64,000 nt of DNA from Paramacrobiotus metropolitanus (Eukaryota > Tardigrada > Eutardigrada > Parachela > Macrobiotidae), in the NCBI RefSeq assembly GCF_019649055.1, contig NW_026570236.1, forward strand, positions 1,488,001-1,552,000. The letters run 5' to 3'. The notes beneath the pieces were generated by a model that was not told the DNA's origin, made no database searches, and was given only the letters and a program-made list of their open reading frames with translations. Below, piece by piece: positions 1 to 64,000 of the stretch. Within the stretch, counting starts at the first letter, position 1. Each line of letters opens with the position of its first letter. The position numbers were made by a program, and so were the translations under genes.

Positions 1-288
1 ATGTTTGGATGCAGATGGTATCCAGGTTTGTTTGAAAGCGAAGCATTAAGCGTGCTTGATGCCGAAGCTTAGTACTTAATCCCATGCCGCAGTATTAGAT
101 ATCTGACAGACGGTAAAAGTTGGCTTAAAATGCCGCAAGTGAACCCCCTTGCTGATATCCTGCAACACACTGAACACAGCATGAGCCAACGGAAACAACT
201 TAAGGGATTTGCGATACTCATATAGCAGTTCTCGATCCAATGTTGAGCTATTCAGTCGGTCCCTATTCCCCCCAAACAACTCTCGGGA

Positions 289-1445
289 ATGGTTGACAAC
301 TTTACTATTCGTGCTCGGAATGCACCAAATACAACCTTGATATCTGAACAATTTGGCTTAAGTCAAATAATTCCATGGTTCACGGTTCTTTCTTGCTGCT
401 TGAGCGTAATTGCCAACGGCCTGGTGTTACTGTGCTACTTCCGTACCTCCTCCCTGCGTACCGCCTTCAACACCTACATAGTCAACCTAGCCGCAGCCGA
501 AACACTGTACGGAATCACTGCCCTTCCCTTGACGTTCACTAAGGCCTACTACCTCAGCTGGCCTTACAGTTATTCCTTGTGTACTGTCTTTTTGGTCTTC
601 TACAATATCATTGGGCCAGGAATCCGGTATGCCAATCTGCTAATGTTGATTAACCGATTATGGGCGATCATCCTGCCGGTATCGTACAGACAGCGGCACA
701 ACACGCGACTGGCCTTGGTGTTGATCGGATCATCTTGGTTGGCGGTGTCGATAATTCGTTTAGCGATTATTATCCCTGGAAGAATGTTTCCCAACCCTGC
801 TCTCACTGGAAAGTGTGGTCTGAATATTCGTATTCAGCTGGGAATGGCTATCGCCGCTAGAATGCTGTGCTATGACCTCCCGTGGGTGGCACACCTTATT
901 GCGTTTCCACCGCTCGCAGTATGGCTGTGTTTAAGACAAAGTCGCAAGTCACGACAACGGTTGAACGCGCATCTGTCCGTAATACACGGCAAGTGGGACC
1001 TATTTAATCACTAATTCAAAACAAATTGAGGGTTACACCACCGCATAAAAAGGAGCAATACCAGGATAAGAGATAGCCTTGCTGATGTCTTGCTGTTGCA
1101 GGTCACTGTCCCACAACTGCTGACCATGCTGATGCCGCCAAAGCGTTCCCGTCAATGCAGAAATCCTCACCCCTGAAGCAGACTAGCAGAAGCACAAGCA
1201 TCTTTATTTATTTAACTGTAAATCTGCTTGTCTGCTGGAGCATCAGTGTTATCTATTTCATTATATCAGACCATACTGGGTACTGGAATGACCTTTACTA
1301 TATGATGCAAGATTTTGTTATTTATGCCAGCCTGTGGGTCAATCCAATGCTGTGTTTTCTTGTCGGAGACGGTTTTCGTCGTGCTTTAATAGAACTTACG
1401 AGGAAATGCCTCACTCTCATTGTCGGTTTAATTTACAACTCCTAA
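289..1445 (+). CDS. Rhodopsin-like GPCR, type C, two exons
   Basis: Predicted seven-helix G-protein-coupled receptor of 347 residues; ligand unknown. Exon 1 is 289-988 and exon 2 is 1102-1445. The junction joins in frame only with a GC donor (GCAAGT at 989) and a TTGCAG acceptor, phase 1, so this is a GC-AG intron. The N-terminus has NFT and NTT glycosylation sequons. Helix 3 ends in NRLWAIILPVSYR, which replaces the usual D/ERY box. Exon 2 carries helix 6 with CWS in place of CWxP, and helix 7 with NPMLC, close to NPxxY. The 289 ATG is chosen because it opens the frame just before the sequons. It differs clearly from the type A and B receptors downstream but shares the NRxWA box. A fast-evolving orphan or chemosensory receptor is an inference. 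Confidence 0.8.
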
Positions 1446-2499
1446 ATTTCATGTACGTATTAAGCAAGTGTTTGCAGTGTTTCGGTAAGGATGAGTTTGT
1501 ACTGTAATAACTATTTAACTATTTTCCATCCAACAGTTTCATGATGATTTTCTGTCGCGCTCAGTCTCTGTACTCGTCCATTTTAATTTATCGCGTTTGA
1601 AAAACTGAGTTTCAAATCTACAGACATTTAATTATGTGCTTATTCGTTTTAAAAAAAAGTGGTTCGCCACACACCAAATCTTAGATGGCAGGTGTTTGCT
1701 GCTGAGCAGCCACGCATCTTTTCGATTTTTAAACATCATGCTCTTGCTCCAGTTTATAGAACGTCATTCTAAAAGCGTTCCCAAAATTGAAAGGCGGCAC
1801 ATGTCTCCTTCTTATTGTTTCCATTTTTGCAAATAAACGGGTGAACAGGCAGCGAATCGGCTGACAGGTGGTTCGTTTTGTGGCCAGCTTGTGCACACAA
1901 TAATAGCGGTACAAATATCTATATGTACTACTCGTACTCTAGTAACCTTGTTTTTACCGCGCATTAGATTGTGGTCTGTTAGATTGTCCTTACCACAGCA
2001 ACTTGCCATAAAAACTCTTCATGCATCCATTTCATGCAGTGCACATACCTCGGATCTCGGATTATCACGTTGCGGAACGCACCGTCACGCTAAAAATCTT
2101 TACTAACAATAAAGTATTATGAGCAACAGCAAGGAGTGCAACGTAGAAAGTGAAAACGTACGCGAAAACTTAAAAGCCTGACGGAATACTTTTAAGAAAC
2201 GGACCTTGTAATACTGTCGAGAAATCGCAGATAACCAAACTGCGATTTTCGCACATAGGATGGCAGTCAGGTACTTAGTAGTAGTGCTGGGTTCGATATG
2301 CACGATAGTGAAAATGTTGAACAGGGGAGATAATCCTCGGTTCATGCTGGAACCGTTACTTTACGGCTCGACGTTATACTAATAAAACAGGGTTTCGTGG
2401 AATACAATTATACTTAGAAAAACTGTAAAAAATGAACCATGAGTTATGGGTAAGCAGGTCTGGTGGTGGAGCTTTCGCTTCGCAGGTAGCGGCTGGCAA
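1446..2499. other. Intergenic, no gene recognised
   Basis: The open frames are short and lack coding-like composition or convincing splice sites. The next gene faces this region with its 3' end. Confidence 0.5.
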
Positions 2500-3494
2500 T
2501 CAGTATGCTGGTGACCATTGACAATATAACTTTCGTGTCTCTTTCCTCCAAACCGGCAGTGCTACCAGCAGTAACAAGGGATCGAGCACCGCATGATAGT
2601 CAAAGATCGCGGCAACCAGTTTTTGCACAAATGAATTGAAATAGTTCATTGGTCTTAAAATTCCAAAAAATGTGACCAAAGGCCCCCAACACAGCAGAGC
2701 ACTGATGGCAAATAACAAAAGCAATACAGATGTCTGTCGTTCCGAAGCCGATGGTTGGCTGCCAGATTGTGCCTTAGCCGCAGAGCCGATTGCCAATAGT
2801 TTCTTTCGTAATGATAAAACCCCACGTTTCCAAAATATGACAGGCAATGACAGAACCGAAATCAGAAAACAGATGCCGACAAGCGCTTTATTTATATTCT
2901 CCAGAACGTTAGCAGTAAAAAGGTCGCCGGCATCTGCACGAAGCAGTGCGCGACTTGTTGCGGCTGCCGGACAAAAACGTAAATGACGGCGCAGGGAACG
3001 AATATCGCATGCGTCAGAAACCACAGTGATCCCATGATCGCGTATGCCGACTTGAAGTTGTGAAAGTTGCGAAAAGAAATGGGTGCGGTAAGTGCCCAGG
3101 ACCGGGTCAGTGCGATAAAAGCGTGGGTGATCATTTGCAGTGGGTTTAGCACGAACACAGCACAGGCGATGATGATGCAGCCGGGTACCCCTATCCACCG
3201 CGTCGGCTGCACTTCCAAAAGTATCCCGAAAGGCCCCTTGATGCTAATTTTGCAGATGTTGTTTAGCAAAAGACTTACGAAATACACATCGAACGGTGTC
3301 CACAGGCTGTGATTAATGCAGAATACGGCAAATAAAGCACTGTTAAGCAGAAACGCAAGTGCAAACGATGCGCCACTAAAAATTGATAAAAATACGTGGT
3401 TTTCTTGAGGAGTCGAGATAGTGCCGTTGCCTAATGCTGCACTGAAATTACCCTCTGTAGTAGTCAAATAAGCAACGTAATCATCCGCATCCAT
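2500..3494 (-). pseudogene. Type A GPCR copy with a frameshift
   Basis: Close paralogue of the intact receptor at 13204-14202. The start at 3494 (MDADDYV) aligns with MDAVDYI of the intact gene. The frame is open through helix 4 and HCF. About one base is then missing near 2935-2941, and the homologous frame resumes at ADAGDLFTANVLENINK and runs to the stop at 2500. Both halves keep helix landmarks such as LWTPFDVYFVSLLL, the SERQTSVLLLLFA stretch before helix 6, CWGP and DPLLLL. The helix-3 box reads TRSWALTAPIS, so the Asn of NRxWA is lost too. A single indel could be an assembly error, but the extra Asn loss fits relaxed constraint. No intron sites flank the shift. Confidence 0.8.
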
Positions 3495-4301
3495 TACGTC
3501 GTCAAACAATTTCTACGGGCAAAATCTTGTCTTTATTTCTTTATCCAAAAGATTATGCAAAAGGTCATATAAACACCGAACTTGTTTGTTCCGGTTTCAG
3601 TGAGATTCAGTTACAGGATGTAGACGGGATGGAAGCTTCAAAATAAGACATAATGCTTTGTCGCAAATTAAATGAACAGTCATAACTCATAAAGCAGAAC
3701 AACTCAGTAAAATCTAGTCGTGGTTTTACTGACTGGATTATGCTGTAACATCATGAAGTTATGAGCAATGTGGAAATGTATTTGTCCGTGTGATATTTAG
3801 TGGCACGTGTAGCACTTTGTGAGATCTGTTCAAATTGAATACTGGTACTTCGTTTATTTCGATCTGATAAGCAATATTGACACGTTGTCCTCATGGCGGA
3901 TATATGAAACGGTACGGATGACATGTAATCAATCTCCGTAACTTAATGCTCTGTATATCACAGGGTTAAATATCAGTGTTCCAGCATTGTGTGAACAACA
4001 ATCCGAATTTCTAAAATTCTATCCCCAACTCACGATATCCCCTTTATCTGAAGATTTCACTGCCAAAAACAAAGCATCCGCAACAACGTCTGTAAGCGCC
4101 GGTGAGAAACCCGAGGTGTGGCAGCTTATTATTTACGCATGCGTAAAATTTCTATGACAATGATCAACCAAGTACGAGTATGACCAGTACGGGAATTATT
4201 GTGGGAAAGTGGGTGCCGTTACGCACGAATAAAAGCAAATACACGTATATTCTACTGGCCAGCAATAAAATAAACACTATCGGATCAAGTGCATTTGTTT
4301 A
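3495..4301. other. Intergenic between type A GPCR copy and cyclase 3' end
   Basis: AT-rich, with no coding frame I can support. It holds the upstream flank of the frameshifted receptor and the 3' flank of the guanylate cyclase. Confidence 0.5.
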
Positions 4302-7300
4302 CTATGCCGGCGAAACGACAAGCCAGAACGTTTGTAGTTGACCTTTTCCTTTAACTTCGATTAATCCACGTTCTTGGACTTTATATCGCGAACTGCCAGA
4401 CAGAAGCCGAGCCGCGTTCTGGCTGAGATGGATCTTGCCATCTGCGCCATTGGTCAAAATTCTCGATGCCGTGTTCACGGTGTCTCCGAATCTGTAATAC
4501 AAAGATTCTTGCGAACGAAACAAACACACGCTACAAAAACCGGCAAGTGATGGCTCATATTCAGTGTGTAGCGTACAGGCAATAGCGAGGCACTTTCTGT
4601 CCAACCACACCGGCGGCACACATGCCACTATGAACACCGGCACGCAGTGATGTATCTTCGAAGACCGTTTCTAGACCCTCGTACGCTTTCAATAACGCGA
4701 TTGCCAGTGCACATATTTCTTGCGCGTGGAGGTCTCCATTGCGTATGGGTATTCCACTGACCACCTAAATATACGGTACATATCTGATTTGTCAGCAGTC
4801 TGGCCTCTTATTTATAACGTTGCCAGGGTCACTGACATTGCTTACCATATAAGAATCCTTGATTGTTTCCACTTTGTAGACGTCAAAGGATGCCAGAATG
4901 CGATCAAACGAAGTGTACACCTATATCATCCCTTAAAATTAGTTCAGTCGAAACATGGTATGTTTATGAAACTGTGCTGCGCAAAAATACGTAATTTCGT
5001 GCTTACATTGTTTAGGAATAACATCACAGTTTTCGGATCGGCCGTATGTAGAACCTTTGCAAAGCCTCCGATCTCGCTGTCAATATTCAAGTAATATAAA
5101 AGATCATTTTATACACAAAATTTGTGTTGGTAAAGCAGCTGCTTACGTAAACATAATGGTCGACGATAGAAACATTTCCGCTTCCGGTACAGTGCCTCTC
5201 CTCAGTTGCTCGATTGCCATGCTAAATACAGTTAGATTGCATATTACTAATCTTGCTTGAAAACGACACGTGAACCACATGTGTAAGTAAATACCTGGGC
5301 AGCATCTCCCGTAAAAGAACATCACATTTCTTCCTCTCATCCAGCAATGCCATTGTGCGCAGAACGACCAGTCGATCCAGCTCGTCCGTGTAATTCTCCA
5401 GTCGTCGAATGATTCTTTCCACCAGCTTCTCATTGTCTTTCAGGGCGAGTCCCATAAAGCAGAACTTTAGCAGATGACTTATACTTGGTCGCTCATCCGG
5501 ATTGGAGGATAAACATTTGACCAGCGCCGGGAAAAGTTTACTGAATTTGCTGTCAGCGTGATCCGCGATGCGCTTATACATAAACTCTGTATAAAGCATT
5601 AAAAATTACTCTACTAATCGAATTTTCACTTTTCCATATTCTTAACTGCAGCTTTTTTACCTGCACTGACCTCGCGATTCTAAGGGTTCTTCTTGAATAA
5701 TGATATAGTATATAATCAGCCCGATTGCAAACATGTCGTTTTTCTGTCCCTCTTCATGTGCGGCATTTTTACTTGTGATATGAAGGTTAGCCAACTCAAG
5801 AATCGCATTGTTTCTTGCTAATACGGTTTCGATCTGCATATGGCCAGTTTTGCCAATTTTTAAACTGAAATGGCGATTGAGTAAGCAGCAGTGAATGTTA
5901 AGGAATCCATGAAACTTTACCGAAGACCGATGTATTGCTTGTAAACCCTAAAAAATATCAGAACTACAGCAATATAACCGAGCAAAAATGTGATAATACG
6001 TTTCGAACAATAAAGCGGCTCCAGCTGAAACGACGCGTGGTGGCTGGCTGCTCCTGCTAATACGTATTATTATTCACCTTAAGCAAGTCAAATAGAAATG
6101 ACGTCTGCAAATCAAACTCCAGCATGGTCCTGGCCATGAGCTCGCAAAGAGAGCCACGAGGGCAGTATTCCGAAACCAGTAGAACTGACTTCTCAAGGAA
6201 ACATAATCCAGCAAAGCGGCAGACGTTATCGTGGTCGAGGTCAATTACCTATTACGCACACAACTGTCCGCTAGAAGAATTAAGAAAGTAAATACAGTAG
6301 TCGCTGGCAGCCTGGCACCAAGTACCGTTTTAAGCAATGGTAGCAGAGGATTATTCAGATGCGGGAATGTATTTAGGGCGACGGGTGGGGTGGCGGCATA
6401 CACCGGCTTTATCCACACCATTTGGTTGCGTTTAAGGTATAGCCTCACGCGATCGTTCTTGTCCTCCAGCTAAACTGAACAATTTTTTAACCCTCTGCGA
6501 TCTTCAGAAACGTTTTCACGAAATGCTCTATCCGAAATGTAGCCTGACGCACCAGTTGCAGTTGCTCGGGTCTTATTCGCCAGGCTTCGGAAGTAAAGGT
6601 GTTTTGCGTAGCACGTCTGTAATTATTTGTATGACCTCTTACAAATACATATACCGACATTTACTTTGGGACCATGTTGTACTACTTATTCCTTGTTTAT
6701 AACAAAACTGCAGTTACTGGGCTATTCCATGGAGATCTATCCTATGTATTCACGAGTTACAGACCTGATGAAAAGCGCGGTAACAAAAATGAATAACACT
6801 GTGGCGGTAATCGTTCCAACGCTGGCGCCAGTTATTGTTTCCAAAGTACCTGGCAAACGTACATTCGCAAACGCCAGCATTTAAAACGCAACTAATTTAG
6901 ACAGACTTTTATAAACGCTTTATGCACCTTTTGGATGACATATTGGGGCGTCTCCTCGAAATCCACATCGAGGTTCATTCGGCGGCGGCCACGGAATTAA
7001 CCACTGAGGCTGCTCGCTCGTATCCACCAGCGTAAACTCGGGAACTTTCAGGATGTACAGCGTCTGTATTTTGTGTGAGGTTAACTATCCACATCTGTCG
7101 AAAAAGGCAACGCCGGTACTTACTCGCACGCGTGACGTATTCCAGTCCACTTGGTTTAGATTGAGTACCGGCAACCGCTCGCCAACCTCATCGATGCAAA
7201 CGTCCCCCATCTCGGTCGTGGATGTCCGGTTCATAAACTGCTTGGCTAGTTTTCTCCCAGACGACCACACCTCTTGATTTCCGGTCGCGCGCAATTGCTC

Positions 7301-10300
7301 CACTACCTACGTTAATGACGTCTCCTGTCATATGTTTGTATCAAGTGTAAATGCCAGTGACTGAAAATGACGCAGATCTGATTTCGTAGCATGGTCAGAG
7401 AATCGTTTTCGCATTATTTCGTAGAAATTCAGCTGTTTACTTCCGCGGTTTTTGCTTCGTCATATGACGCACTACCTGCGCAAGGATCATCATCGTAGCA
7501 TATGCCGCAGCTGGATGTGGTGTTATCTGAAAGGAAAACCACCGTCATGGTAATTGATGAGAAATGTAAGCTGTTAATTGAAGCGTTGATTATTTTCTTG
7601 ATTATCTCCTCAGTCAGCTTCTTTCTTCCTCAATTATCCTCATTCCTCACCAATTCGAATGGCTTGTATACGTAATTGTACTGTTCTTTGGATCCTTGAA
7701 TCATTTGCTGGGTGAAGTTTTGTGATTCATTAGTTTTACCGTAAACGGCTTCGTTAAATTCCATCAACAGGACGGAACGATAGGCTTGCCTAGCAATCTG
7801 CAGCCACAAACCAGGATTCAGATTACGATGCTACATGTTTTATGAACGTTAATAATATCTATGAATGTTAATTGATTTTTAACTTTGTTTCTGAAATGGT
7901 TAATGTGTTTACACGAAGTTAGGAAATATTTCTTTGACCTGCTCAGCACAAATGCGTAGGCTGCTCTTTTGTGGCTTCTTTCATATCAATGACGCTGCTT
8001 TGCATAGCGGGTTCAAAAGCTGTTTACTAATTTCGTGTCGATGCAAAGCTTTGTTGCTTGTAACCCTCTAATAACTGAAAATCTCAAAGGTGACCTTCTG
8101 AAACAGTAGTACGCAGTACATTGTAGCGATAGTATTTGTACGAACGATAACACCGCCCAGTAATGATGAATCATTCCATCGCGTTATGAATTTGTGTCCA
8201 CTTTTACCGGCTAGTTTCCCTTCTCATGAATTTCTAGAATTCAGTCTTGACACTCGCTTGCTACAGCTTGCATCTACTTGATTATTCCTCTTGTTGAAAC
8301 TCTTGCTTACAACCTTGTCGCGTCCTTGATTCCCTTGTCATTAAACATGCCTTGAGTTACGTTGTTGTGTTTGACCGCTTGGGATGAACCTGTGTCATCC
8401 CAATCGGAGCCACCTGTGTAATTGAGTTACATCAGTAAAAGCGTCCTCGGCCAGCATCGTTGCTGGTCGTACCACCTTTCATCCTAACAGCCGACAGATC
8501 GTGGTAAGGTGGATTAACCAACCCACTAGAACAGCAGCCAGATAGGCCACTGTTACAATATTATAAGGAAAATAATCGTACAATTTTATAAATCCACTGT
8601 TCCAACAAAACATTAACACATGAACCACCCATCAAATTGTTATCAATACTGTCTTAAAATTTGACGCTCACCTTTGATTAATCCGCGTAATACCTGATTT
8701 CCTAAGCCCAGCTGCAGCTATTATTAAAAGCAGTCGCATTTAAGCGTGATCATAATGGTACTGCGTAACTTTTAAGTGTCCAGAATTTACTCAGCATCGT
8801 TTACGGCATTTAGCGCAAGCGCTCAAACGTTTACAATGGTTCACACTTCACATGGTATAAAATTGAACTCTGTTTGCAGTTTTTGGGTGCATACGAAGGG
8901 GTTTTCGCTGCATTCTTTATTAATGAATTCTGCTATTAGGTGTAATAAAACTTTATGTAGAAAGTTTCACTTGCTGCTTCGCGGGCTCCTCTTGGACCGC
9001 AACTCGCCGTCGCCTACGGCTTCTCTTTTGCGAATAGTGCACCTACGTAAATCTCGATGGTACGGCAAAACTTGCTTCCCGCATAAGCACGGTTATCAAA
9101 AGGTTTCAATATCGAATACAGCACATTCATGCAAAAACCTGACACAGGAGCAAGGCGCGTCTACATGTAAGACGAAACAGTTTGCACTTTTTCAGTACCA
9201 CCGGTAAAATTATCGTACTGGGTTTGTGGAATTGAAGCTGTCATTAACATGACGCGCTTCGAGGAATCAGACAAATGTTATGCACTTAGCACAGGTCTTT
9301 AAAGCATCTCGCTGCAATCGATGCAAATTAGGGTCACGAACCAATTGGTATATGTATATGGAAGTTTATCAATCTTTGCACATGTTTAACCGCTATCGAA
9401 CGATAATCGAGTTCGGTAAAGCTTTGGTTAGGAACCTATCAAACTTTGTCTCGTTACCTCGTCGTCAGCATCGCCCTTGTTCCATGAGTAGTAACCTGGT
9501 TCTGAACTTTTTCGGAATCCTCCCATAGCTATGTAAACCTGAATAAAACAGATTGACCAGATGAGTGTGAAGTAACGTTAACTGATATCCGCTTTGTAGA
9601 TACCGAGTGCTGCCATGTACTCGTATGCTTGGTAAGTGCTTACATGCTCGCCGTTAGTCATGCTGAGATTTGCAGCCACCAATAACAGTTTACGAAATTC
9701 ACCGAAATCGCCAAAATAAACGTACACTGCAAAAAGAAGGCTTTCGTAAGACTTCTTACCATTAATCTTGCAGTTCTATCTGTACTCCACGCATTTGATG
9801 CATAATGATATGATACCAGTAAGAAAGAGGCCTGTACCTACCTCGCGCTCGATCATTTAGACGGCGAAGCACGCCAATTCGCTCTGCATGGGACATGGTC
9901 GCTGAGTTATACGATTCCTGATAAGCTTGACGGCCGGATGCGATTAACGTGTTGGCCGATTGTTTGGCAAAGTCCGGAAAAGCCGGATTAGCACCGACGT
10001 CAGCTATGATACCCACAGACGTCCAGTAGAACTTTTTCGCTATACTCAACACCATACTGAGATAAATTTGGAACGAATTGCACGTTGTTCCGATCCACGT
10101 GGGAGTTATCGCTTTCTTACGAAGATTTAGGTTAGTGGTGACACTACGAGCAGTGATAAAAGGTCAAACACGAATGCTACAAGAAGCAGCTCCGGTAGCC
10201 AAATCCAGTTCTATGCAGAATTTAGCTGCAGCTTTACACATAGGATTCCAAAAGTATGTTTTCGAAGTTACTTTAGTAAATGAACCTGTAAAATTGGTCT

Positions 10301-11108
10301 TTGGTACAGCAGGCAAAAGTTCGCAAACCATTAGGCCGGTTAACGCAAAAACGAGGCGCGATTTTTTTATTTGTTGGTTTATTTAATAAAATTACGTCCA
10401 AAACCTATTTTTGAAATTTTATTGAGTCGATAGATTTGATAATTTGGCTGAGAGCAATAATTATATGTTATCTGTAATATACGATGCCACTTACGTCGTT
10501 ATTACGAGTTTGTCCAGTTGCGTTACGAAGGGAATGATTTCATAAAGTTCGGCACATCCTAAGAAAAATAAACAGATAACTAAACTAGAGTTCAGTATTA
10601 CAACAGTTGCCAGAAAAGTCATAATCGGATGTCCAGTAATATGGTAATATGAGTAACTGAACAAAAAGAGCATAAAATCAAGTACCTGTACAACCTTGAA
10701 CATACTGATTATAAGGTTCTGCCAGGATTGTTACTCACCGCTAAAAAGCAATACACTGGTAGAACAATGGTCGCGTCCCGGCGCAGATTTTAGTGCCCCC
10801 ATAGCGTTGAGACGCTCCGCGGTCAAATAAACACTATCGTCAGCAAAGATTTTACAGTTGAGATACTTCTTATCGGCAATTATTGTTTGTGTGACATTCA
10901 AATGGGGATACGAATGCCGAATGTTTTCCAGAGCCAGGCGATAAGCCGGTCCGACATACGGCATGGATCCCAGCATGACCGGATACAGCAGTGACAGTGT
11001 GATGATTTCCAGATTAACCACATCACACACCGCGGTCGAATTCAATGCCGGCTGCGAGATATTCATTGTGGCGAGCATAAGCAGTACACAAAGATAGAGT
11101 ACCCACAT
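4302..11108 (-). CDS. Receptor guanylate cyclase, 18 exons
   Basis: Single-pass receptor making cGMP from GTP, of the natriuretic-peptide-receptor type; about 953 residues. Exons (high to low): 11108-10739, 10558-10495, 10056-9842, 9726-9644, 7830-7651, 7306-7124, 7063-6928, 6849-6765, 6616-6553, 6469-6326, 6248-6078, 5947-5671, 5586-5295, 5221-5147, 5076-5007, 4920-4846, 4764-4577, 4491-4302. All phases agree. Signal peptide starts MWVLYLCVLLML; ligand-binding domain about residues 30-400 (GPAYRLALENIRH, LLLVAANLSMTNGE, PRCGFRGDAPIC before the membrane). The membrane helix is exon 8; kinase homology (VSEYCPRGSL) is exons 10-13; the linker ends at REMLPS; the cyclase domain is exons 14-18. 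VYKVETIKD and PRYCLFGDTVNTASR keep the guanine-selecting Glu and Cys, one metal Asp and the Asn/Arg pair. The first metal motif reads TEIGGF instead of SDIVGF. About 20-25 residues are missing between exons 4 and 5, so an exon may lie unseen in 7831-9643. Confidence 0.85.
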
Positions 11109-13203
11109 CTGACCTTCAAAGGTTAGTAATTCGCGAGGAGACTGAGGTGTCAACAACTAAATAAGAAACACTCTTCGCCACCCAGGCGGTATGTTCAATC
11201 GGGAGTTCCACACCTTCGCGTCATACGAAACCTAAACGGAATGAATACTGCGGGGCATTTCCGCATTAGCATTCATATTGCCTTAAATTACGGTTGGCTC
11301 CGGAACAATTATGTCATGGATCAAGCTAATCTTGACTTTTTCAGTTACCTTTGGATATATATGCCACGCCGCCTGTTGAGAAGCAATTAGCCATCAGGAC
11401 GGATTGTAAACGTTTTCATATGAATCGGGAGCCCGTATAATTGCATTATTGCACGCTGATATATGATATCTGTTATTGTTTCTTTTGCCACCTAAGAAGA
11501 TTTACCGGATTCCCGGTGTAGATTAATACGAACTTGTAATTACATCTCACGGCCATCATAATTAGTAATGACCTGGCAAACACATTTATTTGAATTTGCC
11601 GCAGTGGAATTTGGCGGGATTTGTAATTGTCAATTTAATAATATTAAGCATACCGCATCATCGAATAGTATGTTTCATGTCTCATGTAAGACTTAATTCG
11701 TTCGGTAAACCCTACAGCCAACTTCCAAAAAAAATATTAACTGCCATGCTTCCAAAACTCTTTGTCAAGAATTTTGTTGATAGATTTGTGTACTTATAAG
11801 AATTTGTTTACCGACAGTGATTCGCTAACTTGATTCTGGGCATTAATTAATCGACATTCTCTTCTGCAAGGTGGAAAAGCAGCATTCTTGAAACGCGCGC
11901 ACTGCAAACATAGTGTCCCCTTGTCACAAGGACAGAGTTTTTGCCCCAGGAGAGGCCGGCATATATATTGCAGTGCATTTCGGATGTTCTCGAATATTGT
12001 GGGGTTAGGCGAGGTCAGATAACAGACAGAGTAGAATTAGTGTGCCTGGAATTTGTGTTCTTTCGAATTTTAACTTATTCTGTTTACTGTTTATACTTTA
12101 CTTTTTACTGTACTTTGCATTTTATTTTTTGTATTTTTTTGTCTACTGTTTTTGCGAGATCAAAAAGTGCTTGGAATTGGAAACGAAAGCTGAACTGCAA
12201 TAAATTAAGCCATTGTTGTTGCTTAGATTGCTATCTAGATCTATTTATACTCAGGTAACACTAATTTTCAGATTACGCATTCTCAGCATCCTTTCTTTTT
12301 AGCCTTAAACAACGCTTATAGTTCAGCGCCATTTCAGTTCTAGCGATATGACCTGAAGTTCTCAACCATTCACGAACAGCTGACAAAGCGATGTTTTGTT
12401 GTGCGGAATGGATCTCCGCATCACACACAGTTTATGAACATATCCGTACTTACGGACTTACGGTGCAACTGATTCGGTTACTGGATTATATAATTTAATG
12501 CCGGGTTGCAAGATGAAACAAAGGTTGTTTTGTAAGTTCAGACAGTTCCGCATGGATGCATTACATGTATCGCTCATGTAACCGAGGGCTGGGCTTGTCT
12601 CACTTGTCTGGATCGCGCTGTGACCATTCACCAATAATACCGTACCGTTGCTGTCATACTTGGCTTTGGGAATAACCCTGTAGAAGTGAGAAAACACCAT
12701 ACTTCAGAACAGAATTCAGCAGAATTCGTCCTAACAGAATTCTGACGGCTAACAGCCATGCGCTGCCAAAGACTGCACGTACTAAACGTAAAAAATACGG
12801 AAACGGTCTCACTGTCAGAAATGAATTTTCTGCCGTATGGAACAAAGTGCCAACAGCTGCTTAAACAAAGGTGGCAACTTTCTTTGCACTTTCTGGATCT
12901 GAAGTGTCAGATTGCAGTATTACTGATTACTCACATGTGTCGTTTTGTGCGCCTGATATTGTGTCGTCATGACATCATGTCAATTTTGTTCGGCAAAGCT
13001 GTAGATCCCACCAAAACAATATTTTAACATTAACATGACTGACAGTGTGCTTAATGTCGTTCGTGCAATTTTATTCCGCAGAGTTCGCGCACTTAGACCA
13101 TATAACATTCAGAGTTACCACGATTAAAACATTTTGCTGGCTTTATTATCGTCTCTTGGGAAAATCAGAACTCATTTAATTTCTGGCCATTTTTCTTCAC
13201 ACT
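11109..13203. other. Intergenic between cyclase 5' end and type A GPCR
   Basis: Should hold the promoter of the minus-strand cyclase and the upstream flank of the plus-strand receptor. The only coding-like signal is the candidate exon at 12462-12677. The rest has no frame with an ATG start and protein-like composition. Confidence 0.5.
12462..12677 (-). CDS. Orphan candidate exon, extracellular-type composition
   Basis: A 216-base open block between a good acceptor (CTTCTACAG, ending at 12678) and a donor (ACC|GTAAGT at 12461), entered and left in phase 2. The peptide runs from VIPKAKYDSNGTVLLVNGHS to YNPVTESVAP and has four Cys and two N-glycosylation sequons (NGT, NAS), as in a secreted or ectodomain segment. 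I do not recognise the family. No partner exon was found on either side, so this may be a relic, part of an undetected gene, or chance. It lies 1.35 kb upstream of the cyclase start on the same strand, but that cyclase already has its own signal peptide. Confidence 0.3.
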
Positions 13204-14202
13204 ATGGATGCAGTTGATTACATTATCTTACCAGACAGCGATTTTAATACAACGTTACACAATCGCACCGTCCCAGCGGTCACTTCCGAAAAAACTAGAC
13301 TTCTTTTGCTAGCCATTACTGGAATATCAGCTGTCATGGCGATCACCTTTAACAGCGCCATGTTTGTTGTGTTTTGCGTTAATCGCCATCTGTGGACGCC
13401 ATTCGATGTGTATTTTGTTAGTCTGCTGCTTTCCAACCTTTGCAAAATAATTAAGAGTCCTTTTGGGATGCTACGGGAAGTGCAGCCAAGCTTGTGGATT
13501 GGGATATCCGGCTGTATTATCTTCGTCGATGCAGTGTTTGTGTTTAATGCAATCCAAATGACCACCCATGCCTTCATCGCACTGAACCGAATCTGGGCTC
13601 TTACTGCACCCATGTCCTTTCGCAACTTCCACACATTTAGGTCGGCATATGCTATCATGGGCTCATTATGGCTGCTAGCGCATGGGGTTTTCGTTCCCTG
13701 TGCCTTCGTTTACGTTATCATCCGCCAGCCACATACTATCGAACGGTGCTTTATAAGTAACGATGACCTTTTAACTGCTTATATTCTTGAGATTATTAAC
13801 AAGTTTCTTGTGTGCATTTGTTCTATTATTTCGATGTTATCCGTGCCGGTCATCATTTGGAAACGTAATGTACTAGCTGCGGTAAAGAAAGAACTGGCAA
13901 ATGGACCGCCATCCCACAATGCGAAGAGACGACCGCGCAGTCAGCACGCGACGTCTGAACGACAGACATCTGTCTTGCTGTTACTATTTGCTGTCACTGC
14001 TTTGCTTTGTTGGGGACCGTTGGTCAGTTTTGCTGTTATTCGGAGGCCGACGATCTACTATAATCCGTTCGTTCAGAAATTTGTTTCTGCTATCTATGAC
14101 TGCCACGCGGTATTCGATCCCATTTTGCTGCTGTTAGCGTTACCGGTCTGGAGACAAAAAGCGCGTAGGTTGTTTTGTGTGTGGCCGGTACACAAGAGAT
14201 AA
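13204..14202 (+). CDS. Rhodopsin-like GPCR, type A, intact and intronless
   Basis: Complete 332-residue seven-helix receptor in one exon; ligand unknown. The ATG at 13204 is the first Met, and NTT and NRT sequons follow within 20 residues. Helix 1 spans about residues 33-57 and helix 2 contains FDVYFVSLLLSNLCK. Helix 3 ends in ALNRIWALTAPMSFR, replacing the D/ERY box. A Cys at about residue 101 (SGC) and one at ERCFIS could form the helix-3 to loop-2 disulphide. Helix 6 has CWGP and helix 7 has DPILLLLALP in place of NPxxY. Loop 3 is basic (KRRPRSQH). The frameshifted copy at 2500-3494 and the fragment at 27848-28207 are its paralogues. Absence of introns suggests either retrotransposition or old intron loss. 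Assignment to class A is by helix pattern, and the function is inferred. Confidence 0.88.
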   Translation: MDAVDYIILPDSDFNTTLHNRTVPAVTSEKTRLLLLAITGISAVMAITFNSAMFVVFCVNRHLWTPFDVYFVSLLLSNLCKIIKSPFGMLREVQPSLWIGISGCIIFVDAVFVFNAIQMTTHAFIALNRIWALTAPMSFRNFHTFRSAYAIMGSLWLLAHGVFVPCAFVYVIIRQPHTIERCFISNDDLLTAYILEIINKFLVCICSIISMLSVPVIIWKRNVLAAVKKELANGPPSHNAKRRPRSQHATSERQTSVLLLLFAVTALLCWGPLVSFAVIRRPTIYYNPFVQKFVSAIYDCHAVFDPILLLLALPVWRQKARRLFCVWPVHKR

Positions 14203-14976
14203 TTCGCGAATCATACTAAAATTCAAGAAGGCATCATATTTGCTATTCGTCCCGAGGTAACTGCTTTTATGCTTAATTGCAATAATTTCTGTTTATCGCA
14301 AACTGAACTGTTCTGACGATTTTCCGATGTTGCAAAAACGGCAATGTATGGCATTGTAGGATTGCGTACTCGTCGAAGCCCAGAAAGGGCTAAAGTGTGG
14401 AGCAAGGACAATCGATTTGTCTCTGTGCATTGTTTAATGAACCGACATTAATTGCGAAATCCATTTGTATATATCATGAAATGCATGCACTGCACAAACA
14501 CTGTTAACTTGCTAACGTTGTTCAAAGTATGAGATCATAGAGGTAGATCCTACAAGCCAACTGCTGCGTGTACTTCCGGGAAAGTAACAACATGCAATAA
14601 ACAGAAAAACGGGAGCGGCCTAAACACGAATTTGCTAGTAATGCAGATGCTACAAAGAGAAGCAGAGATTAGCTTTGTCGATTATCCAAGGAAAAGACTT
14701 TCTCGCACGAGAAGATGCGAAAAAGGAAGTACAGAAGAAGCATGTGCTGATCATTGCTCATTGCATATTTCGCCGCATGTGTTCACAACCAAATAAAATT
14801 AATTTTATTGAATGTCAAAGTTCGCCGTGTCACTCCGGCTTTGAGGTCAGGTTTTTGCAGTTCAATCGTTTTATCGCTGCAGTCGGTGCAAATTCGCAGC
14901 ACTTTTTAGATCGAAAACTAGAAGTTAGAAAAAACGAAACAGACTTTGCCAAAGCTTTTCCGTCTCTTGGAAAAAA
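14203..14976. other. Intergenic, no gene recognised
   Basis: Between the intact type A receptor and a ruined type B receptor. I see no frame worth calling. The last 50 bases resemble the upstream flank of the other type B receptors. Confidence 0.5.
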
Positions 14977-15529
14977 ATGGCGCATAATAACACTACCGAT
15001 AGCAATGCGACCCTATCCACTGGACAGATGGCTTATCACCGCATACAACATCTATCTCATAAACATTATGCTGTCGAGCTTGTCCACCTGGATCGTATGA
15101 AGTGCCTCGTGCTAGAATATGATCGCCCGAAAATTCCATCCTGACCACGGAATGTTCTGGTGCTCCACGGGCGTTCTAAGCGAATGGATCATCGCTCCAA
15201 CCGCCGGGTCGGCGAATATTTCAATGGCTCTTACTCAAACGTGGGCAGTGACTTTTCCTCTGTCGTACCGTGCTTAGCACAAAAAATGGGTGGCAAATAA
15301 CTGGTCGCCTTCTTTTGCACGCTTTAACAGTTTTAACCCTTCTGCAGCATTTTACTTTGACCTTCATGTCACAGGCGGGCATCGCCGGTTGTTGTGGGCT
15401 CTTACCCAAGTTGATGGTGGCGATAAGGTTAGCCTCCATGGCTAGTCTGACCATCATCTTTGGATCGCTGCCGTATGTGCTCATCATGAGACGCGTAAAG
15501 CACAGGCGCACTCAAGCCGCAACAGGTGA
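14977..15529 (+). pseudogene. Type B GPCR exon 1, deleted and frameshifted
   Basis: Relic of the type B receptor seen intact at 28887. The N-terminus MAHNNTTDSNATLSTGQMA matches its glycosylated start. About 30 codons covering helix 1 are then deleted. The alignment resumes at LITAYNIYLINIMLS near 15035. A stop follows WIV, and several further stops and indels interrupt the rest, although the DNA still aligns through WAVTFPLSYR, IIFGSLPYVLIMRR and the exon 1 end TCAAGCCGCAACAG|GTGAA at 15529. The helix-3 box has decayed to ALTQTWAV. No exon 2 (ARQ/ARH start) is found downstream. Non-functional. Confidence 0.8.
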
Positions 15530-17029
15530 ATCAAACTGTTTATTCATTGTGCCGATGTGCACAAATTTTATTCCAACTGGTTTTAGCTTGTCATGTAAAC
15601 TGTCGCACAAGTTTAAGATTTGCTTCGAGTAGGTTCATAATGATAAAGCTGCCGGATATCCTCGCGCGACTTTTCATTTTTGCGTCTGTTATCATTGGCC
15701 TCGCAGGAATTCTTAATTGTTTTCATTTGTGAACGTCAAAGGATTTTAAAAATCGACCGAAAAGACTATGAACTCAAAACACTTCGCCCGCTAAATCACC
15801 TATTCGTACACGGTCACACCAATATGAACGCACGGCATCGTGGATTTGGTCATTTTGGTGCCTCTTTGAGTATTGAGGATCAAACGTTGCTATATCCGTG
15901 TGAACTGTGTATCTTTCACCGTGGAGGACAGATCCGTGTGGGCATTCTACTGCTGATGTGAAGGTGTAGTACTTGCCTGCCGATTCGCCCAGCTACATGC
16001 AACTGCAAGTATCAGTTCGGCCGCGCTTTGCAGAAACCTTCAGAGGTAGTATAAAGATGGCAATGGGCGGCTGAAGTCCAGAACCGGTTACCTCAACACG
16101 GCTGGAACTCTCAGCTACTGTAAACTTGAAGGTCCAGTCGCCCGTATTGTATTATCGACCGGAACGCAGCGAAAGTCTTCTAACCCAGCCATAACGCAAA
16201 ACTGGATGTCTGTTTGTTACGGAAGTGCACCGGTGACGTCATCCTGGTTATCCAGTATGAGGTCACCTGTCTGAGCTGTCTCTACACAAAATTCCAGTTG
16301 TGTGGATGTCTGACTGTTAAGAAAGTACACTTATCATCATACGAGGCTATCCTGTATGATGGATCTATAATCTGAGTGTGGTCCAAGTCCGAGCTCGAGC
16401 GCGGGCCTTTCCAGTTTGGCTGAATTGCACTGAACGTAGCTGAACAGCGCGGGCCTTTCCAGTTTGGCTGAATTGCACTAAACGTAGCTGAACGTAATTT
16501 ACATACTTCTCAGCTACGGTCCGGTCTGCCAATGCGCACCAAGTGCGTTTTTCTTTTTCTAGTATACATTCTTATCAGCTACGGTCCAATACGCCAATGC
16601 ACACCAAGTGCATTTTTCTAGCTACAGTGCTGGCTGAAGACTACCCTGGCTCGGCGAACTGTAGCTTGCTGCAAGGACAATAAATTGTCACTTAATGTGC
16701 TTGTTATTACGCTGTTTAATACGCCGGCACTAATTGCGAAGCATGACATGAATGCATACGCTTCGTAACGCAGAGATGTTGTGCAGGGTATGAATAGGTA
16801 GATCATATGGGGCAATTGTTTTCGCGAAACGTAATTCCTGAAGAATATACAGTGATAAGAAAGCGGGAGCGGTCTGATCATGAATCTGTTAAGTGGAGCA
16901 AGTAATGCGGATGTTGACAAGAGGTCGAAACCAATTTTTGTCAATCATCCAAGGAAAATGCAACTTCGCACGAGTAGAGGCAATAATATTTGTAGGAAGT
17001 GTAGAATAAAACCTGAAAACACTGTATTA
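15530..17029. other. Repeat-rich spacer
   Basis: No gene recognised. From about 15950 to 16620 the sequence is unlike its surroundings in composition and carries two short direct duplications. A transposon at 17030 bounds it on the right. Confidence 0.5.
16399..16618. repeat. Two adjacent direct duplications
   Basis: A 48-bp unit beginning GCGCGGGCCTTTCC is repeated head to tail at 16399-16446 and 16447-16494 with about two differences. Next to it, a unit of about 44 bp beginning TCAGCTACGGTCC occurs at 16510 and again at 16575, roughly 90% identical. Both units share the GCTACG/GTAGC theme, so they may be the remnant of a larger transposon end. Confidence 0.75.
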
Positions 17030-18245
17030 GTAGCGCTCACCATTGAAGAATCTCGAGATTTTCAACGGACAAGAATCAATGACTAAAAAACTGCGATAAG
17101 GATAACCGTTGTGACTGGCCCATTTTTTGGTGATGCATGATTCTTGCCGTTTGTGATCACACCCACAATCTCGACAATACGCGTCCTCAATCACATCTGG
17201 CTTTCTTATCTCCGGTCTGGTTTTGTTTTGACCAGGATTATGATTCATAACATTCCGAACCGATCTGCTTTTTAACTGGTCGAAGGAAAGGTACGGCAAG
17301 CTTTACAAATACCCGCGTGAACAGCTCCGTTTTGCAAATACGGATCACGGCATCAGGCAGCAAGCATGAAAACAACAGTCTACTACGCACATACACATAC
17401 AGTACATATATAAGCGTCTAAATGAGCAATTAAAAACTAACCTGTTATCAGACCATTAGGTAATTTATCTACTTACGTTAATTATAATTACAGTTTACAC
17501 TGCGCTAATTAATTCATAAATATACTGTGCCATGTCGGCTGACATCGGTAAACGTTTCCAGTTTCATTCAGCGCCACAAAATGAACTGACACTTAATTAG
17601 CAACTGATCTGCTTAATTAGTTAATCGATCTGCTTAATTAATTAATTTTTGACAAAGGCGAAATCTTCTTCGCGAAAAATATCCCAGCGGCACATTCTTT
17701 AGAAAAGCGGTGCAAAACTCAAAATTCTTGAAGTATCATTTCCTGTTATTTCTCATTCCTTATCCCTTCGCTGCTCTCCGAGTCTCCGGTGCCGCTCATG
17801 CAAATCGTCTTACGATAAATGCATTTTACCGGTGATGCGTGATTAGTAAGCGTAGCATTCAAACATCTTTCGCATAAGTCCATCGGTATGTGTTGTTATT
17901 GGTTATTGCTTATCTCGTTGGACTTCGAACCAAAAAAATTGTTAAAGCAATACCAGGCTGGGAATGATAAAGCTGGATATGCTTGAGGTCTGCTAATATC
18001 GCGAATCAAATCGAATCTACTCCCGAGTAGATATTTCAGCCAAATCTCGATAATCCACGTACAATCCTAATACAAGCGCAACATGAACAACCACATTTAT
18101 CGGCACGTCTCACGATAAGCAGCCACATGAAAATGCATGAAACATGAATTACGTGCAGCTATTAAAAAGTTTTTTCGTGTGTCAGAGATTATTGTTTGGT
18201 TATAATCTCGCAGATCTACAGCCGTGTTTGATGGTGAGCGCTAAT
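17030..18245. mobile_element. DNA transposon, long copy, non-autonomous
   Basis: A 1,216-bp unit bounded by inverted termini GTAGCGCTCACCAT (left) and ATGGTGAGCGCTAAT (right), flanked on both sides by ATTA, a likely target-site duplication. It has no transposase frame, so it looks non-autonomous. The interior is AT-rich, including a TTAATTAATTA stretch near 17,600-17,650. A shorter copy in opposite orientation sits at 20893-21275 and matches both ends of this element, which confirms the boundaries independently. The superfamily cannot be named from the ends alone. Confidence 0.85.
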
Positions 18246-18394
18246 ATTACTACTTACAAGAAACCGCTGCGGCTTCGCCTCCGCGTTTCTTGTGATCCCG
18301 CGGCCGCTTTGAAATCATTCCACTTACAGTAATTCGTTAGTAAATTCACTAAATGCCTTAGCCGTTATTGTAGAACATCTTGGGCAAGGAGTCT

Positions 18395-19187
18395 AGCTCG
18401 GTCACTCACTCACCTAACGATTTTGTTCACTTTGGCGATTTATTGCTCGGTCATTACTCACCTAGATATTTTGTTCACTGGAGAGCGGTGGTAGCTCGGT
18501 CACTCACTCATCTAACAATTTTGTTCACTGGACAGCGGTGGTAGCTCGGTCACTCACTCATCTAACAATTTTGTTCACGGAACAGCGGTGGTAGCTCGGT
18601 CACTCACTCACCTAACGATTTTGTTCACTTCGGCGATTTATTGCTCGGTCATTACTCATCTAGATATTTTGTTCACTGGAGAGCGGTGGTAGCTCGGTCA
18701 CTCATTCATCTAGCAATTTTGTTCACTGGACAGTGGTGGTAGCTCGGTCACTCATTCATCTAACAATTTTGTTCACTGGACGGCGGTGGTAGCTCGGTCA
18801 CTTACTTATCTAGCAATTTTGTTCACTGGACAGTGGTGGTAGCTCGGTCACTCATACATCTAGCAATTTTGTTCACGGGACAGTGGTGGTAGCTCGGTCA
18901 CTCATTCATCTAACAATTTTGTTCACTGGACAGCGGTGGTAGCTCGGTCACTCATTCATCTAACAATTTGGTTCACTGGACGGCGGTGGTAGCTCGGTCA
19001 CTTACTTATCTAGCAATTTTGTTCACTGGACAGTGGTGGTAGCTCGGTCACTCATTCATCTAGCAATTTGTTCACTGGACAGTGGTGGTAGCTCGGTCAC
19101 TCATTCATCTAGCAATTTTGTTCACTGGACAGTGGTGGTAGACTGGTAGCAGGGTTACTCACTGCCCTAGCAGTTTTGTTCACTGGG
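18395..19187. repeat. 50-bp minisatellite, about 16 units
   Basis: Tandem array of a unit of about 50 bp reading AGCTCGGTCACTC, then a CATC/TAG segment, then AATTTTGTTCACTGGACAG and TGGTGGT. Units differ by a few substitutions. Two variant units near 18445 and 18643 read TTGCTCGGTCATTACTC and share the same changes, which indicates a two-unit higher-order duplication. The array fades out at about 19140-19187, where a last unit reads GACTGGTAGCAGGGTTACTC. No open frame runs through it, and it is not a CRISPR because there are no unique spacers. Confidence 0.92.
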
Positions 19188-19325
19188 TTTTGTTTCGTCG
19201 AAACCTGGGCTAATTCAAACTTTGGAAATCGAATTTTTTTAGGCATTTTAACACTGAACATTTGAACAGCAATCAGGCGATTAGAATTCAGCATGTTTGC
19301 AAATAAAATGACACACATTTATTAT

Positions 19326-19885
19326 AGTACATACAATGTACGACAAAAAGAGGTTGAACCGATCAGTCGGTCCGCGGTTCAAAATAACCTCGCAACGACA
19401 CGCCACCACTAAAACTTGGACGCTTACTCACTACTTTCAGACGCTCGCGCTCCGTGAATATCAAAGTGCAGCTATACTAGTTGCATATCAAAGGTGTAGA
19501 AAAAATTTTAAACTTTTGATACTAAACCTGTGGCTGTTTATGGCGAACAGCAAATTCTAGCCATTTTGCTTTCGTAGGCACAGCATAGGATCTGTGCGCA
19601 TAACCGTTTGGCTTGCAATCAATGCTTAAGTCTATGAGAAAGCAAAATGGTTAGAATTTGTGCTGTTCGCCATAAACACACAGGTTTAGTATCAAAAGTT
19701 TAAAATTTTTTCACACCTTTGATATGCAACCAGCATAGCTGCACTTTGATATTCACGGAGCGCGAGCGTCTGAAAGTATTGAGTAGGCGTCCAAGTTTTA
19801 GTGGTGGCGTGTCGTTGCGAGGTTATTTTGAACCGCGGACCGACTGATCGGTTCAACCTCTTTTTGTCGTACATTGTACTAAATA
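19326..19885. mobile_element. Foldback element 1, about 250-bp arms
   Basis: Long inverted repeat. The left arm (about 19326-19578) and right arm (about 19636-19885) are roughly 95% identical around a loop of about 60 bp. Each arm begins AGTACxxxCAATGTACGAC. The same 60-codon frame (MYDKKRLNRSVGPRFK) is therefore readable inward from both ends; I treat these frames as by-products of the repeat. The structure fits a foldback or MITE-like element, or a recent inverted duplication. It abuts the minisatellite. Confidence 0.85.
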
Positions 19886-20892
19886 CTTTTATTAAATGTT
19901 CTAAGCAACTGGCACTGCTGTTATTCTCAAGGTCACCTTGAAAGCTTTACCGAAGTCAGTTCGTCCCACCGATGCCGAAACCGGCATCGGTGGGACGGGT
20001 TTAAATAATTTTTTTTAAGAAATAAAATGCATGTGACACAGTTTCTGAACATGCTGAATCTAATGGCGTTTTCAGTTTTTTTTATTAGGTTCTGGTTTTT
20101 CCGATCTCGATGCATCAGTTTTTTTTGTAGTTATAATATAGATCTTATTCCTTGATAGGTCGAATTTTCGATGCATGTGGGGTTACACATAAAACCAATT
20201 GTATTAAATGCCAAGGTTCGCTGTGTTACTCCTTGGTTCGGTTAGGATACCTTGATGGTTTCGTTCACCCTTTTGATTGCTGGATTCATCGCGGATTCGG
20301 GTACATTGTAAACCTAACATGGTAAAAAATACAAACACAAGTTGCTGAAAATCTTCCATCTCTTGAAAAAGAATGAGACACAGTAATACTACTGGTGGCA
20401 GTTTTACCGAATCCGCTGGTGAAATGGCATTGGTATATGTTGGAGCGTTTGCGTCGTTCTTTGAAATCTTCAGCGAGATCATGATTGTCTCCGTGTTTCT
20501 ATCAACTAAGAGACTTATTACCGCATATAACATCTATCTTATTAACATTATGCTGTCCAGCCTATCCACCTGGATATTTCGGGGTGCCTCGTGCTGGAAC
20601 ACAATTGCCAACGGATTTCAGGCTGAGAGTGGCGTGTCTTGATGCGCCATAGACGTTCTAAACGAATGGATTATCGGTCCAGCAGCCGGGGCGGCGCACA
20701 TCCCACTGTCTCTTAATCGGATGTGGGCCGTGACTTTTCCTTTGTCATATCGTACGTACCACAATAAATGGGTGGCAATAGCTGGCTGTCTCCTTTTGCA
20801 TACCATAACCTTAGTAACTCGCCTCCCGCATTTTATTTTGAGTTTATTGTCCCATGCCGGCGCCAACGGCCACTGCGGGCTACGAATCATTA

Positions 20893-21275
20893 GTAGCGCT
20901 CACCATCAAACAGGGCTGTAGATCTGCGAGATTATAACCAAAACAATAATCTCTGACACATGAAAAAAATTTCCAATAGCTGCACGTAATTCATGATTCA
21001 TGCATTTTCATGTGGCAGCTTATCGTGAGACGTGCCGATAATTGTGGTAGCTGATGTTGCGCTGGTGTTGAATTGTATGTGGATTATCGAGATTTGGCTG
21101 AAACATCTACTCAAGAGTAGATATTTTGATTCGCGATATTGTCGAGATGTGCACAGACGGCAAAAATCATGCATCACCGAAAAACAGGCCAGTCACAAAG
21201 GTTATCCTTATCGCAGTTTTTTAGTCACAGATTCTTGGCCGTTGAAAATCTGATTCTTCAATGGTGAGCGCTAAC
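20893..21275. mobile_element. DNA transposon, short copy inside the GPCR
   Basis: A 383-bp internally deleted relative of the element at 17030-18245, in opposite orientation. Termini are GTAGCGCTCACCAT and ATGGTGAGCGCTAAC, with ATTA on both sides. Removing the insert and one ATTA restores the receptor reading frame across the site, which gives an empty-site reconstruction from the paralogues. The interior matches the two ends of the long copy and lacks about 830 bp of its middle. Confidence 0.9.
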
Positions 21276-21464
21276 ATTATCTTGCCAAAGCTGCTGGTAG
21301 CGATAAGAATGGTATCTATGGCTAGTCTGGTTATCATCTTCGGGTCGCTGCCGTTCGTGCTGATCATGAGACGACTAAAGCATAGACGGAACCAAGCCAC
21401 GACAGGTGAAATTTGACTTCCAATCTTTGTGCAACGATATACTCTTTTACCAATTGATGCTATG

Positions 21465-21560
21465 ACATAGTATCTGTATATCAGCATATTCCTATCTGTA
21501 TATCAGTATCTGTATATGTATCTGTATATATATCTGTATATGTATCTGTACAGTATCTGT
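21465..21560. repeat. ATCTGTAT-type short tandem repeat
   Basis: Imperfect repeats of TATCTGTATATC and TATCTGTATATG lie in what was the single intron of the ruined type B receptor. Simple repeat with no coding meaning. Confidence 0.8.
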
Positions 21561-21760
21561 CTATCAGCTATATTGATTCCTACACAGGATGTTTGACGTT
21601 GTTTTGCCACTTTTCATGGTTGCATCTGGCGTGTTTTCAGCTCGGCAGACCGTACCCCGATCGCTGTCAATTAGTGCCACCAAGGTCTACATTTTCTCCA
21701 CCATTGTCGTTTTCGTCCTATGGCTGCCAATTCCTGTAGCCATCATATTATTTCCATCAT

Positions 21761-22534
21761 GGCCATTACTTTTTACCTATCCATCCGATTTTTTTTCTGG
21801 TTACAGATTCGGAATCTGTTCGCTTTTATCTATATTTTGGTGTAAAGATTTGCCAAAAAGTGCTCCGGATATTTACGTTTGTGCCTTACGGCTTACAGAA
21901 CAGTAGTACACCAGTGAATTTCCACCCCATGCAGCTATACATTGAACTGTGCGCTCCGAATTTGAGTTCTTTTGTTAGGAATCTCTTATCGAAGGCCTCA
22001 TAAGCAAAAAGACTAATGAAGGGCACTAATTTGGAGTATAAACCAAAGTGGGTCTTCGAGTTCGAGGTCGCTGGCTCTCCAAATTTTTCAAGAGTTTAAA
22101 ATATTTTTTCGATAAATTTCGAAGCAGTGCCTTGATCTCGAAAGACTACCAAATTTTATGGCGTGAAATTCAGCTGGGATAAAGCAAAAACGGTTGGCGA
22201 CCTCCAAGTCTCCGCGACCTCGAACTCGGGAACCCACTTTAATTTATATTTGTAATTTGTCCCCTTCATAAATTTTCCCTCTAATTCGGCTTAGATAATG
22301 GGGTCTTTACAAAAAAAATCGAAATTCAGAGCGAAAAGCTCAATATACAGCTGCATGGGGTGGAAGTTTACTGGTTTACTACTGTTCTGTAAGGCACAAA
22401 TGTAAATTTTTCCCCGGGCAAAATGTCCCGAGCACTTTTTGGCAAATCTTTGCGCCAAAATATAGATAAAAACGAGCAGATTCCGAATCTGTAACCAGAA
22501 AAAAAATCGGATGGATAGGTAAAAAGTAATGGCC
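21761..22534. mobile_element. Foldback element 2 in GPCR exon 2
   Basis: Imperfect inverted repeat with termini GGCCATTACTTTTTACC (left) and its complement at the right end (22518-22534). The arms reach about 300 bp and diverge inward, with several small indels. The right arm is the source of the minus-strand open frame seen from 22291. It interrupts the receptor directly after the FPSW codons. No clear target duplication is visible. It is unrelated in sequence to foldback element 1. Confidence 0.8.
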
Positions 22535-23084
22535 GTTGCCGGTCTCAAAAAATACCATAATCCGCCCCTGGAACTTAAATAAAGAAAGGCGCTTTTGTCT
22601 ATAGTACTAATGGTATTTCTTTGTATACTCATACCGGTATCGGTTGAGTTGCTCGCTCTCCCTGTGCTTTTACTTATGAATGGATATTGTGCCATGATAA
22701 AGTAACATATAATATCACAATAACAAAGTGACGCATTAATGTAACAGAAATGGTAAGAAACAAGTCATAATAAAGTGTGCGCTGCTTTGAATTCGTCAAA
22801 GTAAACAATGTAATCGTACACTTATAAGTATAAGGGGTTGACAGTTGCTTAGCCAAACACTCCCTGTACTGAAGTCCCTCCCTGTTCTTGGCAACCCTTG
22901 TTACCGTCAGCCAGCAGGTGTTTACGTTGTGGCTAAACATGGCGCTTATGTACCGCGCCCGCTTTAACCATATGTACGAGCAACTGTCAACCCCTTTATT
23001 TCAGCTATAGCATTATTATACATGGGGCTCGTCGTGTGACCTTTATACAAAACGAGACACTGCATAGTTCAGTCTCGCGGTCTC
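22535..23084. other. Spacer, no gene recognised
   Basis: No homologue of receptor exon 2 resumes after the foldback element, so the 3' part of the gene is lost. No coding frame is supported. Confidence 0.5.
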
Positions 23085-23545
23085 GGCGGCCACCTTATCG
23101 TCTTGGAGATGAACATTTTTGCCTGTGTTCCTGCAGCTTTACTCTCTGTTTATCCGCAATGATTCCCTAGTCACGGCCATCACATCGCCCACTACTGATT
23201 CTGGACGACGGAAAACCGGCGAGTTAACTCGGTACGCTTCTACGTTAGACTATCGTTTCTCGTAATCGTTGTGTCGGTACGACACACGGGACGACTGACT
23301 GCCAGAGAATTAACGGCTGAAGACGAGGAAGACGATGATTAAGTTTTTTTAGACGAGAGTTCCTGCTTGTGAGTGATTTCGACTACTTTAAGAATGGAAC
23401 ATGGATCTGCGCTCCATGCTCTTGCCGTGGGGTTTGGCTTTGGAATCTTTCCATTTTTTGCTACAGGGTAGTATGAGCATGAGCGATAAAGGGAGCGGAT
23501 AAAACCGTATGACAGCGAATCAAATTAGCCTTGTCTACAACCACA
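23085..23545 (-). pseudogene. Decayed fragment of the BTB gene 3' end, copy 1
   Basis: The DNA aligns with the last exon of the BTB gene and its upstream intron (about 31410-31890). Shared landmarks in the same order include TCTTGGAGATGA, ATCCGCAATGA, a GACGAGGAAGACGATGATT stretch, GAGTTCCTGCTTGTGAGTGATTTC, GCGCTCCATGCTCTTGCCG, GGGTAGTATG and TAGCCTTGTCTA. Many indels and stops break the frame. It lies about 1.3 kb downstream of a type B receptor relic, the same spacing as the real BTB gene from the receptor at 28887. Confidence 0.75.
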
Positions 23546-24469
23546 AGGATAGCGACATACAGGCAACAGCGTACAAATATGCTGCTTGTTGAATTCCAAC
23601 GTTCCGTCCCAGGTCAGAGTAAGATATGCAATTAAGAACCATTGAAATTGGAAGCATATGGGCTATATACTGTACGTAGATAGCATCAGTTACTCGAGCA
23701 GTTATCCAGTCACACCGATACAGAAGTAGAAGAGCATACCATTTGCAAAACACGCGGCTTTCCCCACAAACGTTGACTCTATTACTCACAGCAGAAAGGT
23801 CGACTACACAACGTAATTTACCAGCTATTCGTGCACGGTGGAAAGCGTAATCAAATTGTTTTTAATTGAAAAGAAAAGAAAAGAAAATGAAAATGTACAA
23901 CTGCCATCTGGGTTAGTTAACCAGAACATGAACCCCGGCAATGGCGGAGCAGCGACCTTTAGTTATTGTCTTACTGCCAACGATATTGACACTATGATAC
24001 TACGGTGGAGCTGCGCAGGCGAATTGTTGCAACGCTCATTTTACAGGAAAATTACTTTCTCAGTCCTCATCTCCGGAATTGTAGCAACATTGAACTGCAG
24101 TGGCGTAATCATTCCGGGAAGTTTAGCGGCTAATGTAGATGCTGACAATTAAAAGATCGAATTTGATTTTGCGGCTTCTCTCTACGGGGGAAACTCATTA
24201 CTCGGTTTCACATGAGTAAGCGCTGCAACCGGAAGTACAGAAAGTATCTGCCTCTGCTCTACAATATGTTGCTCATCCGTTGCATTTTCGCGCTTTTTGA
24301 ACGGTATCACTCGATCGACAATTCTATATTAATGTTCGCTGCGAAATCTCGATGAACTTGTTAGATTTTCGCTACTTAAGCCTCTTATTTTAAGAATTAT
24401 AAAACCCAGAAAGTGTAAAAAATATCGGAAATAGGTTCCTAAAGCCTTTCAATTGTCTCCAGATAAGAA
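23546..24469. other. Spacer upstream of type B GPCR
   Basis: A 104-codon plus-strand frame at 23838-24152 starts with ATG (MESVIKLFLIEKKRK), but it has no recognisable domain, splice context or paralogue in the window. I leave it uncalled. Confidence 0.4.
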
Positions 24470-25996
24470 ATGATTCGCAATAATACCACTACTGGCAATG
24501 ATACCGCATCCACCAGTAAGGCTGCTTTGGTGTACATCGGAGCAATAATTCCGATTTTTCAAATCTCATGTGAGATCATAATTATCTCTGTGTTTCTTTC
24601 GACTAAAAGGCTTATTACCGCTTACAACATCTACCTCCTAAATATTATGCTGTCACAGATGCTTTCTTGGATTGTTGGGTGTGCCACATACTGGAGCATG
24701 GTTGTGAGCGGATTACAAGCTGACCGCGGCATGTTCTGGTGCGCTATGGACGTTCTAAATGAATGGATCCTCGGTCCAGCTGCCGGGGCGGCGCACATTC
24801 CACTGGCTCTAAATCGGATGTGGGCCGTGACTTTTCCCCTTGTGTACCGCACTTATCACAAAAAATGGGTGGCAGTAACGAGCTGTCTTCTTCTCCACGC
24901 CGTAACCGTCGTAACTCGTCTCCCGCATTTTGTTTTGACTTTGTTATCTCAGGCGGGCAACGGCGGTCGCTGTGGGCTGAAATTCAATATCTTGCCAAAG
25001 TTAATGGTAGCAATTAGGATGGTTTCCTTGGCTAGTCTCGTTATTATCTTTGGATCGCTGCCGTATGTGTTGATCGTGCGGCGTATAAAGCTTAGGCGTA
25101 CTCAAGCCGCGACAGGTATGATTTCATAAAGTTTCCCCATGCATCAAGGGGTACTGCATTTTACGGGCTTTGGATGTATGTTTTTGGTTATAAGCGTAGC
25201 TGTACGTTTTTATGATTACGTAGTGCGAGTTATAAACCATGACAAGCAGCCAGTCACGAGGAAACAACATGTACAGCCTAAATGGAAAGCGCTACAGCGC
25301 ATCCGCCTTTGATTTTAAGCAGCAATTTTTCCTAAAAAATTGAAAGTGATCGATAATTTTTGATCCACTCCTTTGGGTTGCCTTGTGCTAAAGATCGTTT
25401 TACGTAGGCGGTTGGTTCAGCTGTGCTTCCCATATTGTAGGTTCTAAGATCCAAGTTACAATAGAATTAGTTAATTAGTCAGTTAGACGTATGTACTATA
25501 TCACTAATCCACAGAAGCATTACGCTTGTTTATTGACTTTCATAATATCATACAGGCTCTAGTTTTCCTGCAAGTATGTACTTGCTGATAGAGTTGACGG
25601 TTAATGTGTTCGATGTATTACGTAATTGCCAAACTTGTCATTGGTGCATGAGTTGCATTTTCAGCTCGGCATACCGTTTCCGGATCCCTGTCCATGAGTG
25701 CTAACCAGGTTTTCATGGTCTCCACCGCTGTCGATTTCATCCTTTGGCTGTCTGTTCCTGTATCGGCCTTAATTTTTCCATCTTGGACTACTCTGTACCA
25801 GTGGGCCCAACTTGTAGTAGGCTCCCTAGGAGCTATAATTGACTCGATTACGTTTGCTCTTTTCGCGCCTCTCGCAGGGGATATATTTTATGCAAAACTG
25901 AACAGGGTTCTTCGTTGGTTTAGTGCTTTGGCGCCAAAATCGCGTCAAGTAGATTCTGTGCGAATAACAGCTGTAAGCATTGAAATGAAACAGTAA
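24470..25996 (+). CDS. Rhodopsin-like GPCR, type B, two exons
   Basis: Intact 325-residue seven-helix receptor. Exon 1 is 24470-25115 and ends GCGACAG|GTATGA in phase 1. Exon 2 is 25665-25996 and starts after TTTTCAG with CTCGGCAT, giving ARHTV across the junction. The ATG at 24470 gives MIRNNTTTGND, matching the N-terminus of its paralogue at 28887. Helix 2 contains ITAYNIYLLNIMLS, and helix 3 ends in ALNRMWAVTFPLVYR, replacing D/ERY. Helix 6 carries WLSVP, and helix 7 has DSITF in place of NPxxY. A Cys in the helix-3 region (FWCAMD) and one in loop 2 (GRCGLK) could pair. Ligand and coupling are unknown. It is the middle member of three tandem units of type B receptor plus BTB sequence. Confidence 0.88.
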
Positions 25997-27239
25997 CTGG
26001 AGTTAAGGGCTGATTAACATATTTCGAAAGCCTCAAAGGATGACGATTGTATCATTAGACAATAGTACTGACCTTTCCAAACTGTGGATTGTAAAGAAGG
26101 CAATATTCCCCGCTTTCTTACTGCTACCGCTGTACTGTACTGTTTCGCTGGTGTTGATAGTATAGGTGTAGAAGCCCCTCCAGTACTATTCGACTGCATA
26201 CTTGCTATTCGACCCCTTTTTAAAGCGTATGACTCGCAGCTGAGTTCCAAAGTGTAGAGAATTTATTGTTCTGCAATTTACTATCTTATGATTGTGTGGA
26301 GAAAATCTAAAGATACGAATTTTACGAAGTGGTTTTCTGACCTGTACAAATCGCAATCGTCAGTTCACAACTCCGTCTCTCGCCGGATACCATTGCAGTG
26401 CCCATGTTTCGAAAGGTGATTTTGCCTTGTACTGTCAAAACAATAGTAGTGCAAGTGTTTCACTTACGCTACTGAACTGTCAACACTGCAAAAAGTGGAG
26501 AAAGTTCCGTAGTATGGCTGTTTGACTGTCTGCAGTAGGCTGTACCCAGTTTAACATCAAACCTAACAACGAATTAAATTACCAAGTTCAAGCTGTATGC
26601 CGCGCGACACCCTTTTGATTCGGTATCTCTTTGCACTGTTGTAAAGCAAGTTGCACTGAGCAGATCCGAAGCAAGTAAAAACATAAGAAAGTAAACGAGA
26701 ACATAAAAAACAAATATTAACGCCTGCTTTTAAGCATGCTAAGAAGCACTCTAAGGACAGTTTCACCTACTCTGTACTTCCAGATCTTAAGAGCGCTGAA
26801 TGCACGGGTTTCTGTGGTTGATTTCTAATGTTTTTATTGCAGTTTTTTATTTAACAAACTGAAGCTGATAATTGCAAAAATAATTATCTGAGTAATTAAT
26901 TCAATCTAAAGATTCTGACCTAATCACTGAATATTGGTCGACAGGTCGACAACACCTGTCATTGTGTATACTCGGTAGTAGTAGTACTACTACCGACTAC
27001 CGAATATACAAAATGTAGCTTCCCATATCGCTTTTGTCACTGGCACTGTACCCATTTGTTATAGCTTCTGGTGATTTTTATATCGAAAGATGTATCATGT
27101 AGACAAGTTGATTTTATAAACCATATGGGTATCGTTTGCACAACTCGTACATAAAGTTTCCCCGCTTTGGCAACAAGGTGTAATAAACCAGCCATCTCAG
27201 ATGATGTTGCCATAGCGTTTTTCTTTTGAGTTTTCGCAG
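25997..27239. other. Spacer between GPCR B and BTB fragment
   Basis: About 1.24 kb, nearly the same length as the spacer at 30068-31325 in the next unit, but little sequence identity is visible by eye. It contains the short hairpin at 26973-26995. No gene is supported. Confidence 0.5.
26973..26995. repeat. Short perfect hairpin, 11-bp arms
   Basis: CGGTAGTAGTA, one central G, then TACTACTACCG. A second small hairpin, GACAGGT...ACCTGTC, lies about 25 bases upstream. Confidence 0.85.
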
Positions 27240-27840
27240 AGTTTTCATATTTCAGCTGTAACATTGTTATTGAGGAGACCATCACAATGCCGTTTAACGT
27301 TTAACCCGTGGCAAAGCACTTAGGGGGTCCGATATCGACCGGCCACGGGCTCGGTGACTACTGTATTTTGTCGTCTTAAGGAGGATCCCAGAAAAACAGT
27401 TTCTGCCATTTCCCACAACATTTTTGACATTCCCTTTTCCGGAACAAACTGCTCCCGAGAGGGAATAGATTGTTTAATTAAAGCTGAGCGTCACAATCTC
27501 ACCGTCTTATTGTTCCTTGTTACCTTTGTGTTAGCTGATCACACGGACGGCTGACTTTCAGGTAAGGGAATAATGACATAATTTCCTGCTTGATGGAGAA
27601 TTTCGGCGAGCCCGTCGGATGACCCGCTGGATTTAATTGCTCGGTACTCTTGCCGTGGGGTTTGGCTTTACAGTCCTAGCCGGGTATTGCAAAGGTATAA
27701 TATATGATATTTTGCAGAGGTACAGATACGGTATGTCAATGAGTTTGGGCGATACAAGGACTGCTGGGAACGAAGCATCCATTAACCGCGTAAAACGCTA
27801 ACAAACACGTTTTGCCGGTAATTCGTCCACTACTGTTGCG
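27240..27840 (-). pseudogene. Decayed fragment of the BTB gene 3' end, copy 2
   Basis: Aligns colinearly with about 31320-32090 of the BTB gene. Shared stretches include TTTCATATTTCAGCT just before the stop region, CCGATATCG, TGAGCGTCACA, TTGTTACCTTTGTGT, CTCTTGCCGTGGGGTTTGGCTTT, GGGAACGAAGC and TTTTGCCGGTAATTCGTC. It therefore covers parent exons 4 to 6 with their introns, but it is shortened and full of stops. Because introns are included, it arose by DNA duplication and not by retrotransposition. It lies about 1.24 kb after the type B receptor ending at 25996. Confidence 0.75.
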
Positions 27841-27847
27841 CGAGTGT

Positions 27848-28207
27848 CACTAGCTGCGGCAAAAGAACTGACAAATGGAGCAGCATCCAACAACGGAGGA
27901 TAGATACTATAGATATTGGGTACCACTCAGTCACCATCTGAAAGACACACATACATCTTACTGTTACTATTTGCCGTCGATGCTGTCAGTCTCAGGGACC
28001 GTGGTCATTTTTGTAAGTTTCGTTATTATTATAAGACCAATGGATTACTTTGATCCGTTCGTTAGAAAACTTGCTTTCGCGATCTACATGTACAAACATG
28101 TATCTGTACGAGTATGACTAAAACACGGTGTTCGATGCTGCTTTGTTGCTACTGACGCCGCCAGTTTGGAGGGAAAAGCGCACAGTTTGGGTTTCCGTGG
28201 TCGGTAG
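27848..28207 (+). pseudogene. C-terminal fragment of a type A GPCR
   Basis: The DNA aligns with about 13868-14202, the third loop through helix 7 of the intact type A receptor: CTAGCTGCGG..AAAGAACTG, TTACTGTTACTATTTGCCGTC, TTGATCCGTTCGTTAGAAAAC and GTGTTCGATGC. Stops and frameshifts occur throughout. The breakpoint to the BTB fragment is abrupt at about 27845. No N-terminal half is present, so a truncated duplicate was joined here. Confidence 0.75.
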
Positions 28208-28209
28208 AT

Positions 28210-28886
28210 AAATAATAATCCGTAAAAAATAAAAGCCGTCATACCTGTTTTGCTTTCAGAAATCGCTGAAAATCGTTAAAACCGTTGTTACGCTTGATGC
28301 GGACTTCCTTATACGCTGTCTAATAATCCGACACTAATCGACATGCAACGCCCCAAACATGCTGTGAAGGCATCCATTGCACAAACATTATTTCCTACCA
28401 AACCTTGTTCAAAGAATGGAGGAACTCAAATGGCGAGGTGCCCTTGTACTTCGTGCAACGCTCCTTGCAGCTGATCAACTGTCTTTGCAGATTTTACACT
28501 CAGAACAGTTAGAGCATAAGCAGGCGTGGCCGGATCACGATTCTGCTAAATCAAGCGAGTACTGCACATTGTCGAGGGGATCAAGAATTTGCTTTGCCAA
28601 TCCAAGTGGAAGATATTATTCCAGGAAGGTATTCATCGAAGGTATACAGTAATCGGAAGTATTTGGTAAAGAAACCGTACATAATAGTGCTGACTCATCT
28701 GCATGCTTTTATGGATAGGTTGCAGTGTTCGTTGCCTCGCTGCATTATTCTTACTAGGTTTCTCCATTTTTACTAGGTTCATCCTTGGCACTGGATTGAT
28801 TTTATATTGCCCTGTAGAGCCAAAAACGTATTTTTTAAAAACATATCGAAGACGAAAGTCGCTCAAGCCTTCCAGATCCCCGAGAA
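28210..28886. other. Upstream flank of type B GPCR
   Basis: No gene recognised. It lies between the type A fragment and the next intact type B receptor and should include that gene's promoter; I cannot point to a specific element. Confidence 0.4.
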
Positions 28887-30067
28887 ATGATGATTCGCAA
28901 TAATACCACTACGAGTAATAACGGTAATGAAACCGAATCCACTGCTCAGATGAGTTTGGCATACATTGGAGCGGTTGCGTCGTTCTTCGAGATCTTCTGT
29001 GAGATTACGATTGTCTCCGTGTTTCTGTCGACCAAAAGACTGATTACCGCATATAATATCTATCTCATCAACATTATGCTGTCAGACTTACTTATCTGGA
29101 TCGTTCGGTGTGCCACGTGCTGGAACATGGTCATCCATGGGTTCCGAGCTAACCGCGGTATGTTCTGGTGCGCCATGGACATTCTGAATGAATGGATTAT
29201 CTCTCCCGACGCCGGGGCAGCTCACATCCCGCTGGCTCTCAATCGCATGTGGGCAGTGACTTTTCCTCTGTCGTATCGCACTTATCACAAGAAATGGGGA
29301 GCAATAACTGGCTGTATTCTTCTGCATGTTGTGACCGTGGTAACTCGTCTGCCGCATTTTGTGTTAAACATGTTGTTGCACACCGGCGACAGCGGCCACT
29401 GTGGGTTAATAACCAATGTTCTGCCAAAACTGCTGGCGCTGATAAGAATGGTCTCCATGTCCAGTCTGGTAATCATATTTGGATCGCTGCCGTATGTGCT
29501 GATCATGCGACGTTTAAAGCGTAGACGCGTTCAAGCCGCGACAGGTGAATTAAATCCACTGTCTCCATTCATTGTGTATCGGTTTCACATGTTTTACAGA
29601 TTTTTCGCTTAATGTTAAACAGTCCTTGGCGGAAACACTTACAATATAATGAAACAAAATGTAATGTCCATTTTTGAACGGCAGGCAACTTCAGTGTATC
29701 AGTTCTCAGTATTGTCTTTGTGGTATTTTTAGCTCGGCAGGCTGCGCCCAGATCCTTGGCAGTTAGTGCTAACAAGGTCTACGTTGTATCCACCACTTTC
29801 AGTTTCATCATGTGGCTGCCAATAACTGTGTCGACCATGTTATTTCCATCTTGGAATACGCTGTACCAGAGCACCGTACTCTTTGGCGCCCTGGGGTCGG
29901 CAATCCACTCCGTCACGTGTGCTCTTTACGCGCCCCTCGCACGGGATATATTTTCTGGAAAACTCTGCAGTTTTTTGTCTTTGTTTGTCATTTTGGCGCC
30001 AAAACCGCGCAAAATAAATGCCGAGAATACAAATGAAACAACAGCTAAAACCCGCGGCCACCAGTAG
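28887..30067 (+). CDS. Rhodopsin-like GPCR, type B, two exons
   Basis: Intact 330-residue receptor and the best-preserved type B member. Exon 1 is 28887-29544 (ends GCGACAG|GTGAAT, phase 1). Exon 2 is 29733-30067 (starts after TATTTTTAG with CTCGGCAG, giving ARQAAP). Two adjacent ATGs (28887, 28890) are possible; the paralogue at 24470 aligns with the second. The N-terminus has an NTT sequon. Helix 2 contains ITAYNIYLINIMLS, helix 3 ends ALNRMWAVTFPLSYR, helix 6 has WLPITV, and the helix-7 region reads IHSVTCALYAPLARDIF in place of NPxxY. It is followed after 1.26 kb by the complete BTB gene, the arrangement from which the two upstream units appear to have been copied. Function is unknown beyond probable G-protein signalling. 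Confidence 0.88.
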
Positions 30068-31325
30068 TCGCGGAGATCGAAGAAAATGCATGCTTCACAC
30101 TTTGCTGGATATACTTTGAATCAGTTTGATTGCATACGGTGACCCGTAACCACTGCATCATGCAACTCCTAAATAAACTATTAACTGCAGGTCGCGCTGC
30201 AGTACTGATTCTTGACACTGTTGGCAATTTACGGTTTTCTTTGCAGTAGACGTATACGCAACAAAAAAATTATTTACACGAATGCAAAGGTACAAATGTA
30301 GAAGTGCAGCAAATTATTTAAACGTATTTACTCAGAACATAATCAGTCATACCCTTATGGTTAGCCGATATTAACCATCTTATCAGGAATACTGCTTATA
30401 AACAGTCTTACGAGAAACAGAAAACACATACCGCCGTTGGTCTGACATACAGTTGTTTCTGAGCCCCGATATTGCACGCTGCAAGTTCAAATGGAAGCTG
30501 AAAGGGCCGCCCTGAGGGATGAATCTGCAGTTATGTACCAGTTACATACCAGTTTGTTTACCAGTTACGTACGAATGCTGCTTAGTACGAGGCCTGATTT
30601 TCTCGACTTTTCATTCACGCATCCGGACGGTGTGGCCCTTTGAATGCTCATATCCCAAAAGGATGGTGACTCACACCATCTCAATTCTGGACTTCCGGTA
30701 GCACCAAGTAGGTCGAAACCAACACGATCAGAAACTAGACCCGTTTTCACTCACATAGCCAAAAAGTTTTGTTAAAAAATTATTTCTTTGAAATTTGTTA
30801 CTGAATTAATAAGGTCACTTCTGGTGTGAGTAACCGTGCTAGTAGACGATAGTGAGCGATAATTACAGGTTCCATGTTTCTTTTCTTGTCCTTTCATGAT
30901 ATAAACCGTAAAGCACCAAATTACAATTTTCTGACCTCTTAAAACGGATAGAAGTTAACGTGCTACAGAGTACAGGCTACAGTATATCACTCTGCAGTTG
31001 TTCCGTGAACATCCTCACTGAATATGTATTGGCCGATAATTCTGGCACTTCGTATGCGATTGTGATTCTCCTATCGATTTCGAGCGGAAAATTGGCATTC
31101 TGTATTGTATAAAAGGGGTAGGTGTATGCATGTATCGTATCACATAAACAATGACACATCGTAGTAACAGAAACAATGGCTACTGTAAAATATAAAGCAA
31201 AGTGGGATCGATGAGATCGCCACTCACGAAAACAAACATACTTTTAACAACACAATGTGGTAGAAAATAATTCTAAATGACACTGGCCTACCGCTTTCCC
31301 GTTTTTCTCGAAGAGAACATTAATT
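30068..31325. other. Intergenic, 3' flanks of GPCR and BTB gene
   Basis: Convergent ends of two genes. No coding frame is supported. Confidence 0.5.
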
Positions 31326-34300
31326 TCATATTTCAGCTATAACATCGTTATTCGCGGGGACTGCTGCATGACCTTTCGCACGGGGCGGTGCACTGGGGCG
31401 CCCGATATCGGCCGGCGGTCGTTCCGGCGACCATTTCATTGTCTTGGAGATGATGCCGGGAAAACCGTTTTTCCCTTTCTTCCCCACATCTTTACTCTCC
31501 CGTTTGTCCGCAATAACGACCATTCCATCATCCACCACGGATTTTGGCCGATGGGGAATAGGCGGTTTATCACGGAGCGTCACATTGACTGCGCTATCGT
31601 CTCTCGTGACCTTTGTGTCGGTGGGACGCGCGGGACGCTTTACCGCTGGAGAACTGGCGGCCGAGGACGAAGAAGAGGAAGACGACGATTTCTTAGACGT
31701 AAGTTCCTGCTTCTGCATGATTTCGGCCAGGGACGTTTCGCTGGGTTTGCGCTCCATGCTCTTGCCGCGTTGTTTGGCTTTGGATTCCTTTCCCTTTTTC
31801 TGCGGGGGTAGTATGTGTGTATGAGCGATACAGGGATTGGCATACTGTATGGTACTGAGCCAGGCTAACCTTGTCTAGGGCGAAACGCTGGCGCAGCTTG
31901 TCGACGAAGTTGGAATTGTCCGGCTGCTCTTTGATTACCATGTATGGGCCATCGGAACTTTGGGAACGAAGCGGCCTAACAGCACGCGAATTACCGTTTT
32001 ATTAGTGTTAGAATTACCGAATAACTTTGCAGCTATTTTATCAGCGTAGTACGTACAAGTGCATTTTTGCCGGCAATTCGTCGACTGATACTTCGGTGTA
32101 ACCGGGTGGCGGTTTGGAATAGAACACAGATTCTCCATTAGCTGCAAGTAATGCTAGTCTTGAAAATTGTAATAATTTTATCATCACATATATTAAATCA
32201 TTAACATCTGTTGCCTCCTCATTCTGTCGAAATAAAACTAAACATACAGATAATTCGCATAAAATTAATATGATACATATGCCAGTTAAAGTAAACAACA
32301 TGTTGACACTGACTATGTTGCGTTCGCGTCTTGGGAACGAATGCTACTCTTAAGGTGGCAGCTGGCAACTGGCAAGACGATAACGAAGCAAAAGTCTGCA
32401 GCAAAACTTACCGGGTTTTGCCGGTACCGGCTTTGGTTGTACAATTGGAACGCCATTAACCGGCGGAGCAGGTGGCGCTTCCAGCGGCTGCGATACGGCG
32501 GTTATTGGGAATTTCGGTGATGGCTTCACTTCGTTGGATTTGATTTCTGCAAACACCGCGTCGTGAGTCAATGTTTGACCTGTCACATATACAATGGTAC
32601 TAATCAAACGTACTTTGCTTCATGCCACGCGGTTTCATGGTGAATTCGCCCAAATTCTTGGTCTGATCCAACAAGTAATAACTCACAATCAACTGCTCAT
32701 GTTCCGTGAACACCCCGCTGTTCTTCACCAATCCGGCCAGGTTCTCCTTAGGAATGGACACCAGACGGAAGTCCCGGATAAATGACTCCATGGTCCTCCT
32801 GACCTTTGGTTTCTGCAGTTCGAAATCCGCGGTTTGTTTCTTCTTCTTCTCTTCTTTGTTTTTCTTTTCTTTCTTTTCATCATCGCTGGACGAACTGCTA
32901 CTGCTGCTGCTGCTGGATGACCTTTCCTTGGGTTCCCGCAGATTCGCCCATTCCAGTACGCGCGCAAATACCGCCGCTTCGGTGATTCCACTAAAGCTAT
33001 CTAGAGCTAAGAGCTTCTTAATAAAATTTTCCGATACCCGTACGAACAGCGGATCCATGACGACGAGATCGGTGGTGTCCTGGATAATGTCGAAACAGGG
33101 TTTCTCCAGATCCGTGATCCCCAGATCCAGCGCGCGCTGCGTGAGCATGATGAAGTGCCGCGGACGAAAGTGCGGAAGGCGTTGAAGGAGGAGATCTTTC
33201 ATGATATCGTACAGGTAGTGCATATCGTAGGTATGGGCCGCGTGTAAGAGATGCACAGCCTCTAGAACGCGTTGGGGAGGGCGGAGCTTACCGGTATAGG
33301 TGTATTGGATGATGGTGTGAAAGATTTCCGGTGAAGTATCTATAAATCGCACCTTTTTGGGTTATAAAGATTTTTTAATAAGATTTTCTACACTACTTGA
33401 AGAATGTATCAATGATAAATTTGTTATCGAAGCGGTCTGTTTCTGCGTAGTACTTATACAATTAATTGCAAATTAATTTAATTAAATGTGTAAATGTTTG
33501 CGGAATTTTGAAACTGCAGTATACTAAGCCAGGCAAGTGTGGATACATGCGCCGATTGGCCGATATCAATCTGTAAGCTACTCGCTGCATTATTGAGTTA
33601 CAGAAAAAAATTTTGACGCCACCCGATCCTTGGAGGTGTATAAAGGGTACGTATTGATATTATAGTGCACAAGCGTTAGAACTACCGCCTCATTTGCCGC
33701 CAACGTACAGAGTATATAGAAGCCCTTTTACTACGATTGCAACGGCGAGTGATTATAATTCGTGTATTTCGAAGTACCCATCATCCCATTCAAGATTAAT
33801 CCCGGATTTATCTACGCAAAAACAAATTGTAAAAACAGCTGCGCTGGCGCAGTTATGAGAAACATTAAAGTGACTACCGGGAATAACGGGTCTATTGTCA
33901 GACTGTTAACAGTCGGGTTTTTGATTTCTGTCAGCTTCTCTGCGTGCGTGATAATTTACTGTTCGACGACAACTTAACTGTGAAATCTAAACAAAATATC
34001 CAAACCTAAGAAATATTTTTGAATATTTTATTAAGTACGTTCTGTACAGATAAGTGTGAAAATATTCAAATTTAAAATAGTAACTTCTCATTCAAACCTG
34101 CTACACCTGTTTTATATTAAAGCGGGAAGTATACAATACCGTACGTTCAACACACAGGGAATTTTTAGATTTCTTTTCGAATTTTTTACGTCTTCCATAG
34201 ATAAAAAGTGTACTTACAGTACGTATGCGAATGCACTTACCGGCTATGGTTATTTCATCATCACGTTCGTGTTCTTTTAAAATCTTGGCGAACGTCGCGC

Positions 34301-34544
34301 TCCGTGTAGCCAGTATCAGCCGGTGCGCTTTGATACGACTGACATTATCCCCGTTTCCCACGATAAAAAGAACATCCTTATATCCCTCTAACGCCTCATC
34401 ATCCAGCAACGCCCGTAGCCACACGCGTAAATCCGTCTGCTCGTTAATATCTCCGGCCGGCGTTTCCACAGAATCTTTGCGAAACAGCACTGCATATTTG
34501 CCATTATAATCGATCTCTCCATCAAAAAATTCTTCGTCTTGCAT
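31326..34544 (-). CDS. BTB-BACK domain protein, six exons
   Basis: Predicted 620-residue protein with an N-terminal BTB/POZ domain (self-association, often a CUL3 adaptor) and a BACK domain, but no Kelch repeats. Exons: 34544-34241, 33339-32614, 32579-32412, 32141-32057, 31975-31870, 31799-31326; phases agree throughout. The ATG at 34544 starts MQDEEFFDGEIDY. BTB landmarks are DVLFIVG, KAHRLILATRSATF and DTSPEIFHTIIQYTYTG (about residues 55-125). BACK contains MDPLFVRVSENFIKKLLALD and AAVFARVLEWA. A low-complexity tract of Ser, then Glu/Lys, then Pro follows (ERSSSS...DDEKKEKK, EAPPAPPV). The last exon repeats a Ser tract and ends basic and Pro-rich. The donor of exon 5 (AAG|GTTAGC) is the weakest site. 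Two decayed copies of its 3' half lie at 23.1 and 27.2 kb. Confidence 0.85.
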
Positions 34545-35594
34545 TTTTTATAACCGAAAATAAACCTAAATCGAAGTATAAAAATCTAAAATTACGGGAA
34601 TAAAAAATTAAATAAATCCGGCAAAAAATTACAATCAAATTCAAGAAAAAATTAAAACAATTCGACACGAATACGATCGTGCGCGCAACAATGATGAAAA
34701 TGCGCCTGTCGGTCCGGCATTATAAAACAGGTACCGGAAATCACAGCCGTGCGTGTGAGTCAAAACTAAACAAATAAAAACGGCGATAAACACGACGATC
34801 ACCGGTATCGTGTATGTGTAACACAGCCATAGCGGTACGATTGTGTATGTACCGTGGATGATTGCCATGCTCCATAAAGCTATCCGGTCGTCATAAATCT
34901 TTACCATGTGTAAACCCCAATGTACATGTGTAATGTATGTGTTCCCAAACATTGCTAACAAGTTTACCGGTCGGGGCGTCAAAATGTATGCACAGTGTAT
35001 AACATAGCAACTCACAATCAGCTGTGTTAGTCAGGCGGGCGCTGGCTACGCATGGAAAGGTTAACAATCCGCCGGGTTATTCAGATTAGTGCCTGTTTGC
35101 ATACAAAATGCATTATTCCTAGAATTTTCAGTGTCACATAATATTATCTGCCGATTACTTTCAACTGTACCTACATGTGCGATTTGTACGGTGGCTAATG
35201 TGTGCCGCATATAACAAACCAAAATTTATTCATAATAAATCGACTGAGGGCAACTACGTCCCGTTATAATTTCACCGGAACAAGACGCTCTAATAATTTT
35301 AATCAACTCTTTAAAATGATTGATTTAATTTGTGACTAATGTTTTTGTTTTTTCGCTAACTGTAACATACTCAGATATGAGATAAAGTATGATATTATTG
35401 TAAACTTGTGCGCTATAGTAAAAATCAAGTACGATGGATTCTCGCATATGCACGAGTATTTATTATGCTTTCCATAATTCTCAATTCTTGAACCAATTTG
35501 GTACAATCAGACATTAAGGAAAATCGAGCACGTTAAACAGAAAATAAAAATCTGATTGCAGTTGTGCTTGTGCAAACAGGTGTCCTATTTCAGG
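34545..35594. other. Intergenic upstream of BTB gene
   Basis: Between the BTB start and the end of the modular protein gene, both on the minus strand. It should hold the BTB promoter. No gene is supported. Confidence 0.5.
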
Positions 35595-38500
35595 CTATTT
35601 GTAACTATTGGCTCCATTGAATCCAAATAATCCATTGAGACCGCCCCAGAACATCGATTGCGGACTAAGCCAGCCATAAAGTCCCATTCTGCAAAGAAAA
35701 CAAACACGATTAAATTCCATTTTACGGATGCGCATTTATAAAAACATGCAGACTTTTAAAGGCCGAAAATGTTTTCGAACGCTTACCCGTATCCTGGGAA
35801 CCCTTCGTATCCGAATCCTCCGCCATAAAACCCACCCCCAAATCCCGGTCCGCCGCCGTAACCCCCGCCTCCGTAACCGCCACCCCCATATCCACCCCCA
35901 CCGCCTCCGTACCCGCCACCCATGGCCCCGCCCCCATACGCCGGCTCCCCACCGCCATACCCGCTGGCGGCTGCCGGCGCCGGACCAACTGCCCCGCTAT
36001 CCTTCACCGCCGGTTGTCCGGCCGGGACGGGTCCAGGTGCGACAGCGCCGTTAGGAATGGACCCGGCATTGACCGAGCCGGCGTTGACAGCCCCACCGGC
36101 CGACGCCCCGGTGGGTGCCGGAGCTACGGTCGTGCCGCTAACCGTAGTGGATCCGCCGGCCGACGCTCCCGAATTGTCGATACTGGATCCAGCCGATGCG
36201 CCGGTTGTTGTGACGGAAGCGCTTGTCACAATGGACGACTGATCGCTACCGCTCTGGTCTTGATCCGATCCCGACGGCATGGTGGTCTTACGGTGCGTGC
36301 GATCATCGCCAACTCCCGAGGCCGAGCCAGCAGTGGTGGTTGTCACGTCGTTTTCATCGCCGTTGTTGTCGTCGAGGTCACCCGCGCCGCCCTGTCCATT
36401 CCCGCTCCCGCCTCCGGGAGTCTTGCCCTTCGTCTTGGAACTGCCGTCGCCATTGTCCCCGCCACTAGAAGCGGTGGGCTTAGGCGTCTTTCCTTTGGTC
36501 CGGGATGTGCCGTCGCTGGCTTCACCGCTGTCGGAACCGCCGCCCGAGGAAGCCGGTTTCTTGGTCCGGGAGGTGCCTTCACTGCCTTCGGCGGTGTCAG
36601 AATCGCCACCCGCCGGTTTTCTGGCTTTGGTCCGCGAAGTGTCGCCGCTATCCGCCGCGCCGCGTTTTTTGGTGGTGCGGCCACCGCTCACGGAACCGGA
36701 GCTGGATTCTTCGGAGCCAGTACTACCGGCAATCTCCACACCAGATGGTTTGCCCTGTGAAGTTTGACTGCCGCCGCTGGAGGTTTGGTCACCTGTTCCG
36801 AAGGTAGATTCTTCCTCCGAGATGTAAAAGGATGTCCCGCACTGACCTGTGAACAAATTCCCGTTTTTCGATAAGCACCTAGAGTAGCTTTTATCCTATT
36901 TCTTAATGTGTCGTTCTCCTATAAAGTATTCCACTGGATAAGAAATTAAAATACTTAACATGCACAGTGAATCAAAATTCGAAGTACGGTAAAATAAATA
37001 AACGAATTAAAATTTAAGAAATAAAAGAAAAACAATGAAATTCAAATTTATTATTCAAATTTAAATGACTGGCTGATTAATTATTATTCATTTCTGACCC
37101 AGAGTGACGTGCCTATTCTACAAAACGTACCATTTTGTCCACTGTGCACCAGTAGAAGGACATGCGATGAAGAGGCCTTGTTGGTGGGAATGTTCACCTG
37201 GATCATACTGTTCCCGGAGGAAAGATCGCTGGGACGGCTCCTGTTGGTAACGGCCAAAGCTTGGACATCCACATCGATGCCGGAGGATAACAGACGGAAC
37301 AACCGCGCGACGAACGACTTGGAATTGCGTTTGCCCAGTTCTTCCAACGTCAGTGTGTCTTGGTAGTTGGTCACGCCCATCTCCGCATCATTAGCTGTAA
37401 ACAATCACAAAAATTCAGAATTCACTTCGTTGTATTTATTCATTCATATCTACCATATATTTTGCACAGTCTAGTTTTTCTGTTTTATATACCGTATCAT
37501 AATATATCCACTTTTATTTCTTTTGCATCTGATAAATTTGCTGAATTCATAAATTCGGGAAAACCAAAAGAAAATTAGTTAATTAACCACTTTAATTAAT
37601 TAACTACTATTACCTATACAATTATCAAACTTACACTGAATGGACACAAACGCTCCATCAACGATCAGCTCCACCGCATTGGGAAAACACGCGCCCACTC
37701 CGAAATTCGCGGCAGTCTCACTGGCATTCCCGGCCAAATTATCGGCAATGCGGGCATCCAGCGCGCCGACATTCATCGCAAACGCTTCCTTCATCGGCGC
37801 CAGGGCTCCCTTACACTTGGTGTTCTCCCCGCCTCCGCTGACAATAGCCTGCGTCGCGCCCTGAATGGTGAAGGTCTGACAGTCAGCGGCCACCTGAATG
37901 GGCGTGGTCGCGGGGATGGTGCGGGCCTTGGCGATCTCGTCATCCGTGGCGGTGCGCACCAGTACTCGCACCTGCTTCACACCCGTACTTTGTCCCGCCC
38001 CGCCGGTACCGGTAGTGACACTATTAGTGGCGGAATTAACACCGGTATCGGTTCCGGCCGCGGCGCTGCCCGCTGCCGTGACCCCGGCGCTGGCATACTG
38101 GTTGACGCTGAATACGAGGGTGGCGCTGACTTCGGTCTTCTTCCGTCTGCCGGTCTCCGCTACGGATTTGGTGTCGGCGTCCTCGCCGTACGCCTTGGCG
38201 GCCTTGCGGGTGGTGGGTGCTGGCCTGGTGGTCTCTTCGTCCCCGTATGCCGGAGCGGGTTTGCGTGTCGTCGGTGTGGGTTTGTTGTAGGCTGCTTCTT
38301 CCGGCGCTTCGGTGGTCTCCGGTTGGGTGGGCCGGACACGACTGCGGCGGCGTGTGGGCGCCGCGGTTGTCGATTTTGCGGCTGGTGGTCGACCTCTTCA
38401 TCGGTATCAGGAAGCACTTCTCGCGAGCTACAACGTCATAAACCAAATAGTAATAATGCAGCATTTATTAAGGGAAAAAAATAAAGGTCACAGCATAAAA

Positions 38501-40995
38501 AAAGACTGATAATAATAAAACAAATTTTGAATATTGAATATTGAAATATTGAATTCGTAACAAGTAAAAAAAAGATAGGTTCAACAATATTTCAATAAAT
38601 CAATTAACCACGCCACTAGCAAGTAGGGATGTTAATTAAAGTTATGCACGGAAGGTCACCTTGGAGCCGGCGTTGTCGTTTTGGCTTTGGTGGTGGTTGG
38701 TGCCGGTTTCTTCGTCGACGCCTTAGGATACGCATTCTCCTCTTGTGAGGTTTCCGCGATCAGCTCTTTTCCTTCAGCAGCCGATGTAGTCGCTTTCGTA
38801 ACAGCAACACTGACCTTTGATGTGGCCTTTTTCGTCGTTGTTTGTGGGAGGTAATCGCCTTGATCCTCGTCGGTGTCAGCAGTATCATCATTCGCGCTGC
38901 AAAGTAAAATGGTTATATCCGTGTTTAAATTGATTTATTCGAAAATATTCCCCATCGAACGACGAAATAAATCATCATGCAATCTCTCGTCATGCTTAAT
39001 TCCCCGCATTGTCAATTTGTCATGCAGCATGCATTGATCAAATTTCTCTTCACTCAATGCCACTCTGGCGGTGCACTCGGTTCACTCGCAACCTGTACCT
39101 CAGAGAAGCGACCAGTTTCTTGAAAAAATCCCCGGCTGCTATTTGGCCTTTGGAGGTTTTACTGGAATACATGTATTGGATATATTTTTTGTTAAACACA
39201 ACTACCGCATTTACGATTAATTTTTTTGCCGCTAGTTTAATTTCTCGTACGCTGAGCACACTATAAATCCATGTGTTTGCCGATGTAAAGTTTCTAATCC
39301 GTGAAGATCGTAGAAGAACGGCAAACGGAATTAAATCACAATACTGATTATTACCTGGCTGCTTTGGTCGTACCGGCTTTTGTTGATATTGCCGACCTAC
39401 AAAAGTTCAAATATTTTTTAACCACCGTAACCCGTTTAAAATCATCATATATATTTCAGTATTTTTCTCACGGTTTTTTTGTGGGTGCTTCAGCAGTCGT
39501 GTCCTCATCCTCTTCTTCTTCCGTTGTAACCACCGGTGCTACTGTCGTCATTCGCTGCCGGGCTTTCGTGACCAACGCCGCCAACGTCGTCGGCAGTTTC
39601 GTCGATTTCGTCACGGAAGCTACCTCTTCCTCCGATGACTCCGCAATCAGCTCCTGATTCTGACTCGCCGCCTTGGTCGTTTTACTGGGCAGCGCTCCGT
39701 AGTCCTCATCCGTCGATTCCGCCCGTTTGGTTGTGGGTGGTTTGGTGACCTTCGGCTTAGCCGTTGACGCCTTCGGATCAGCGTTTTCTTCGTTGGACGT
39801 CTCGGCGATCAACTCCTTCCCTGCAGCCACCGCGGTTGTCGCTTTGGTTACGGCCACGGTGACCTTTGGTGTAGCTTTCACAGTGGTGGCTTGCGGACGG
39901 TAATCGCCTTCACCTTCATCGGTATCGTCCTTCGCGCTGCCAACAGGACGAAATTATTACTTACATCCGTGCTTTAAATCACTTGCCAAATACCAGACAG
40001 TATCACGACTGATCACGCAAACCCATCGTGCATACTGGTTTTCTCAGTCCCACGTAGTTTCATGCAAACATGCATTTACACGCAAATAATATGTAGTCTA
40101 CTCATGCCATGCAACCATTTGCCACACACTTCAACCACTCTCTACCTTGCTGCGGCAAACATCTTCAACATATCCGCGAACGTCATCTGGCCTTTGGAAT
40201 TTTTACTGGAATATTATTTCAACGTGTGTGTTAACAGAATTAATTTCCTGTTGGTATATGTCGCTTTCTGGACACGCGCCATAATTAAATAAATGTCTGT
40301 CAGTTTGGCTCTGCTCATCAGGCCTTTGAGATTCTTGCCAGCGTCGAAAAATGTTAAACTCAATCAAACGTCATCATCATGAAACTCGCATGAAAGTCTA
40401 AACTACCCTGTACTGTTTGTCATAAAAAAATTACGCAAATATTTAAAAAGGTCACTGCACCTGGGCGCTGTAGTTGTTGCTGCTGCTTTCGGCTTCGCCG
40501 GCCTAAAAATTTACAAAGAAGAGTGCTCACGTGGTGCCTTATCAGAAACCAATAAGTATAAATGCTTTAAGAAATGCGACGTTCGATATCGAGTTTTTCT
40601 TACTGTTTTGTGGTAGTCGCCACTATCGTGGTGTCCTCGTCCTCCACTTCCTCTTCGGTCGTCACAACGACCGCCGCTGTCGTCTTCCGTTGCCGGGTTT
40701 TCGTGGTCGCTGCAGCCGCTGTAGTGGCTTTCGGCACCGAAGCGGTTTCCTCCTCAGATGTCTCCGAGATCAGCTCTGTACCGCCGCTCGTTGTCGTCGC
40801 TTTCGCAGATTTCCGCGTGGTCACACCAACATACACTTCTTCAGTGGTGACCTTTGGAGCGACGGTTGTCGTTGTCGTGGCTGGTGCTTTCTTTCGGGGA
40901 GTTGTACGTCGCGGTGCGTAGGCCGCTTCGTCGTCGGTGTCATCCTGCGCTGACGATAGATCAGTCAAGAAGGCGATCACTGAAAATTCAGGCAT
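35595..40995 (-). CDS. Modular Thr/Lys/Glu and Gly/Tyr-rich protein, nine exons
   Basis: About 1,118 residues; no known family recognised. Exons: 40995-40604, 40502-40461, 39936-39472, 39396-39355, 38896-38660, 38395-37635, 37394-37131, 36846-35787, 35688-35595. The first half repeats a module: a D-D-T-D-E/A start, a D/AY, TT-rich Lys/Ala segments, ELIAETS.EE, and TTEEE.DEDTT. The second and fourth exons are 42-base micro-exons ending -AR or -APR. The middle exons encode a non-repetitive region with a VFSVNQYASAG start and Cys at TKCKGA and GACFPN, perhaps a globular domain. The long eighth exon is Ser/Gly/Thr-rich with TSRTK repeats and then YGGGGGGYGGGG-type repeats like cuticle or loricrin proteins. 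An extracellular or cuticular role is an inference. The start is uncertain: MPEFSVIAFLTDLSSAQ at 40995 is a weak signal peptide, and a TTTTCAG acceptor just after it could mean an unseen 5' exon. Confidence 0.7.
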
Positions 40996-43330
40996 AACTT
41001 TGTCTTGAAATATAAACACAATTTTGTAGATGTATTTTATACGATGTCCGTGTATTGCATACTATATAAATATAAGCATATAATGTCCCATGCATTGGCG
41101 TCATGAGCCGCATTGCCGTTGATTAAATATGACGCAATCCCAGTAACATTTAACAAAACTAATTACTGCCAAGATTTATCATAAATTTATTTGGCACCCA
41201 CATACGTTCGAGCGACAGCCATACCACAGCAACCAAAAACTGTACAAATATTATCAGTTTCTTTTTATTATTAAGCGCTTTGAATAATTTGCCTACTTTC
41301 TGCTATTAATCTGGAAATACAATGTTCCGTAGTGCGATGGCGTTCTAGTCCCTCATTTACCATCTCGAACGAGGGAATCATGATAAAATTATAGAGCATT
41401 ATGGTTAACCGATTAATTTCTAATTCTTTTTTCTGTGGCTAACGAACCATTTTCTTTAATAATCTTTCAGATTTCATTTATTTTAAAAGTGTTATGTGAA
41501 TGCACTTTATAAACGTACATATAAGTATATTGTTCTCATGGATATTTTTTTCAACGAGTATAAACTTCTGTAAACCTTGGAGAAGGCAGTACAAATAATT
41601 TTTTCAATTAACGGAGATTGGTGACTGACCTATCACAGAGGTTAGGGAGATCCACAGGAAATTCCTTGGCAGCATGGTAATGTAAAAAAAATGAAGGATT
41701 GCCGGCAATCGTATTCGAGAGTATATCCAACAACAATTTCCCGTGTAGGAACAAATACTTGCGGTTTCCCAGGGCCGAGGCTATCACTGTTTCACAGTAA
41801 CATACTTAATTAGATTTCCGCCGCGCTGGTTAGCGCTGCCTAAGGTCACTCATCGGACCGAGGATGATCATGACATTTTTTAGTTGAAAATAATACCAAA
41901 AATAAAATAAAAAATTACAGGATGTAGTAATCCAAAAGGTTGAAAAATACTGTAAATACCGGCAAGTATATTACTGACCGGCGGTTTTACAACGCAATAC
42001 AAAGGTTCACTTTGCCACAGCAAATAAAAATTATGATAATGTCTATTAGCATTAATGGGCAGCTTCTGCCAACGAAGATGAGTCCGCAAGAAATGAAGTG
42101 TGACGATACCGTTGCTTAGACAGTAATTACGATGCCATCGCCGGTCTTAGAATCTCTGAAATATAGAGTAAAATGATGCGAACGCACCGCCGCTGAACGT
42201 TGCTTTTTTTGATGAGTACAATCTGGATCACAGCTCTGCGCACCGACCTATTTCACAGTTTCATGATAGATTAATTCACTGTCATGCCGCAAAACTTTCA
42301 CTTCACAAAATGAAAAGAAATGCTCAATGTTTGTGGCACTTGTGGGAAACTGAATGTTAACCAGCTCACTGAAAAATGTCGGTCGACGTATTTAAAAATT
42401 CTTACACACTTCAGTTTCTTTAATTCTAATGACGACTTTTCACCGGTGACCTTCACACTATATAATTCGTACAAGTACCGCAATATACCGCGAACAACCT
42501 GACACAAGAGCGTTACTCTTAACGTTTCACTTACTACGCTCCATTCGTAAAAATATGCCACAAAAATATTATTTATTAAATAAAGGCAATCGAAAACCGC
42601 TATCAGTCACAATGGAAAATTTTAAAGCGAACTGCTCGATTAAACCGCACATTTTTCAGTTCTGCCCTTGTCCGGACGACAAAGAACTGCACAGTATGAA
42701 GTGGTGCAAAGAATCAGCACAACAAACCTTGAAGAAGATAGAAGATGATACACCGTCAAAGTCGACGACCGGCAGCATAATTACTGCCGAAATCAACATC
42801 ATTTGTTTTGTTAGCGGTATGAATCTGTTTTTGCCGCACGTCTGACGATGAGTCGATCGTCTCCATTGCCTTTCAGCATCATGATACTACAAAACTGAAA
42901 AAAAAACACTACACAAAACTAAAAATCGGGTGCCCACTTCGAATGTGGAAAAATTTCGGTTTCGAACTGCAACTGACTGAAAACGTTACGATTAAACAGC
43001 AATTTTTCGATACTGCGCCGACACACTACACTTGTGATCACGTAAACGGCTGTTACGAAACGCAAAAATCTACGGATGTTCAGAAGTCTTCAAATTTTAT
43101 CGCTTAATGCTTCGAATTTCACCCAAAGCTTTCTTTTTATCTGGATACGAACGTTCCAACTTTCAGCAGTAAAACGAATTAATATGTATTTAAATTAAAT
43201 CATTAATTCAAAAATCGCTCTAAAAACGCAAGCACACCCGGGAAAACATCCTTTCTTCGTAAAATGGCAAATACAACGGAAAATACCACAGATCTTCGAC
43301 CACGTACACAACGAGAAAAAACTGACTGTT
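40996..43330. other. Long spacer, possible small ORFs
   Basis: No gene recognised. Two ATG-started plus-strand frames lie close together, 42555-42845 (96 codons, with a FCPCPDDKELHSMKWC Cys cluster) and 42940-43107 (55 codons, with YTCDHVNGCYE). Their composition is protein-like, but neither has a family match or splice link that I can see. A 5' exon of the modular protein could also be hidden here. Confidence 0.35.
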
Positions 43331-44772
43331 CTAAGCGTGAGTGCGGGTTTTATCCGTAAAAAAACTCCTGAGTACCCAGATTTGGCCCAGTCCAACAAAT
43401 ACCATGAAAAGAGACTGTCCTACGGACCACCAGTTGGTCGATTCGTTCAGGTCCTCAGCGAACTTCCGGTCCTGGGCTTCCCGTAGTCGGCGATGAGTGA
43501 GGGCATCTTCCACGTCGCGGAGATTATTTTGGATGACTTCAGCCGATGTTTCCAGCTGAAAAGAAATCAAAACATCGTACAATACTGCTGTAGAAACCGT
43601 CAAAATTAAATTTCAAAAAATCAACACACAATTAACAAAACACATAATTAACATAACAAACATAACATACATAATTAATATAACATAACAAAACACATAA
43701 TTAACAAATTAATACACTACAAAAACAAAAAAAATTATCATTCATAAAAATCACAATTATCGCAAAACGCGGTATATTGCACAGATTTCAGCAATACACA
43801 ATGTAATAACGATGAATTCAGAAAAGTATATTGCCATTACACTACCTTCTTACCCATTATTCAACAAGCAGTGTCAAGCACCAGCGTGAATTGGTATTAA
43901 TTTTGGTAGGGAAAAATATGGTTCAAAACTTCAAATGAATATATTGTAACTCAGTATAATGCTGCGAATTAACTCAGCCAAATCTTCCAACTAACCACAC
44001 AGGTTTCTGTAATTTCTGCCAACAATAAGTACCAAAGACAATCTGCCAGAAATGCTCACCTGTGTGAGAACGGTATCCTTTTTCATGGGATTGCGGAAGG
44101 GATGCTCATCGCCCACATACCAGTCCATGTACACCAGTTTGTGCGAGAAGGTGCTGAACTCGTTGCCGAAGCACACTTGATGGGGGCCATCCACTTCCGC
44201 CGTAAATTGATGCGAATCGTACTCTTTCTTGACGCCTTTGTACAGTTCTTTATGATTCGGATCGGTTATGGTGCAGTCGATATCGTAGTGGCCGCCGGTA
44301 ACAACCTACAGCGAAATTCAGAATATTATACACATTAATCAATTCACTCACATTATTTTCGCGATTAAAAGCCACTGTGAGTCGTTGACTATCAACAGCG
44401 CGCAGAAGTGTAGTGCAGTGGCGGTATCGCCTTCAAAAGTATCTCAAAATCCTGCCAACTATTGCATAGTTCAACAGTTCGAAAATTTGAAAAAGCATTA
44501 TCTAAATTTTTTCTATGCAGAAACTCTTGGAGAGCAAAACTTTTTTCATTTCATCAGCACTAGTTTGTTTTGAATAGTTTCCGGTGTAAACATTTCACCT
44601 GAAATTCCACTGTGCTCTGTTCGCCTTTCTTAATATCTTCAAAAAAGCACTGCGTATCACGATCCTGTAGTTCGAAGGTGAGTTCCACGGCGGATACGGC
44701 GAGAAGATAGCAAGAAAGAAAAACATAAACCCTGCAGACGTTCCACTGTGATAACCATGACTTGAAATCCAT
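43331..44772 (-). CDS. p24 cargo receptor, TMED7-like
   Basis: Type I membrane protein of the p24/TMED family, which selects cargo in COPII/COPI vesicles between ER and Golgi. Length 214 residues, typical for the family. Exons 44772-44599, 44305-44060 and 43555-43331, all phase 0. The ATG at 44772 gives a signal peptide (VYVFLSCYLLAVSAVEL). The GOLD domain follows: ELTFELQDRDTQCFFEDI and HQVCFGNEFSTFSHKLVYMDWYVG give the two conserved Cys. A coiled-coil segment (EVIQNNLRDVEDALTHRRLREAQDRKFAEDLN) precedes the membrane helix. The tail SFFTDKTRTHA keeps the FF export signal but lacks a terminal KK. TMED7/TMED3 (gamma class) is the closest by tail and spacing. It is divergent from lipoyl synthase with a 1-kb gap. 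Confidence 0.93.
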
Positions 44773-45780
44773 AATTTCAATTTCCGCAAACGAACTACAC
44801 TGCAAGAAACCGAAACGAAAATTGTATGTTACTGATTCACAAAGCGCCAAAACTGACGGCCCAAATCAGTCCAAACATACGCTTCAAATAAAAAATCTTC
44901 CTCCAGCGCGGTCCAAAAGGATCAAATTGAAAACATGCGTGGAATCAAATTTTCGTGATCACTGCTGTTTGGAATGTATCCGTGATGCAAAATCAGTCCA
45001 GTGTTTATACAAAACTAACAACTGCAGCAATACAACTGTAGATCAACCCGAAATGATGCTGTTACACAGTCTCATACCTAAAAAGTTAAGAAAATCATTT
45101 GATCACAATTCAAGTTCACACATCAAAAACAGAAAAACAGGACTGCAAGAAATCCTCTCGATAAAAAATGTCTTGCCTGAGTTGCCTCCTCAAGGAACCG
45201 GACATGACGTGTCGACGGTTTTTTAACGATCCACCAGTGCTAGTGCATAGTGCGTGCTGTATTGGCATTTCCAGTTGCACCGGAAGTTACGGACACGGGT
45301 ACCATAATGGCACAATCGCTTCCTAAGACCGGAAACTGCTGCCTAGCTTTTAAACAGTGAAAAGATTACATTTAAGTTTAAAAAACTTTAATAAGCTTAA
45401 TAAGTTTCGTGTTTCATAAAACAAAGTTTTTGCTGTGAATTGTAATTCACTTTACGAGAAACAATATACAACGTGTATTCCAAAAAGCACACCACAGTGT
45501 GAAACGGATTCGACGATCACGATTCCATTCGAAACCGACTGGAGATTACACTCCTGGAATGGAACAGCTGATAGAGTGGTAATCGCCTCCTGAGGCGATC
45601 ATGTGGATTGTGGATTTGTTCCTTCCGTAAAAATTTGCCTGTTGCAGTGTTTCAGACATCCAAAATCGGATGTCTTCCGCTTGATCCCATTTTGTCAGTA
45701 GTAGTCTTTTTTGGGTTTGAATTTGGATCACTTATTAAAGTTCCCAGCTGCATCAAATTGTATCTATTGATAAAAAGATC
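44773..45780. other. Shared upstream region of TMED and LIAS
   Basis: Head-to-head spacer of 1 kb that must contain the promoters of both genes. A 154-codon plus-strand open frame (44762-45226) has no ATG at its start and overlaps the TMED signal-peptide exon antisense. I do not call it a gene. Confidence 0.5.
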
Positions 45781-48700
45781 ATGCTGAAGGGGATTTCAGC
45801 CTGCAGCCTATCGGCGCAGCGGAATTGCGCTTTGGAAAAATGCTGCTCCGTAAGTATTGGTGGTGCTCGTTTGGTGATTTCTGATTTCATCACTCTTTAT
45901 ATTAATATTTTAAATTTTAATCACCTTTAATTTTTCGTGTTTATATTTCTTATTGCGTACGAAAAAATGTTCACTGTTCTATACAGAAAGTCGCATCTCG
46001 TTGTGTCACGTCTCTCGCCGAGAAGAAGAAAGAAATCGCCAACGGACCCAGTCTGGGTGATTTTATCTCGGGCGAAGTGTCTTCGCAGCAGTACGCTGGC
46101 AAACTGAAACGGGATCCCTCCGAACCAGAACGGTGCTTCTCCGGTCTTGGCTGTATTCTCGTGAATTTTTTAATGCCTATTTTGTCTAACGCAGACTGAG
46201 GCTGCCGCCGTGGTTAAAGCGAGAAATTCCTGTGGGGAAGAATTTCAACCGATTAAAAGACTCACTCCGCGAACTGAATCTGCACACGGTGCGTAATCGT
46301 ATTGGCCATCTTGTTGTTATGAGCAGTAATTAATGAATTTGAAAAAATTTTGTCCAGGTCTGCGAGGAAGCCCGATGTCCAAATATCGGGGAATGCTGGG
46401 GCGGAAAAGAGGGAACAGCGACGGCGACGATTATGGTATGTGCTGCGGATTTCTACGCAAAGCTGCTTCGTTCAATCCAGAGATGTAGCGCAGTGGAGTG
46501 GCAGTGCTTGCTCTACATGAGCACGTGTTACCGATAATGCCATACCAAACACTTGCGATTATTTAGATTCACGGTGACGAAGATTGATGGTTAATATTTT
46601 TTCCCCGATTTATATAGAATTTATTTTAATGCTTCTTGATTTGTGCTGTCCTTCTGTAAAGGTAAAGTCGAAATTCAGTCATCACAGCGTTACTGTATGT
46701 AAACTGAAGTGTCGATTGATAGTACGATATTGAAATTGAAATTCGTGTACAAGTATTGGATGTAATGTCAGCGTGATTTTCCTTTCGTAAGTAAGTATTT
46801 TCTTAAGTAAGTAATCGTATTGATATTTTTGCAGCTTTTGGGCGACACGTGTACGCGCGGATGCCGATTTTGTTCGGTGAAGACCGCCCGCAATCCCCCG
46901 CCTCCGGATCCCAATGAGCCCGTGAATACGGCTAAAGCCTTGTCTTCCTGGGGGCTGGATTATGTTGTACTGACAACGGTGGATCGTGACGGTAACTGCG
47001 GAAACCACGAAAACTATCACTATCAGGTTTCCGTTGTACCTACGATGTGTTTGTCTTCTATTTTGCCCAGATCTACCTGATGGTGGAGCCAGTCATTTGG
47101 CGCAGACTATTGCCGAGATCAAATCCAGGTAATATAGGTATAGTGCAAAAAATAATTGGACTGTGCAACTGCATTTCAATTAAGTTTCCGGGCGGAAAAA
47201 ATACTGTGAAACATGTTTGCTGGTGGCGACAGAAAAGCAAAAAGTTCAGTTAAAATTAAAACTATAGAATTATTGTTTTCCTTGTTATCGTGATTTTCGC
47301 CACTGCTTACAGTTAGCCCAACGAACGCGGTTGCCCTGATACGCGCCAGTGCACTGCGATTTCTCGATGATGGCACTGTAGGTTTACGTGACCTGGTTTG
47401 CAAATCTGGCGTAGTAGGCGTAGTACGATTAATTTTAGAAGGGTGGGAAACAGCAAGACAGAATCACCCAACAGAATGCCTCAGTGGCCAGCTTTGCGTA
47501 TAATGTTGCTTTATTTTAATGCAGGTGTATGTATAATGTAGTGAGGAATACTTTATATAATTTTTGTAGTATCTGGATCTTAAGCAGCCTGCAAGAGCTC
47601 TGGTATCCGTAATTATGGCACAAAAATCCTCGGGTTCCAACCTGGAATGGTTTTTTTAAGCAAAACTCTGTTTTCAGGAAACCAACGCTATTAGTAGAGT
47701 GCCTAACCGGCGACTTCCGGGGGGATCTGAAGGGTGTGGCCACGGTGGCGGTTTCCGGTCTGGAGGTGTATGCGCATAATGTGGAAACGGTGGAAGCATT
47801 GCAGAGGTACTCGTGCGGTGTGATTGTACTCGTATTATTGAGCAAGCGAGCAGTGCAAAATGTTTGCATGCTATAGGCACGTGCGGGATCCTAGAGCGGG
47901 ATATCAGCAGTCGTTAGAGGTGTTGCGACATGCTAAACGCACCAAGCCGTCATTGATTACGAAAAGCTCGATTATGCTGGGACACGGCGAGACCGATGAT
48001 CAAGTACAGCAAACCTTAAAAGGTAAAATTAGTCCAGTTTCACTGAAACTCGCCTTTATACGGTGCGAGTGTATTACTTTTATACTTTACGTTCATAACA
48101 CTGTTCGATTAACTGCCTAGTTAACGGAGTATTTATTAAATTTCTTGCACGACAGTGTGACTGTGGTGTTGGTATCCATTGTCGCTGCGTTTTGTCCCGT
48201 TTTGTGTTGATTTTTTGGATTTGGGTAGATCTCCGGGATGCCAACGTGGACTGCGTCACATTAGGCCAATACATGCAACCCACCAAGCGACATCTGAAGG
48301 TTTGAAAAAATCTTGATGTTTCATCACTTTGGTTTTATTTATTTTTTACTCGGAATGGTGCGATTTTTAACGCAAATTTAGTTTTATCTCTGGACTTTGT
48401 TGCTCGTGCGACTCTTGCAGTAAAAGTGCCGCAGGCGCGCTTGTTGATTTGTTTTTACTAGTTTTAGATATGAAATCGTAGTGCAGTGCTGTAGGGTCTC
48501 GTTATAGAATTCCAAAAGTTGAAGCCACAGCAAATTTCCAGTGCAGTTAACGCTAATATACGTAGAGTACTAGTAGACAACTTGTTTTCCTTGAAAATTT
48601 CTGAATATTTTTCGAAAGAAAAAAGCTGTTTTTCTGTTTGAATAGTAAACGAAATATCGGTGTTCAAAGATGTGCATGGTTTAACAATGGTATGAAACTA

Positions 48701-49016
48701 TGAGCTGCGTACGAATACAAACTGCGCTCCCATAGACTTCCGGATTACATCACAGTTACAGTATATTCGGCATTTCGTTGACTTTTTTTACCTTCTTCCT
48801 TAACAGAACTTAACCTGTTTTCTTCCTTCTTAGGTAGTGGAATACGTGACTCCCGAAAAGTTTGCCCATTGGGAGAAAGTTGGGAAAGAGATGGGATTCG
48901 CGTACGTGGCCAGCGGTCCGTTAGTGCGCTCCTCCTACAAAGCCGGGGAATTCTACATTGCAAATCTTCTGAAATCTCGCCAGCAAGACTCTGCTAGGGT
49001 GCACACAGAGATTTAG
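45781..49016 (+). CDS. LIAS: Lipoyl synthase, mitochondrial, ten exons
   Basis: Radical-SAM enzyme that inserts two sulphurs into octanoyl groups on lipoyl domains, acting in mitochondria. Length 376 residues, as usual. Exons: 45781-45849, 45987-46132, 46195-46288, 46358-46435, 46835-46991, 47071-47128, 47678-47806, 47877-48022, 48229-48299, 48834-49016; all phases agree. The N-terminus ([15 protein letters not shown]) is basic and free of acidic residues, fitting a targeting peptide. The auxiliary cluster Cys are C105, C110 and C116 in [14 protein letters not shown], and the radical-SAM cluster Cys are C135, C139 and C142 in TCTRGCRFC. The C-terminal RSSY (about residues 348-351) supplies the Ser ligand of the auxiliary cluster. 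[12 protein letters not shown] and YAHNVETV are further family signatures. No catalytic residue is missing. Confidence 0.96.
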
Positions 49017-49841
49017 AAGGGTTTTGTTTATAAATATGCTCTTTACTCGCTCGGGAAAAGATACTGTGATTTATGCAAATTGTTATGAATATATGCTATA
49101 TGTTAATGCAGTGTTTGGCAGTGAATGTGAAATCGCTTTTACTGTCTTTGAAAGAAGAACGAAAACTGAAAAAAAAACTGTTTCAGCTGAAGAACAGGCT
49201 GAAAAAGATACTTAATTCCGCGGTAAACGCTATTAGAGCTTTTATTTCGATGTTCTGGTCCAAGAAATTCAAAGTCGACTACGTGTGTTCGGTGTATTTC
49301 TACAATATGTCCCTTGTTTTGGTCTTTGAACTACATAGTAAAAAAAAAAACAAGTGTTTCGATATTTCTTCAATGAACTGAAAATTATGAAGTTCAATAT
49401 GCCATTCCGATTTTCGCTGACAGCATTTTCAGAATAATTCTTGTTTTATCAGCGCCATCCTTTCAAGGCATTTATATTGTACATACAATCAGACCTTTTT
49501 AGGCAATGCAATACAAAGTAAAAGAACCATTATTTTAACAAAATCTTCACCACATATTTTCAGTTTTCTTGGAAGCCATGAACAAAATTAAAGATTTCAA
49601 AGGTCGTGATTGTAAAAGCCATTGCAATCGCCGCATACAGCACGCGCAACAACAAGACGCAATAAGAGAGTAACAATAAACAAACAAAGAAAATACCGAT
49701 CAGATGCGATTTTTGGCAACAAAACCCTTTCCACTTCTCAACACACATTCCGCGTAGTCAGATATCTAACAACTGTGCAGATCCCCAGCTCGTCATTAAC
49801 GCTAACGCAAGACTAATAGATTTCCATTTACAATGCACTTT
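49017..49841. other. Convergent 3' flanks of LIAS and ANP32
   Basis: AT-rich 3' untranslated sequence for both genes. A hydrophobic minus-strand frame near 49560-49748 lies in the presumed 3' region of ANP32 and is not supported as a gene. Confidence 0.5.
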
Positions 49842-52800
49842 TTACACTTCCTCCGCATTTTCCTCATCGTCAGAGTGGGGACGCTTCGTTCCACGGTGAC
49901 CCTCATCTGCAATGAGAAAATTTTAGGCACGTTTACGGATTTGCAAAACCAAAAAAATCCACGTACGGGTACATTAAATTATTTAAAATTATCCGAAATA
50001 CTTTCGATCTATTTTCTTTTTTTGTTTCCCTTTATTTGTTCTCATCATATTTACTTTTTAATCGAAATAAAACAATGTTTTGATTTTGTTACGCACAATA
50101 ACTGAAATAATTTTTAACAATGCATACGATTACCCTTGATTCACGATGGAATTAGATTAAACCAGTATTTATTTTCATTTTCCAACGTTTGCAACTCCAG
50201 TTTTTACCATTTTGTTCTTCGTTTTCTATGCTGCTCTCCTCATTTTCTTCGTCATCATCGTCATCGTCGTCACCCTCATTCTCTTCATTTTCAATGTCGC
50301 CATCTTCATCGTCGTCGTCTTCTTCGTAGCTCTCATTAGGATGGCGTGGCGGTTGTACGAGGCCGTTGGCGTCCACCTGAAAAATTAAACAGAAGATTAA
50401 TATCGTTTCAATGGAAATATTGATGTTATTAAAAAATTTTATTGATAGTTTAGTCCTCACTTCTGGTTCCTCCTCATCCTCGTCGCCTTGCTCATCTCCG
50501 TCCTCATCTGTTAACGAAAAACAACGGCTTCAATTAACAAAAATTATGATGCAGTTATAATTACAATGCCTAATTCTATTACATTCGCACGAACTCAAGG
50601 ATGGCATTAACATGTAACAGCCACCAATCTACAATTACTCGCTTCTTGTCACATAAACCACACTCAAAAGATTCGCGTGTATATTCGTAGATGTATAGCC
50701 AGTGTATGTAAACCTTCGGCAAGGACCACAAATTTTTTATATAAAATACAACTGCAGCATTTTAGCTGTAGCAATAGTTTTCGCCGTGTGTGCTTACCGG
50801 AAGATTCTTCGTCTCCCTCATTTTCCTCATCATCATCATCGTCCTCATCCTGATTCTCCTGGTCATCATCGTCGAAGCTGTCGTGATCCGACCCCCCAAT
50901 GGGATCTCCATTGGCGTCGTACTCTTCCTCTTCGTTCTCCTCTTCGGAGTCGAATACCTCTTTGCCGGAACGGTCAAACGAGTCGAGATCGGTGATCTGG
51001 GGAAGGGCTTGGAAGACTTTGTCACGGTAATTCTCAATGGCCACAATGTCACAGTTGAACATGTCAATGTGCCGCAGCTCCGCTAATTTCTTCTGCAATG
51101 ACACCCGTTATACGCATTAAAAAGTATGCTCAAAAATACCATGATTCAATTTCAATCCACGATTATTTTCCAACTGCAGTACTAAATGTGGAAACAGCTG
51201 ATTGATGACAGATCAGAGAGAGATAATATTCACTACTCTACGTCTTCGATTCCTATTGTTAACTTCTTCATTAATTTTACATACCGGCAACAGCCAACCA
51301 AGTACGTAGTTACAATAGCTGCAAGTTGCAACCGCTGGTACACATCTTGATCACGGTAGTTAAGACTTAAGACTAAGAGTTAAGACACTTTTAATGTTCT
51401 CGTGTGCGTTCGCACGGGGAGCAAATAAAAAAAATATTCTTCTGTACAATCTAGGCTTCAGGGGGTATAAACGGCGGTAACAAAGGTGCAGAAAACGAAT
51501 TTCACCGCCTTAATGCACAAATACTTCCGTATCTCTTCTTACCAGAGGTTCCAGTGTTTCAATATCCTTTATCCGATTTCCACCCATATTCAGGCTCTCT
51601 AATTTGGGACAGGAATCCGAAATGTAGTTCAAACCGCCCGATAACCTATTATCGCTGATATCCAGCTGAAAAACCATCAAAACATGTCACATGGACTGCA
51701 AAAACATGTGCCATACAATCAGCTAGCCGATCGAAAGGACCAGCACACATATTAACTAAAATACATAAAAACGATGGAAAATTACCGCATAACAAAAAAA
51801 CAGTTCCCAGAAGAGCATTGTTAATGCGTGGTACTCCAGATACGATACGTATTCGACCACTGTGTGCCAGTGTGTGGTCGAATACGTATCGTATCTGGAG
51901 CACGTTTTGTTAAAGGAGATCGGAAGAAATTGTTTATTAGAAAAGGAGAAAGTTGTTAATACAAGTATGTTTTTATTTCAATGTTTAAATTCGGAAATAA
52001 TACGGGAATGCGATGTGCGTTTTGAGCACCTGAGTGAAAGGTACGTCTTGTCTTTCATTAATTGAGACCAATTTCTTATCTATAGATTTATAAATCGCTA
52101 CGTCTTTATTCCAAGACAATTAAATCGCTACACGGTCGAACAGTGCAAATGACTGTGTACACAGTCATATTGCACTGTTCGACCGCCACTACTCTACCCT
52201 ATGCGGCGGGCTATGCCGTACCACTTCCGTTCATTACACGTCACGGATACCGTTCCACATTATCAGATTCCGTATTTCGTGAGAGTGAAGTATCAAGCAC
52301 AATTATGGTTTTGGCGTCAAAATTTTCAATATTTTCGTAAGTCTAATGGTAATGAATAAGTTACTGTTCCTAAAAATGTCCAGCCGCAATTATTAGCAGG
52401 TATTTTAATGCAATATAATTTTAACGAAAAATTTTCTGACAGCGGTTAGTTATCTGCATTTCGCTAAAAACAAATCGAATAAATACAAATTTTATTATTT
52501 TATTCAAGTAAACTCTGCACAGCCGATTTTTCAGGAAAACATTAATTTTGATATTGTGCATTTTTTAAATTTTTACCTTTCTCAGCTGGGGCAGCGCGGG
52601 GAAGCCCTTGAGGGTGGACAGTCCGACATTGATCATCCGCAGTGCCTCCAGATTAACGAACTGTCCCAGCTTCTCCGAGATACCATGTTCATGTGCTTCC
52701 AACCGTGAATTGTCCAATGTCAGCTCTTTGACCTGCAAATTTTATCGGTCAATTTTATTGATATTTGTTCCTAGATAATTCCATCTAGGAATAATTAGAA

Positions 52801-53824
52801 CGGAGTAGGTATGTACAAAACTAGCATGCGCTAGTGCTACGTACACGGTACGCCACACACGAATGCCGTACTCAAAGCGGAAAGAAAAGCCACGAAAAAT
52901 TCAAAAATGTTAGGCTGGAAGCCTGGAACTAATTTTTGTTTTACGCGCTCGACGCCGCTCGTACATCGATACTTATCAGAAAGTGTTTTTCTACCGCAAA
53001 CATCGAGAATTCGGTTCCTCAGCTTTCGAGAATTTTTTGCATGTTAGGCTTTTTAGTTTTTACTATTATTATATTTTCATTACTTATTATAATTATTATA
53101 CTTATTTTAGTTATTTTCTAGTGAAGATTTTAATATCCAAAAGCTGTTTTAATTGTAAATATTAAACGTTTATTTGCAATTAATTACGTGTTACGGACTA
53201 AATTATGTAGTATCTGAAATTTCGATATAATTAATTTTTCGTCCAGATGCTAAAACCACGCGTAGCAGAATGCGTAATTTTGAAGGCAATTAATTTTAAG
53301 TACGCGTACAAAACTATGCACTTCCATTGCAAAACGGCAGAAGCCAAAAGTAAAACTGTAAAAGCAATGGAAAAAAGCTCAATTTAGAATGCGAGTGCTT
53401 CTAAAATTGTAAACTGTTTTGAACTTCTGACCGATGTAATTTCGTATTTTGCCAACATTTTTGTTTATAAATTGTTAATTATGATATTTTTTATCTAATA
53501 AATACATTATAAATTTTTAGAAAGCCAACACAACCTGTCAGAGGAAGAATCAGGTATTTAGTCTGCAAACACATAATCTGCACATGATTTCTGAAGGCGA
53601 AAAACCATTAATTTACGGTGTGCTAATTTCGCACAAACCCTGCAGATACAGCATGCTGTCATGCGAGCCAGGACAGGTTCACGTGTGACATCTCTGAGCC
53701 ATCGCTCTTTCATGTCCATAGACCACAGGCATGTCAATACTCGTACCTAACGGAAACATTACATAATCACGCGTACCTTTGTGGGATCGCGTCCCCGGCG
53801 CTCCAGCTCGATGCGTTTATCCAT
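49842..53824 (-). CDS. ANP32: Acidic leucine-rich nuclear phosphoprotein 32
   Basis: Histone-binding and phosphatase-inhibiting nuclear protein with N-terminal leucine-rich repeats and a long acidic tail; 300 residues. Exons: 53824-53777, 52732-52577, 51665-51543, 51092-50798, 50507-50461, 50376-50208, 49906-49842. The start MDKRIELERRGRDPTKVKEL is the usual ANP32 opening. LRR landmarks are LRKLDISDNRLSGGL and CPKLESLNMGGNRIKDIETL, and the cap motif is NYRDKVFQALPQITDLDSFD. The tail is almost all Asp/Glu. The seventh exon is short and easily missed: a GAACAAAATG|GTAAAA donor joins an ATTGCAG acceptor to give DEGHRGTKRPHSDDEE and a stop, the KR-type nuclear signal expected at the ANP32 C-terminus. 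Without that splice the sixth exon would run on to an unrelated 18-residue end. It converges on LIAS. Confidence 0.94.
51834..51900. repeat. Perfect 27-bp inverted repeat in ANP32 intron 2
   Basis: Left arm 51834-51860 and right arm 51874-51900 are exact complements (ends CTCCAGATACG and CGTATCTGGAG) with a 13-base loop. Confidence 0.95.
52133..52185. repeat. Near-perfect 53-bp palindrome in ANP32 intron 2
   Basis: Reads CGGTCGAACAGTGCAA at the left end and its complement at the right, with a TGACTGTGTACACAGTCA core. One or two bases break the symmetry. Confidence 0.93.
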
Positions 53825-55349
53825 CGTGTACAGGATTCTTCCAGATTAACAGCCAAAAATGTCCGTGCAACAAAATTACAAACGCAAAAAACGCTGGCCA
53901 ACTGGTAAAGTTACGTCAAAAAATGGCGTTAAGTAAACGGTTTTGTAAACCTCGGCAAGTTTCTGGTGCAGACCGGTGGCGGACGGTACGTGTGTTCGCG
54001 GTTCGGGCGTTGAGCTGCACTGCGGCGCTGTGGAAAAATGAGCCCGTTGAACGCGCATACTTAATGAGCAAGGGGGCGGGGTTTACCTATAACGCAAAGC
54101 GAAGCAGGCCGGGTGCATGAATTGGGACAGTGTTGGGCCTTCCATTACCACTCAATTTTCCATTTAAAACTGCACACTTCTGGAAATTGAAACGGAAACA
54201 GCGTGTTTTTTTTTCGAAATAGCGAATGCATTCAAAATTGCTTACTGTATTCCCAAAATAAATTGTAAAGGTTTCTTTACTGATAACTGAAGTAAATAAA
54301 AAGTTTCTTGACTGAAGGCTTGCTGTAATTGTGTGTAGTTGGTTTTTCTCTTTTCATCAGTTTTATACGAGTACGAGTAGACTTGGGCAATTGTGCTCAC
54401 CTAGCTATTAAACGCTTCGATGCAAAGTAAAAATTATTGTACTGGTAAACTGAACAGCGGCTTAGTGTACAAAATTATCTGTACTAAAAAAATCTAAAAA
54501 ATGTACAATGCTTCTTTACAATAAAAATATAGTATCCCAATACCAAAAATCAACATATCTGGGAAAGTTGAAAAGGTCGAAGATGGTACGTACTAGGTCC
54601 CTAGGTACTACGTAGTGTCACCGGCAAGTAGTGAGTAGTCCCGAATCGGGACTCCCGATTTACGCGGTGATAAAACCGGACGCACCTAATGCCATAATAT
54701 TTTACGGTAAAGCATTCTGATGTTGTTATTGTTATATGTTGGTGAGGGGGGACTAGGTGTGCCCTGCGCCTAAAACGCCCAGTTCCACTTTGAAGACGCA
54801 TTATAATGGTAAAGACCCTCGAGGATCCATTTCTTTATTTAGCCTCCACAAGACAAACCTCATAATATTTAAGCACCCATTTAATCGTTTTGCTTATCGA
54901 TTTTAAGGAGAAAAGAAAATCTCCGCGTGCAGAACAATAAGAACCAATGACAATCCGGCAGATAAACCTTTACGTAAGAACTTACCGTACTTCTATCTGC
55001 TTCAAAACAAATTAAAAGTCACTATTAAATTTTTATCTATGAATTAAAAATTATTAACTGAGCATCAACTGTAACGGTGACAAACAGGTAACGCTAACAA
55101 ATTGATAACCAACGGACAACGAACTGCAGCTCTCACGACAACCAAACAGGAAGTACAACGGTCACAACTGACTCACAAGCAAAACGGGAACTCAACAACT
55201 GCATATTAGAATATATTAAATACGAATACTATACCACTAACGGGCAGAAACACAACCAGAAAATCACACAAGCAGCGTGTCAAAAGTAATCCCATAACCG
55301 TTCTCCCAGAGTGAGAAATTCCACAGCAGAAGCTAAACATGTCGCCGTT
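53825..55349. other. Spacer between ANP32 start and pyruvate kinase end
   Basis: Should contain the ANP32 promoter and the pyruvate kinase 3' untranslated region. A 113-codon frame at 53779-54120 overlaps the first ANP32 exon antisense and is rejected. Nothing else is recognised. Confidence 0.5.
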
Positions 55350-58300
55350 TTAGTCGACCCTTTCCGGCGCCAAGAGGACCCGCATCGTGTTGGTGAATCC
55401 TGAGCCCTGGTGCCATCCGGTGACAATGACCACGGGATCACCGGCCTTGATGACGCCGCGCTTAAAGCCCACGCGCATACCGGCGTTAATGCGGGCATCC
55501 ACATCCTGCGACCAGTCAGGGATGCGTTCGGCTGCAAAAAAAGACAAGATGTCCTCAAAAACTGCATAATTTACTTTCTCAAAAACCTTCTAATATTTTT
55601 TATTTATTTTTCTTTTCTCGAGAACTTTACATTATTTTTTAATTTATTTTTTTTCAAGATGATGATAGTGAGTAGAATTAGAGCTTACGTTTGTAATAAA
55701 GAGGGAAAATGCCCCGGTAGAGGTGGAGATAGCGTGCGACTCCTTCGAAGCGGCTAATGGCAATAATCGGGCATCGCGGTCGGTATGCGGCGATACAAGC
55801 AGCAGATCTGTAAACAACAGAATCGCCAATATTACAAGCAGGTTATCTGTCGAGAAAGTCACCCACAGAAAACTGCAAAGTTAAAAAAAAACAATGCCAT
55901 ACAGCGCACATACAGCACTTCGAAACAACCGGCGTAAGGGAAGTACTATTAATAAGGTTGTATAAACCATGATCAGCAACATTAATTTATGTAGGAAAAA
56001 TACAGCTCTACGATATCACGCAATTTTGCAATGACGATAGCGGCTGCCCCAATTTAAAAATTTTAAACGAAGGAAATTCGTCGGCGATACAAGCGGCAGA
56101 GTGGTATAAAGCAATAAATCCGCCAGTATTACAAGCAGGCCTTTTGTCAACAGAATTATCATGAGAAAACAGCAACAAAGTTGAAAAAAACACTAATGTA
56201 CTGATGATGTATTTAATAACGATCGCCAATCCAACATTTTAACCAAATTTTATATTGGTATTGGATCCTGCCATCACTCTACGATATCACACATTTGGCA
56301 CTGCCGCATTTATGCAGTGACGATAGCGGCTATCCGAATTTAAAGTTTTCAAATGAAATCTTCAGATTCAAACTATGAAGGTAGGACTAGATACAGCTCA
56401 AACTGAACGCATCACAATTACATTCCAAATTTCATTAAACACTTTTTGCGAAATACCCGATTTCCAGTTCTTGCAACAGGGTTTACTGGACTTACGCTCC
56501 GGAAGTGGTGAGTGTAATGATAGCTGTCGCGCCGCAGCGCATGGATGCTTCAACAGCAGCCACGGCAGTTGTCACGGTTATAGATGCCGGCACCGCTAAC
56601 GTGCGGCGAATCTCCTCAAAAAAGCGGGCATGGAAGATGGCCGATTCAGCTTCCAAGCTGATCTGAAGATATACACTACGTTAAGCGGAACAGGTGGACT
56701 GTATCTTACCACAACTGTACGTAACGTAGTCCAACGGCGATAGCGGGGAAATCGAGCGGTAATCCTTCACCATTACTTATAACGGTTAATAACGCTAACA
56801 GCTGAAGCCGTAGTCACTTACAGTACGATGCAAGTAATTTTTTTGTACGGCAGTATAAATTTACGCACATTGATGTCATAAAAATATCAGAACATGTCCA
56901 TCTCTTTGAATTCAATAACAAATAAGCAAAATGCATTCATAAATTACAGGTATTCTTACTGAATGCATCATCTTGACAGCTTCAAGAGGATAGGCTCCCT
57001 TGGCGGTTTCACCCGACAGCATAACACAATCGGCTCCGTCCAACACAGCATTGGCTACATCGCTAACTTCGGCACGAGTCGGCCGGGGTTTGTCCACCAT
57101 ACTCTCCAACATCTACAATAATTTAGCATAAGATAGGACTTTCTTCATGAGTTCATGTGTCCTTAAAACTGTTCACTATACCCTGTTCAGCTATTTTCGG
57201 AATAAAACAATTGATAATTCAAACCTGAGTGGCGCAAATAATCGGCTTCCCGGCTTTGTTAGCTCGGCCAATCATCATTTTCTGAGCCAGAAAGACTTTT
57301 TCCGGTGGAATTTCGATACCCATGTCACCGCGCGCCACCATTAATCCATCACTTTCTTTTAAAATTTCATCCAAACTGCGCAAGAAATAACATTTGATAT
57401 CCCATTTACAATTCCGCTGAAGCTGTTAAAATACTTATAAACGCACTTGACTAATCCTTGATGATTTTCGATCTTGGAGATAATTTTGATATGTTTGCCA
57501 TCTTCGCCGAGAATTTTTCGGATCTCTCGAACACCTTCAGCATCACGGATAAACGATGCGAAAATCATATCCAACTAGAAAATCAAAGCGCTGTTAGTTA
57601 AAAACAGGCTAGTACTTACACCAGTATCAAAATTCCGAAAAGAACGAAAATATCCATATAAAAAAAAAATATATCCATATAAAAAAATTTATGTCTGCCG
57701 AAATACTGTACTCGAAAATCGAGTCTACACACAAATGTCTCGATTACAACAGAAACGATGCACAATATGCCCTCTTACAGTCTTACTGCACAAACACGGT
57801 GTATAAACCATTATAATGGTACGGACTACTAGTTCATAGTTGAGCCCACTTACTCCCTTCTCCACGGCAAATCGTATATCAAGCTTATCGCGCTCGGAAA
57901 CAGCTGGCAAATCAACGGGTGTCCCAGGCAGATTGACCCCCTTGTGACTGCCTAATTTTCCGCCGTTTTCCGTGTGACAGTAAATGTTGTCGCCCTCTAC
58001 GATAAAAAAACCGGCATAATTCCGGAATCTAGACAGTGTTGCGCCCATAGTGCTCTAATTTTTTCAGGCATATCATGAGATTAATACAGGTACTTCAAAA
58101 TTTCAAAATAAAGAAATTTAAAGATCGCTAGGTCGGCAAAAGCGATATGTTAGCGAAGTTCTCTCGGTTCTTCAGTGAGGTTTTCTTCCACTTTACTACG
58201 ATCCATTACGAGTAGCATCATAATTATCATCGCATCAGATACTTAGAAGAATAACCGCGCAAACTTACGTAAAAAGTATAGCACCATCTGAAATCTAAAT

Positions 58301-59408
58301 AAGAAAAGCTTACCGATTTTCTCCACGGTCAGGCACAAGAGACCATCGTCAATGAAGATCTTGCTGCCGATTTTCAGAACTTTGACCAGATTTTTGTAGT
58401 CGACATAGATCAGCTCGCTGGTGCAGTTGGACTTTTGCGCATCATCCACCGTCAACACCACCTTCTGCCCGTTCTTCAACACCACGTCCTTATTGGCATC
58501 TCCAGCCAGAATTCCCGTACGGATTTCCGGACCTTTGGTATCCAACGCGATGGCCACCGAGGCATAATCAAGACTGCTGGTCTGGTGTGCTTCCCGCACT
58601 AGCTTGATTGATTCACCGTGGTACTAAAAATCATAAAACAGCTCAAAACAACGTTTCACAATGTTGAAACCATTCATTACAGCATTACAGCACTCATTAC
58701 AAACTCCAGGCGATATGGGCAACTACAATGGAAAATAACTCAAAACTTAAATTTACTTCAACAAAACTTTTGGAAAACTGCATGAATAAACGAGTTGGTT
58801 AATTCATAATCGATAAGGTAATATCGATTTTTAAATTATTTTCCGATCTAGTTTTCATCAACTCAACCAACTGCAGAAACTGTACCAAAACAATTAAATG
58901 ACAAACAACAATCAATGAGTCCAAATCGTACAAAATACAGCAAACCGGCGAAACAGCTAATAATTTCAACAGAAAAATTACCTCGTGGGTTCCGTGGGAG
59001 AAATTTAACCGAGCAATATTCATTCCGGCCGCAATCATCTCCCTCAAAATCTCCACACTGCGACATGCTGGTCCTGTAAACCATTTTACATAAATTAATT
59101 TCATTAAAACACAAGTTAAATCGGTTTGCTCCGATACAGTATTATGCAGCAACACAATATGAGAATAATTATGGACTCAGTAATTTGTTTCCTCTGGCTT
59201 ATCGCTTATGTAACACGACAGCATGCGATAAGACGTAAATACCCTCATGCAGTGTGCTGTAAATCATAAATAAATGCAAAATGCAGATTTACATACCAAG
59301 GGTGCAGACGATGCCAGTCATGCGGTGTACCAAGGGCTTTTTGTCGATGTCCAGCAGGCAGAGATGTTCCAAATTGGATGTGATATCCGCTTCCCGTTGT
59401 CTGTCCAT
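55350..59408 (-). CDS. PK: Pyruvate kinase, ten coding exons
   Basis: Glycolytic enzyme turning phosphoenolpyruvate and ADP into pyruvate and ATP in the cytosol; 518 residues from the Met at 59408. Exons: 59408-59297, 59073-58982, 58623-58314, 57996-57854, 57574-57447, 57375-57225, 57112-56960, 56662-56496, 55807-55689, 55531-55350; phases agree. Signatures: [24 protein letters not shown] at the active site; KIENHQ with the catalytic Lys at about 253; [41 protein letters not shown]; and the allosteric C-terminal domain ending [15 protein letters not shown]. The first ATG directly follows a TTTACAG acceptor, so a 5' exon exists; the best candidate is the MASADK exon at 63878-63895. If that is right, the MESH1 gene is nested in intron 1. 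All catalytic residues looked for are present. Confidence 0.95.
55790..56345. repeat. Tandem duplication covering the edge of PK exon 9
   Basis: The exon 9 start and its upstream intron (about 55788-55900: GGCGATACAAGCAGCAGAT, ATTACAAGCAGG, AAACTGCAAAGTT) recur in decayed form at about 56085-56195. A second pair, TCTACGATATCAC...GACGATAGCGGCT...CCGAATTTAAA or CCCAATTTAAA, occurs at about 56010 and 56278. The copies lie in the intron between exons 9 and 8 and are no longer coding. Confidence 0.7.
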
Positions 59409-59491
59409 CTGTAAATGTCTATTAAAATAACGCATGCGCATTGTACATCATCCACACTTAATAATACTTAATAATTCCAAAACATAACGGA

Positions 59492-59556
59492 AAGAGAGAA
59501 AAGCAGAAAGTACTCGCATACATAATGTATGCGAGTACTTTCTGCTTTTCTCTCTT
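59492..59556. repeat. Perfect 31-bp inverted repeat, 3-base loop
   Basis: Arms 59492-59522 and 59526-59556 are exact complements around TAA; the outer ends read AAGAGAGAAAAGC and GCTTTTCTCTCTT. It lies 84 bases upstream of the PK coding start. Confidence 0.96.
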
Positions 59557-60376
59557 GATACATTACCTATGAGACAGTGTGTCTCCTTCAGCGTCTGAAG
59601 CTACGGGCGAGGAGGGGAAAGATGCGAAATGTACAACAAATGCTCGAGATAGACTGTTTTTCGCGCAAGTGTAGGAAAAACGGTCTAGGCACTTTTTCAG
59701 GGATCGGATAAGCATCGCATTAGCAATAAAAATCCTGCCGGAATGTGTTCAGGATTCGAGATAAAAAAATATATAAAACTCACAACTCGCAAGTCAAGGC
59801 TCAAAACTGCATAAGATACTGCTAGTCAGCTAGTGTTAACAGTTAAAAAACTGCAATGAAACTGAACAGTGTTTTCACTTACTTACAGCTAACTTACTTA
59901 TCGCTAATATGTTAAGTTCTTAACTTAATAGCCAAAAAATAAATTGTAGTTCGCAATCACACTAACACAAAGGTAGCAAAGGAGTTCAAATGCTGAGAAG
60001 AAGTCTAATGAAAACCAACTGAAATATTGTTAAACAATCTGGATTCAAAATCCGAAGTCCTGAATTTCTGAAATTCGGCTGCACGTAGACCAATTTTTAT
60101 TTACAAAATTGTTCAACAAACTAAGAACTCGTTTGCCGACACGAAAACAGAAAACTCGTCACAATTACGTATGGAATTCAGATTTTATCGTTATAACTTA
60201 TAACTTTTACAGTTGTGAATTACGCGCCGCCTTGGTCTGCGATAAACTACAACTTGCTCGGTAAACAAAAACATCGCTAAAGCGCTGGCGAAAACTGCAA
60301 CACGACAGCTAAAGAACTTTGACTGCAAACGTACCTTTGATTTCCAGAAATACAAAAAAAAATTACAGGAGTCCAG

Positions 60377-60502
60377 ATGAAACTCGAACGCAGGGAAGAA
60401 GAAGACCTTAGGTTTTCAGATGATGAATTTCAAATGCCAGAACCATCACCTCCCTCACAGTTCTGGAATGCACGGGCAGACACTGCACGACTCCCAAAAT
60501 AA
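60377..60502 (+). CDS. Small acidic ORF, possible last exon
   Basis: A 41-codon ATG frame, MKLERREEEDLRFSDDEF through a Pro/Ser patch to NARADTARLPK and a stop. It is preceded by a clean acceptor (AAAATTACAG ending at 60369) whose frame runs straight into the ATG. The composition is more protein-like than its surroundings, so it could be the 3' exon of an unseen plus-strand gene or a small peptide. No family is recognised. It lies inside the presumed first intron of pyruvate kinase, antisense to it. Confidence 0.25.
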   Translation: MKLERREEEDLRFSDDEFQMPEPSPPSQFWNARADTARLPK

Positions 60503-61196
60503 ATCCCCACTGTTTACTAGCAGTTTGAGCAACTTATTACGGCTGGGTAACGGGTCCGGTTTGAGATCAACTGAGACCCAGCCGATGAATCGCATAGCTT
60601 CATTGCGCTATGTACTGCTGTAACTGTTAACAACGTCGGTCGGTCGGATGTTTTACCGGGTTTGTGTTTGTCACCCAGCACTTTTAATCAGCTGTCTCGC
60701 GCTGTGCAGCATCACGAGCTATTCTCCAAGGGATGCTGATTTCGATTTACCTTGGTTAGATGGCTTATTGGCTAAATATTGATCATGAACGAAGTTTTTT
60801 TTTGTGGTTTAAGTACAAATAAATGTGATCGAAAAACGTTAGCTGCACTAAATGATAACGCAAGGCTGCACTGGCACAGTAAGTAATGAAGATACACTCC
60901 CACTTCCGGTTGGGGCTCTGGGAGGAATGAAGGTTCGCCTCGATACGCCATGGAATTAATTACTTAAAGATTTGTAACTTGTTTTTTGCAAATCACGACG
61001 ATAAAGTTTTCCATGCGTATAATCCGGTTTGATTTTCTTCGAAACTGACACCATTATCACGCTACACTGAAGTTTACCGCTGCAGGAATGCCTGTTCTTA
61101 ATACAACTGAAAGCTACGAATGTAATTAGGGCTGGCTATACGTCCTGCGTAAACCGTATCGAATCCAGCTTTCTTGTGGAGCGAGCCACGACGACG

Positions 61197-62954
61197 ATGG
61201 ATAATGGAGGCAGTCTGCCTCTGCTGAATCTGGATTTTTCGCAAAAATTCAGCCCGGAGTCGGATCTGGGACTGTTATTACGGACGACCAACTTTGCCGC
61301 CATCAAGCATAAGAACCAGCGGCGCAAGGATCCGGAGAAGACGCCGTATATCAATCATCCCGTTGGGGTGGCTCATATTCTGGCTGCGGAAGGTGGTGTG
61401 ACGGATATCACGGTTCTTCAGGTGAGCTGTCGCGATTTGACGCATATCACGAAAAATTAGTGGACTGTTGGGCTTCTCGCGGTTACATATCTGATGACTG
61501 TCTTCATAATAATTTTGAAATAGTGCGGTTGGTTTCTCCTTTATCGTTTGTTAAACGCGTATAATCTTCGAGGTACGAGCCAAGCAGGCCCAACTTTTCA
61601 GAATTAATTTTTGACTATTAATACGAGTAGTTTGGCTCCGAGGAAATACGCTAAATTAAGTTTTGTCGACTTTTACGATTGAAAATTTTAGTCCATGCTG
61701 TAGTGATAAATAGATAAATATAAAATCTGTAGATTGTTTCGAATTTCGGTATCCCTTTGGGGCCTTTCCGCTATAATTTGCTACCCGAAAATTACTCGCC
61801 GAGGGCCTTGAAACTACGAAAGATCTTAATTTGCGAGTTAAATTTTGATATTTTGTGCGTTTGAACAGGCGGCTGTGCTGCACGATACAGTGGAGGATAC
61901 TGACACCACGCTGGATGAAATCGAACAACATTTTGGTGCCCATGTCCGAAGCATTGTCGCCGAGGTGGGTTTTGAATTTCCAAATTATTTTGTAAATAGA
62001 GAATTATAAAAAGTGAAGTCAGATGTACAATTTTTACAGATTGGTGCCTGTTGGCTGTTATCACAGGCTGATTATTGTGTAGTTCATGACAGAACTGATG
62101 TTTCTGGGTGCAGCAGGGTATTTCACGTCATTTCCGGTCGAGTGACTGTCTTATATTGTAACATTTTAAGTGTTTGTTTTAAATCGCTTCTTAAGTTATA
62201 AAGCACGTTTCGTCTTTCGATAAGATTATGGTCCTGGACAGTATCACAGTGTTAATTACCCGCATTGTACGTATACTGTTATTAATTAATCGTATTTCGT
62301 TTGTATATTAAGAATTTCATCAGTAAATTACAAATAAAGCACATAGAAGCATTTTTCAACTTTGAAGGGATGTGTTTGCATTTAGTGTAGAAATATCGTT
62401 GGACATTGCTATTCAAGTCAAGCGCTTTATGCAGTTGTGGTTTGTTCTTGGGTTTTACCAGGTTTTGCGTTGCATATCGTATATTGTATACAATGCTACT
62501 CTGTTGTATGTTAGCCACTCTTGAACTATCGAAATTGCTGGTGTATCGGTATACGCAATCCATGTAGTGAATAATGTACTTTGTTGTGTTGTTCTCTGTT
62601 TGCAAATACTTCGTATACAGATTTAACATCTGTACTGAATTCATTTCGTATTATTAGGTAACCGACAATAAAGCGCTGGCTCCTGCTGACCGGAAGCGGC
62701 AGCAGATCGAGAAAGCACCACATGTGTCATTCCAGGCCAAGCTGGTGAAATTAGCCGACAAATTGTATAATCTCCGGGATCTGTACCGCACCCGACCGGA
62801 AGGATGGCCTGAAGAGCGCGCGCAGCAGTATTTCGTTTGGGCCGGAAGGGTCATCGAGGGTCTGCTGGGCACTAATCAGCCCATTGAAGACAAACTTCGT
62901 GTGCTTCTTGCCGAAAAAGGTGTTCTTCTGCCCACAGAACGACCTTCCGCCTGA
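61197..62954 (+). CDS. HDDC3: MESH1 / HDDC3 metal-dependent hydrolase, three exons
   Basis: HD-domain hydrolase related to bacterial SpoT; in animals it removes the 3' pyrophosphate of ppGpp in vitro and the 2' phosphate of NADPH. Length 205 residues, cytosolic. Exons 61197-61421, 61869-61964 and 62658-62954, all phase 0. Metal and substrate motifs: [19 protein letters not shown] (His38, His54), [10 protein letters not shown] (His80-Asp81), and [12 protein letters not shown] (Asp141, Asn145). The ATG at 61197 is the first in frame with MESH1-like sequence. An upstream ATG at 61088 opens a 13-codon uORF in another frame that ends before the start and could damp translation. The N-terminus is about 20 residues longer than in many MESH1 proteins. 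It has no synthetase domain. Confidence 0.94.
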
Positions 62955-63877
62955 CCGGCTACTGTGTGACTTTCACCTAGATCTTTTAGTTGACATTTTC
63001 GGTGTGTCTTTCGTTTTTGTTGCATTTTGCTGATTGAGAATATATTCTGCTGAATATCTATAGTTCTATTTGCAGCGTGATCTGCGTAACTACAGTTCGC
63101 GGGTGCGTTCGTTTTGGCGAGAGGTGTGTTAATATGCAGTATATTTATGGCGTAAACTTAACAGTTATAAATTATTTATAATATTGTGGCGTGAAAGGAT
63201 GCAGCAGAGGCAGTTACTACTTATTGTAATCGGAAGATTATTTTGTACCTAGGAAAAAAGATTCAGTGTATAGCACACACTGTGGTACAGTTATACACAG
63301 TACTTCTAGTGCAATCGGTATATTTTTATTAAATCAGCGTATGATTGTCATAATTATCGATAATTATAATTATTTCCAGGAGCTCAAAAGTCACTGGTAC
63401 ATACTCAAAAATTTTATTACAAAAACATACCAATTGAGAGTAAATAGGAACTAGATTACCAGATACCCAACCGGTAACCATAAGGCATTTAATACTTACT
63501 GCTATCAAGCGGAGACCGTTCTGGGAACTGTCCCTTTTATGTTAATTGGATGGGATTCTGCATTCAAAGGTTGCTATGTGGGTGTAAGAATAAGTACTGA
63601 ATAAACTATACTTGCTATATCTTTGGAGCATAATTTAATTTTGCCCCACAGTACTTACTCCGTACTCATATGATCATATATATCTAAAAATAATGTAAGT
63701 AGTACACCATATTTTATCTCATGAGTAATCATAAATACAAAGTAGTAGTTAGACCTCCTTTTTAAAGTTGTACTCTGCATCAGCCATCGATCAGATCTAA
63801 ATTAATCTGATCAGTTAGCAAATTAACGTACGCGTGCGTAAGAACTTTGTTATAACGGACAGTCGCAGGATACTTAC
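62955..63877. other. Spacer downstream of MESH1
   Basis: AT-rich, with no supported coding frame. It presumably contains the MESH1 3' end and, on the other strand, intron sequence of pyruvate kinase. Confidence 0.5.
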
Positions 63878-63895
63878 CTTATCGGCTGAAGCCAT
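63878..63895 (-). CDS. PK: Candidate leader exon of pyruvate kinase
   Basis: ATG GCT TCA GCC GAT AAG (MASADK) followed by a strong donor, AAG|GTAAGTA. An in-frame TAG lies two codons upstream, so the ATG would be a true start. It leaves in phase 0, and the PK exon at 59408 enters in phase 0 directly after an acceptor, giving [14 protein letters not shown]. Similar short leaders precede the core in other pyruvate kinases. The link across 4.5 kb is an inference. Confidence 0.5.
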
Positions 63896-64000
63896 TAGCT
63901 AACCATAATTATGTAAGGTTTGTAATTTCGGAATGCAAGAGCTCTTTTTGACGGTTTTTAAGTGACCGCTCGGCAGAGTATCTCTTGTCAAACAGTTTAA

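Follow-up and report, generated by a model that had tools for sequence, protein, structure and literature searches.

Birth-and-death evolution is a general model for receptor gene clusters. Tandem duplications with breakpoints inside genes, which leave altered or incomplete genes where the copies join, are outlined for Drosophila yakuba (PMC5460883), and the tardigrade-only protein clusters, as summarized in PMC5531438, include 18 clusters of G-protein coupled receptors. Here, we analyzed a window of 64,000 nucleotides from the tardigrade Paramacrobiotus metropolitanus (positions 1,488,001 to 1,552,000 of contig NW_026570236.1), in which four copies of a type-B receptor (B0 to B3) lie head to tail between 15.0 and 30.1 kb. 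The locus is not named in the title or the start of the abstract of the papers among the matches listed, which does not prove its absence. As in birth-and-death clusters, intact and dead copies are linked and mixed, with close copies on another contig. In contrast to those clusters, the receptors are of the rhodopsin class by Pfam (PF00001, cut-off 30.5 bits; B2 38.6, B3 47.7, C59a 36.6) and belong to no named chemoreceptor family by cut-off, the Srx model (PF10328, 23.8 bits) being missed by B2 (16.1), B3 (16.6) and C59a (14.2). They resemble the receptors summarized in PMC5531438 in being putatively lineage-specific.

The array very probably arose by segmental tandem duplication, with birth-and-death evolution of the copies afterwards. 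Ancestrally, a type-A receptor (A) and a type-B receptor would have stood on the plus strand, followed by a BTB-BACK gene (BTB) on the minus strand. A segment starting within A, at about codon 222, and ending within the 3' part of BTB, at about exon 4, would have been copied head to tail, giving A-B-btb'-A'-B-BTB, with the inner A and BTB copies truncated at birth. Later rounds would have led to the present array, with unequal exchange between units probable. The truncated A and BTB ends would have had no function and drifted, and the receptors, complete at birth, would have been retained for some while, B2 and B3 to the present, B1 until a late death, and B0 as a remnant. As far as the Drosophila case is outlined (PMC5460883), the two share segment ends inside genes and partial genes at the junction, but here the boundary pieces are old and decayed, and the BTB (minus) and A (plus) pieces point in opposite directions, each away from the junction, which leaves no chimeric gene. 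The duplication is of an ordinary kind, and the leftover ends of the neighbours are informative about what became of each copy: boundary pieces dead at birth would be a duplication clock independent of the receptors, against which the time each receptor spent under selection can be read.

Table 1 Features of the receptor array, in window coordinates.
Feature	Position	Strand	Evidence
Type-A rhodopsin-class receptor, intact; 3' part is the left end of the duplicated segment	13180..14202	+	Pfam 7tm_1 61.2 bits, cut-off 30.5
B0, decayed receptor B, exon 1 region only	15021..15655	+	69-71% to B2/B3; stops in translation, frame shift
A-B intergenic homology, unit 1, split from B1 by repeats	16541..17009	+	score 408, 0/100 shuffles, 0/128 real controls
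Dispersed repeats and tandem array between unit 1 flank and B1	17010..20148	.	copies elsewhere in genome
B1, dead receptor B	20373..21794	+	in-frame TGA at 20640-20642
Mobile-element insert in B1 exon 1	~20885..21285	.	18/28 genome matches; best outside copy 94%
Inverted-repeat element cutting B1 exon 2 and 3' flank	21761..22536	.	self-inverted match
btb1: BTB exon 6, intron 5, part of exon 5	22997..23598	-	score 1001, 0/100 shuffles, z 77.5
A-B intergenic homology upstream of B2	23965..24388	+	0/200 shuffles, z 6.5; 0/128 real controls
B2, intact receptor B (exons 24470-25115 and 25665-25996)	24470..25996	+	GT/AG splice sites, 325 aa; 7tm_1 38.6 bits
btb2: BTB exons 5-6, probably to exon 4	27243..27831	-	0/100 shuffles, z 37.4
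Unit 2/unit 3 junction: BTB (~32000-32086) joined to A (~13867)	27813..27843	.	
Type-A receptor 3' relic between btb2 and B3	27843..28231	+	0/100 shuffles, z 22.5; tblastn
A-B intergenic homology upstream of B3	28306..28875	+	0/100 shuffles, z 12.5
B3, intact receptor B	28887..30067	+	donor GT 29545, exon 2 from 29733; 329 aa from 28890; 7tm_1 47.7 bits
Dispersed repeat in B3 3' flank	30557..30854	.	36/38 genome matches
Intact BTB-BACK gene, donor of the relics	31326..34544	-	six exons read by eye; Pfam BTB and BACK

A sequence-only reading had described three receptors, each followed after about 1.25 kb by the 3' half of a minus-strand BTB gene. The repeated unit was recovered by self-comparison, which gave colinear diagonals for three units, with 74.6-76.9% identity in receptor exon 1 among B1, B2 and B3. 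The pairing stands: downstream of both B1 and B2 lies a minus-strand relic of the BTB-BACK 3' end, decayed in each case, and the intact gene follows B3. The count has to be raised for B0, and "half" is too much, as the relics span about 0.6-0.76 kb of the 3.2 kb gene (two or three of the six exons, at the 3' end) and carry neither a BTB nor a BACK domain. The spacings are alike, but their equality is partly chance, since the gaps hold different repeats (the inverted repeat in unit 1, the dispersed repeat in unit 3); regular unit spacing judged by eye can stem from unrelated insertions.

The copies are adjacent, in the same orientation and colinear over more than one gene. Identity to the intact BTB gene is 65-66% for btb1 (22997-23598 to 31329-31940) and 60% for btb2 (27243-27743 to 31324-31859; score reached by 0/128 real-sequence controls), the shuffles for both relics being dinucleotide shuffles. 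An extension of btb2 that aligns 27769-27831 with 32023-32086 (0/200 shuffles, 0/128 controls) is stronger than a rival placement of 27743-27813 on 31942-32000 (4/200 shuffles). Introns and intergenic DNA lie within the copies, namely BTB intron 5 in btb1 (0/200 shuffles, 0/130 real controls) and the A-B intergenic DNA; in btb2, 37/76 intron columns agree with BTB, which is weak on its own. The copies are thus of genomic DNA, as first proposed, and a processed copy was rejected on intron 5; it is also contradicted by B1 exons 1 and 2 matching separately and by the GT/AG intron in B2 and B3.

The two ends of the segment are united at one junction, the only one located, between units 2 and 3. 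There, BTB passes to A within about 12-30 bases, and A 13867-14210 matches the relic at 27843-28226 (0/98 controls reach the score). The unit 1/unit 2 junction is unreadable, a point against tandem duplication. The stretch 23599-23964 has no match to A or BTB (58/200 and 42/200 shuffles reach the scores) and no other copy in the genome, and no A relic was found in 23599-23965 by comparison with A (58/200) or with the unit 3 relic (143/200). Borderline scores in 23500-24380 (3/100 shuffles against A, 2/100 against the unit 2/unit 3 junction) were rejected, the best alignments (24027-24349 and 23963-24339) lying where the intergenic match is better. Upstream of B1, where a 50-base tandem array occupies 18394-19141, no A relic was found (28/100, 19/200, 166/200 and 23/200 shuffles reach the scores).

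The six close receptor copies are B0 to B3, C59a, on another contig, and C59b. C59a was sister to B2 in the tree (95/97 on DNA, 99/98 on protein), B2 did not group with B1 or B3, and B0, B1 and B3 branched without order; the BTB ends (n=3) are too few for a tree. That the nearest relative of B2 lies on another contig and not within the array counts against tandem duplication, as does B0, which would once have been part of the same kind of unit as B1 to B3 and has neither a detectable BTB piece (35/100 shuffles and 29/90 real controls reach the score) nor a detectable exon 2 (152/200 shuffles). No BTB relic was found at C59a (142/200 shuffles, 73/74 real controls) or C59b (65/200 shuffles) either. 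With B0, C59a and C59b showing no BTB piece (3/6 close copies) and B2 sister to C59a, the earlier generalization that the family expands by dragging a truncated BTB neighbour along is unsupported.

These copies suggest, tentatively, that the recurring unit is receptor B plus the DNA up to the A 3' end, that BTB was caught only in rounds beside it, and that copies also leave the array, as C59a would have done. C59b carries A-B intergenic homology (0/200 shuffles, 0/128 controls), and C59a, apart from being sister to B2 in the tree, matches the unit 3 upstream flank (0/200 shuffles, with one of 98 real controls at 227 against 229), A (score 175; 0/200 shuffles, maximum 172) and a 51-column A 3' end at 80% (0/200 shuffles, 0/130 controls). 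However, the common flank may belong to the upstream region of B itself and not to A, C59a is weaker against A-B intergenic DNA directly (3/200 shuffles) and not significant against the unit 3 A relic (27/200), and no A coding relic is seen at C59b (87/200 and 150/200 shuffles reach the scores). It is more doubtful still that the A 3' end and the whole type-B receptor form the recurring growth unit, in the array and on the other contig, with the upstream DNA kept as a control region of B and BTB a bystander. A recurring unit of this extent and segmental tandem duplication are compatible, not exclusive.

Separate insertion of the BTB pieces beside existing receptor copies, by mobile-element capture or ectopic repair, is very improbable. 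Repeats are frequent around the units, and the unreadable unit 1/unit 2 junction also speaks for it. However, orientation, gene part and side of the receptor are identical twice, and a single alignment of units 2 and 3 (25620-27743 to 29688-31859, 54.9%) covers receptor exon 2 and continues into the BTB piece. Immediately upstream of that piece in the array, the 3' flank also matches by a narrow margin (26836-27241 to 30920-31315; score 172, 0/200 shuffles with maximum 169, 0/128 controls with maximum 168), this flank homology being partly supported (4/200 shuffles before the repeat, 0/200 after). No copy of the BTB end was found in the genome outside the array; two of these searches also missed btb2, so decayed copies could escape. 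Against tandem duplication, the unit 1 and unit 2 3' flanks show no match (44/200 shuffles reach the score), and the score between units 1 and 3 (0/200 shuffles) is reached by 3/128 real controls.

The present states of the copies agree with the proposal that the BTB part decayed in both upstream units and that one upstream receptor survived while the other died. Both relics carry indels not divisible by three relative to BTB, and their own changes by codon position over 395 three-way columns are flat (btb1 24/26/20, p 0.67; btb2 24/24/24, p 1.0), as in unconstrained decay. Columns charged to BTB together with those different in all three gave 11/16/33 (p 0.001), but those charged to BTB alone (7/12/11, p 0.50) show no departure from flat, nor do B1's own changes (11/7/14, p 0.31), and both of these count against the preferred history of duplication and selective retention. 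B2 is intact, and B1 seems to have stayed under constraint for a long time before the stop and the mobile element broke it: B1-B3 dN is 0.18 at dS 0.84, and by our arithmetic the B1 branch alone would show a dN near 0.4 had it drifted since the split. The relics differ at 172/395 exon 6 sites, about 0.65 by Jukes-Cantor (our arithmetic), an age compatible with that of B1-B2 (dS 0.81, interval 0.57-1.15). That the pieces were kept for a function, for example by spacing the receptors or by yielding RNA that interferes with BTB transcripts, is suggested by the persistence of two relics and is extremely unlikely given these indels, the equal change at all codon positions, a divergence within the interval of receptor synonymous sites, and an orientation like the donor's, in which antisense would come only from a transcript of the other strand.

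The donor gene passes the Pfam cut-offs for BTB (27.0 bits for exon 2 and 27.4 for the exon 1 frame, against 20.5) and BACK (30.2 against 20.9). In the left region, Pfam gave no match at E 0.01 for two ORFs, and BTB exon 2 had no relative by sequence among solved structures at E 0.01. Among eight candidates scored, one, on C11, is a weaker relative of BTB exon 2.

Self-comparison of the window, with a second, more sensitive comparison limited to 14.0-35.2 kb, revealed the receptor diagonals and both BTB diagonals and confirmed the sequence-only reading of three tandem units, in each of which the 3' part of a minus-strand BTB gene comes after a type-B receptor. In the window self-comparison, the receptors of units 1 to 3 were 74.6% (B1-B2), 76.9% (B1-B3), and 74.9% (B2-B3) identical over 477-657 columns. 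Because the copies have diverged, an assembly duplicate is very unlikely to be their source. The decayed BTB copies behind B1 and B2, denoted btb1 and btb2, scored 1001 and 543 against the intact BTB gene behind B3; the best of 100 dinucleotide shuffles scored 125 and 124, respectively, and the best of 128 unrelated stretches of the window scored 124 for btb2. A fourth receptor copy, B0, contains stops and a frame shift. Downstream of B0 neither a BTB piece nor exon 2 was found (35/100 and 152/200 shuffles reach the scores). The similar receptor-BTB spacing is not simply a common property of the units, as the gaps in units 1 and 3 contain different repeats, an inverted-repeat element of 0.78 kb and a dispersed repeat of 0.3 kb, respectively.

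Coordinates of features in the receptor-BTB array and its surroundings (window positions unless stated)
Feature	Position	Strand	Remark
A (intact type-A receptor)	13180-14202	plus	left of B array
B0	15021-15655	plus	decayed receptor copy
A-B intergenic repeat	16541-17009		upstream of B1
Copy of B1's mobile element	17031-18246		split ~17174-18005
Palindromic element	19332-19878
btb1	23000-23598		after B1
A-B intergenic repeat	23965-24388		upstream of B2
Exon 2 of B2	25665-25996	plus
btb2	27243-27743		after B2
U3 A relic	27843-28226		between btb2 and B3; match to A 13867-14210
A-B intergenic repeat	28306-28875		upstream of B3
Exon 2 of B3	29733-30067	plus
BTB gene	34544 to 31326	minus	six exons, read by eye

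The copied BTB part had been described as the 3' half of the gene. It is the 3' end, but the relics cover at most about a quarter of the gene. Both run from exon 6 through intron 5 and at least some way into exon 5, and both lack the BTB and BACK domains, which are located in exons 1-2. For the end of btb2, a placement of 27769-27831 on exon 4 and intron 4 (32023-32086; score 118, 0/200 shuffles, 0/128 controls) competes with one of 27743-27813 on exon 5 (31942-32000; score 92, 4/200 shuffles).

The other end of the copied segment lies in the type-A receptor. The U3 A relic, a copied 3' part of that receptor, scored 503 against A (best of 100 shuffles 177; best of 98 real sequences 146). The BTB match extends to 27831 (or 27813) and that of A starts from 27843, so the junction between units 2 and 3 is located to about 12-30 bases. 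DNA between A and B is also repeated upstream of B1 (score 408, 0/100 shuffles), B3 (309, 0/100), and B2 (206, 0/200 shuffles, 0/128 controls). In unit 1, repeats at 17.0-20.1 kb with copies genome-wide part this flank from B1. At the boundary of units 1 and 2, 23599-23964 showed no match to BTB, to A, or to the A relic (scores reached by 42, 58, and 143 of 200 shuffles), and no second copy was found in the genome. Because this stretch matches no tested sequence, the proposal that all units share the same breakpoints holds just loosely: on the BTB side btb1 matches up to 31940 and btb2 up to 32000-32086, and the A side is known from one junction.

The junction points to a single tandem duplication as the first step, of a segment with one end within A and the other within the BTB gene. 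Unequal exchange may then have added further rounds, with the truncated ends drifting and selection sorting the receptors. The duplication is ordinary in kind, and its detail is well preserved.

The receptors had opposite fates, as proposed: B2 is intact and B1 is broken, its reading frame interrupted by a TGA stop and its exon 1 by a mobile element. B2 (325 codons) and B3 (329 codons) both have two exons with GT/AG borders and exceed the Pfam 7tm_1 cut-off. Exon 1 is constrained (B2-B3 dN/dS 0.17), and exon 2 much less so (0.81, interval 0.53-1.24); protein change between B2 and B3 is far faster in exon 2. The intron is longer in B2 and in C59a, a copy on contig C59 (0.55 and 0.53 kb), than in B3 (0.19 kb). 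The best copy of the B1 element elsewhere is 94% identical while dS among receptor copies is 0.81-0.95, so the element probably inserted long after the duplications. Drift of B1 ever since the split would bring dN on its branch alone close to 0.4 (half of dS); the observed B1-B3 dN is 0.18. B1's own changes by codon position (11/7/14, p 0.31) are not decisive alone.

The BTB part did decay in both upstream units, with the relics' own changes flat over codon positions (btb1 24/26/20, p 0.67; btb2 24/24/24, p 1.0). For columns assigned only to the intact gene the counts are 7/12/11 (p 0.50); adding the columns that differ in all three gives 11/16/33 (p 0.001). In exon 6, btb1 and btb2 differ at 172/395 sites, a Jukes-Cantor distance of about 0.65 per site, which falls within the B1-B2 dS interval of 0.57-1.15. 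These patterns suggest that the relics have been decaying from birth and that the receptors were long kept by selection.

The wider family comprises at least 150 listed receptor-B matches (869 candidates, 150 scored). Contig C59 carries two close copies, C59a (intact, 324 aa) and C59b (three stops). C59a is sister to B2 (95/97 in the DNA tree of 13 rows, 99/98 in the protein tree of 12 rows), to which it is 68% identical over 1694 columns, intron included; the trees, in which the B1 row stops at the insert and B0 is omitted from the protein set, do not resolve B0, B1, and B3. The A-B intergenic DNA has a match upstream of C59b (0/200 shuffles, 0/128 controls), and the 3' end of A has one upstream of C59a (51 columns, 80%; 0/200 shuffles, 0/130 controls). 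A longer match of C59a to the unit 3 flank scores 229 and the highest of 98 real controls 227, so it is weaker than it appears; for C59a against the A-B intergenic DNA and the U3 A relic, 3/200 and 27/200 shuffles reach the score. No BTB piece was found at C59a or C59b (142 and 65/200 shuffles reach the scores, as do 73/74 real controls for C59a). Thus two of the six close copies have a BTB relic, one lies beside the intact BTB gene, and three have no detectable piece, although a highly decayed one could escape. With half of the close copies in this last group, the idea that the family expands by dragging a truncated BTB neighbour along was not borne out, and its growth does not seem to depend on such dragging.

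Base composition of the window is 38-52% per 2 kb, mostly 40-45%, in line with the 43.46% GC of the assembly of the tardigrade Paramacrobiotus sp. TYO (PMC8277472). Left of the array is a second, older tandem duplication, between window 2510-11005 and 116-8384 of L003 (C16:1479000-1488000), with same-orientation matches of 54-65% (e.g. 4309-7308 to L003 116-3097, 55%); it adjoins two more type-A receptor copies on the minus strand. The nearby copy of B1's mobile element is split by other dispersed repeats, a nested insertion, and the strands of the palindromic element, which has copies at many genome sites, are 91% alike.
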